A stretch of 39,122 nt of DNA from IMG/VR virus record IMGVR_UViG_3300030331_001851, positions 1 to 39,122 of that record; one strand, written 5' to 3'. Each line of letters starts with the position of its first letter. Position 1 is the stretch's first letter. The notes under the pieces are model-generated. The model had not been told where the DNA came from, did no database searches, and was given only the letters and a program-made list of their open reading frames with translations. Below are positions 1 to 39,122 of the stretch, piece by piece. This DNA is from a virus. A program made the position numbers and the translations under genes.

Positions 1-1
1 A

Positions 2-445
2 GGTGGTTATGAATTAGCAAATAAAATATTTGGTAGATCAGCGAATCCTTACTTAGAAGTTTTATATGGTGGCCCACAGTTAAGAACATTCACATATAGT
101 TTTAAATTTGCGCCTAAGAACGAAAAAGAAAGAGATAATGTGCAAAAGATTATACAATTGTTTAGATTTCATTCAGCACCTGAAATGAAAAACGATCATA
201 ATATGTTTCTAGGTTTACCATCAGAGTTTGATATTCATTATATGTATCAAGCAGAAGATGGTGTTGCAAATGAAAATCTATACTATCCTAAAATAGCAAC
301 TTGTGTATTACAAAGTGTGAACACAAACTTTACGCCAAATGGTGTTCGAAGTCATGCTGATGGTTCACCAGTCGTAATTACTATGGATTTACAGTTTTTA
401 GAAACAGAAATGATTACAAAAGATCATATACAAGAGGGATTCTAA
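2..445 (+). CDS. Baseplate tail-tube cap/initiator protein (gp48/gp54-like), C-terminal part
   Basis: The reading frame is open from the left edge, so the N-terminus lies outside the window; 147 codons are visible. The text FTYSFKFAPKNEKE, then HSAPEM, FLGLPSEFDI and a final ITKDHIQEGF resembles the C-terminal half of the T4 gp48/gp54 family, which joins the tail tube to the baseplate. The pattern of a tube-like beta domain followed by 'M.L.F.E.E..TKD.I.EG' is recalled from marine T4-like phages. Its stop overlaps the start of gp53 by one base, so it is probably co-translated with the baseplate genes. I cannot decide between gp48 and gp54; an internal ATG at 140 is not the true start because the frame continues upstream with good coding sense. 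Confidence 0.65.
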   Translation, partial: GGYELANKIFGRSANPYLEVLYGGPQLRTFTYSFKFAPKNEKERDNVQKIIQLFRFHSAPEMKNDHNMFLGLPSEFDIHYMYQAEDGVANENLYYPKIATCVLQSVNTNFTPNGVRSHADGSPVVITMDLQFLETEMITKDHIQEGF

Positions 446-978
446 TGAGTTATTTTAACTATTTTCCTTTATTAGCGTATGATGTTGACGGTAGTAAAAA
501 CTATAAACTTCTTACAAATATTCTTAAACGAGTTAAAATAAGATCAGCAATCAAAGACGGCACATTAATATTTGATAAGTATGATGTTAAGTATGGTGAG
601 AATCCTGAAGATGTCGCATACAAATATTACAATAATTCAGAATATCATTGGATTGTACTAATGGTCAACAATATAACAGATAGATATTATGAATGGCCGA
701 TGACTGATCCACAGTTCGAAGCATTCTTAACAGACAAATATGGTGCAGGTAACGAGGATGCAACACATCATCATGAACTAGCACAAACAAGTGGTCCTAC
801 ATCATCTAGTGATGATTCACATATGTTAGAAGTCAATTCAGACACAGAGAACGCAACAACAATTACAAATAGAGAATTTGAAGAAAGAGAACAAAATAAG
901 TTAAGACAAATTAGACTATTAGACAGACGATTCTTATCACAATTTGTTGAAGAATTTGAAAAACTAATACAGGAATAA
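445..978 (+). CDS. 53: Baseplate wedge protein gp53
   Basis: This 177-aa protein matches T4-type gp53, the wedge subunit that helps wedges join around the hub. The central part (about residues 44-86) carries the family signature: YDVKYGENPEDVAYK, then EYHWIVLMVNNI and YYEWPM, a LysM-like segment. A His- and Ser-rich linker (about 107-135) follows, and the C-terminus is a charged helix ending in EEFEKLIQE. Length is close to the usual T4 value (about 200 aa). Start ATG overlaps the previous stop (TAATG), and the hub gene begins 5 nt downstream, so the three form one late operon. High certainty from motif and synteny. Confidence 0.85.
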   Translation: MSYFNYFPLLAYDVDGSKNYKLLTNILKRVKIRSAIKDGTLIFDKYDVKYGENPEDVAYKYYNNSEYHWIVLMVNNITDRYYEWPMTDPQFEAFLTDKYGAGNEDATHHHELAQTSGPTSSSDDSHMLEVNSDTENATTITNREFEEREQNKLRQIRLLDRRFLSQFVEEFEKLIQE

Positions 979-982
979 TATC

Positions 983-2467
983 ATGCCAAATCCATACCTT
1001 GATTATCCAGGGGATTACAATCTAAACAAAATAGAGATCATTACTGCCACAGGTGAAGTATTACCTTTGCGTATGGGTATGATTGTAGAACTGAATGTTT
1101 TTGAAGATATCGAGAGTAGTGCGTTGACAGGTTCTATGGTGATGATAGATTCAAGTAATATTATATCAAATGCGCCACTACAAGGTAATGAAAGACTAGT
1201 ATTTAAACTATCAACGCCTGTTAGTGAATATGATGAGAGAGTTGCAATAGACGCCAGCGAAGAAACAGGTTATCCTTTTCATATTTACGCAATTAAAAAG
1301 AGAGTAATACAGAGTGAGACTTTATCATCTTATAATATACAGTTTTGTTCAAGAGAATTACTTAGAAATACGAGAACAAGAGTAAGCAGAGCGTATGAGG
1401 GTGAAGTGCATCAAGCAGCAATTAAAATATTGCGTGATAAGAATGGTTTAGATTCTAAAAAGAGATTGCGTTATGAACCTACAAAGAATAAAGAAAAGTT
1501 AGTCATACCGAATATGCGACCATTCAGAGCATTAGACATAGTGTCAAAGAAAGCATTATCTAAAAATTCAGAAGCTTCAGGTTATTATTTTTACGAGACA
1601 ACAAAAGGTTTTAATTTTCGTAGTTATGAGAGTATGTTAACTACGCAAGGTAAGTATGGAAGATTACCTAAACTAACATTAGGTTATCAACCAAAGGCAT
1701 TACCAGTTCAAGATCGAAAGAATTACAATATGCACAATGTTGATTCTTATGAGTTTTTACAACACTTTGATACACTATCGCAACAATCTATGGGCACATA
1801 TTCATCTAGAGTGATTACATATAGTATCTACGATAAGAACTATAATATCTCAGATTTTAGTTATCACGACCAATTCTTCAAACATTTTCATGCTGATCAA
1901 ATGTCAGATTCGTCTAGTCGTAACTATCATATTGGCGATTCGCCAGTAGATTTTGATTCACGATTAGGTGGTAATGTACCAGGGCGTATTGGTGACAAGA
2001 CAGTAAGTGATTATCATGAAAGTAAAGTTATATTATATCCTTCAAGAAGATTCTTACATGATGATGAGCCAGATGTATTTACAAAAAAAGAAGGTATCAA
2101 TGAGGCAATTAAACTATCACAAGCAAATCAAGTATCTAATTCTACGATATTGAAAGTAGTCATGCCTGGTCATAGTTATGTAGAAGCAGGTGATATTGTC
2201 GAGTTTAAACTACCAAGTTTAGAACGCAACAAGGGAGAATATTCAAATAATACATTTGACGAGAAGTATTCGGGTCGTTATCTAGTCGCAAAACTTCGAC
2301 ATAGACTAATTAAACAAGAATATCGTATGGTATTAGAACTAGTTAAAGATTCAGTCGCAAAACCATATATCAAAGGTAATATTAACTATAAAGGTAAACC
2401 ACCAGTCGAGAGAGGCACAATCGATATCTATCAAGAAGATCAAAGATTCAATTACTTCGCCGTATAA
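983..2467 (+). CDS. Baseplate hub protein, gp27-like
   Basis: 494 aa. The N-terminal half has the pattern of hub proteins that form the trimeric ring linking tube and spike: 'ELNVFEDIESSALTGSM', 'PLQGNERLVFKLSTP'. The C-terminal part ('HSYVEAGDIVEFKLPS', then 'KYSGRYLVAKLRHR') looks like the second tube-like domain of gp27/VgrG-type hubs. It is longer than T4 gp27 (391 aa), which is common in marine relatives. It sits between gp53 and the gp5-like spike, the expected neighbours of a hub. No lysozyme or peptidase motif is visible. The gp27 assignment rests on recalled family patterns and context, not on an alignment. Confidence 0.7.
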   Translation: MPNPYLDYPGDYNLNKIEIITATGEVLPLRMGMIVELNVFEDIESSALTGSMVMIDSSNIISNAPLQGNERLVFKLSTPVSEYDERVAIDASEETGYPFHIYAIKKRVIQSETLSSYNIQFCSRELLRNTRTRVSRAYEGEVHQAAIKILRDKNGLDSKKRLRYEPTKNKEKLVIPNMRPFRALDIVSKKALSKNSEASGYYFYETTKGFNFRSYESMLTTQGKYGRLPKLTLGYQPKALPVQDRKNYNMHNVDSYEFLQHFDTLSQQSMGTYSSRVITYSIYDKNYNISDFSYHDQFFKHFHADQMSDSSSRNYHIGDSPVDFDSRLGGNVPGRIGDKTVSDYHESKVILYPSRRFLHDDEPDVFTKKEGINEAIKLSQANQVSNSTILKVVMPGHSYVEAGDIVEFKLPSLERNKGEYSNNTFDEKYSGRYLVAKLRHRLIKQEYRMVLELVKDSVAKPYIKGNINYKGKPPVERGTIDIYQEDQRFNYFAV

Positions 2468-2471
2468 TCTC

Positions 2472-2509
2472 ATACCTACAGTTTCTAGAAGATTTTTCCT
2501 AGCAGGTAT
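2472..2509. other. Inverted repeat just after the hub gene
   Basis: ATACCT (2472-2477) pairs with AGGTAT (2504-2509), and an inner CTAG (2485-2488) can pair with CTAG (2499-2502), with AA/TT extension. The structure starts 5 nt after the hub stop codon. There is no T-run directly after it, so it is more likely an RNA-structure or 3'-end stability element than a classical terminator. Confidence 0.3.
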
Positions 2510-2546
2510 CGCCACAATAATCGAGAGAGGTCGCTCAGAGTATCAG

Positions 2547-2554
2547 TATAAATA
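2547..2554 (+). promoter_or_regulatory. T4-type late promoter box
   Basis: Exact TATAAATA, the consensus -10-like box read by T4-type late sigma (gp55). It lies 10 nt before the ATG at 2565, so transcripts would have a very short leader. Confidence 0.7.
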
Positions 2555-2564
2555 GTCCTAGAGT

Positions 2565-2771
2565 ATGAAACAATATCGCTTGACAAGACCCTTTACATAT
2601 GTTAAAGATAGAATACTACGGCTATTCGAAGGTCGCAGTTATGACATATCTAAGGGGGATTCGTGTACACCATGGTCGAATATGCTTGACAATCATGAAC
2701 ATTTACATTATAGTAATCGTCATGGATTACATCTGAATCCGTCAAAAAGCGTAGGCAAAAAAGGTAAGTAA
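2565..2771 (+). CDS. Small basic protein of unknown function
   Basis: 68 aa, not recognised. The sequence is rich in Arg, Lys and His (LRLFEGRSYDISKGD, NHEHLHYSNRHGLHLNPSK) with no transmembrane segment. It is supported mainly by its position: a perfect late promoter box ends 10 nt before the ATG. No good Shine-Dalgarno sequence is visible (only TAGAG), so it may be weakly translated or read from a near-leaderless mRNA. It lies between the hub and the gp5-like gene, where T4 has no counterpart. It could be a spurious frame. Confidence 0.45.
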   Translation: MKQYRLTRPFTYVKDRILRLFEGRSYDISKGDSCTPWSNMLDNHEHLHYSNRHGLHLNPSKSVGKKGK

Positions 2772-2840
2772 ATCAACAATTATGTATAGTATAGAGTATG
2801 TATGGTATCACATAAACCACCTCTTTTGTCAAGCAAAAAA

Positions 2841-2887
2841 ATGCCTGAAAATACTATGGTCCGAACGGATTAAATACCGCAAGGCAT
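2841..2887. other. Possible structured leader of the gp5-like gene
   Basis: ATGCCT (2841-2846) can pair with AGGCAT (2882-2887), enclosing a small TCC-GAAC-GGA hairpin (2860-2869). The structure ends about 20 nt before the ATG at 2907 and just before its ribosome site CAGGAG. It is a weak fold and may be chance. Confidence 0.2.
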
Positions 2888-2906
2888 CGGCAGGAGAAAA
2901 AAAATA

Positions 2907-4004
2907 ATGACACAAAATTTCATGGGCAAAGATGGTTTTCAATGGTTCGTGGGTGTCGTAGAAGATCGACAAGACCCACAGAAACTAGGGCGAGTGAGAG
3001 TTCGTTGTCTAGGGTATCATACAGAGATACACGAAGATTTAAAGACAGCAGACTTACCCTGGGCTCACCCAATGAATCCTATTACGAGTGCGACTGTATC
3101 AGGCATAGGGCAGACGCCGCTGGGACCTGTCGAAGGCACATGGGTCGTGGGTTTCTTTTCAGATGGTGCAGACGCTCAACAGCCTATCATTATGGGGACT
3201 TTGCCTGGCGTTCCGAACGAGTTGCCTACAAAGGACGGCTCTAAGGGTTTTCAAGATCGTCTGAACGCAAACTATCCGAAGTATAAGAACGAACCTGACA
3301 CAAATCGATTGGCAGTCAATGATGAAGAAAACCCTCACCCTACGCTGACACTACGAAAAGCAGATCGAGATATAGCAGTCGGCGTTGCGAATACAGACAT
3401 TACGACCGTTGTTGACGATATCGTACAAGCTGATCAGAGTGCCTTTTGGGATGAGCCCGAGACCACATATGCTGCTAAATACCCTTTTAATCATGTAATG
3501 GAGACAGAGGGCGGCCATCTACGAGAATATGACGATACAGTAGGGGCCAAGCGAATACATGAACGCCACAGCTCAGGCACAGGCTACGAGATATTTGATG
3601 ACGGCACAAAGATTACAAGAGTAAAGAAAGACAACTATAACATTGTATCTGCTGACGAATACTGCCATATACAAGGGACAGCAAGAGAAACAATAGACGG
3701 CGGCTTACGAGTAAAGGTCAACAATAATGCTCAGGCAAGTAATAACTATGCAATCGAAGTAGGCTCAGGTGCAAATGTTACAATCGAAGTACAAAATGGG
3801 GATATTAATCTGATTAGTCAACTAGGCGATGTCAATCTCAAGGCAGGTAAGAACATGAACATAGATGTTGCTCAGGCGCTGAACATTAAAGTAGGTGGTG
3901 CGATTACAGAGACATCTAAGAGTAAAACAGAGAGTGCAGAGGGCACACATCAAATGAACGCAACACTACAGGATATAAACGGCAACAAGATAGAACTAAA
4001 CTAG
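2907..4004 (+). CDS. 5: Baseplate hub/spike protein, gp5-like, lacking lysozyme domain
   Basis: 365 aa. Residues about 11-100 form the gp5/VgrG-type OB fold: FQWFVGVVEDRQDPQKLGRV, RCLGYHTE, DLPWAHPM, GIGQTPLGPVEGTWVVGFF, PIIMGTLPG. The C-terminal 90 residues are a run of short alternating strands (IEVGSGANVTIEVQNGDINL, DVNLKAGKNMNIDV, LNIKVGGAI) fitting the triple-stranded beta-helix needle. T4 gp5 (575 aa) carries a lysozyme domain between these parts; here the middle (about 110-260) has no such domain. It should trimerise under the hub and carry the PAAR tip encoded at 9505. Arginine is mostly CGA/CGT and glycine often GGC/GGG, unlike the AGA/GGT-rich tail genes further right. RBS CAGGAG precedes the ATG. 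Confidence 0.85.
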   Translation: MTQNFMGKDGFQWFVGVVEDRQDPQKLGRVRVRCLGYHTEIHEDLKTADLPWAHPMNPITSATVSGIGQTPLGPVEGTWVVGFFSDGADAQQPIIMGTLPGVPNELPTKDGSKGFQDRLNANYPKYKNEPDTNRLAVNDEENPHPTLTLRKADRDIAVGVANTDITTVVDDIVQADQSAFWDEPETTYAAKYPFNHVMETEGGHLREYDDTVGAKRIHERHSSGTGYEIFDDGTKITRVKKDNYNIVSADEYCHIQGTARETIDGGLRVKVNNNAQASNNYAIEVGSGANVTIEVQNGDINLISQLGDVNLKAGKNMNIDVAQALNIKVGGAITETSKSKTESAEGTHQMNATLQDINGNKIELN

Positions 4005-4018
4005 GACAGTCTAGTTTA
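3997..4018. other. Hairpin across the end of the gp5-like gene
   Basis: TAAACTAG (3997-4004, including the stop codon) pairs perfectly with CTAGTTTA (4011-4018) around a 6-nt loop GACAGT. There is no T-run, so this is probably a 3'-end or RNA-processing structure. The 11-mer CTAAACTAGGA of its left arm recurs at 4090-4100. Confidence 0.4.
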
Positions 4019-4089
4019 ACTACTGTAAGGGATCTGTTTGCAAATACATAACATACCTCCTGAAACAACTAAATATTAATGACAGACTT

Positions 4090-4113
4090 CTAAACTAGGA
4101 AGTTCCTGTTTAG
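4090..4113 (+). terminator. Hairpin with trailing T-tract, possible weak terminator
   Basis: CTAAAC (4090-4095) pairs with GTTTAG (4108-4113), with AGG/CCT inside and loop AAGTT; one T is bulged. A T-run lies about 13 nt downstream (4127-4133), further than in a typical intrinsic terminator. It would separate the gp5-like gene from the small genes that follow. Confidence 0.35.
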
Positions 4114-4149
4114 GAGTTTATTCAAATTTTTTTGGAAAAAGGAGAATAT

Positions 4150-4401
4150 ATGACAACTGCTTATGACGCCAGAGCACAAGCTCTACATAGAAATCTAGAT
4201 AAACAAATCGAGAATCTAGAACGAAAGAACTATCACAATAGAGAATTAATTACAGACCTCAAAAAACAAAAACTCAAAGTTAAAGATCGTTTACATAGTA
4301 TGTCTTTACGAGAGAGTAGAAAGAGCAAAAAAGAAACGCAGGCGAGGTATAAGAATATACAGTTAGAATTATTTAATAAGGGGAAGGAAATTGTTACATA
4401 A
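4150..4401 (+). CDS. Small coiled-coil protein of unknown function
   Basis: 83 aa, not recognised. It is highly charged and almost wholly helical: 'NLDKQIENLERKNYHNRELI' and 'DLKKQKLKVKDRL' suggest a coiled coil over residues 14-70. The chosen ATG at 4150 has the ribosome site AAGGAG 7 nt upstream; an in-frame TTG at 4132 lies before that site and is not favoured. It is the first gene of a three-gene overlapping string (next frame starts at 4391). A role in assembly or as a scaffold is possible from composition only. Confidence 0.6.
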   Translation: MTTAYDARAQALHRNLDKQIENLERKNYHNRELITDLKKQKLKVKDRLHSMSLRESRKSKKETQARYKNIQLELFNKGKEIVT

Positions 4402-4618
4402 GATAAGTGATTTTATATCAAAGATACGAGTTATCAAAGATAAGGCAGATCAACTAGAGACTATGAAGTATGGAGTACCAAAAGCGTCTCAGTCTGCGAT
4501 TGACAATATGATACAAGACATACAGGCCATGTGCTATATGATTAGTCAAGATCGAAGCGAATATAATCGTGTAGAAGAAGTTGATGACAAGATAGCAAAA
4601 GATGACGGTGGCTGGTAA
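4391..4618 (+). CDS. Small helical protein of unknown function
   Basis: 75 aa, not recognised. The first codon appears to be TTG, preceded by GGGGAAGGAAA, which is a good but close ribosome site. The frame overlaps the previous gene by 11 nt and the next (zf-CHCC) gene by 17 nt, which supports it as a genuine translationally coupled gene. The sequence is helical and charged (ISKIRVIKDKADQLETMKYG; NMIQDIQAMCYMISQDR) with an acidic C-terminus ending DDGGW. The first in-frame ATG (residue 24) would cut the protein by a third and has no ribosome site. Confidence 0.5.
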   Translation: MLHKISDFISKIRVIKDKADQLETMKYGVPKASQSAIDNMIQDIQAMCYMISQDRSEYNRVEEVDDKIAKDDGGW

Positions 4619-4775
4619 AGAAATAGTACATACAAGAGAGGTGACCTGTGGAGAAGCAGAAGATCACCCTCTTGTATATTATGTGATCGGTAAGAAGAAC
4701 GAGGTCACTTGTGGGTATTGCAACAAGACCTTTGTCTATGTTGAAACTCAGCCAAAAGGCGTGGAAAAAATCTAA
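4602..4775 (+). CDS. zf-CHCC (NDUFS6-like) zinc-binding small protein
   Basis: 57 aa. The pattern REVTCGEAEDHPLVYYVIG ... VTCGYCNKTFVYV gives Cys16, His22, Cys37 and Cys40, the C-x5-H-P ... C-x2-C arrangement of the zf-CHCC family. That fold is found in the 13-kDa subunit (NDUFS6) of mitochondrial complex I and as tiny free proteins in alphaproteobacteria, including SAR11. One Zn ion should be bound. The start codon overlaps the end of the preceding gene, so translation is coupled. What a phage uses it for is unknown; it could be a host-derived redox or assembly factor, or a small virion protein. The motif is clear; the function is not. Confidence 0.75.
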   Translation: MTVAGKEIVHTREVTCGEAEDHPLVYYVIGKKNEVTCGYCNKTFVYVETQPKGVEKI

Positions 4776-4789
4776 AAAAAATTTTCTGT

Positions 4790-4797
4790 TATAAATA
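4790..4797 (+). promoter_or_regulatory. T4-type late promoter box
   Basis: Exact TATAAATA ending 5 nt before the ATG at 4803. With start about 6-8 nt downstream of the box the mRNA would be nearly leaderless, unless a later start is used. Confidence 0.6.
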
Positions 4798-4802
4798 GTA
4801 GT

Positions 4803-5150
4803 ATGAAAAGTTTTAAAGAAAGAGAGCGTATTGACTATATTTGTGAGACTTGTGATCTTTACGAAGATTTAGAAATAACTGAAGCTGAATACGAAGGTAA
4901 GAAGGTAAAGTTAAATGATCCAATACGAACTAACGAAGTACCTACTAAAAAATTCAAAGTCTATGTCAAAGATGGCGATAAAGTCAAAGTAGTGCGTTTT
5001 GGTTTTCCTGGTATGGAGATCAAACGAGACGATCCTGGTAGGCGTAAAAACTTTCGTGCAAGACATAATTGTGATAATCCAGGACCAAAAACAAAAGCAA
5101 GATACTGGTCATGTTTTCAATGGCGTGCTGGTGCAAAAGTCGATAACTAA
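4803..5150 (+). CDS. Conserved marine-phage Cys/His protein
   Basis: 115 aa. The C-terminal block (about residues 71-108: MEIKRDDPGRRKNFRARHNC, then NPGPKTKARYWSC) is a motif I recognise from many marine T4-like phages, sometimes attached to prohead or structural proteins. No function is established that I can name. A CxxC near the N-terminus (Cys14, Cys17) together with His88, Cys90 and Cys104 could form a zinc site; this is inference. A late promoter box precedes it directly, so it is a late product, perhaps a virion or assembly component. The next gene starts immediately after its stop, so the two are probably co-translated. Confidence 0.65.
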   Translation: MKSFKERERIDYICETCDLYEDLEITEAEYEGKKVKLNDPIRTNEVPTKKFKVYVKDGDKVKVVRFGFPGMEIKRDDPGRRKNFRARHNCDNPGPKTKARYWSCFQWRAGAKVDN

Positions 5151-5498
5151 TTGAGCGCTTGTTTCTCTTTATTGCTAGCATTGTCTATGCACATTGGTCT
5201 TGAAAACGACTACAATCAAATACATCCTCATGCTCGTTGCGAAATGGCAAACGATATTCTCTATGGTGCATACTACAATAGCGAAGAACGAGTAAGTTTA
5301 TATTTTGGTAAAACAATTGATAATGTAGAAAGAGGTTGGGATATGGAGTATGGTCTTACAACTGGTTACTCTGGTTATCCTCTTGTACCAATGTGGCGAT
5401 TCGTTCACGAAGATGGTATTTTTATTGCACCTGCTTACGAACACGAAGAAGAAAACTACGGTGTTGTAATCGGTTATGAGATCAATTTCTCAAATTAA
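5151..5498 (+). CDS. Conserved marine-phage protein with possible signal peptide
   Basis: 115 aa if the TTG directly after the previous stop is used. Residues 4-12 (CFSLLLALS) form a short hydrophobic stretch like a minimal signal peptide; starting at the ATG at 5187 would give MHIGLENDYNQIHPHARCEM without it. The LENDYN-IHPH motif and the beta-rich, aromatic remainder (ILYGAYYNSEERVSLYFG, MEYGLTTGYSG, APAYEHEEENYGVVIGYE) resemble a small conserved protein of marine myoviruses. The alternating pattern suggests a beta-sandwich or small barrel. Function unknown. It is the last gene before the strand switch. Confidence 0.6.
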   Translation: MSACFSLLLALSMHIGLENDYNQIHPHARCEMANDILYGAYYNSEERVSLYFGKTIDNVERGWDMEYGLTTGYSGYPLVPMWRFVHEDGIFIAPAYEHEEENYGVVIGYEINFSN

Positions 5499-5532
5499 GA
5501 GGGGTACTATCATACAGACGCACCTCAAGAAA

Positions 5533-5565
5533 CCGCCTAGGCGGCGGCTATGAGATACTTTTTTT
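5533..5565. terminator. GC-rich hairpin at a convergent gene junction
   Basis: CCGCC (5533-5537) pairs with GGCGG (5543-5547) around loop TAGGC. Seven Ts follow at 5559-5565, about 11 nt from the stem. It is one of the few GC-rich patches in this AT-rich DNA and lies in the 78-nt gap between plus-strand and minus-strand genes, where a terminator is expected. Confidence 0.45.
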
Positions 5566-5576
5566 CTAGAAATTTT

Positions 5577-5765
5577 CTAATATAGATGTCTATACAAGAA
5601 TGAGTGATTTTTTCCGTTAAACGAGGCACGATCTAATTGCCTCATTCTATAATCTAAATCAGCGTGATCTTTTGATTTTGCTAAATAGTTTTCGATTATT
5701 TGTTCTCTTGATTGATACAAATTAAAGTTTTTAATCCATTCTAAAAGTTCTTTTACCATAGACAT
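5577..5765 (-). CDS. Small DUF3563-like protein
   Basis: 62 aa. The core 'ENYLAKSKDHADLDYRMRQL' matches the pattern of DUF3563-type small proteins (YLA-x-A/S-x-D-x-x-DL-x-x-R-x-R-x-L), which are helical and of unknown function. It is the last gene of the minus-strand operon, starting inside the end of the preceding 42-aa frame. Two adjacent Met codons (MSM) could each be the start; the ribosome site AAAAGAG favours the first. Confidence 0.65.
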   Translation of the reverse strand: MSMVKELLEWIKNFNLYQSREQIIENYLAKSKDHADLDYRMRQLDRASFNGKNHSFLYRHLY

Positions 5766-5881
5766 ACTCTTTTACTTGCCCAGCCAGATGTGCCGCCTGC
5801 AAGTGCTATTCTTAAAAGATTTAGATTTGAAAACTTAAAACTTGTAGAAACTTTTGTTCCTGCCCATATTGGTTTTCTCAT
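5753..5881 (-). CDS. Predicted 42-aa peptide
   Basis: Starts MRKPIWAGTKVST and continues NLNLLRIALAGGTSGWASKR. Support is a good ribosome site (AAGGAG, 9 nt before the ATG), a start 3 nt after the upstream stop, and a 13-nt overlap with the downstream gene, all typical of this operon. The segment LLRIALAGGTSGWA is mildly hydrophobic. Not recognised; no function can be offered. Confidence 0.5.
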   Translation of the reverse strand: MRKPIWAGTKVSTSFKFSNLNLLRIALAGGTSGWASKRVCLW

Positions 5882-5884
5882 TAG

Positions 5885-6055
5885 TTAAACTCCTTCTTTT
5901 TTGTTTTGATTATATAAGTGTTGATTAAGTTCTTCTTGCCACCTTGAGCCATATTCAACTCTGAAAAAGCGAATAAGATTTGGATCCACAGAACCAAAGT
6001 TATTAAAAACAAAAATTTTACCCAAAGATGCAAAGAGATTGACGATTGATTGCAT
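5885..6055 (-). CDS. Small protein of unknown function
   Basis: 56 aa from the Met that has the ribosome site AAAGGAA just upstream (MQSIVNLFASLGKIF...); an earlier in-frame ATG at 6073 would add six residues. The C-terminal part 'FFRVEYGSRWQEELNQHLYN' has the look of a conserved small phage or SAR11 protein. A second frame covers almost the same bases but begins without a ribosome site and has biased, low-complexity hydrophobic content. It sits just downstream of tRNA-Asp in the same transcript. Confidence 0.55.
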   Translation of the reverse strand: MQSIVNLFASLGKIFVFNNFGSVDPNLIRFFRVEYGSRWQEELNQHLYNQNKKEGV

Positions 6056-6141
6056 AATATTCCTTTCATTCACAAATATATAGATGACTTCGCCATCGGT
6101 TTGTGTTGTTAGTCCTATACAGCTATTATGCGTTTTTGAGA

Positions 6142-6219
6142 TGGCGGGAGTGAAGGGACTCGAACCCTCGGCCTCTTCCGTGACAGGGAAGCGTTCTAAC
6201 CAAACTGAACTACACCCCC
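6142..6219 (-). tRNA. tRNA-Asp(GUC), CCA encoded
   Basis: The minus strand folds as a complete tRNA: acceptor GGGGGTG/CACTCCC (one G-T pair), D-stem GTTC/GAAC, anticodon stem CTTCC/GGAAG with loop CTGTCAC giving anticodon GTC, T-arm GAGGG-TTCGAGT-CCCTT, discriminator G and an encoded CCA. All stems pair. It is in the middle of the minus-strand operon and would be made with the early transcripts. It reads both Asp codons. The fibre proteins of this window are very Asp-rich, which gives a plausible use. Confidence 0.95.
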
Positions 6220-6275
6220 AAATGTGAGGATCTTAATTTTTATAAGTACTCATGTGCGTCCCTCCAAGAACCAAC

Positions 6276-6395
6276 CTAAGCTAGCTTGGAACCAGAGATC
6301 AGTTGTAGAAGAAAAGATAATATATCTACAAGTATATTAGGATTCATATGTACAATAAATCCACCGACAATCATACCTAGAATAAACTTAAACAT
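6276..6395 (-). CDS. Single-span membrane peptide
   Basis: 39 aa, beginning MFKFILGMIVGGFIVHMNP, followed by a second amphipathic hydrophobic stretch (ILVDILSFLLQLI). The start overlaps the stop of the upstream DUF3310 gene (AATGTTTAA arrangement), the same coupling seen throughout this operon. Short MFK-type membrane peptides with a Gly-rich span occur in many T4-like marine phages. It is expected to sit in the host inner membrane. Function unknown. Confidence 0.55.
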   Translation of the reverse strand: MFKFILGMIVGGFIVHMNPNILVDILSFLLQLISGSKLA

Positions 6396-6702
6396 TTTTA
6401 TACTTCTCAATCAAGGGTGATTGCAAAGGCGAATCATCTTGATAATGGTCTTGTGAAAGTTGAATGATTGCATAGTGTATTACTTTCATCAAATCATTCT
6501 TATTACGACCTTCTTTCTTGCCGTATCTTTGAGCATACTTTAAAATGTTGCCCATACAGAAACCTGTGCCATGACCTTGGTCAATGATAATTTCAGTTGC
6601 CTGATAGTTTTTTGTTTTAGCATAATGTGAATCATATGTTTTATTAATATAATCCATTACATCATTAACTATCACATTTTCACTAAATTTATATTTTGGC
6701 AT
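6388..6702 (-). CDS. DUF3310-family protein (SaV-type nucleotide-kinase-like)
   Basis: 104 aa. Residues about 36-80 carry the family signature: YQATEIIIDQGHGTGFCMGN, then ILKYAQRYGKKEGRNKNDLMK and VIHYAI. DUF3310 proteins are small helical phage proteins often labelled nucleotide kinase, without solid proof of that activity; I see no P-loop here. Start and stop overlap both neighbours by a few bases (TAATG junctions), and an AAAGGA ribosome site precedes the ATG. It is the best recognisable protein of this early block. Confidence 0.8.
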   Translation of the reverse strand: MPKYKFSENVIVNDVMDYINKTYDSHYAKTKNYQATEIIIDQGHGTGFCMGNILKYAQRYGKKEGRNKNDLMKVIHYAIIQLSQDHYQDDSPLQSPLIEKYKNV

Positions 6703-6968
6703 TAATGTAGTCCTTTCATAATTGTTTTTTGTTTTGTTGTTAGTTTTGGATTTAAATGCACTCTTACTTTGTTTTGTATTCTAGATGGTGACACACCTAT
6801 CATGGTGCAGTAGTTTATAAAGACATCATGATCCTCATTATCTGTATTGAGTAACCAATCCATAGCGTCAACTTTATGCTTTAGATATTTTTTACTCTTA
6901 CCTGTATAAGAGGCATCTTCAACTGCCTGTGTTAATATAGCGGTAATAAATTTTTCTTCGCCTATCAT
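6702..6968 (-). CDS. Conserved small phage protein
   Basis: 88 aa. The layout 'ILTQAVEDASYTGKSKKYLK' - 'DAMDWLLNTDNEDHDVFINY' - 'GVSPSRIQNKV' follows a common small phage protein: an AVEDA helix, a DW helix and then a D-x-x-x-C-x-x-x-G-x-x-P segment reminiscent of a short helix-turn-helix. Function unknown. Overlaps the genes on both sides at TAATG junctions, with AAAGGAC as ribosome site. Confidence 0.6.
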   Translation of the reverse strand: MIGEEKFITAILTQAVEDASYTGKSKKYLKHKVDAMDWLLNTDNEDHDVFINYCTMIGVSPSRIQNKVRVHLNPKLTTKQKTIMKGLH

Positions 6969-7198
6969 TATATGTCCTTTTCAATCTGAGAGAAGTATGC
7001 CCAATATTGGTCACCATTCTCTGTTACATAACCTATAGAGCCATTATAACCCATGTCGGTATCGTATATCTGTGTTTGTATACCATTCTCACCAGCAGGA
7101 TCATTTGTCAATAGTGAAAGAGATATATCAGTTATTTTACCTGATCTAAAACTACCTCTATTATTTACGGTTACTTCATCATCTATTTTAATAATCAT
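6968..7198 (-). CDS. Small beta-rich protein of unknown function
   Basis: 76 aa from the Met preceded by GAAGGA; an earlier in-frame ATG at 7216 lies upstream of that site and is less likely. The order IKIDDEVTVNNRGSFRSGKI, then IYDTDMGYNGSIGYV and DQYWAYFSQIE suggests a small SH3-like beta barrel. Not recognised. Overlaps the upstream gene by 11 nt. Confidence 0.55.
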   Translation of the reverse strand: MIIKIDDEVTVNNRGSFRSGKITDISLSLLTNDPAGENGIQTQIYDTDMGYNGSIGYVTENGDQYWAYFSQIEKDI

Positions 7199-7379
7199 AA
7201 TTACTATCCTTCTCAATTAAGTTTGTTTCAATGTTTATTGATAATTTATTCGCTAGTTCTGGCCATTTCTCTGCAAGAACTTTAGCAAATAAATCTCTTT
7301 GTTTTAAATTCATGCGAGCAATAGTCTCAACTGTATTGTCAACCATCACTTCACTCATTACTTCATTTGCATCTACCAT
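7188..7379 (-). CDS. Small helical protein of unknown function
   Basis: 63 aa, acidic N-terminal half, then MNLKQRDLFAKVLAEKWPEL, an amphipathic helix. A strong ribosome site (AGGAG, 7-8 nt before ATG) supports the start. Not recognised. Acts with unknown role in the minus-strand operon. Confidence 0.55.
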   Translation of the reverse strand: MVDANEVMSEVMVDNTVETIARMNLKQRDLFAKVLAEKWPELANKLSINIETNLIEKDSNYDY

Positions 7380-7392
7380 TTTTTTCTCCTCT

Positions 7393-7725
7393 CTATTTTA
7401 GATATAATGGTCCAGTCCATTGTATAGGATAATTACCTTGTAGCACATTACCTCTTGGTTGATTTAGTGCAGGTGCTTTCCAACTTGCGGCTTTTAGAAC
7501 ATCACCTTCTTTGAAATGTTTAAATGCTTTCTTTACTATGAAAGAATGAACAGAATGTTTAGCACAAATTTTGATAAACTTTGGTCCTTCTTTTACAGAC
7601 CATGAGTTAGCAAATTCTTCTCTCATATTTTTATTATCACAATCTTGATTGTAATCTTCAATAGAAGCATTAATTAAGTTTTGAATACCGTCTTTGATAT
7701 TCTGTGCAGGTTCTACTCTAATCAT
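7393..7725 (-). CDS. Protein of unknown function
   Basis: 110 aa. The N-terminus is helical (NIKDGIQNLINASIEDYN); the middle 'FIKICAKHSVHSFIVKKAFK' and the ending 'KAASWKAPALNQPRGNVLQG' plus QWTGPLYL are distinctive. The protein seems conserved in pattern with other marine phage proteins but I cannot name a family. Ribosome site GGAGGT precedes the ATG, which overlaps the upstream stop. Confidence 0.6.
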   Translation of the reverse strand: MIRVEPAQNIKDGIQNLINASIEDYNQDCDNKNMREEFANSWSVKEGPKFIKICAKHSVHSFIVKKAFKHFKEGDVLKAASWKAPALNQPRGNVLQGNYPIQWTGPLYLK

Positions 7726-7952
7726 TACTGTAATACCTCCATACTTTTTTGATTTAACGAATCTGAAAGATAACAGTATAGGTCACCTTCAAGACTATAT
7801 TCATCAAAACCTATAAGGTCCCAATTAACATCTGATTTTTTAGCCATATCAACTGCCTGATCGACAGAGATAGTTCTACTTTTTACTTTTGATTCTAGAT
7901 TGTCTAGATATTCTTCAGCACAATCTTGTGCCCATTGTTTCACTTTACCCAT
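7725..7952 (-). CDS. Small acidic helical protein of unknown function
   Basis: 75 aa, rich in Asp and Glu: 'QWAQDCAEEYLDNLESKVKS' then 'VDQAVDMAKKSDVNWDLIGF'. Predicted all-helical. Ribosome site AAAGGAG lies before the ATG. No family recognised. Overlaps the membrane-protein gene upstream by 8 nt. Confidence 0.55.
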   Translation of the reverse strand: MGKVKQWAQDCAEEYLDNLESKVKSRTISVDQAVDMAKKSDVNWDLIGFDEYSLEGDLYCYLSDSLNQKSMEVLQ

Positions 7953-8127
7953 TATTATACTCCTTTGATTGATTAATTAATGCAAGAATCATAAACACGA
8001 TTCCTACGATTGCAAAAATAAAACATCCGACCCAATTATTGCCTGATGTTTCTAGAGTAGAGCCGTCAATTGACCCTACAGCGAATAACATAGAAAAAAT
8101 TCCTAAGATAGAAAATAAGACAGTCAT
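7945..8127 (-). CDS. Two-span membrane protein
   Basis: 60 aa with two hydrophobic segments, ILGIFSMLFAVGSI (about 7-20) and VGCFIFAIVGIVFMILALIN (about 33-52), joined by a polar loop. Expected in the host inner membrane. Its start overlaps the stop of the first gene of the operon (TTAATGA). Possible roles such as host membrane modification are speculative; nothing in it identifies a holin. Confidence 0.6.
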   Translation of the reverse strand: MTVLFSILGIFSMLFAVGSIDGSTLETSGNNWVGCFIFAIVGIVFMILALINQSKEYNNG

Positions 8128-8423
8128 TAAGCAACTGCCTTCATAAGAGAGTAAGGCACTCTCCAGTTATTTAAATTCTTAGTAGAATTATCGTAAACTT
8201 GAACAACTGCTTTTGCAGGGTTCATCTTTTGAATAACACCTACTCTTTGTAGCCCACTATTCATTTTACCAAACATAACTCTCTGACCTACATGAAATTT
8301 TGTAGAAGAAAGAACAGAAGTCCTTTTACGATTCTGTTTTATAGCGTCAATAATCAAGTTGATTTCTTTATCGTTCATACTTTTAACAGCATTAACAACT
8401 TGCATAAGGTCTTGATATTTCAT
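8127..8423 (-). CDS. Conserved marine-phage protein with SH3/KOW-like C-terminus
   Basis: 98 aa, first gene of the minus-strand operon. The N-terminal 35 residues are helical (MKYQDLMQVVNAVKSMNDKE); the rest, 'FHVGQRVMFGKMNSGLQRVG', VIQKMNPAKAVVQV and WRVPYSLMKAV, has the spacing of a small SH3/KOW-type barrel and recalls a protein common in marine T4-like phages. Its exact role is unknown; a nucleic-acid-binding function would fit the fold. Ribosome site AAGGA sits about 9 nt upstream. Confidence 0.65.
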   Translation of the reverse strand: MKYQDLMQVVNAVKSMNDKEINLIIDAIKQNRKRTSVLSSTKFHVGQRVMFGKMNSGLQRVGVIQKMNPAKAVVQVYDNSTKNLNNWRVPYSLMKAVA

Positions 8424-8453
8424 AATGTATTATATCCTTTCGATTATGTGTCC

Positions 8454-8481
8454 ATTATACACGAAAAAAAGCATATTGCAA
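8454..8481 (-). promoter_or_regulatory. sigma70-like early promoter for the minus-strand operon
   Basis: On the minus strand TTGCAA, 16 nt spacer, then perfect TATAAT (8454-8459), with T-tracts upstream and within the spacer. It lies 31 nt upstream of the first operon gene. The form is that of a promoter for unmodified host polymerase, in contrast to the TATAAATA late boxes elsewhere. Confidence 0.75.
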
Positions 8482-8521
8482 GAAAAAAATGGATTATTCC
8501 ATAAAATAAAACCCTTATTTT
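8458..8521. repeat. Promoter-unit direct repeat, copy 1
   Basis: Plus-strand pattern ACACGAAAAAAAGC..TATTGCAAGAAAAAAATGG followed 16 nt later by AAAACCCTTATTTT. Copy 2 (8601-8654) has the same blocks with small changes. The promoter of the minus operon overlaps copy 1. Confidence 0.6.
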
Positions 8522-8595
8522 TCAACAATTTAGGGGCGCACTCTGTCGCTGTCTTAAAAACCCTTATTTTCTGCGTTTTTTCATTCATTATGTAC

Positions 8596-8624
8596 AAGCT
8601 AACACGAAAAAAGCGTAATGTCAA
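8596..8624 (-). promoter_or_regulatory. Second promoter-like site (perfect -35, weak -10)
   Basis: Minus strand TTGACA (8619-8624), 17 nt, TAGCTT (8596-8601). The flanking T-tracts are the same as at the first promoter, from which it seems duplicated. It could start a longer leader for the operon. The -10 is poor, so it may be inactive or regulated. Confidence 0.4.
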
Positions 8625-8654
8625 GAAAAAAATGGCGAAAAAACCCCTTATTTT
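8601..8654. repeat. Promoter-unit direct repeat, copy 2
   Basis: Same order as copy 1: ACACGAAAAAAGC, TGTCAAGAAAAAAATGG and AAAACCCCTTATTTT. Here the last block carries one extra C. A third free copy of the AAAACCCTTATTTT block lies at 8557-8570, and both right-hand blocks are followed by CTGCG. Confidence 0.6.
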
Positions 8655-8806
8655 CTGCGATTTTGTGGAATAATCGTTTTTTTTATCGGAATAATCTTCA
8701 TTCCTAAGATTTGTTTAAGTGATTTTGTTCTTTTTTTGTTCTTTTTCTTTCGAATCATAAAATTTTTATCTAATTATACAATATTTTAAAGGTTTTGTAA
8801 AGCACT

Positions 8807-8814
8807 TATAAATA
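8807..8814 (+). promoter_or_regulatory. T4-type late promoter box
   Basis: Exact TATAAATA, 29 nt before the nuclease start at 8844; an AAAGGAAA ribosome site lies between. It starts the long plus-strand late block. Confidence 0.75.
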
Positions 8815-8843
8815 GTTTATGTAAAAAACAAAGGAAAATCAAA

Positions 8844-9398
8844 ATGTACGAGTATAAATGCAAAATTAGAAAAGTTGTTGACGGTGATACCGTTGATATC
8901 GACATAGATTTAGGTTTTGGTATCTGGCTCAATGATGAAAGAGTAAGAATTATGGGCATTGATACTCCTGAATCAAGAACTAGCGATCCTGTCGAAAAGA
9001 TTTTTGGTCTAGCTGCAAAAGAAAGAGTAAAACATCTACTTGGTGCTGAATCAACTTTGATATCAAAAGTTAAAGGTGATGGTAACGAGGAAATGAGAGG
9101 AAAGTTTGGTCGTATCTTAGGTGATTTTACACTTAACGATGGTGATACACTAACATCTAAACTTATGAGTGAAGGCCATGCTGTTGCATACAATGGTGGC
9201 AACAAGGAAAAAATTCAACCTAAGCATGTAGAGAACAGAAACAAATTGGTCAGCGAAGGTAAAGTTGATATGCAAGGATTAGAAATAACTAAACCTGCTT
9301 TAGTTCAAAAACCTATCGTTGAAGAACCTGTTGTTGAAGAAGTTTCAGCACCAGTTAAGAAAACAAAAAAGGCTACAAAGAAAAAGGCAAGTAAATGA
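8844..9398 (+). CDS. SNase-fold nuclease (thermonuclease family) with Lys-rich tail
   Basis: 184 aa. Residues 1-125 follow staphylococcal nuclease: KVVDGDTVDIDID, then RVRIMGIDTPE with Arg35, Asp40, Thr41 and Glu43, and KFGRILGDF with Arg90, all equivalents of the catalytic Arg/Glu/Arg and Ca-binding residues. It should cut DNA or RNA in a Ca-dependent way. There is no signal peptide. The last 40 residues are a disordered tail with VEEP repeats ending KKTKKATKKKASK. It is read from the late promoter at 8807 and is followed by a Lys-rich peptide with the same composition and by the PAAR spike tip, so it may act late or be packaged; that is inference. Confidence 0.9.
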   Translation: MYEYKCKIRKVVDGDTVDIDIDLGFGIWLNDERVRIMGIDTPESRTSDPVEKIFGLAAKERVKHLLGAESTLISKVKGDGNEEMRGKFGRILGDFTLNDGDTLTSKLMSEGHAVAYNGGNKEKIQPKHVENRNKLVSEGKVDMQGLEITKPALVQKPIVEEPVVEEVSAPVKKTKKATKKKASK

Positions 9399-9505
9399 AA
9401 ATTTTAGAACTATTAGGTTTGAAAAAGAAAGTTGAAGAACCTAAAAAGAAAAAAGCACCTGTTGTAAAAAAGAAAAAGAAAAAAGCAACTAAGAAGAAAA
9501 AATAA
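9395..9505 (+). CDS. Lys-rich 36-aa peptide
   Basis: MKILELLGLKKKVEEPKKKK, then APVVKKKKKKATKKKK. More than half the residues are lysine. The start overlaps the nuclease stop (ATGA) and the stop overlaps the PAAR start (TAATG), so all three are co-translated. Composition matches the C-terminal tail of the nuclease (VEEP, then AT-KKK). It may bind DNA or acidic surfaces. Conserved small basic frames at this position are plausible but I cannot name a family. Confidence 0.6.
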   Translation: MKILELLGLKKKVEEPKKKKAPVVKKKKKKATKKKK

Positions 9506-9777
9506 TGCCAGCAGCACAAAGAGATGGTGACGCTAATTCTGCAGGTGGTGTTGTATCATCTAGTAGTAGTGTTAAAGTGAATGGTAAAGATATCACAACA
9601 AATGGTGATAGTGTTTCTTCTCACGCACCATTTATATCACCTCATGTAGCTGCTACAACAGCAAATGGTAGTTCTACTGTTTTTGCTGAAGGTATTGCTG
9701 TAAACAGAACAGGTGATAATGACACTTGTGCCCACCCTAGAGCAGGTGGATCTGGTAATGTAAATGTTGGTGGATAG
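9505..9777 (+). CDS. PAAR-type spike tip protein
   Basis: 90 aa. The start MPAAQRDGDANSAGGVV and the later 'SSHAPFISPHVAATTANGSS', 'VFAEGIAVNRTGDNDTCAHP' follow the PAAR repeat fold, a cone that caps the gp5 needle (T4 gp5.4). His40, His47 and the Cys74/His76 pair are good zinc ligands for the tip. No toxin domain is fused. The partner is the gp5-like protein at 2907. Translation is coupled to the Lys-rich peptide upstream. Confidence 0.85.
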   Translation: MPAAQRDGDANSAGGVVSSSSSVKVNGKDITTNGDSVSSHAPFISPHVAATTANGSSTVFAEGIAVNRTGDNDTCAHPRAGGSGNVNVGG

Positions 9778-9779
9778 AA

Positions 9780-9787
9780 TATAAATA
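9780..9787 (+). promoter_or_regulatory. T4-type late promoter box
   Basis: Exact TATAAATA beginning 3 nt after the PAAR stop, 20 nt before gp25; the AAAGGAGA ribosome site of gp25 lies between. Confidence 0.75.
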
Positions 9788-9807
9788 TATCAAAGGAGAG
9801 ATTGTAA

Positions 9808-10233
9808 ATGTCAAGATATGACGCCACACAAACAAATGAAAGTTTAAGAAGTGCTAGAATATACAAAGATTTAGATTTAGACTTTCAAAAAAATACTGCT
9901 ACAAAAGATATTCAAAAACTTACTGATATCGAAGCAGTAAAAAGAAGTGTGAGAAATCTTATCAAACTTAATCATTATGAAAAACCTTTTCGTCCTGAAA
10001 TAGGATCAAATTTAAGAGCGATGTTATTTGAAAATATCACTCCACAAGTTAATCATGCTATTTCTAAACAAATAGATTTATTAATTAGAAACTATGAACC
10101 AAGATGTAGATTGGTTCAACTTAATGTTCAACCAGATGTAGATAGAAATGGATACAGAGCTTCAATATCTTTTTTTGTTGTAAATCATCCAGAGAGAGTT
10201 GAAGTAGAAACATTTTTAGAAAGACTAAGATAA
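9808..10233 (+). CDS. 25: Baseplate wedge protein gp25
   Basis: 141 aa, close to T4 gp25 (132 aa). The family core is visible: DIEAVKRSVRNLIKLNHYEK, PFRPEIGSNLRAMLFENITP and the C-terminal RASISFFVV. gp25 is the part of the wedge core that starts sheath polymerisation. It begins a classic 25-6-7-8 order. Arginine is nearly all AGA. ATG has a strong AAAGGAGA site. High certainty. Confidence 0.9.
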   Translation: MSRYDATQTNESLRSARIYKDLDLDFQKNTATKDIQKLTDIEAVKRSVRNLIKLNHYEKPFRPEIGSNLRAMLFENITPQVNHAISKQIDLLIRNYEPRCRLVQLNVQPDVDRNGYRASISFFVVNHPERVEVETFLERLR

Positions 10234-10234
10234 G

Positions 10235-12100
10235 ATGGCAACCAAATTAGAAATATCAGATTTAGATTTTGATGGTATCAAAACTAATCTAAAAAACTTT
10301 TTATCACAACAAGATGAGTTTAGAGATTACGATTTTGAAGGATCTGGTATGTCAGTTCTTTTAGATTTATTAGCATACAATACACACTATCTTGGATACA
10401 ATGCCAACATGGTAGCAAACGAAATGTTTTTAGATAGTGCTGATTTAAGATCAAGTGTAGTTTCAAAAGCAAAACAAGTTGGATACACACCAACAAGTTC
10501 AACATCTGCTGATGCTTTTGTAGATGTTGTTGTTAATAATGCCACAGGCTCCTCTCTTACAATGTCAAGAGGGACAAAATTTACAACAACTGTAAATAGC
10601 ATTTCATATTCTTTTGTGAACAATACTGAATTAACTATTACACCTTCAGATGGTGTTTATAAATTTAGTAATGTAAAGTTAAATGAAGGAACACTTTTAA
10701 ATTTTAAATATACAGCTAATACATCAGATACAGATCAAAGATTTATTATACCAAACAATAATGTAGATACAAATACACTAACTGTTAAAGTTCAAGAATC
10801 ATCATCAGATACTACTACAAATACATACACACTTGCAACTGGTATTACAGCATTAGATTCTACATCTAAAGTTTATTTTTTACAAGAAGTAGAGAATGGT
10901 AGATTTGAAGTTTACTTTGGTGATGGTGTTTTAGGAAAAGCAATTGCCGATGGTAATATTGTTATCTTTGATTATGTCGTATGTAATCGAAATGCACCTA
11001 ACGGCGCCACAACCTTCACACTATCAGGCACAGTTGGAGGATTTTCAAGTGCAACTGTAACAACAATTTCAAATGCTACTAATGGTGCAGGACCAGAATC
11101 AATTGAATCAATTAAGTTTAACGCACCAAGAGATTACACTTCACAAGATAGAGCAGTCACAGCTGATGATTACAAAGTTTTAGTAAAAAGTTTATATGCA
11201 AATGCTCAATCAGTACAAGTTTATGGCGGTGAAGATGCTGCCACACCAGAGTATGGTAAAGTTTTTATTTCAATCAAAGCAAAATCAGGATCTAACTTAA
11301 CAGAATCTACAAAAGCAAGTATCGTAACTAGTCTTAAACAGTTTGCTGTTGCTTCTGTGAGACCTGTAATTATAGATCCAGAGACAACATTCATAACTCT
11401 TGATACAGCATTTAAATATGATAGCACAGCAACAACAAAAGGTGCTAGTACGCTTGAAACAAATGTATTAAACACAATTGCTAATTATGGCACAAACACT
11501 TTAGAAAATTTTACTGGTGTTTTTAGACACTCAAAATTATTAGAAAACATTAACAATGCTGATACATCTATTTTAAGTAATATCACAACTGTTAAAATGT
11601 ACAAAACAATCACACCTACTTTAAACTCAGCACTTAAATATACAGTATCATTTAATAACGCATTTTTTAATCCACATAGTGGTCACAATGCAGCTGCTGG
11701 TGGCGTGATATCATCAACTGGTTTTAAAATTAGTAATGATAGTTCTACAAATGAACATTTCTTAGATGATGATGGTGCAGGTAATTTAAGAGTTTACTAT
11801 TTAAGTGGTACTACAAGAATATACACAAGTTCAACTTTTGGTACTGTTAATTATACAACTGGTGAGGTGATTTTAACATCAGCAAATATTACAAGTATAT
11901 CAAATGTAGATGGTGCTGCTAGCACATTAATAAGAGTTTTTGCTATACCAAATTCTAACGATATCGTGCCTGTTCGTAATCAAGTATTACAAATAGATAC
12001 AGCAAACTCAACTGTAAGTGCTGATATAGATACTGTTGAAAGTGGTTCTTCTCAGGCAGGAACAACTTACACAACAACTAGTAGTTATTCATCATACTAA
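10235..12100 (+). CDS. 6: Baseplate wedge protein gp6 (Baseplate_J)
   Basis: 621 aa, near T4 gp6 (660 aa). The N-terminus has 'FRDYDFEGSGMSVLLDLLAY' and 'NTHYLGYNANMVANEMFLDS', then KAKQVGYTP, which is typical of gp6. Later 'RFEVYFGDGVLGKAIADGN' and 'APRDYTSQDRAVTADDYK' are the Baseplate_J signatures. The protein forms the dimer ring that clamps wedges together. The gap to gp25 is one base. The C-terminal 100 residues contain Ser/Thr-rich beta sequence that looks like an added domain. Confidence 0.9.
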   Translation: MATKLEISDLDFDGIKTNLKNFLSQQDEFRDYDFEGSGMSVLLDLLAYNTHYLGYNANMVANEMFLDSADLRSSVVSKAKQVGYTPTSSTSADAFVDVVVNNATGSSLTMSRGTKFTTTVNSISYSFVNNTELTITPSDGVYKFSNVKLNEGTLLNFKYTANTSDTDQRFIIPNNNVDTNTLTVKVQESSSDTTTNTYTLATGITALDSTSKVYFLQEVENGRFEVYFGDGVLGKAIADGNIVIFDYVVCNRNAPNGATTFTLSGTVGGFSSATVTTISNATNGAGPESIESIKFNAPRDYTSQDRAVTADDYKVLVKSLYANAQSVQVYGGEDAATPEYGKVFISIKAKSGSNLTESTKASIVTSLKQFAVASVRPVIIDPETTFITLDTAFKYDSTATTKGASTLETNVLNTIANYGTNTLENFTGVFRHSKLLENINNADTSILSNITTVKMYKTITPTLNSALKYTVSFNNAFFNPHSGHNAAAGGVISSTGFKISNDSSTNEHFLDDDGAGNLRVYYLSGTTRIYTSSTFGTVNYTTGEVILTSANITSISNVDGAASTLIRVFAIPNSNDIVPVRNQVLQIDTANSTVSADIDTVESGSSQAGTTYTTTSSYSSY

Positions 12101-12109
12101 TGGATAACA

Positions 12110-15100
12110 ATGACAGACTTTAAAAAAACAAATAAGAAAAAATTATCAAATCTTGTAAAAGAACAACTACCTAGTTTTGTTCTAGAAGATCATCCACAGT
12201 TTGCTGAGTTTGTATCTGCTTATTATCTTTTTTTAGAATCTGCTGAACTTCAAATATCCTCTTTTACTGCTGTTGATAATATCCTTTTAGAGGGTGAAGG
12301 AACAACTGATAATTTTGTTTTATTAGAAAGAACAGATAGTTTTGGCTTAGATGCTAATGATAAACTCGTTCAAGAAGAACTTACATTTTCAGGAACATTT
12401 CAAAAGAAGGAAGTAATCACTGGTGCCACATCAGGTGCAACAGCGACAATTCTTGCTGAAGATTTTGCTAATTCAAAATATATAATATCTGCCAACAATG
12501 GTTTTATCACAGGTGAAACTGTAACTGGTGCCACATCAGGTGCAACTGGTATCGTTGGTAGATATCGTGCAAATCCTATTGAGAACATTCAACAGTTTTT
12601 AAATTATTCTGATCCAGATCATACGATATCTGATTTCTTAACACAAATGAAGGAAGAGTTTCTTAAAACTATTCCTACAAATACTGACAGTAGCGTTAAT
12701 AGAAGAAAATTAATAAAGAACATAAAAACATTATACAGATCAAAAGGTACTGATAAAGCTCATCAAGTATTTTTTAGATTATTATTTAATGAAAGTTCAG
12801 AAATTTACAAACCAACAGTTGATATGTTGCGAATATCAGATGGTAAATTTTCTACAAATAATTTTCTTCGTTGCACACAAACAGCAGCACAAGCAATTGA
12901 CAATCCTATATTTTTAATTGGTCAAGAAATAAAACAAACAAATGATCCTGCTGATGAAAATGTAAATGAAGCAACAGCAATTGTAGAAAATATCACAAGA
13001 TTCCAAGAAGGTTCAGTAGTTGTAACCGAAGTAGAAATCAACGCAGAAACAACAACTGGTACTTTTGTAAATGGTCAAACAGTTTCAGGTATTAGTAATA
13101 TAGATTCTGACAATCTCATAAATTTGACAATCAGTCAAGCTGTATCATCAACTACAATTACAAATGATGGTGGCACTTTAACAGTAGGTGATGAAGCAAC
13201 AATATCAGGTGGTGCAGGGACTGGTGCTCGTATTCAGGTAGATGATATATCTGGTGGTGGTGTTGATGAGGTCATTGTTAATGTTGCTGGCACAGGATAT
13301 GAGATAGGTGATACAATCACTTTCAGTTCAGGAACAGCAGAAGCAAAAGTCGCTGTTGTTGGTGGTGGTTTTGCACCAGAAACAGGAAGTGTTCCTATTC
13401 ATGTAGAGTTAGAATCAGGAACAATCACAGGTGGTGGTTCTGGTGATTTGTTACTCGAAGATTTTTCTGATGGAACTATTGGTAAGTTTTTAGATTCTGC
13501 TTCACAAGAAGTTGAAAATGAAATTAGATTTGAATTAGAAAATGAAGTTGGTCATTTATTGGCTGAAGATGATGATAATCAAGTTTCAGATACATTTTTT
13601 ATTTTAAATCAAGAATCAAAATTAAATGTTCCTTATGATATCGAAGAAGATGAACATATCATATTAGAAGATTCTATATCTAAAGTAGGAACAATTGGCG
13701 ATAAAATAGTTCAAGAGAATGGCACAGGTGTTGGTGATATAACTGACATACGAATGATTGCAAGTGGTGGTGGATACACTACATTACCTACTGCAACAAT
13801 TACAGTTGGTGATAGATTTATAGGATTAGAATCACAAACAAATCTACAAAGACTAGCTGTTATAGAATTAGAAAGTAGTCCTGGTTCTGATGGTCAACCA
13901 GATCATTTAGAGTTTCAAAGAAATACTGGTAATATTTTAGATGAACAAGAAACCACAGTTGCTGTCGAGGGTGATGGTACAGGTGCAGGTAGAATAGAAT
14001 TAGAAAGTGGTGGTAATATATTAAATGAAACTTTTGATGGTGCAAATGCAACTGTCATACCTTACGGTGCTGAGATAGGTCGTGCAACATCATTAGGTAT
14101 TATTGAACATGGTATTAATTTTACATCAGCACCAACTTTAGTGTTTCCACATTATGCTGTTGTCAAATCAGCTTCAGGTACAATAACTGAAGATGAAACA
14201 TTTACAAGTAATGTAAGTGGTGCAACAGGAACAGTAGTAGATTTTACAGCACCTCTTTTAAAATACACAGTTACATCAGGTGTATTAGAAGTAGGTGATA
14301 CGGTTACTTTTTCTGGTGGTGAAACTGCTGTCGTAGTAAAATCAGATCCACTAACTGGCACATCCTCAATCGCAACAAATATATTTACAAAAGGTAAATA
14401 CATTAGTCAAGATGGACAACTTTCAGAACTTACAAAAAAAATTCAAGACAGTTTATACTATCAAGATTTTTCTTATGTTGTAAAAGTATCAGAGGCGATA
14501 GATAAATGGCGAGATTCAATTAAGAAGGCAGTTCATCCTTCTGGTTTCTTTGTAACTGGAGAAGTGAATATTGCAACAAGACTAGACGCACAAGTTAAAC
14601 AACCAGTTGGTGCTTCACTATCTTCTGGATTATTCTCTGGCACAGTTGATAGTCCTATCTACATGAGATTAAATACTCTGTTCTCTACATTGTTTGATAG
14701 AAGAACAGGTGTTGGTTTACGAAGTATGAGTAATGGTGTTGAGTTAGATGGTAAAACTAAATTATCATCAGCAGTTGCAAGAACAGGTATTGCTATAGAA
14801 CCTCAAAACGATTACAGAGATCCAACAACAAACACACAGAAAGCAGTAAACTTATCACCAGAAACTACAATGGAACTAGAACAAAGAAATAGAAATAGTT
14901 TTTACAGTTTAAATAGTGAACCATTTACTTTAGAAGATGGTACAGGTTTCTTAGCAAAAGAGGATGCTGGATTTGTAGTAGATGAGTTTGGTTACACAGT
15001 AAGAGGTGTAAGTGTAAGTAATGGTTTTGCATATGCAGGACCAAGACAAAGAAATTTAAGAGCACCTTTTGAAAGATATGCTCATAATAATGGTATATTA

Positions 15101-15352
15101 TTAGAAGGTCATACTGAAACAGGAAACTCTAATATTAGATTAGAAAACGAATCAGGCGTAATTACAAGTGAATTTGGTATATCTGCAAGCACAACAATAG
15201 CAGATTGGGCACAATTAAGATTTTCAGGAACATTGAATGAGAATGTTGACGGAGAAACTATGAGATTAAAAGATTTAGAAGGAACTAATAGTGATTTAGA
15301 TCATAGAAATAATTTTGCATTTCCTACAGACATCACACAAGAGCCTTCGTAA
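12110..15352 (+). CDS. 7: Baseplate wedge protein, gp7-like
   Basis: 1080 aa, similar in length to T4 gp7 (1032 aa) and in its place between gp6 and gp8. The N-terminus 'KLSNLVKEQLPSFVLEDHPQ', 'FAEFVSAYYLFLES' and 'LIKNIKTLYRSKGTDKAHQV' is typical of the marine version. Within it are repeats of a 'F..GE.VTGATSGAT..V' motif at about residues 97, 131 and 690, the first two sharing 23 identical bases (12419-12441 and 12524-12546), and several G-rich 'GGGSGDLLLED' stretches. The C-terminal 150 residues are rich in LED/LEN strands. The gp7 name rests on order and recalled pattern rather than alignment. Confidence 0.7.
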   Translation: MTDFKKTNKKKLSNLVKEQLPSFVLEDHPQFAEFVSAYYLFLESAELQISSFTAVDNILLEGEGTTDNFVLLERTDSFGLDANDKLVQEELTFSGTFQKKEVITGATSGATATILAEDFANSKYIISANNGFITGETVTGATSGATGIVGRYRANPIENIQQFLNYSDPDHTISDFLTQMKEEFLKTIPTNTDSSVNRRKLIKNIKTLYRSKGTDKAHQVFFRLLFNESSEIYKPTVDMLRISDGKFSTNNFLRCTQTAAQAIDNPIFLIGQEIKQTNDPADENVNEATAIVENITRFQEGSVVVTEVEINAETTTGTFVNGQTVSGISNIDSDNLINLTISQAVSSTTITNDGGTLTVGDEATISGGAGTGARIQVDDISGGGVDEVIVNVAGTGYEIGDTITFSSGTAEAKVAVVGGGFAPETGSVPIHVELESGTITGGGSGDLLLEDFSDGTIGKFLDSASQEVENEIRFELENEVGHLLAEDDDNQVSDTFFILNQESKLNVPYDIEEDEHIILEDSISKVGTIGDKIVQENGTGVGDITDIRMIASGGGYTTLPTATITVGDRFIGLESQTNLQRLAVIELESSPGSDGQPDHLEFQRNTGNILDEQETTVAVEGDGTGAGRIELESGGNILNETFDGANATVIPYGAEIGRATSLGIIEHGINFTSAPTLVFPHYAVVKSASGTITEDETFTSNVSGATGTVVDFTAPLLKYTVTSGVLEVGDTVTFSGGETAVVVKSDPLTGTSSIATNIFTKGKYISQDGQLSELTKKIQDSLYYQDFSYVVKVSEAIDKWRDSIKKAVHPSGFFVTGEVNIATRLDAQVKQPVGASLSSGLFSGTVDSPIYMRLNTLFSTLFDRRTGVGLRSMSNGVELDGKTKLSSAVARTGIAIEPQNDYRDPTTNTQKAVNLSPETTMELEQRNRNSFYSLNSEPFTLEDGTGFLAKEDAGFVVDEFGYTVRGVSVSNGFAYAGPRQRNLRAPFERYAHNNGILLEGHTETGNSNIRLENESGVITSEFGISASTTIADWAQLRFSGTLNENVDGETMRLKDLEGTNSDLDHRNNFAFPTDITQEPS

Positions 15353-15357
15353 ACTCT

Positions 15358-15365
15358 TATAAATA
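15358..15365 (+). promoter_or_regulatory. T4-type late promoter box
   Basis: Exact TATAAATA, beginning 6 nt after the gp7-like stop and 34 nt before gp8. Confidence 0.75.
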
Positions 15366-15399
15366 ATATGAAAGAACATTAAATTAATGGGAAACTAAA

Positions 15400-16857
15400 A
15401 TGGCAGCAATAATTACAAACAAATTCAGAATAAATAATGCCGAGCAGTTCGTTGAATCATTTAGTGAAACTGCTGCTACGACTTATTATTTGTTCGTAGG
15501 AAGATCGCATTCCTGGGCGACTGATACTGACGGTCAAGGCAGATCAATCAACGAGGGAACTGACGCTTCTCCACCTACACCTAATGATGATGTTTCATCT
15601 GAGTTTTATAACTATGATGATATGTTAGGTGCTAAACTACTAACTTCAAGTGATGTGTCTCATGTAATACCAAGAAGAAACTGGACAACAGGCACAACTT
15701 ACGATATGTATGAACATAATATTAGTTCATCAAACGCCGCTAATAGTGGTGCAACAAATTTATTCGATTCAACATTCTTTGTAATGAACAGCTCTTTTGC
15801 TGTTTATAAAGTTATTGAGAATGATGGTGCTACTGCCTCTACAGTAGAACCTACTTCAACATCAAATTCAATTTTTGAAACATCTGATGGATATAGATGG
15901 AAGTATATGTATTCTTTAACTTCATCTGAAACTTTGAATTTTATGTCAACTGACTTCATTCATGTATCAACAGATTCTACCGTATCAGCTGCTGCCGTTG
16001 ATGGTGCGTTAGACACAATCTTAGTTGTTGCTGGTGGATCTAGTTTTACGACATCCTCAGGATCAACCATATCTGCAATCCCAATTCGTGGTGATGGTAC
16101 AGGTGGTATTGCTTCAGTAACAATTAGTTCTGGTGCGATTGCTACTGCAACCGTAACAACTGCAGGTTCAGGATATACTTTTGCATACATACGAGATGCT
16201 GACATTATCGCTGCTACAAATGCTGGTGGTGCTGGATCAGGCTCAAATCTAAATGTTATCATTCCACCAAAAGGTGGTCATGGTTCAGACGCTGTAAAAG
16301 AATTAGGTGGTTTCTTTGTAATGTTAAATAAATCACTTGTTGGTGTTGAAGGTACATCAGACATTGGTGTTGGTAACGATTTTAGAAGAATAGGTTTATT
16401 AAGAGACCCAACTAACTTTGGAACAACAACAGTTGCAAGTGCAACTACAAGACGACAAATTTTTGCTGTTAAGTTTGCTTCAGTATCAGGAACATTTACT
16501 GCTGATGAAGAAATAAATCAGGCATCTACAGGTGCTGTAGGTAAAGTTGTAGAGTTTGATTCTACAAATTTAATTTTATATTACTATCAAACAAGATTCC
16601 CAGATTGTGGTGCTGATAGTAATGGTAATCTAACAGCGTTCTCTGGTGCAAATGCAATCACAGGACAAAGTTCAAGTGCAAGTGCAACACCAGATACAAG
16701 TAATTCAAATACAGTAAATGCTGTAGAGTTTAGTTCTGGATATGCAAATCCAGAATTAGCATTTGATTCGGGAGATATAATTTATGTTGAAGAAAGAAGT
16801 CCTATTACTAGAGCTTCTGACCAAACAGAAAATGTCAAGTTAATTATTGAATTTTAA
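15400..16857 (+). CDS. 8: Baseplate wedge protein gp8
   Basis: 485 aa, longer than T4 gp8 (334 aa). The N-terminus 'KFRINNAEQFVESFSETAAT', YYLFVGRSHSW and later 'FETSDGYRWKYMYSLTSSET', then IPPKGGHGSDAVKELGG, match the marine gp8 family. The extra length comes from two Gly/Ser-rich beta inserts (about 205-285 and 360-440), one with the 'F.ADE.I....GA.GKVV' repeat seen in the gp7-like and DUF4815 proteins. gp8 forms the outer part of the wedge. Preceded by its own late promoter. Confidence 0.85.
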   Translation: MAAIITNKFRINNAEQFVESFSETAATTYYLFVGRSHSWATDTDGQGRSINEGTDASPPTPNDDVSSEFYNYDDMLGAKLLTSSDVSHVIPRRNWTTGTTYDMYEHNISSSNAANSGATNLFDSTFFVMNSSFAVYKVIENDGATASTVEPTSTSNSIFETSDGYRWKYMYSLTSSETLNFMSTDFIHVSTDSTVSAAAVDGALDTILVVAGGSSFTTSSGSTISAIPIRGDGTGGIASVTISSGAIATATVTTAGSGYTFAYIRDADIIAATNAGGAGSGSNLNVIIPPKGGHGSDAVKELGGFFVMLNKSLVGVEGTSDIGVGNDFRRIGLLRDPTNFGTTTVASATTRRQIFAVKFASVSGTFTADEEINQASTGAVGKVVEFDSTNLILYYYQTRFPDCGADSNGNLTAFSGANAITGQSSSASATPDTSNSNTVNAVEFSSGYANPELAFDSGDIIYVEERSPITRASDQTENVKLIIEF

Positions 16858-16870
16858 GTAAAGGAATATA

Positions 16871-19800
16871 ATGCCATCAAAAACTGATTTTAATGTTACT
16901 CCTTACTATGATGATTTTAGTGAAGCAAAAAATTTTCATAGAGTTATGTATCGCCCAGCGTTTGCTGTTCAGGCGAGAGAACTAACAACTCAACAAACAA
17001 TATTACAAAACCAAATAGAAAAAATGGGAGACCATTTATTTCAACATGGCGCTATGGTTATTCCTGGCGAAACACATTTTGATAAAAATTATTATTCTGT
17101 CAAACTAACTTCTTTCACAGGAACATTATCTAATTTTATAGGCACCACTCTAACAGGCGGCACTTCAGGCCTAAAAGCAAAAGTAGTTAATGTAGTAGCT
17201 ACAGACGGTACTGATCCAGATACTTTATTTGTCAAATATAAAAACTCAGGAACATCTAATGATGCTATAGATTTTACTGATGGAGAAACACTAACTAGCG
17301 ATGCTTCTACTGGTGAAACTGCCGTAGTCGATACCACTTCAATTGGCTCTGCTTTTCATATAGACGCCGGCACTTATTACATTAATGGTTTCTTTGTTGA
17401 TGTAACAAAACAAACTTTAATATTAGAAAAATATACAGACGCCCCAAGTTTTCGTGTTGGTTTAACAGTCTCAGAAACATTTGTAACATCAACTGATGAT
17501 ACATCTTTACTAGATAACGCAACTGGATCATCAAATGAAAATGCAGCTGGTGCTCATAGATTCAAAATAAATTTAACTTTAGCAAAATTATCATTAACTT
17601 CAACTGCTGATTCTAGTTTTGTTGAACTAGCAAGAATAGAAAATGGTAACATTTTAAATAAAATTGTAAGAACAGAATATAATATCCTTGAAGATACTTT
17701 GGCAAGAAGAACTTTTGATGAAAGTGGTGACTATTATGTAAACGCATTTGATATTGATATTAGAGAGAGTTTATTATCAGGAACAAATCGTGGTATATAT
17801 CAATCAGGTGAAAATACAACAAGTGGTCACGCAGCTGCTGAAGATAGATTAGCTATTGGTATGGGTGAAGGTGTTGCATATGTTAAAGGTTATGAAATTA
17901 GAAAACTAGGCACAACATTTATCGATATGCAAAAGGCAAGAGATTTTGAAACAGAAAGTGGTGAAGTAGTTAGATTTGCTCAATTACCTTTTGTTAATGT
18001 TACAGAATTACATGGCACACCAGATGTTGGGTTTGTATCTGCTGAAACAGAAGTTTACAAAAAAGTTAGACTAGTAGATGAAAAACATTCTACAAGAGGA
18101 ACAGAACAAACAAATAATGATGGTAAAGTTTTTGATATTGGTCGTGCTAAAACAAGAGGCATAGAACATAATTCAGGATCTGCTTCTGGCGTTTTCATGT
18201 CAACTGCTTCTCTTAAAACAACCACTTATAAACATTATCTTTTTGATGTAGTAATGTTCTCTCATCTAAATGTAAGAGGTCCTGCTTCAGGTTCTTTCAC
18301 AGATGGTGAAACATTAACTGGTGGTACTTCAGGTGCTACTGGTGTAGTAGAAAGTATAACATCATTAGGAACAGCAACAATCACAGGTATTACACAGGCA
18401 AATCCACCAGTTGTAACTTGTAGTGGTGGTCATAATTTTACTGAAGGTCAAATAATAAAAATTTCTAGTGTTAGTGGTATGACTGATGTTAATAACAGTT
18501 TCTTTACTGTTAAAAATCCATCAGCAACAACTTTCGAATTATTTTCTGAATCAACTACAACTATTCAAAATCCAAGTGCTGTTGATGGCACAGCTTTTTC
18601 TACTTATACATCAGGCGGTTCTGCTGAACACACAATCATTATATTATCAAATGTAAAGGGTGAATTTGTTGAAGGTGAGACCTGCACAGGCGGTTCATCT
18701 AGTAGCACAGCAGTATTACAATTTGATTCTTATGGTTGTAAAGGTTTTGAAACAAAAGAGTTTAGTCAAACTAAAGGTATTTCCATGGCAGGTAGTCCTG
18801 TCTATACATCTAATATAGATTTAACTGAAACTTTTGGTGATGTAAAAGAATTATCAGGAACAATATCTACTGTTGATCCAGACGCTTCGCCTGGTAGTAT
18901 TATCATGGACGGATCAGATGCAAATGGTACTGATAGTGGTGATTCTATAATTTTAGAGGATGCAACTGAAACAGGTGACGCTGTAACTGCTATAGGTTTA
19001 GAAGATCCTATCGACCAGGCAGATGTCATAGTGGGTTCTGCAACTAGATTTTTAAGTGAACTAAAACTTGGAGATCAAATCACTTTTGAAGATGATTCAA
19101 ATACAACAGTTACAAAGATTGTTCAAAGTATTCATTCAAATACAAGATTAGAAACTGCTACTGGATTAGGAACAACATCAGCAACTAGTAAAATATTCAA
19201 AAGACAAAGAACTAAAATGCAATCACCTGAAAATGACAGGTTATTATTTAAATTACCATATGATGTTATTAAGACTTTATTAACTGCTGATAATGATGAG
19301 ATTAGTGATACAAGTTTTCAAATTAGAAGGCAGTTTGTTGCCTCTCTGTCAAGTTCTGGTCAAGCAACACTAACTGCTGGAACAAACGAAGTATTTGTTG
19401 CACACTCTGAGGCTGATGTTACAGTTTCCGTAATGACAAAAGGCGGTAGTGCTACCGAAGGAGAAGTCGGAGATGTTATAACCCTATCAAACTCTGGCGA
19501 TTATACTCTTGGTGGCTCACCAACAGGAAAAACTTTAACAATAGATTTAGGAAGCACATTCAATAGTAGTAAAATTAAAGTTCTTGCTACAATATCTGCT
19601 TCAGTTGTAAGTGCAAAAACAAAAACAAATACAACGGATGAAACAAAAACTGTTGATACACAAGCACTAGCACAAGCAACAACAATTAATCTTGGTAAAG
19701 CAGATGTTCATAAATTAACTAGTGTCTTTATGGCTTCTGATTTTAGCACAGCAGCGACAACAAGTGATACAGATATTACATCTAGATTTGATTTAGATAC

Positions 19801-22800
19801 TGGACAAAGAGACAACTTTTATGATGTTGGTAGATTAGTTAGAAAACCTGGTCAAGCAGCACCTACTGGTAGATTATTAATAACTTTTGATTATTTTGAA
19901 CATGGTGCTGGAAACTTCTTTAGTGTTGATAGTTATTCAGGTTTTGATTATGGATCTATACCAGCATATACTTCAGATGTTACTGGAGAAGTTTTTGAAT
20001 TAAGAGATCATCTAGATTTTAGACCAAGAGTAGATGACGCTTCAACCATAGACGCAGGTGATGGACAAGATCGACAATATTCAGGCACTGGTGCTTCTAC
20101 AATAGACTTTGCTAAATTTAATACAAATGTTACTACTGATTTAGAATTTTATCTATCTAAAAAGGCAAGAGTTTTCTTAGCACAAAATGGTCAATTTTTA
20201 ATTAATCATGGCGAACCCGCTGTTAATCCTGAATATCCTGAATTACTACCAAACGCTATGCACTTATATGATTTATTTTTACCACCATTTACATTTAAGA
20301 CTAGTGATGTTGATGTTAAAAAAATAGATAATAAACGATATACAATGAGAGATATTGGTCGTTTAGAAGATAGAATAGAAAATATTGAATATTATACTCA
20401 ACTTTCTTTATTAGAAGCAGAAGCACAAAATATGCAAATACAAGACGCTGATGGTTTTGATAGATTTAAAAATGGTATTATAGTAGATAACTTTACTGGT
20501 CACAATATCGCTGATGTTGGTGATGGTGATTACTCAGTTTCAATGGATATGGCACAAGGTGAATTAAGACCCTCATTTAGTCAAGATAATGCAGCTTTAT
20601 TAGAAATACAATCTGATTTAGAGACATCACCTACTGACGCTTCAAGAACAACTGCAGGTTATCAAAAAACTGGTGACTTAATTACTTTACCATATACAAC
20701 ATTTACACAACTAGAACAGCCATATGCTAGCACAACAGTCAATGTAAATCCTTATGATGTTGTTGTATATAGAGGCAATATTGCATTAGATCCACCAATG
20801 GATGAGTGGTTTGATACAGAAACAAGACCAGATTTAGTTATATCTGTTCCTGGAACTTATGATACACTATCTGACCTTGCTAATGAAAAAGTTTTAGATT
20901 TAAATTTTGGTACTGTCTGGAATAACTGGAACGATAGCTGGTTAGGAACTGTACAAGATAAGAATAGGAGAACTACGACAAGATACTCTAATGGTAAAAA
21001 ATTCAGAGTAACTACAGTTGATACAGAGCAAAGAGTAGGTCGAACTAGATCAGGTATTCGTTCATCATTAGTTCCAAATATTGTAAGATCAAGTTTAGGT
21101 GATAGAGTTGTAAATGTAACTTTTTCTCAATTTATTAGACAAAAAAATATATCTTTTACTGCAACAGGTTTAAGACCAGACACAAGAGTTTATCCGTTCT
21201 TTGATGATGTTGATGTTTCTTCTTTAGTAACACCAACAGGAAGTAGTGCAGGTTCTGCTTTGACAACAGACACTAATGGAAGTTGTTCTGGTGTATTTGC
21301 AATACCTGATCCTAAGAGGGATACAAATGTTAAGTTTAGAACAGGTAGAAGAACCTTTAGATTAACAAGTAGTTCTAGAAACTCCTTAACAGGTGGAGGA
21401 TTAACAACAGCAGCAGAAACAGAGTATGTCGCAAAAGGATTATTAAATACAACACAATCAATTATTCTTTCTACTAGAGAAGCAGTGATTGGTAGAAATG
21501 ATATTAATGAAAGCACAGTAATTACTCGAAGAGGAACTAGAGATGAATCTGTTGTTGAGATTAGTGAAAGAAGAAATGAACCTGGTAGTGGTGGAGATTC
21601 TGGTTCTGAAACTCAAACAGGTGGTTCTATAATAAGAATAGGTAATCAAACAGGTAATGTATTTAGAAATGGTAAATTAACATTTGATAGTAAACCTAAT
21701 GCACCTGGCGGTGGTCCAGTAGATACAGTTGCCAAAGCAGTAAAGAGTGGTCGTAGAGGAGGACCTCCTCCAAGTTTTTCTAATTCTAGACACCCAGCTA
21801 AATCTAGTTGTAGAGGTCAATTTCAAGATCCTGTTGCACAACAATTTAAAATAGATGTTAGAGGCGGTATGTTTATTAGTAGTGTTGATTTATTTTTTGC
21901 TACTAAGTCAACAACTATACCTGTTACAGTTCAGTTGAGAACAATGTTTAATGGATTTCCTACAACAGAAGTTATACCATTTGGTGAAATAACTTTACAG
22001 CCTTCAGATATTAATATATCAACTGACGCTTCAGAATCAACAACATTTACTTTCCCAAGTCCTGTTTATGTAAAACCAAACCAAGAATATTGTTTTGTAG
22101 TTGTAACAAATACAGACGAATACACTATATACACCGCTAGAATGGGACAAACAACTTTAGATGGTTCTAGATTTATTTCAAAACAACCATACTTAGGTAG
22201 TATGTTCAAATCACAAAACGGTTCAACTTGGTCTGCTGAACAAAATGAAGATATTAAATTTAAATTAAATGTTTGTGATTTTACAACTAATACAATTGGC
22301 ACAGTTAGTCTTGTAAATGATGAGTTGCCTACTAGGTTATTACCTAAAACAAATCCTATCTCTACGACAAGTGGTTCTACAACAATAACGATACATTGTC
22401 CAAATCATGGTATGCACAGCACATCAGCAAATGTTACAATATCAGGACTTGCCTCTGGAACATACAATGGTATAGCCTCTACAAATATCAATGGTACTTA
22501 CACGACTATTGGTAATATAAAATTAGATTCATTTACAGTAACAGCGCAAAACTCTGATGCTGCTGACGCAACAGGAGACATAGGTGGAACCGATCAAGTA
22601 TCTATAACTAGAAATATGTTATATGATGTAATACATCCTGTGATTGGTAGCGTTATACATGACGAAACAGGTTTAACAGCTGAGATGAGAACAACTGGTG
22701 GAAGATCATTAGAGGGATCTGAAACAGAATACACTTTAGAATCTGCATCAAAGGCTAGAAAAGTTACAATAAATCATGACTACTACATGACTGCACCAGG

Positions 22801-23374
22801 AGTAATTGCTTCTGCAATTAACGAAACAAATGAAATGTCAGGTTCTAAATCTTTTGTGATGAATTTATTTTTATTCACACCTAGTCAAAGTCCTAATGTA
22901 TCTCCAGTTATTGATACAAAGAGACTAAGTTTATTCTTAATTCAAAATAGATTAAATAATCCTGTTGATGGCACAACACCAGACTTTGTTGAAGAAACTA
23001 CAACAAGTGGTGGTAGTGCAGCTGCAAAATATATGACTAAACCAATTGTACTAGAAAATAATTCAACAGCACTAGACATCAGATTATCAGCAAATGTAAG
23101 GTCAACAAGTTCGATTAAAATGTATTATAGAGTAACAGGCGCTGAAGATGTTAGATTATTAGGTGATGTTGCTTGGCGAGCATTCAATGATGATGGTTCT
23201 CCAGATTCAGCAGTCTCACCTGCTGTAGATGATGTTACATTTAGAGAACATAAATTTAGTGTTTCTGGTTTACCTGCGTTTACAGCATTTGCATTAAAAA
23301 TAGTAATGACTGGTACAGTTAGTTCATATCCTCCAATCATAAAAGATATGAGAGGAATTGCTTTGGCAGTTTAG
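16871..23374 (+). CDS. Giant DUF4815 virion protein (baseplate/fibre)
   Basis: 2167 aa, the largest protein here. The N-terminal 'FHRVMYRPAFAVQARELTTQ', 'TILQNQIEKMGDHLFQHGAM' is the DUF4815 signature, known as a structural protein of marine myoviruses at the position of T4 gp10 and neighbours. Beta repeats of the type F..GE.LTGGTSGAT..V occur near residues 88, 134, 474 and 598. An FCCH-like beta module is at about 500-590 ('PPVVTCSGGHNFTEG', 'INKSSVSGM'-type). A conserved 'RYTMRDIGRLEDRIENIEYY' region is at about 1155-1175, and a jelly-roll-like region from about 1660 (FKIDVRGGMFISSVDLFF). Likely a long wedge-attached arm holding fibres. Confidence 0.8.
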   Translation: MPSKTDFNVTPYYDDFSEAKNFHRVMYRPAFAVQARELTTQQTILQNQIEKMGDHLFQHGAMVIPGETHFDKNYYSVKLTSFTGTLSNFIGTTLTGGTSGLKAKVVNVVATDGTDPDTLFVKYKNSGTSNDAIDFTDGETLTSDASTGETAVVDTTSIGSAFHIDAGTYYINGFFVDVTKQTLILEKYTDAPSFRVGLTVSETFVTSTDDTSLLDNATGSSNENAAGAHRFKINLTLAKLSLTSTADSSFVELARIENGNILNKIVRTEYNILEDTLARRTFDESGDYYVNAFDIDIRESLLSGTNRGIYQSGENTTSGHAAAEDRLAIGMGEGVAYVKGYEIRKLGTTFIDMQKARDFETESGEVVRFAQLPFVNVTELHGTPDVGFVSAETEVYKKVRLVDEKHSTRGTEQTNNDGKVFDIGRAKTRGIEHNSGSASGVFMSTASLKTTTYKHYLFDVVMFSHLNVRGPASGSFTDGETLTGGTSGATGVVESITSLGTATITGITQANPPVVTCSGGHNFTEGQIIKISSVSGMTDVNNSFFTVKNPSATTFELFSESTTTIQNPSAVDGTAFSTYTSGGSAEHTIIILSNVKGEFVEGETCTGGSSSSTAVLQFDSYGCKGFETKEFSQTKGISMAGSPVYTSNIDLTETFGDVKELSGTISTVDPDASPGSIIMDGSDANGTDSGDSIILEDATETGDAVTAIGLEDPIDQADVIVGSATRFLSELKLGDQITFEDDSNTTVTKIVQSIHSNTRLETATGLGTTSATSKIFKRQRTKMQSPENDRLLFKLPYDVIKTLLTADNDEISDTSFQIRRQFVASLSSSGQATLTAGTNEVFVAHSEADVTVSVMTKGGSATEGEVGDVITLSNSGDYTLGGSPTGKTLTIDLGSTFNSSKIKVLATISASVVSAKTKTNTTDETKTVDTQALAQATTINLGKADVHKLTSVFMASDFSTAATTSDTDITSRFDLDTGQRDNFYDVGRLVRKPGQAAPTGRLLITFDYFEHGAGNFFSVDSYSGFDYGSIPAYTSDVTGEVFELRDHLDFRPRVDDASTIDAGDGQDRQYSGTGASTIDFAKFNTNVTTDLEFYLSKKARVFLAQNGQFLINHGEPAVNPEYPELLPNAMHLYDLFLPPFTFKTSDVDVKKIDNKRYTMRDIGRLEDRIENIEYYTQLSLLEAEAQNMQIQDADGFDRFKNGIIVDNFTGHNIADVGDGDYSVSMDMAQGELRPSFSQDNAALLEIQSDLETSPTDASRTTAGYQKTGDLITLPYTTFTQLEQPYASTTVNVNPYDVVVYRGNIALDPPMDEWFDTETRPDLVISVPGTYDTLSDLANEKVLDLNFGTVWNNWNDSWLGTVQDKNRRTTTRYSNGKKFRVTTVDTEQRVGRTRSGIRSSLVPNIVRSSLGDRVVNVTFSQFIRQKNISFTATGLRPDTRVYPFFDDVDVSSLVTPTGSSAGSALTTDTNGSCSGVFAIPDPKRDTNVKFRTGRRTFRLTSSSRNSLTGGGLTTAAETEYVAKGLLNTTQSIILSTREAVIGRNDINESTVITRRGTRDESVVEISERRNEPGSGGDSGSETQTGGSIIRIGNQTGNVFRNGKLTFDSKPNAPGGGPVDTVAKAVKSGRRGGPPPSFSNSRHPAKSSCRGQFQDPVAQQFKIDVRGGMFISSVDLFFATKSTTIPVTVQLRTMFNGFPTTEVIPFGEITLQPSDINISTDASESTTFTFPSPVYVKPNQEYCFVVVTNTDEYTIYTARMGQTTLDGSRFISKQPYLGSMFKSQNGSTWSAEQNEDIKFKLNVCDFTTNTIGTVSLVNDELPTRLLPKTNPISTTSGSTTITIHCPNHGMHSTSANVTISGLASGTYNGIASTNINGTYTTIGNIKLDSFTVTAQNSDAADATGDIGGTDQVSITRNMLYDVIHPVIGSVIHDETGLTAEMRTTGGRSLEGSETEYTLESASKARKVTINHDYYMTAPGVIASAINETNEMSGSKSFVMNLFLFTPSQSPNVSPVIDTKRLSLFLIQNRLNNPVDGTTPDFVEETTTSGGSAAAKYMTKPIVLENNSTALDIRLSANVRSTSSIKMYYRVTGAEDVRLLGDVAWRAFNDDGSPDSAVSPAVDDVTFREHKFSVSGLPAFTAFALKIVMTGTVSSYPPIIKDMRGIALAV

Positions 23375-23378
23375 TGTA

Positions 23379-23606
23379 ATGAGTGATACTTTAAAAGTAA
23401 AAGGTCATGCACATCTAATTAGAGATTTAAAATCTCAGGCAATCATTAATACAGATTCAGACGCATATGCCAAATACATGGCAAGAAAAATAAAACAAAA
23501 AGAAAAAGATGATGAAGTGAGACAAGTGGTTCGTGATGTTAATGAACTAAGAAACGAAATGAGAGAAATAAAAAATTTAATTATAGGACTCAAAAATGGC
23601 AGATAG
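23379..23606 (+). CDS. Small coiled-coil virion-associated protein
   Basis: 75 aa from the ATG 5 nt after the DUF4815 stop (MSDTLKVKGHAHLIRDLKSQ); an earlier in-frame start would sit inside the upstream gene. The second half, 'KQKEKDDEVRQVVRDVNELR' and NEMREIKNLI, is a clean heptad coiled coil. Small proteins of this type follow DUF4815 genes in other marine phages. It probably links or trimerises a structural part. The next gene starts within its last 11 bases. Confidence 0.6.
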   Translation: MSDTLKVKGHAHLIRDLKSQAIINTDSDAYAKYMARKIKQKEKDDEVRQVVRDVNELRNEMREIKNLIIGLKNGR

Positions 23607-24519
23607 AAGTATAGCAGCAGGAGATACATTAAATAAATTAAGATTTGAATTTAATGGTAGTGCTGAAGATATAGGAGAAATATCAGGCATCACAGGTGCA
23701 AGTGGTATTATTGCCAGTGCAACTGATGTTGTTGAAGCTATCACAGCATTGAATACTGATATTACAACCATTTCAACTGACAATCATGTTTTTGGTGGGT
23801 CTATTATTTTTGAAGGTGCAACTGACGATAGTTTTGAAACAACTTTAGCAGTTACAGATCCTACAGCAGATAGAACAATCACACTACCTAATGCAACTGG
23901 TACTGTTTCTTTGATTGATGCTACAGAAACATTAACAAATAAAACTTTGACAGCACCAACTATAACAAATGGCGTATTTAATACTGCTGTTTCTGGTACT
24001 GCTGTAAAAGATGAAGATGATATGTCAAGTGATAGTGCAACTGCTGTGGCAACACAACAAAGTATTAAAGCATTTGTTGAAAACTTAATTGCAGCTCAAG
24101 ATTTAGATATTGCACCAGATAGTGGCACAGGACAAAGTATTCTTTTACCAAGTGAAACACTAACTTTTTCTGGTGGATCAAATATTGCAAGTAGTGCTAC
24201 AGGTAATACAGTAACTTTTGCAATATCAGATGTCGTGCAACTCACAGCTTCACAAACATTAACGAACAAAACTTTTACAAGTCCTACAATCAACACATTA
24301 ACTTTTGCTTCAGGACAATCAACTTCAGGTTTAAATATTGGTGCAAATGGTATTGTATTCGAAGGTGCAACGGCTGACGCACACGAGACAACTTTAACAG
24401 CTGCTGACCCAACACAAGATAATACAATCACAATACCTAATGAATCAATCACTTGTGTAACAACAGCAACACACGCAACAAAATCAAATCATATTTCAAG
24501 ATGTATTGCATTAGGATAG
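23596..24519 (+). CDS. Tail-fibre-like protein, paralogue A
   Basis: 307 aa. N-terminus MADRSIAAGDTLNKLR is shared with the next gene. The middle has fibre repeats: DPTADRTITLPNATGTVSL, then ATETLTNKTLTAPTI and SQTLTNKTFTSPTI. This 'TLTNKTLT.P.I' repeat is common in marine T4-like tail fibres. A 'SDSATAVATQQSIKAFVE' helix is also shared. The last 20 residues (TCVTTATHATKSNH) differ from the paralogue but both end ALG. Probably a trimeric short fibre, with the C-terminus as the variable part. Confidence 0.7.
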   Translation: MADRSIAAGDTLNKLRFEFNGSAEDIGEISGITGASGIIASATDVVEAITALNTDITTISTDNHVFGGSIIFEGATDDSFETTLAVTDPTADRTITLPNATGTVSLIDATETLTNKTLTAPTITNGVFNTAVSGTAVKDEDDMSSDSATAVATQQSIKAFVENLIAAQDLDIAPDSGTGQSILLPSETLTFSGGSNIASSATGNTVTFAISDVVQLTASQTLTNKTFTSPTINTLTFASGQSTSGLNIGANGIVFEGATADAHETTLTAADPTQDNTITIPNESITCVTTATHATKSNHISRCIALG

Positions 24520-24527
24520 AATAAATA
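24520..24527 (+). promoter_or_regulatory. Late-promoter-like box (variant)
   Basis: AATAAATA, one base from the TATAAATA box, placed just after the paralogue A stop and 5 nt before the paralogue B start. Could be a weak late promoter. Confidence 0.35.
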
Positions 24528-24532
24528 GTAGT

Positions 24533-25453
24533 ATGGCAGATAGATCAGTAGCAGTAACCGACACACTAGAGACATTTAGAACGACCTTCAATTCTCTTGC
24601 AGGTGACATAGGAGATATAGCAGATTTACAAAGTGCCACTGGTACGATTGCTTCATCTACTGATGTTGTAGAGGCTGTTACAGCGATGAATACAGAAATC
24701 GCTGCTCTCAAAGCAGGCACCTCAGTCTTTGAAACTAAGATAGTTTTCGAAGGTGCAACTGATGACGCAAGTGAAACAACTTTACAAATAACTGACCCAA
24801 CTGCTGATCGAACAATTACATTACCTAACTTAACTGGTACTGTTTCATTATTAGACGCAACTGAAACACTTACAAACAAAACACTCACAACACCAACACT
24901 TACAAGTGCTGTTTTGAATACTGCTGTTTCAGGTAGTGCAATATTAGATGAAGATAATATGGCTTCTGATAGTGCAACACAATTAGCAACTCAACAATCA
25001 ATCAAGGCTTTTGTAGAAGCACAAATAACTGCTGAAGATTTAGATATCACTACTGATAGCGGCACTATTGCGATTGATTTAGATAGTGAAACACTAACAA
25101 TTGCTGGAGGAACTGGTATTGATACAACTGGTTCTAGTAATACAATTACAGTAGCAGTGGATAGTACGGTTGCAACATTGACAGGATCACAGACTTTGAC
25201 AAATAAAACTCTAACTAGTCCTACTATCAATTCACCTACAATTACAAGTTTAACTGCAACAGCATTAAGTTTAACAGATTCTAGTATCGTATTTGAGGGT
25301 TCAACTGCTGATGCAAACGAAACAACTCTTACAGTTGTAGATCCTACAGCAGATAGAACAATAACACTACCAAATGAGACTGGAACACTAATAACATCAA
25401 CAAGTGCAGCTACGAATGCTTTTTCTATTTCAATCGCAGCTGCGTTAGGGTAA
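24533..25453 (+). CDS. Tail-fibre-like protein, paralogue B
   Basis: 306 aa, aligned over its whole length with the preceding protein: MADRSVAVTDTLETFR, then TDVVEAVTAMNTEI, 'VFEGATDDASETTLQITDPT', RTITLPNLTGTVSLLD, ATETLTNKTLTTPTL, ATQQSIKAFVEAQITAEDLD. The two are a tandem duplication that has diverged to perhaps half identity. The C-terminus (TNAFSISIAAALG) differs. Two versions suggest a hetero-oligomer or alternative specificity; that is inference. The gap between them is 13 nt. Confidence 0.7.
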   Translation: MADRSVAVTDTLETFRTTFNSLAGDIGDIADLQSATGTIASSTDVVEAVTAMNTEIAALKAGTSVFETKIVFEGATDDASETTLQITDPTADRTITLPNLTGTVSLLDATETLTNKTLTTPTLTSAVLNTAVSGSAILDEDNMASDSATQLATQQSIKAFVEAQITAEDLDITTDSGTIAIDLDSETLTIAGGTGIDTTGSSNTITVAVDSTVATLTGSQTLTNKTLTSPTINSPTITSLTATALSLTDSSIVFEGSTADANETTLTVVDPTADRTITLPNETGTLITSTSAATNAFSISIAAALG

Positions 25454-25457
25454 GTTG

Positions 25458-25465
25458 TATAAATA
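25458..25465 (+). promoter_or_regulatory. T4-type late promoter box, cassette 1
   Basis: Exact TATAAATA directly after paralogue B, 22 nt before the fibre at 25488; an AAGGA site lies between. Confidence 0.75.
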
Positions 25466-25487
25466 GTAATAATAAGGATATAAAAAT

Positions 25488-27224
25488 ATGGCATTATCGA
25501 AAATAATAGAAAACTCACTTGCTGATGAAGCAGTATCTTCTGCTAAACTAAAAGACTTTTCAGCTGCTGTTGATTTAAACGGCGTTGAATTAGTTTTAGA
25601 CGCAGACGCAGATACAAGTATTACAGCAGATACAGATGATAGAATAGATTTTAAAATCGCAGGTGTTGAACACTTTTCTTTCTCTAATAGTTCAGGTGAT
25701 ACTATTATTAAACCGATGGTTGACGCCAAAGATATTAAGTTTCAACAATTTGATGGCAGAACACTTTTAGATATTAATGACGGTGGGTTTGTAGGTATCG
25801 CAAACGGTGCTACAAGTTCTGGTGAAATTAGATTTTTTGAAGATACAGACAATGGTTCAAACTATGTAGGTTTAAATGCAGGTAGTATATCTTCATCATT
25901 CACATTAACATTACCAACTGCTGATGGTTCTTCAGGACAGTTTCTAAAAACAGATGGTTCTGGTGCTTTATCTTTTGATACGGTATCAAGTGCTGCTGAC
26001 GATTTAACAACTGGAGACGCTGCTGTTACACTTGCTACTTCAGCAGGTAATATTACAATAGACGCACAAGGCGGCGATACAGATATTATATTCAAAGGCA
26101 CAGACGGTAGTTCAGATATTACACCAATGACATTAGATATGTCAGACGCTGGTGCTTTATTACTTACTGGTGGTAAAATTGATCTTAAAAACTCAGGTTC
26201 AAGATCAAAAATTTTATTTTATTGTGAATCAGGAAATGCACATTTTCAAACACTTCAGGCTGCACCACACTCAGAAAGTGCTTCAAATACTTTAACACTA
26301 CCGAGCACAGGTGGTGATGTTGATTTAGTTTCAACTGCTTCAACTGCTACACTTACAAACAAAACACTAACAACACCAATAATTGCTGAAATAGATAATA
26401 GTTCTAATATAACTTTAGACGCAGGTGCTGATATCATCTTAGACGCTGATGGTGCTGATATTATTTTCAAAGATGGTGGAACATCTATCTTAACAATTAC
26501 AAATAATTCTACCGATACTGATGTTGACTTTACAGTTGCAACGCAAGATAAAGATATTGTATTTAAAGGCGATGATGGTGGATCAGGTATCACAGCATTG
26601 ACAATAGATATGTCCGATGCAGGAACTTTGATCGCAAACCATAATTTAGAATTAGGCACAGACGCTTCAGAAATATTATTTGGTACAGATAACGAAGTTA
26701 AGATAATTCATAACGCAGACAAAGGATTAATTTTAAAACATACAGCGACTGCTGACGACAAACCTGTTATATTAACATTACAAACAGGCGAAACAGATTT
26801 AGCAGCTAATGATGTTATAGGTAAAGTAGAGTTTCAAGCACCAGATGAGGGCACAGGAACAGACGCTGTATTAGTTGCAGCTGCAATTCAGGCAGTTTCT
26901 GAAGGTGATTTTAGTGCTTCTTCAAATGCAACAAGTTTAGAGTTTATGACAGGTGCTTCAGAGGCAGCTGCAAAAAAATTAACACTAACAAGTGCAGGAC
27001 ATTTACTACCTGCATCTGATGATGCCCAAGATTTAGGCTCATCATCATTACAGTTTAGAGACATATATACTGGTGACTTAAACTTAAATAACACAAGACA
27101 CAGAAAAAATGAAGTAGATGGTACTTCTGGTTCATGGACAATTCAAGAGGGTGAAAATGACTTGTATATATTAAATAGATTAAACGGAAAAAAATTTAGA
27201 TTTAAATTAGAGGAGATACAATAA
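25488..27224 (+). CDS. Long tail fibre protein, cassette 1
   Basis: 578 aa. N-terminal module NGVELVLDADADTSITADTD, then FKIAGVEHFSF, 'DAKDIKFQQFDGRTLLDIND' and EIRFFEDTDNGSNYVGL recurs in the other fibres of this window. The middle has SRSKILFYCESGNAH, TLTNKTLTTPIIAEID and TLDAGADIILDADGADIIFK. The C-terminal 80 residues (SAGHLLPASDDAQDLGSSSL, QFRDIYTGDLNLN) resemble a fibre end domain that often precedes an intramolecular chaperone or adhesin. Expected to form long beta-helical trimers. It heads an operon with a 188-aa and a chaperone-like protein. Confidence 0.75.
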   Translation: MALSKIIENSLADEAVSSAKLKDFSAAVDLNGVELVLDADADTSITADTDDRIDFKIAGVEHFSFSNSSGDTIIKPMVDAKDIKFQQFDGRTLLDINDGGFVGIANGATSSGEIRFFEDTDNGSNYVGLNAGSISSSFTLTLPTADGSSGQFLKTDGSGALSFDTVSSAADDLTTGDAAVTLATSAGNITIDAQGGDTDIIFKGTDGSSDITPMTLDMSDAGALLLTGGKIDLKNSGSRSKILFYCESGNAHFQTLQAAPHSESASNTLTLPSTGGDVDLVSTASTATLTNKTLTTPIIAEIDNSSNITLDAGADIILDADGADIIFKDGGTSILTITNNSTDTDVDFTVATQDKDIVFKGDDGGSGITALTIDMSDAGTLIANHNLELGTDASEILFGTDNEVKIIHNADKGLILKHTATADDKPVILTLQTGETDLAANDVIGKVEFQAPDEGTGTDAVLVAAAIQAVSEGDFSASSNATSLEFMTGASEAAAKKLTLTSAGHLLPASDDAQDLGSSSLQFRDIYTGDLNLNNTRHRKNEVDGTSGSWTIQEGENDLYILNRLNGKKFRFKLEEIQ

Positions 27225-27790
27225 TGTCTTTAATAGTAGCAGGAACAACTTTTACAACTCCACAAATTGTTTTTTTAGGAGAATCAAAATCTAATAGTGC
27301 GGCAAGTTCAGCCACAATAGATAATATTTTTTCAGACACCTATCACTTGTATTTCTTTCATGCAGATATATTAGTAGCCACTAGCGGTACTCATGTTACT
27401 GCACAATTAGTATCTTCTGGCACAGCAGACACAGATGGATATTATTACTCTTTTCAAGGTTTAGACCAAGCAGGTAATAGTGAATCTGGAGATTCTGCTG
27501 GAGCAGCAGCATCATGGTCAATTTCAGGTGCTAATTCAAATCAAAGGGGAGTTCACATACACGGACATATATCTGGTCCTACATCAGGACAAGATAATAA
27601 TAAAAAGATTTCTTGGGCGTGTGAATCTTTTGATGCTGCTAATAATCAAGCTCATAGAACAGGCGGTGGGTTTCAAACAACATCAAGTGACCACACAGGA
27701 ATAAAAATTTTCTGTGGTTCAGGAAATATGACACAACATAGCATACAAATATATGGTATAGCAAATACAGAAAGATTTGGAGGATTTTAA
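27224..27790 (+). CDS. Fibre-associated beta protein (possible tip domain)
   Basis: 188 aa, starts on the last base of the fibre stop (TAATG). The sequence is beta-rich and Ser/His/Gly-rich: 'TYHLYFFHADILVATSGTHV', 'YYYSFQGLDQAGNSESGD', 'HIHGHISGPTSGQDNNKKIS'. No family recognised. Clustered His residues could bind metal, as in some T4 gp12-type tips. It seems to be the separable receptor-side or capping protein of cassette 1. Its stop overlaps the start of the next gene in the same manner. Confidence 0.5.
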   Translation: MSLIVAGTTFTTPQIVFLGESKSNSAASSATIDNIFSDTYHLYFFHADILVATSGTHVTAQLVSSGTADTDGYYYSFQGLDQAGNSESGDSAGAAASWSISGANSNQRGVHIHGHISGPTSGQDNNKKISWACESFDAANNQAHRTGGGFQTTSSDHTGIKIFCGSGNMTQHSIQIYGIANTERFGGF

Positions 27791-28098
27791 TGGCATTTAG
27801 TAAAAGTGATATAGCACCTGCTTTAGTAAATGGCAGCGAGGTAACTCTATCTGATTCTGAAAAAGACGCTATCGTAACAGAATGGAATAACAATGTAGTT
27901 AGTGAATTAAATTTAGCTCTTCTTAATCTAAGAAAAAAAAGAAATAGACTATTGGCGGATAGCGATTGGATGGGTAATTCAGATGTAACAATGACAGACG
28001 CATGGAAAACATATCGTCAAGCATTGAGAGATTTGACGAATGGACTAGATACTGTTGATAAAGTAAACTCAGTAACTTGGCCAACAGAACCGTCATAG
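27790..28098 (+). CDS. Tail-fibre assembly chaperone-like protein
   Basis: 102 aa. The C-terminal half 'RKKRNRLLADSDWMGNSD', then AWKTYRQALRDLTNGL and TWPTEPS has the classical layout RxxLLAxSDW...W..YRQALRDL...WP of phage tail-fibre assembly chaperones (Phage_tail_APC type). Such proteins bind the fibre during folding and are encoded next to it. It closes cassette 1. Its start overlaps the preceding stop (TTTTAATGG). Confidence 0.75.
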   Translation: MAFSKSDIAPALVNGSEVTLSDSEKDAIVTEWNNNVVSELNLALLNLRKKRNRLLADSDWMGNSDVTMTDAWKTYRQALRDLTNGLDTVDKVNSVTWPTEPS

Positions 28099-28105
28099 AA
28101 CAAGG

Positions 28106-28113
28106 TATAAATA
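28106..28113 (+). promoter_or_regulatory. T4-type late promoter box, cassette 2
   Basis: Exact TATAAATA, with the following 13 nt (through the AAAGGAAA ribosome site, to 28126) identical to the sequence at 31849-31869 before cassette 3, so promoter and RBS are a duplicated unit. Confidence 0.75.
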
Positions 28114-28137
28114 TAGTTAAAGGAAATGAATTAAAAC

Positions 28138-30264
28138 ATGGCATATATAGGAAAAGCACCAGTAAACGGATTTCATAAAAAACAATCTTTAACGACTGAT
28201 GGAAGTACGGTTACTTTCTCATTAGATTTTACTGTTGCAAGTGAAGAAGCACTTATCGTTGTTGTAGGTGGTGTAATTCAAGAACCAAGATCAGCATACA
28301 ATCTTGCAAGTGGTGGCACTCAAATTACATTTACGGCAGCTCCAGCTTCTACTGATACTGCGTATGTGATTTTTCTAGGAACAGCAATTGTTCAAAATTT
28401 AAATAGTGCTGGTGGGGCAGAATTAATTTTAGATGCTGATAATGATACATCTTTTACTGCTGATACAGACGATCAAATAGATATTAAGATTGCAGGTGCT
28501 GATGACTTTCAGTTTACAGCAAATAAATTTAGCACACTATCAGGAAGTAGTCAAGAGTTTGCAGATAACTCAGTAGCAAAATTTGGTGCAAGTCAAGATA
28601 TGACCATCTTTCATGATGGCACAGATTCATTAATTACAAATAAAACAGGCACTATGAAAATAGCAACTGAGACATCAGGCATTGCTGTTACGATAGGACA
28701 TACAACTTCAGAAACAACTGTCGCTGATAATCTAACAGTAACAGGTAATTTAACAGTTGGTGGCACTACAAGTTTTGGTGATTTCGATATTACAAATGTA
28801 GGTAGTATCGCTCTTGATAGTATTACAAATGATGGCACAGATATTACTTTAGATTCATCAAATGATATTGTCATAGACGCTGAAGGTGGTAATATAGAAT
28901 TTAAAGATGCAGGTACTTTACAACTTACTTTAGATATGGATGGCACCGCAGGTGCTCAAGTTATAAAACTTGGTGTTGATTCAGATGATTTAATTTTTCA
29001 ACAATTTGATGGCAACGAAGTAATCAGAATTGGTGATGATAGAAGATTATATTTCTTCGATAAAGGTGGAGAGTATATCGTTGGCGATGGTACAGATTTA
29101 AGTATATTTGCTAGTGCAGATATTAACATACCTGCAAATGTAGGATTAACATTTGGTGATGATGGCGAAAAGATTGAAGGTGATGGAACAGATTTAACTA
29201 TTTCTGGTAATAATATTAATCTTACTGCTACAGCAGATGTTGTAGTTCCTGCAAATGTAGGAATCACTTTTGGTAGTGGCGAAAAAATCGAGGGTGATGA
29301 TACAGATTTAACTATTACATCAGGTGCAAAAATTAATTTAACTGCAACTTCAGATGTTCACATACCTAATAATGTAGGTATCGTATTTGGCGGTGATTCA
29401 GAAAAGATTGAAGGTGATGGTACTGATATGACCATTAGTGCTAATAATTTAACAATAGATGCCGCTGCTGATATTAGTTTTGATGCTGCTGGTAATGATT
29501 TCAAGTTTCTTGCTGGTGGTACTGAAATACTTAATATTACAAACAGTTCAAGCGATGTTGTTATCAAACCGATCGTTGATGCCAAAGATATTATCTTTCA
29601 ACAAAGAGATGGTACTGAAGTTGCAAGAATAGAAGATAATGGAACATTCAATGTAGTTACTGACAAATTAGCAATCAATGGCACAGCAGTTACATCAACT
29701 GCAGCTGAATTAAATAAATTAGATGGTGCTGGTACAATAAAACAGGCAGGAAAAGAAACTATATGGGTTCCTTCAACTGCTATGACACCAACTGCTTCAA
29801 ATGGTTGCGCTGCTATAGCAACAGTTGAAACAACATCTGGCAGACCTGATATGAATGTTTTAGATTTTGATAAAGATTCAGATGAGTTTGCTCAATTTGC
29901 TGTTGCTTTTCCTAAATCATGGAATGAAGGCACGGTTACTTTTCAATTTTACTGGTCTGGAATTGCAGCTACAACAGGTGTTGCTATGAGCTTACAAGGT
30001 GTTGCTTTTGCAGATAATGATTCTATTGATACTGCATACGGAACAGCAGTTGTCGTGCAAGATAATGCTCAAGGTGCTGTAGAAGAACTGTTAGTATCTG
30101 CTGAAAGTAGTGCGATTACTATTGCTGGTTCACCAAGCACCGATGAACTTGTTTATTTTAGACTTGGTAGAGATGTTTCTGATAGTAATGATGACATGGC
30201 AGGTGATTGTAGAATACATGGTGTTAAGTTATTCTTTACTACTGACGCTGCTAATGACGCTTAA
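28138..30264 (+). CDS. Long tail fibre protein, cassette 2
   Basis: 708 aa. N-terminus MAYIGKAPVNGFHKKQSL and a beta domain (VVVGGVIQEPRSAYNL) resemble virion-attachment modules of marine fibres; cassette 4 has a related one. The ADTDDQIDIKIAGADDF module follows at about 110, then long repeats 'EKIEGDGTDLTISGNN', 'INLTATADVVVPANVG', near residues 328-492, identical save three residues to the cassette 3 fibre. C-terminal part ('ETIWVPSTAMTPTASNG', 'NEGTVTFQFYWSGIAAT') is unique, probably the specificity domain. A long Asp-rich beta-helical fibre is expected. Confidence 0.8.
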   Translation: MAYIGKAPVNGFHKKQSLTTDGSTVTFSLDFTVASEEALIVVVGGVIQEPRSAYNLASGGTQITFTAAPASTDTAYVIFLGTAIVQNLNSAGGAELILDADNDTSFTADTDDQIDIKIAGADDFQFTANKFSTLSGSSQEFADNSVAKFGASQDMTIFHDGTDSLITNKTGTMKIATETSGIAVTIGHTTSETTVADNLTVTGNLTVGGTTSFGDFDITNVGSIALDSITNDGTDITLDSSNDIVIDAEGGNIEFKDAGTLQLTLDMDGTAGAQVIKLGVDSDDLIFQQFDGNEVIRIGDDRRLYFFDKGGEYIVGDGTDLSIFASADINIPANVGLTFGDDGEKIEGDGTDLTISGNNINLTATADVVVPANVGITFGSGEKIEGDDTDLTITSGAKINLTATSDVHIPNNVGIVFGGDSEKIEGDGTDMTISANNLTIDAAADISFDAAGNDFKFLAGGTEILNITNSSSDVVIKPIVDAKDIIFQQRDGTEVARIEDNGTFNVVTDKLAINGTAVTSTAAELNKLDGAGTIKQAGKETIWVPSTAMTPTASNGCAAIATVETTSGRPDMNVLDFDKDSDEFAQFAVAFPKSWNEGTVTFQFYWSGIAATTGVAMSLQGVAFADNDSIDTAYGTAVVVQDNAQGAVEELLVSAESSAITIAGSPSTDELVYFRLGRDVSDSNDDMAGDCRIHGVKLFFTTDAANDA
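29119..29613 (+). repeat. Shared fibre module, copy 1
   Basis: 495 bp coding for 165 residues from DINIPAN to QQRDG. It consists of about three 38-40 aa units, each with EKIEGD.TD.TI. Copy 2 is at 32845-33339, copy 3 at 38724-39098. Bases 29428-29501 (74 nt) are identical to 33154-33227. Confidence 0.85.
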
Positions 30265-30276
30265 GAGTATTAAAAC

Positions 30277-31440
30277 ATGAGTTTTGGATATCAAATTTTA
30301 GGTTTTGGTGCTGGAGGCTCGCCGCCTCCAACTATATCTTCTATATCTGGTAAAATTTTAGTAGGCAGTGCTTCTAACTTAACATTAGCTGGCACAAATT
30401 TTGGAACAGCTAATTTAGTTGTAAAATTTGTTCAGGCTTCTGATTCAATAAGTGAAACTGTCTCAGTTACTCCAACAAGTTTAACAAACTCTGGCGCAGT
30501 TGCTGTTCCAGCTGCGGTTTATAATAATGTAACTGCTGGTAATGCTGTTGATATATCAGTTACAAACGAATTTTCTAAGGAATCTACTGTTACACAAACA
30601 ACTGCTCTAGGATTACCAACTGGCGGTAATATTACTACAAGTGGTAATTTCAGAATACATACATTCACATCTTCAGGAACATTTGGTAATACTATCGCAG
30701 ACTTACAAACACAATTCTTAGTTGTTGCTGGTGGCGGTGGTGGTTCACAATCACAACACGCAACTGGTGGGGGTGCTGGTGGTGCTGGAGGTTATCGTTG
30801 TTCTGTGTCAGGTGAAAATTCTGGTGGGGGTGATTCTGCTGAAAGTGCTCTAACACTATCTACAGGAAATAAAACAGTTACAATTGGAGGTGGAGGTGGA
30901 GATCGAACAGATGGTTCAGACTCCGTTTTCGATTCAATCACATCTGATGGTGGTGGTAAAGGTGGTGGTTATCAAAGAGTTTCAGGTGGTAATGGTGGAT
31001 CAGGAGGTGGTGCTGCTTTCCAAGCAGGCGCTGGTTCTGGTACATCTGGTCAAGGATTTAATGGTGGTTCCGCTACTACTGGTGGCGGAGGAGGAGGCGG
31101 AGGTGCTGGTGCTGTAGGTGGCAACTCAGGTGGTAATCACTTAGGTGGTAATGGCGGCACAGGTGTTTCTTCTTCAATCTCAGGTTCTAGTGTGACCCGT
31201 GCTGGTGGAGGTGGAGGTGGTTGTCATAACGGTTATGGTGGATCTCCAGATTCAGGTGACGGTGGTTCTGGTGGAGGTGGTCGAGGTTCTGCTAGAGGTG
31301 TGAATGGTGGCGATACTCCAATAAGTGGTTCAGCTAATACTGGCGGTGGTGGAGGAGGACCTATTGGTGATAGTTCACAAGGTGGTGCATCAGGTGGTTC
31401 TGGAATAGTAATAGTTAGATACGATTTAACAGCGATATAG
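30277..31440 (+). CDS. Gly-rich adhesin-like protein following a fibre
   Basis: 387 aa. Residues about 15-105 (SPPPTISSISGKILVGSASN, LTLAGTNFGTANLVVKFVQ) look like an IPT/TIG-type Ig domain. From about 125 a Gly-rich domain runs to the end: VVAGGGGGSQSQHATGGGAG, then many GGGG blocks separated by short polar loops, closing with SGIVIVRY. This arrangement recalls Gly_rich_2 domains and the polyglycine adhesin gp38 of T2/S16-type phages, which caps the long fibre encoded just upstream. Here too it follows a long fibre gene by 12 nt. Likely the receptor-binding tip of cassette 2; the adhesin role is inferred. Confidence 0.7.
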   Translation: MSFGYQILGFGAGGSPPPTISSISGKILVGSASNLTLAGTNFGTANLVVKFVQASDSISETVSVTPTSLTNSGAVAVPAAVYNNVTAGNAVDISVTNEFSKESTVTQTTALGLPTGGNITTSGNFRIHTFTSSGTFGNTIADLQTQFLVVAGGGGGSQSQHATGGGAGGAGGYRCSVSGENSGGGDSAESALTLSTGNKTVTIGGGGGDRTDGSDSVFDSITSDGGGKGGGYQRVSGGNGGSGGGAAFQAGAGSGTSGQGFNGGSATTGGGGGGGGAGAVGGNSGGNHLGGNGGTGVSSSISGSSVTRAGGGGGGCHNGYGGSPDSGDGGSGGGGRGSARGVNGGDTPISGSANTGGGGGGPIGDSSQGGASGGSGIVIVRYDLTAI

Positions 31441-31448
31441 GAGATATA

Positions 31449-31841
31449 ATGGGACATTTTGCAAAAGTAAATAGCGGAACAGTTGAAAAAGTAATAGTTG
31501 CAGAACAAGATTTTATTGATTCTGGTGCGGTTGGTAGTCCAAGTGATTGGGTTCAATGTTCTTACAACACACGAGGTGGTAAACACTATGAGCCAAACTC
31601 TGGTTATAGTGTAGAGAGTTCTGATCAATCAAAAGCACTGAGAAAGAATTACCCTGGACCAGGTTATAAATATGATGGTACTGGATTTTACATGCCACAA
31701 CCTTATGGATCATGGACTTTGAATAGCACAACTTATCTATGGGAACCACCTATTGCTAACCCAAATACTGGCACTACATTATATAAATGGAATGAAACTC
31801 TTTATCAATCAGACAATACAAAAGGTTGGGAAGAAGTATAA
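31449..31841 (+). CDS. Conserved fibre-region protein
   Basis: 130 aa. The start MGHFAKVNSGTVEKVIVAEQ, then DWVQCSYNTRGGKHYEP, 'ALRKNYPGPGYKYDGTGFYM', QPYGSWTLNSTTYLWEPP is a widely conserved pattern in marine T4-like phages, usually near tail fibres. No function has been proved that I know. It may be an assembly factor, since its N-terminal pattern is like those of fibre chaperones. An internal TATAAATA (31665) is read as GYKYDG and is likely chance. Confidence 0.65.
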   Translation: MGHFAKVNSGTVEKVIVAEQDFIDSGAVGSPSDWVQCSYNTRGGKHYEPNSGYSVESSDQSKALRKNYPGPGYKYDGTGFYMPQPYGSWTLNSTTYLWEPPIANPNTGTTLYKWNETLYQSDNTKGWEEV

Positions 31842-31856
31842 ATATAGTTATAAATA
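31837..31856 (+). promoter_or_regulatory. Tandem late promoter boxes, cassette 3
   Basis: Two exact TATAAATA boxes at 31837-31844 and 31849-31856, 12 nt apart. The first overlaps the stop of the previous gene. The second, with its flank, is the duplicated copy of the cassette 2 promoter/RBS unit. Confidence 0.75.
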
Positions 31857-31872
31857 TAGTTAAAGGAAACAC

Positions 31873-33714
31873 ATGGCACTATCAAAAGCAACACTTATCG
31901 ATCTAAATTCTAATGAATTAATACTTGATTTAGACGCTGATACAAGTATTACAGCAGATACAGACGATACGATTCATATTAAGATTGCAGGTTCTGATGA
32001 ATTAACTTTGACTGCTACTGCGATTGCACCATCCACAAGTGATGGTCAGGCACTAGGCACAAGTTCATTGATGTTTTCTGACTTGTTTCTTGCAAGTGGT
32101 AGTGTATTAAATTTCAATAATGGTGATGTAACTCTTACTCACGCTTCAAACCTTTTAACACTTGATGGTGGTTCTTTAGACTTAGATGGTGAAGCATTAA
32201 TTTTAGATACTGATGGCGATACTAAACTTGTAGAGAGTGCTGATGATGTCATAGATTTTCAGTTCGCAGGTTCAACATCTACACCTACACAATTTGGTGC
32301 TGGCTATATATCACTTAAAAACCAAGGTACAAGATCATACATAAGATTTTATTGTGAGAGTTCAAACGCCCACTATACAGAATTAAGAGCTGCAGCTCAT
32401 AGTGATTACTCTGGTAATGTTCAAGTAACTTTACCTACAACTGCAGGTACTCTTGCCACACTAACAGGCACAGAAACATTTACAAATAAAACATTAACAA
32501 CACCTGTTATCGCTGAAATAGATTCAGGTTCTACAATCACACTAGACGCAACAACTGATATCGTGTTAGACGCTGATGGCGGCGATATCATTTTCAAAGA
32601 TGATGGCACGACAATTGCTACATTTACAAATAGTTCTACTGACTTAATTATTGAAACAGCAACCTCAGATAAAGATATTATATTTAAAGTAAACGATGGT
32701 GGTTCTTCTACTGAAGTCGCAAGATTTGATGGTGATGTTTCATCATTTAAAATGGCTTCGGGTAAAAAGATTATGTTGGGTGCTGCTGAAGAAACAATTT
32801 CAGGTGATGGTACAGATATAACCTTTGAAGTAGGATCAAGTGGTGATATAAACATACCAGCAAATATAGGTTTAACTTTTGGTGATGATGGTGAAAAGAT
32901 CGAAGGTGACGGAACAGACTTAACAATTTCAGGCAACAACATTAATTTAACTGCTACAGCAGATGTTGTTGTGCCAGCGAATGTAGGCGTTACATTTGGT
33001 TCTGGTGAGAAAATAGAAGGCGATGATACAGATTTAACAATCACTTCTGGTGCTAAAATTAATCTTACTGCAACAAGTGATGTACATATACCGAATAATG
33101 TAGGTATCGTATTTGGTGGTGATAGTGAGAAGATTGAAGGCGATGGCACAGACATGACCATTAGTGCTAATAATTTAACAATAGATGCCGCTGCTGATAT
33201 TAGTTTTGATGCTGCTGGTAATGATTTTAAATTTCTCGCAGGCGGTACAGAGATACTTAATATCACGAATAGTTCAAGTGATGTAGTAATCAAACCGATT
33301 GTTGACGCAAAAGATATCATCATACAACAAAGAGATGGCACTTCATTAGTAGAATTTAACGATGGTGCTTACAGTAAATTTACTGCGATGGCATACAATC
33401 CAGAAGCAACACTCACAGATGCTTCAACTATTTCTTGGAATGTTCTCACTTCTCCTGTTGCAAAAGTAACATTAGGTGCAAATAGAACATTAGGTGCTGC
33501 TTCAGGTAGTCAGGCAGGACAGTTTGTATCTTTACTTGTAATTCAAGACGGCACAGGTAGTAGAACATTATCATTTAATGCTGTTTATGAGTTTAAAGAT
33601 GATACAGCACCAACATTAACAACAACAGCTGATAAAGGCGACTTGTTTGTATTTAGATATAATGGAAGTAAGTTTTTAGAAGTTGGTAGAAATCAGAATT
33701 TAACTTTATCATAG
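31873..33714 (+). CDS. Long tail fibre protein, cassette 3
   Basis: 613 aa. The N-terminus SNELILDLDADTSITADTDD is the shared module; SLKNQGTRSYIRFYCESSNA, then FTNKTLTTPVIAEID is close to cassette 1, and the EKIEGD repeat part (residues 325-489) is nearly the same as cassette 2. The C-terminus ('ATLTDASTISWNVLTSPVAK', 'LGAASGSQAGQFVSLLVIQD', DKGDLFVFRYNGSKFLEVG) is a different beta domain seen in other phage fibres. A clear example of modular exchange: left half from one neighbour, repeat from another. Confidence 0.8.
   Translation: MALSKATLIDLNSNELILDLDADTSITADTDDTIHIKIAGSDELTLTATAIAPSTSDGQALGTSSLMFSDLFLASGSVLNFNNGDVTLTHASNLLTLDGGSLDLDGEALILDTDGDTKLVESADDVIDFQFAGSTSTPTQFGAGYISLKNQGTRSYIRFYCESSNAHYTELRAAAHSDYSGNVQVTLPTTAGTLATLTGTETFTNKTLTTPVIAEIDSGSTITLDATTDIVLDADGGDIIFKDDGTTIATFTNSSTDLIIETATSDKDIIFKVNDGGSSTEVARFDGDVSSFKMASGKKIMLGAAEETISGDGTDITFEVGSSGDINIPANIGLTFGDDGEKIEGDGTDLTISGNNINLTATADVVVPANVGVTFGSGEKIEGDDTDLTITSGAKINLTATSDVHIPNNVGIVFGGDSEKIEGDGTDMTISANNLTIDAAADISFDAAGNDFKFLAGGTEILNITNSSSDVVIKPIVDAKDIIIQQRDGTSLVEFNDGAYSKFTAMAYNPEATLTDASTISWNVLTSPVAKVTLGANRTLGAASGSQAGQFVSLLVIQDGTGSRTLSFNAVYEFKDDTAPTLTTTADKGDLFVFRYNGSKFLEVGRNQNLTLS
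32845..33339 (+). repeat. Shared fibre module, copy 2
   Basis: 495 bp, same length as copy 1. By hand alignment only three of 165 residues differ (one V to I, one I to V, one F to I), while many codons differ synonymously. Bases 33154-33227 are identical to copy 1. Confidence 0.85.
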
Positions 33715-33722
33715 GAGATATA

Positions 33723-34343
33723 ATGTTTGCAATAGTAGAATCAGGATCAATTACATCAATGCCAAGAGGCAATAAAGGTGTAGAAATAAATGGTGTAAAA
33801 CACCCAGCTTCTATATTCACACTATGGACAGAAAGTGAAAGAAATGCTATTGGTGTTTACACGATAGAGATTGATGAAACAAATAAAAAAGATGAAGAAT
33901 ATTATATTAACACTAATATAACTTACTCTTATGATTCATCAGCAAACAAAGTTAAAGGTGTTTATGGTACAGCAACTGCTAAAGCTATCGCAGATACTAA
34001 GTGGACACAAAAAGAAATAGATGATGGTGACGCACCATCAGGCGCTGATACAAACACGGTAAAAGATGAAGGATTAAAAACAATTAAGAAAAGAATGATA
34101 GATAATCAATGTGCAGAATTACTCGCACCTAGTGATTGGATGTATATCAAAGCAGGTGAAGAAGGCACAACAATGGATTCAGGATGGAAAACATGGCGTG
34201 CTTCCGTTAGAACTAAATGTAATTCAATGCAAACACAAATAGACAATGCAGCTGATGTTGATGCCCTTGCTGCTTTATTCAAATACACAACGACAGACGG
34301 AGTAACATCAAGACCATTAGGTGAGTTTCCAATTAAGGAGTAA
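33723..34343 (+). CDS. Fibre-assembly/chaperone-like protein, cassette 3
   Basis: 206 aa. The N-terminal half (MFAIVESGSITSMPRGNKGV, TLWTESERNAIGVYTIEID) is the kind of domain that starts many phage tail-fibre assembly proteins. The C-terminal half 'RMIDNQCAELLAPSDWMYIK', GWKTWRASVRTKCN carries a variant of the RxxLLAxSDW...W..R..VR motif seen in the cassette 1 chaperone-like protein. Probably the cognate chaperone of the cassette 3 fibre. RBS is GGAGATATA before ATG. Confidence 0.65.
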   Translation: MFAIVESGSITSMPRGNKGVEINGVKHPASIFTLWTESERNAIGVYTIEIDETNKKDEEYYINTNITYSYDSSANKVKGVYGTATAKAIADTKWTQKEIDDGDAPSGADTNTVKDEGLKTIKKRMIDNQCAELLAPSDWMYIKAGEEGTTMDSGWKTWRASVRTKCNSMQTQIDNAADVDALAALFKYTTTDGVTSRPLGEFPIKE

Positions 34344-34349
34344 TATAAT

Positions 34350-35759
34350 ATGGTTTTCCCAATAACAGGCGGAACACAAAGTACAGGTTTATACGAAGTA
34401 GAAAATTCACTTAGGTTTAATGATGATGATAGTCCTTATCTAACTGAAAGACCCGCTTCCGGTAATAGAAAAACTTTTACTTTTAGTACATGGTTTAAAA
34501 GGGGCAATCTAAAATCAAGTGGAGAAAATTTTTTATTTGGAGGTTCTTCTGATGGCTCTTCTGACACTACTGAATTTAAACTTCAAAATGATAAACTTAC
34601 TTTCATAATTTTTGATGGTTCATCTAATACTTCTTACATAAGAACTAATGCTGTGTTAAGAGACCCAGCAGCATGGTATCATGTTGTTTTTAGAATAGAT
34701 TTAACTCAAGCAACAAACACAGATAGAATCAGATTATATATTAATGGGGTTTTACAAACATCTCTTGACCAAACTACTTACGATGGACAAAATAATGATA
34801 GTTTTATGTCTTTAAATAATGGTTATCATAGAATAGGTGCAGACCCAAGAACAGCTGCAAATTTCTTTGATGGATACATGGCAGAAACTTATTATATAGA
34901 CGGTCAATCATATGACCCAACATACTTTGGTGAATTTAATGATGACGGAGTTTGGGTTCCTGTAGAAAAAAATAAAGGAGCAGGAGGCACTATAACTTTT
35001 GGAACTAATGGTTTCTATATGCAGTTTCAACAAACAGGAACAAGTGCAAACTCTAGTGGTATGGGTGCAGACACATCTGGTCAAGATAATCATTTTACAC
35101 CAACTAATCTTGCAGCCATAGATGTAACAGAAGATACACCAACAAATAATTTTGCTACATTTAACTCTATTTTTCAAAATAATAATACATATTTTTCTGG
35201 ACCTGCAACATTAAGAGAAGGAAACACAGGAGCAACTGGTGTTAATACTGAAGGTAATGTGTCTACCATAGGACTTACTCAAGGAAAATGGTATTGGGAA
35301 GTAAAAATTGTAAATAGAGTTTCTAATGATTTAAACATTAATATTATAAATATTGGTGATAATACAGGCACTTTAGCGGCTTCCGTGCAATGGCAATCAC
35401 AAGATGATTTATATGTTAATGGAAGTAAAACGGCAGACTTAAATTCTTTTACAGATGATGATATAATTGGAGTAGCTTTAGATTTAGATTCTAGTACCCC
35501 TAATGTAAAATTTTATAAAAATGGAACAATAGAAAATAGTGGTAATGCCATAAATTTTGCTGCAAGTGATAGAGATAATGGAGTAATATTTGCATCAGTT
35601 GGTATAGAAAATACATCAGATGATGCACTAATTAATTTTGGCAATCCTGCCTTTAGCATATCAAGTGGCAACACAGACGGCAAGTATGGTAACTTTGAAT
35701 ATGCACCACCATCAGGATATTATGCAATATGTAGTAAAAGAATAGCGGAGTTTGGATAA
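34350..35759 (+). CDS. LamG/concanavalin-like plus SPRY-like fibre protein
   Basis: 469 aa, two beta-sandwich domains. Residues about 20-180: SLRFNDDDSPYLTE, FTFSTWFKRGNLK, 'RIRLYINGVLQTSLDQT', 'HRIGADPRTAANFFDGYMAE', a LamG/laminin-like lectin pattern. Residues about 270-440: GLTQGKWYWEVKIV, 'DDIIGVALDLDSSTPNVKFY', KNGTIENSG, a SPRY/B30.2-like pattern. Both folds bind glycans or proteins, so a receptor-binding role is plausible. Its stop overlaps the start of the next gene by one base. I know similar pairs from marine phages; no function is proved. Confidence 0.65.
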   Translation: MVFPITGGTQSTGLYEVENSLRFNDDDSPYLTERPASGNRKTFTFSTWFKRGNLKSSGENFLFGGSSDGSSDTTEFKLQNDKLTFIIFDGSSNTSYIRTNAVLRDPAAWYHVVFRIDLTQATNTDRIRLYINGVLQTSLDQTTYDGQNNDSFMSLNNGYHRIGADPRTAANFFDGYMAETYYIDGQSYDPTYFGEFNDDGVWVPVEKNKGAGGTITFGTNGFYMQFQQTGTSANSSGMGADTSGQDNHFTPTNLAAIDVTEDTPTNNFATFNSIFQNNNTYFSGPATLREGNTGATGVNTEGNVSTIGLTQGKWYWEVKIVNRVSNDLNINIINIGDNTGTLAASVQWQSQDDLYVNGSKTADLNSFTDDDIIGVALDLDSSTPNVKFYKNGTIENSGNAINFAASDRDNGVIFASVGIENTSDDALINFGNPAFSISSGNTDGKYGNFEYAPPSGYYAICSKRIAEFG

Positions 35760-36814
35760 TGGCTTATACAACAATAGACGACCCTTCAGCACATTTTACA
35801 ACTACTTTGTACACAGGTAATGCAAGTACAAATGCCATAACTAATAGTGCAAATGCAGGTGATTTTCAACCTGATTGGGTTTGGCTTAAATCTAGAAGTT
35901 CTGCAACACATCACAGATTGTATGATAGTTCTAGAGGTGCTTTAAAAAATATAATATCAAGTGCTGCTAATACAGAGGCAACTACAGCAAATAGTTTAAC
36001 ATCTTTTGACAGTAATGGATTTACTTTAGGTAGTGATGATAATTCAAATCAAAACTCTAAAACCTTTGTGGGTTGGCAATGGAAAGCTAATGGTGGAACT
36101 ACATCATCTAATAGTGATGGAGATATAACTTCTACAGTACAAGCTAACACCACAGCAGGATTTAGTATTGTACTTTTTACAGGTAATGCAACAGCAGGTC
36201 AAACTGTGGGTCATGGTCTTGGAGTTAAACCAGAAGTAATATTTGCAAAGAATAGAAGTAATGGTAATAACTGGAACTGTTATGTAGAAGCTACTGATAA
36301 CACTGGAGACAATACTCTTACTTTAAATGGCACTGGTGCTAAAAGTGATTCTTTTAATATGTGGAATGATACTGCACCTACAAGTTCTGTAATCACTTTA
36401 GGAGATAGAAATGAAACAAATGGTAGCAGTCATAACATGGTTTTTTATTGTTTTCATTCTGTAAAAGGTTATTCAAAGTTTGGTTCCTATGTAGGTAATG
36501 GTAATGATGATGGAACATTCATTTATACAGGCTTTAAACCAGCTTGGTTTTTAGCTAAAAGATCAGTTGGCGGAACCAGTCATTGGACTATGTTAGACAC
36601 TACAAGAAATCCTTTTAATCTTGCTGAAAGTTATCTTCATGCTAATGAAACGAATGTAGAGAATACTAATAATCAAAAAGCTGATTTTTTATCAAATGGT
36701 ATTAAACTTCGCTCTACTAACAGACACAATAATTCTGGAAGTACATTTTTTTACATGGCATTTGCAGAACACCCATTTGTAAGTAGTGGGGGAGTACCAG
36801 TTACTGCAAGATAA
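35759..36814 (+). CDS. Phage virion/receptor-binding-like protein
   Basis: 351 aa. The phrases 'GDFQPDWVWLKSRSSATHHR', 'YDSSRGALKNII' at the N-terminus and GFSIVLFTGNATAGQTVGHG, LGVKPEVIFAKNRSNGNN, 'SYVGNGNDDGTFIYTGFKPA' later are typical of a family found next to LamG/SPRY-type fibre proteins in marine phages. It contains an internal duplication: the DWVWLK / EVIFAK / AWFLAK units near 40, 160 and 260. Likely a beta-propeller or beta-sandwich attachment protein. It closes cassette 3. Confidence 0.65.
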   Translation: MAYTTIDDPSAHFTTTLYTGNASTNAITNSANAGDFQPDWVWLKSRSSATHHRLYDSSRGALKNIISSAANTEATTANSLTSFDSNGFTLGSDDNSNQNSKTFVGWQWKANGGTTSSNSDGDITSTVQANTTAGFSIVLFTGNATAGQTVGHGLGVKPEVIFAKNRSNGNNWNCYVEATDNTGDNTLTLNGTGAKSDSFNMWNDTAPTSSVITLGDRNETNGSSHNMVFYCFHSVKGYSKFGSYVGNGNDDGTFIYTGFKPAWFLAKRSVGGTSHWTMLDTTRNPFNLAESYLHANETNVENTNNQKADFLSNGIKLRSTNRHNNSGSTFFYMAFAEHPFVSSGGVPVTAR

Positions 36815-36818
36815 TGAG

Positions 36819-36847
36819 TATAAATAGTTATAAATATAATATAAATA
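36819..36847 (+). promoter_or_regulatory. Three tandem late promoter boxes, cassette 4
   Basis: Exact TATAAATA at 36819-36826, 36829-36836 and 36840-36847, starts 10 and 11 nt apart, all in the 51-nt gap before 36866. An AAAGGATA ribosome site follows. Confidence 0.8.
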
Positions 36848-36865
36848 TAAGAAAAGGATAATAAA

Positions 36866-37225
36866 ATGGCTAACGATTTTAAAAGATTTTGCACACCAGA
36901 TATCAGTAATAGTAGTAATACAACAATTTACGCTGTGCCTGCTGGTTCAGGAAGTGCTGCTCTAGAATCAATCGTTATTGGTATTACCTGTGCAAATAAA
37001 TCAACCTCGGGTGTAACAGTAGATATTTTCATAGATAACGAAGATGGATCGAATGATGTCTTTATCGTGAAAAATGCTAGTATTCCTGCAGGCGCTTCAC
37101 TAGAAGTGATGTCAGGAAATAAACTAGTATTACAAAACGATGGTTCAAACGGAGATAATTTAGAAGCTCTTGCTAGTGCTGCTAGTGCTGTAGATATTAC
37201 AGTATCAGTATTAGAAGATGTATAA
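36866..37225 (+). CDS. Conserved small virion-type protein
   Basis: 119 aa. Starts MANDFKRFCTPDISNSSNTT; the beta-rich part 'ESIVIGITCANKSTSGVTVD', IFIDNEDGSNDVFIVKN, ASIPAGASLEVMSGNKLVLQ resembles a small conserved protein of marine T4-like phages that sits with fibre genes and appears in virion proteomes, as I recall. Seems to be a small beta-sandwich decoration or fibre-base protein. It is the only gene directly behind the triple promoter, so it is probably made in large amount. Confidence 0.65.
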   Translation: MANDFKRFCTPDISNSSNTTIYAVPAGSGSAALESIVIGITCANKSTSGVTVDIFIDNEDGSNDVFIVKNASIPAGASLEVMSGNKLVLQNDGSNGDNLEALASAASAVDITVSVLEDV

Positions 37226-37238
37226 AAGGAAATAATTA

Positions 37239-39122
37239 ATGGCATATATTGGACAACCACCATTTCAAGATTTTACATCTGTACCTACAAAAGATTCTTT
37301 TACAGGTGATGGATCAACAACAACTTTTGATTTAGCGAATGATGTAGTTCGTGGTGCAGAAAACGCCTTAGAGGTTTTTGTTGATAATGTAAGACAAGAA
37401 CCTGGCACTGGTAAAGCATTTACATTAGGTGTCGATGGTAGTAATAACTTTAGAAGAATAACTTTTAGTGCTGCTCCAGCAAATGGCGCTTCAATCTATG
37501 TTATCAATGATAAAACAAATCTTACAGCAATCGCACCACTCAACACAGATTTTAATGGTGCAGAGTTAGTCTTAGACGCAGACGCTGATACAACTTTACA
37601 CGCAGACACAGATGATGAAATAGATGTAAGAGTTGGCGGTAATGATATTATCACAATCAAACATTCTAGTGGCGATGGTATTTTACAAATACCAGTTGAC
37701 GCAAAAGATTTACAATTTTTACAGGCCGATGGTTTTAAAGTTGCAGAAATAAATGATGGAGGGTTCTTAGGTGTAGGTGGTAATAGTAATGCTGCTGGTG
37801 AAATAAGAATTTTTGAAGATACAGATAATGGATCAAACTATGTAGGATTTTCAGCACCAAATGTAACAACGAGTAGAACTTATATTTTTCCTGCTGCTGA
37901 TGGTAGTTCAGGAACACACTTAACAACAGATGGATCAGGAAACTTATCTTGGTCAGCTTCACTCACTCTCGCAAATGATTCAAATAATAGAGTTGTAACA
38001 GGCACAGGTTCAGGATTAAATGGTGAAGCAAACTTAACATTTGACGGTTCAACTTTAGATGTAACAGGTGCTATAACAGCAAGTGGTGCAATAACAGGTT
38101 CATCAACTGTGCAAGGAACAACAATAACTGCTACAACAGCATTTGTTCCTGACGCTTCTGATGGTGCAGCTTTAGGCACAACAGCATTAGAGTTTTCAGA
38201 TTTATTCTTGGCAGATGGTGCAGTAATTAATTTAGGTAATGACCAAGATGTTACACTAACTCATGTTGCTGATACAGGTGTTTTATTAAATGGTGCAAGT
38301 GTTATTCAATTTAGAGATTCGGGTTTAACAATAGGCTCAAACGCTGATGGTGATTTAGATATAGTTTCAGACGGCACTGCCGTAGATTCAATTAATATAG
38401 AATCTGCTGGTGGTATTACATTAGATGCTGGTACGGCAGGTAGTGGTATTATCTACGAAGATGATGGCACAGAAATGATGAGAATACATAACAGTTCAAG
38501 TGATGTTATTCTAGAATCAAAAGTTTCTGATAAAGATATTATATTTAAAGTAAATGATGGTGGGTCATCAACTGAAGTGTTTAGAGTAGATGGTGATGTT
38601 TCTGCTTTATTAGTTGCTTCAGGTAAAGAATTAAGATTCGCAGATTCTGGTGAAAAGATTTCAGGTAATGGCACAGACTTAACACTTAACTCTGGTGCTG
38701 ACATCAACTTAACAGCAACAACTGATATTAATATACCTGCGAATGTAGGATTAACATTTGGCGATGACGCTGAAAAGATTGAAGGCGATGGTACCGATCT
38801 AACTATCTCTGGTAATAATATTAATTTAACAGCAACTGCCGATGTTGTAGTTCCTGCAAATGTAGGTATAACATTTGGTAGTGGAGAAAAAATTGAAGGC
38901 GATAACACAGATTTAACTATTACATCAGGCGCTAAAATCAACTTAACAGCGACAAGTGATGTACACATACCTAACAATGTAGGTATCGTATTTGGTGGCG
39001 ATAGTGAGAAGATTGAAGGTGATGGTACTGATATGACCATCTCAGCAAACAACTTAACAATAGATGCCGCTGCTGATATTAGTTTTGATGCTGCTGGTGA
39101 TAATATTAGATTAAAATATGAC
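37239..39122 (+). CDS. Long tail fibre protein, cassette 4 (C-terminus beyond window)
   Basis: 628 codons are open to the right edge. The N-terminus MAYIGQPPFQDFTSVPTK, then a domain ending RQEPGTGKAFTLGVDG, is related to the cassette 2 attachment module. 'ELVLDADADTTLHADTDDEI' and EIRIFEDTDNGSNYVGF are as in cassette 1; DKDIIFKVNDGGSSTEV as in cassette 3; from residue 496 the EKIEGD repeat is as in cassettes 2 and 3 until SFDAAG, after which the sequence (DNIRLKYD) departs. So this fibre joins modules from all three others. ATG has the AAAGGAAA site upstream. Confidence 0.8.
   Translation, partial: MAYIGQPPFQDFTSVPTKDSFTGDGSTTTFDLANDVVRGAENALEVFVDNVRQEPGTGKAFTLGVDGSNNFRRITFSAAPANGASIYVINDKTNLTAIAPLNTDFNGAELVLDADADTTLHADTDDEIDVRVGGNDIITIKHSSGDGILQIPVDAKDLQFLQADGFKVAEINDGGFLGVGGNSNAAGEIRIFEDTDNGSNYVGFSAPNVTTSRTYIFPAADGSSGTHLTTDGSGNLSWSASLTLANDSNNRVVTGTGSGLNGEANLTFDGSTLDVTGAITASGAITGSSTVQGTTITATTAFVPDASDGAALGTTALEFSDLFLADGAVINLGNDQDVTLTHVADTGVLLNGASVIQFRDSGLTIGSNADGDLDIVSDGTAVDSINIESAGGITLDAGTAGSGIIYEDDGTEMMRIHNSSSDVILESKVSDKDIIFKVNDGGSSTEVFRVDGDVSALLVASGKELRFADSGEKISGNGTDLTLNSGADINLTATTDINIPANVGLTFGDDAEKIEGDGTDLTISGNNINLTATADVVVPANVGITFGSGEKIEGDNTDLTITSGAKINLTATSDVHIPNNVGIVFGGDSEKIEGDGTDMTISANNLTIDAAADISFDAAGDNIRLKYD
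38724..39098 (+). repeat. Shared fibre module, copy 3 (shorter)
   Basis: 375 bp aligned with the first 375 bp of copies 1 and 2. The last 45 bases (39054-39098) are identical in all three copies, and similarity stops exactly there. Confidence 0.85.

Follow-up and report, generated by a model that had tools for sequence, protein, structure and literature searches.

The window, that is, the entire 39,122-base virus record analysed here, contains directly downstream of VrlC a row of late operons in which, very probably, relatives replace the tip of a fibre together with the accessory genes that follow it, as far as the point where the next gene starts. The source is a marine, pelagimyophage-like (HTVC008M-like) phage of the T4 type, kin of known SAR11-infecting viruses. 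HTVC008M is its closest named relative by DNA, and the likeness is slight save for short fibre stretches. The gene order is gp8, VrlC, short fibres and fibres, and the region is the proximal part of the host recognition cluster (HRC), which Zaragoza-Solas et al. (2020, PMC7029224) described in pelagimyophages as a hypervariable island adjoining VrlC on its downstream side and encoding a number of tail fibre and carbohydrate-binding proteins. The position in the structural region is the same in the window, and hypervariability between conserved flanks was found among the relatives compared here. The published HRC ends before the neck gene gp14 whereas this contig ends inside F4, and the glycosyltransferases reported there were absent from the proteins scanned here up to that point. 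The features of the region are as follows.

16871..23374, + strand: VrlC homologue, 2167 aa, conserved left border of the HRC (VrlC is annotated there in the HTVC008M record), without an upstream box
23596..24519, + strand: short fibre fS1, 307 aa; PHROG tail fiber protein / baseplate wedge initiator
24533..25453, + strand: short fibre fS2, 306 aa; PHROG tail fiber protein, 93% amino acid identity to L090
25458..25465, + strand: predicted late promoter box 1, 22 nt before F1
25488..27224, + strand: fibre F1, 578 aa; C-terminal match to PHROG tail fiber protein phrog_892
27224..27790, + strand: 188-aa orphan protein, without matches
27790..28098, + strand: 102-aa predicted tail fibre assembly chaperone; Phage_tail_APC (PF16778, E = 2.4e-13), PHROG tail fiber assembly
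28106..28113, + strand: predicted late promoter box 2, 24 nt before F2
28138..30264, + strand: fibre F2, 708 aa; N-terminal domain common to F4, shaft module common to F3 and F4
30277..31440, + strand: 387-aa glycine-rich adhesin-like protein; Gly_rich_2 (PF21722, E = 1.8e-9)
31449..31841, + strand: 130-aa accessory protein; phrog_7759
31837..31856, + strand: predicted tandem late promoter boxes 3 (31837, 31849), 28 and 16 nt before F3, the first overlapping the stop codon of the 130-aa gene
31873..33714, + strand: fibre F3, 613 aa; tip at about residues 496-613
33723..34343, + strand: 206-aa chaperone-like protein c206 (profile comparison and BFVD viral fold search)
34350..35759, + strand: 469-aa LamG (lectin-like) protein; Laminin_G_3 (PF13385, E = 3.5e-16)
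35759..36814, + strand: 351-aa DUF7483 protein, receptor-binding-like; PF24299 (E = 7e-112), PHROG tail fiber protein
36819..36847, + strand: predicted triple late promoter boxes 4 (36819, 36829, 36840), 39, 29 and 18 nt before the 119-aa gene
36866..37225, + strand: 119-aa small structural protein s119, leader of a fibre unit
37239..39122, + strand: fibre F4, 628 aa so far; the contig ends inside the shared shaft module

A sequence-only reading had placed TATAAATA boxes just ahead of each of four fibre units. All seven coordinates (25458, 28106, 31837, 31849, 36819, 36829 and 36840) were confirmed, always on the coding strand and 16–39 nt ahead of a start codon, which belongs to a fibre or to the 119-aa leader gene; the two short fibres precede unit 1 and have no box of their own. 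The window holds 14 boxes on the + strand and none on the – strand, against a chance expectation of ~3 on + and ~5.4 on both strands, and 0 of 100 shuffles reached 14. Five of them lie outside the region (2547, 4790, 8807, 9780 and 15358), before other late genes; boxes also stand ahead of baseplate genes and are thus not specific to fibres. Two intragenic boxes within the region, at 31665 in the 130-aa gene and 35345 in the LamG gene, were absent from the earlier reading.

The pattern recurs in 94 deduplicated relatives, with 318 boxes on the coding strand versus 15 on the opposite one; 271 of the 318 are within 60 nt upstream of an ORF, at a median of 19 nt from the start. An upstream box accompanies gp8 in 66/68 cases and s119 in 46/47 homologues behind VrlC, but VrlC in 0/82. 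fS2 is followed by a box about 5 nt on in L306, L090, L309, L011, L092, L229 and L230, and 20 of the 67 window-type fibre genes of relatives (about 30%) start without one. The only box that HTVC008M has on its reverse strand immediately precedes the DNA end protector gene, which is encoded on that strand; among the annotated genes of that phage are a late sigma factor and a late promoter factor, both outside the part covered by this contig. Since they exceed chance, favour the coding strand and lie a short way ahead of late genes, the boxes agree with T4-type late promoters in sequence, strand bias and placement (PMC2984593, PMC9004378); judged by these features they are such promoters, and transcription would start there. 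Known variants are NATAAATA in S-PM2 and TATAAAT, used for Melnitz (PMC2984593; PMC9004378). The difference from the known type is that the boxes before s119 homologues are often tandem (at least two in 38/68). Late promoters had not been found in pelagimyophages by the method of Zaragoza-Solas et al. (2020, PMC7029224), whereas here they are clear and positionally conserved.

Each unit was expected to hold one long Asp-rich fibre, and the four long fibres indeed contain 10.6–11.6% Asp, compared with 6–8% in five neighbouring proteins. The accessory proteins assigned from sequence were checked as well. In unit 1, the proposed chaperone is the 102-aa protein, which scores 50.1 bits against the Pfam cut-off of 26.6 for PF16778. 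The 188-aa protein beside it has no relatives in Pfam, PHROGs, viral contigs or phage records. The Gly-rich adhesin-like protein of unit 2 is the 387-aa Gly_rich_2 protein; its type follows an F2-type tip in 8/38 relatives, and the 130-aa type occurs within three genes of such a tip in 19/38. In unit 3, the chaperone-like reading of c206 is backed by profile comparison with the 102-aa chaperone family (hhalign, E = 3e-6, 88%) and by the BFVD search, in which phage proteins without a name rank first and annotated tail assembly chaperones appear at E = 1.7e-3 and weaker. No PF16778 match was found in 38 members of the c206 family, where the Pfam scan gave chance-level matches only. Since the relationship appears by profile comparison and viral fold search only, we call c206 chaperone-like rather than a member of PF16778. 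Of the predicted LamG/SPRY-like protein, the LamG part stood, while the SPRY match was weak and below the cut-off. The receptor-type protein corresponds to the DUF7483 protein, with a predicted all-beta model of pLDDT 92; PDB fold searches with it and c206 returned nothing convincing. An F3-type tip immediately precedes c206 in 38/47 relatives, and the module of F3 tip, c206, LamG and DUF7483 also occurs in a lambda-like phage (L172) and in other phages, including the cultured pelagiphage HTVC202P. Homologues of s119 are found in Pelagibacter, Methylophilales and cyanophage records. Unit 4 does consist of a small protein followed by a fibre, but it is cut short where the contig ends, the window being the entire record.

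Breakpoints were mapped in the pairs window/L090, window/L227, L092/L230 and L092/L094, which have members in common and are not fully independent. The left breakpoint usually falls within a fibre gene: homology to L090 stops at 26503 (~residue 339 of F1) and homology to L227 at ~32504 (~residue 210 of F3). The exchanged unit is therefore the fibre tip plus the chaperone or adhesin (accessory) genes. Of 38 right ends, 35 lie no more than 60 nt from the start of the following ORF (7.4% expected under the null), and in 11 of 44 T4-like comparisons the right end is near a box (0.9% expected). In window/L227 and L092/L230 the right breakpoint is 2–24 nt ahead of a conserved box, the former 2 nt ahead of box 36829. 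The modular locus proposed earlier is upheld, as one of host recognition, in that a late promoter opens every unit and relatives gain, lose and replace units; its expectation of cassette borders at TATAAATA applies to the right end, often at a box, and fails for the left, inside the fibre gene.

In the arrangement that we favour, one to three late promoters of the gp55/gp33/gp45 type (TATAAATA) would stand at the head of each operon, which would encode a long trimeric-type fibre and, after it, a dedicated folding chaperone, receptor-binding accessory proteins or both. No intrinsic terminators were found between units; the operons would be read late, probably together, the boxes adding start points. 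Host recognition would be diversified by swapping the C-terminal tip along with the downstream accessory genes. On the left such a swap would join within the fibre shaft, and on the right where the next gene starts or at its conserved promoter or leader. Because it would spare the N-terminal part of the fibre and the unit's own promoter, and in most cases the promoter that follows, we propose that the incoming tip would be expressed at once. The boxes, gene content, breakpoints and linkage of tips to accessory genes can be read from sequence; beyond that, the boxes would act as promoters and the chaperones as folding helpers, every fibre would be carried on the virion, and the swaps would affect host range.

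The row might instead owe its origin and reshuffling chiefly to duplication and exchange among the fibres of a single genome, via a shaft module of 110–150 aa common to F2, F3 and F4. F2 and F3 are identical there at 148/150 residues, and an exact 74-nt tract (29428-29501 = 33154-33227), longer than synonymous divergence predicts (4/20,000 permutations), resembles the trace of a recent local conversion; the main F2/L090 alignment ends at 29452, within it. However, elsewhere in the module 38% of codons differ synonymously, which makes the duplication an old one, and the tips and accessory genes are unrelated between units. Nor do left breakpoints favour repeated DNA of the locus (11/41 left ends vs 9.1 expected), so homologous recombination in shaft repeats is not established as the cause. 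We regard this origin as possible but doubtful. Two other ideas about the module were rejected: a DNA element in the 74-nt tract, which is not conserved across genomes, and codon scrambling that shields protein-identical repeats from recombination, refuted because exact DNA runs exceed the expected length instead of falling below it.

Movement of whole box-to-box units, each expressible or switchable alone, would account for right breakpoints often 0–24 nt ahead of a box and for the differences of whole units past the constant fS2–box junction between the window and L092, L229 and L230. It is nevertheless unlikely, as the left breakpoints lie within fibre genes, L090 retains F2 although box 28106 is missing, and in box-less phages similar exchanges take place, likewise bounded by the start of the following gene; a box is thus dispensable. 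Nor was the suggested switching sustained: the units lack terminators between them, inverted repeats at the locus are chance-like (20–33 nt only) with none flanking units, and no recombinase occurs among the proteins scanned in the 39,122-base record. A phase-variable or invertible fibre locus was rejected on the last two of these findings. It is very unlikely that metagenome assembly created the row by linking, at shared repeats, fibre units from separate phages: the contig does stop 24 nt past a 45-nt repeat common to F2, F3 and F4, and the whole row is in one contig only (the identical contig L306 stops in F1), but the joins recur elsewhere, namely fS2–box–F1 (L090, L011), F1–accessory–F2 (L090), F2 tip–Gly (8 loci), F3 tip–c206–LamG–DUF7483 (L092, L170, HTVC202P) and s119–F4 (L231, L235), and HTVC008M has four long fibre genes at the equivalent place.

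Replacement of tips with their accessory genes resembles T4 gp37/gp38-type exchange, in which the distal fibre half is swapped with the next adhesin or chaperone gene, except that several parallel fibre units are present per genome here and one in the T4 type. The comparison with one or two fibre loci in T4-like phages overstated the surprise, since several fibre genes with boxes are the usual layout of the HTVC008M group: in the HRC of cultured HTVC008M (NC_020484), VrlC is followed by four long fibre genes with five late boxes, two of them in tandem, though the tips and accessory genes there are not those of the window, and Melnitz has the same multi-fibre arrangement with boxes. The unrelated Alteromonas phages V22 and A5 share modules of tail fibre and cognate chaperone, which likewise move jointly between phage families (PMC10579305); the module described here adds LamG and DUF7483, and its junction is mapped in the shaft. 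More speculatively, and with rather low probability, the conserved late promoter and leader of the next unit may be a standing landing site, a short right-hand homology admitting foreign tip and accessory modules (including those of lambda-like phages) that would be expressed at once, several fibre types standing in parallel on each virion.

With ordinary T4-type late promoters and swapping of tips with their helpers, the layout illustrates well a type that is already known and is not a new system. It indicates that recognisable T4-type late promoters are present in pelagimyophages and were missed by the method of the earlier study. It also gives a name to a mobile tip module (F3 tip, c206, LamG and DUF7483) that spans tail types and is found in a cultured pelagiphage, and it suggests a concrete rule for how these phages may change their tips: the N-terminus and promoter are kept, and the tip and its helpers are replaced up to the next gene start.

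The window spans an entire virus record of 39,122 bases. Compared with 50,697 phage records, its DNA matched nothing but short segments of HTVC008M, a T4-like Pelagibacter phage that infects SAR11. The gene order is as in HTVC008M: a gp5-type protein, gp6, a 1080-aa baseplate protein, gp8 and VrlC, then the fibres. The fibre locus lies directly 3' of VrlC, the same place as the hypervariable host recognition cluster of pelagimyophages, which was located behind VrlC by Zaragoza-Solas et al. (PMC7029224), and the fibre row belongs to this already known kind of locus. The content of its four units is essentially that described in the sequence-only reading, except that the contig end cuts the fourth unit and that two short fibres lie ahead of the first.

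Features of the fibre locus (F1–F4, the four long fibre genes).
27224-27790: 188-aa protein
First unit: 102-aa protein, Phage_tail_APC
387-aa protein, Gly-rich
29167-29616: shaft module copy in F2
32893-33342: shaft module copy in F3
469-aa protein, LamG; SPRY match below threshold
35759-36814: 351-aa protein, DUF7483
38772-39110: shaft module copy in F4

The 188-aa protein is an orphan with no relative in viral contigs, phage records, Pfam or PHROGs. The 206-aa protein encoded after F3 is chaperone-like by profile comparison and viral fold search but fails the Pfam test for a chaperone. The predicted structure of the DUF7483 protein is confident and all-beta (pLDDT 92), the model has no convincing match in the PDB, and the protein may represent a new receptor-binding fold in marine phages. 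Its sequence seems to repeat a 'YTGNG...P....K.R' motif three times. Elsewhere in the window, a tRNA-Asp(gtc) gene (6142-6219, minus strand) lies among short reverse-strand ORFs between the baseplate operons; Asp is also the residue enriched in the fibres.

All seven promoter boxes noted in the fibre region were found at the stated positions (25458, 28106, 31837, 31849, 36819, 36829 and 36840), 16 to 39 nt ahead of a start codon. The whole window has 14 boxes on the plus strand, with about 3 expected by chance, and none on the minus strand. Two lie within genes and had not been mentioned before; five precede other late genes upstream of the fibre region, indicating that the boxes mark late genes in general. 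Across 94 VrlC-bearing relatives, after deduplication, 318 boxes were on the coding strand versus 15 on the other, and 271 of the 318 had an ORF starting within the next 60 nt. In these relatives, the boxes go with particular genes (gp8, 66/68; the 119-aa gene that leads F4, 46/47; VrlC, 0/82), and at least two boxes precede the 119-aa gene in 38/68 cases. The sole reverse-strand box of HTVC008M is directly upstream of a reverse-strand late gene. T4-type late promoters have been described in cyanophages (PMC2984593) and Melnitz (PMC9004378); a search in pelagimyophages by another method had no success (PMC7029224). Judged by sequence, the boxes are late promoters, at which the late sigma system would act.

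This layout is the usual one in the group. The corresponding stretch of HTVC008M contains five boxes and four long fibre genes, Melnitz carries several genes of fibre type along with boxes, and one relative (L312) has five window-type fibre genes. A box-led unit starts with the fibre gene itself, or with the 119-aa gene ahead of it, for 47 of the 67 window-like fibre genes counted in relatives, and not for the other 20; short fibres that have similar repeats may be among the 67.

Comparison with the loci of relatives located the breakpoints. Identity between the window and L090 is about 90% from VrlC, past the first box and into F1, until 26503 (about residue 339). Beyond this point, L090 lacks box 28106, the F1 tip and the genes for the 188-aa and 102-aa proteins, and has a different tip and a 118-aa gene in their place; homology restarts 6 nt ahead of the F2 start codon, where L090 has no box. 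F3 is common to the window and L227 until about residue 210 and completely different beyond; homology restarts 2 nt ahead of box 36829, and the 119-aa gene after it shows 96% DNA identity. L092 and L230 share a fibre until residue 423-426, followed by either the 206-aa, LamG and DUF7483 genes or a quite different gene set, and homology restarts 21-24 nt ahead of a conserved box. Where the left breakpoint fell in a fibre gene (38 comparisons), the right one was ≤60 nt from the next gene start in 35 (random positions, 7.4%), although related pairs, and the two members of one pair, are counted separately, and the events are not independent. In T4-like pairs, 11/44 right breakpoints adjoined a box, some of them before gp8, versus 0.9% at random. 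Left breakpoints showed no general enrichment in repeats. Because phages without boxes have the same breakpoint pattern, at gene starts, the promoter is not the cutting point as such but part of the next gene's conserved start. In these alignments, the unit of exchange is the tip plus its helpers, with the break within the fibre. The proposed cassettes are modular and led by late promoters, but they are not exchanged from promoter to promoter, and no sign of a switch was found at the fibre locus. The sequence-only reading was accurate in observation and half right in interpretation.

The shaft modules are nearly identical in protein sequence (F2/F3, 148/150 aa; F2/F4, 108/110 aa), with DNA identities of only 82-86%; 38% of F2/F3 codons differ synonymously. 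The F2/F3 protein identity is higher than in any pair from different genomes with comparable synonymous divergence (maximum 95.8%). The same pattern occurs inside one 3015-aa fibre of a metagenome locus, L109 (98% aa identity, 45% synonymous differences). A single phage may need one and the same version of the shaft in all of its fibres. F2 (29428-29501) and F3 (33154-33227) also share an exact 74-nt tract, longer than expected (4/20,000 permutations), and 45 nt of it recur in F4 (39054-39098). The tract was not seen in other genomes as a conserved DNA element, and intragenomic exchange seems, from such sharing, to occur on a small scale at least. The end of the contig lies 24 nt beyond the F4 copy, so the assembly was probably ended by repeats.

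The tip and its helpers also travel together across phages. Starting from homologues of the 206-aa protein, the direction free of search-query bias (the reverse is biased), an F3-type tip was directly upstream in 38/47 cases; LamG and DUF7483 come after most of them. Cultured HTVC202P carries the module behind a lambda J-type tail protein. L172, which encodes a J-type protein and a tape measure, has it too, as does L173, of another tail type. Fibre-chaperone modules common to unrelated phages are already known from Alteromonas phages (PMC10579305). In HTVC202P (L389 5115-6591), the LamG gene is apparently two overlapping ORFs of 254 and 256 aa, possibly a frameshift or domain split. In some relatives, the fibre units are followed within the host-recognition cluster by runs of small enzymes (L090 11489-15953, L229 13381-17371, L230 7494-11484), which give the impression of 2-oxoglutarate/Fe(II) oxygenase or glycan-modifying genes.

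Promoter positions, unit content, breakpoints and linkage are established at the level of sequence. In the proposed mechanism, the 102- and 206-aa proteins would serve as chaperones, the tips, LamG and DUF7483 would bind receptors, and one virion would carry several fibre types.
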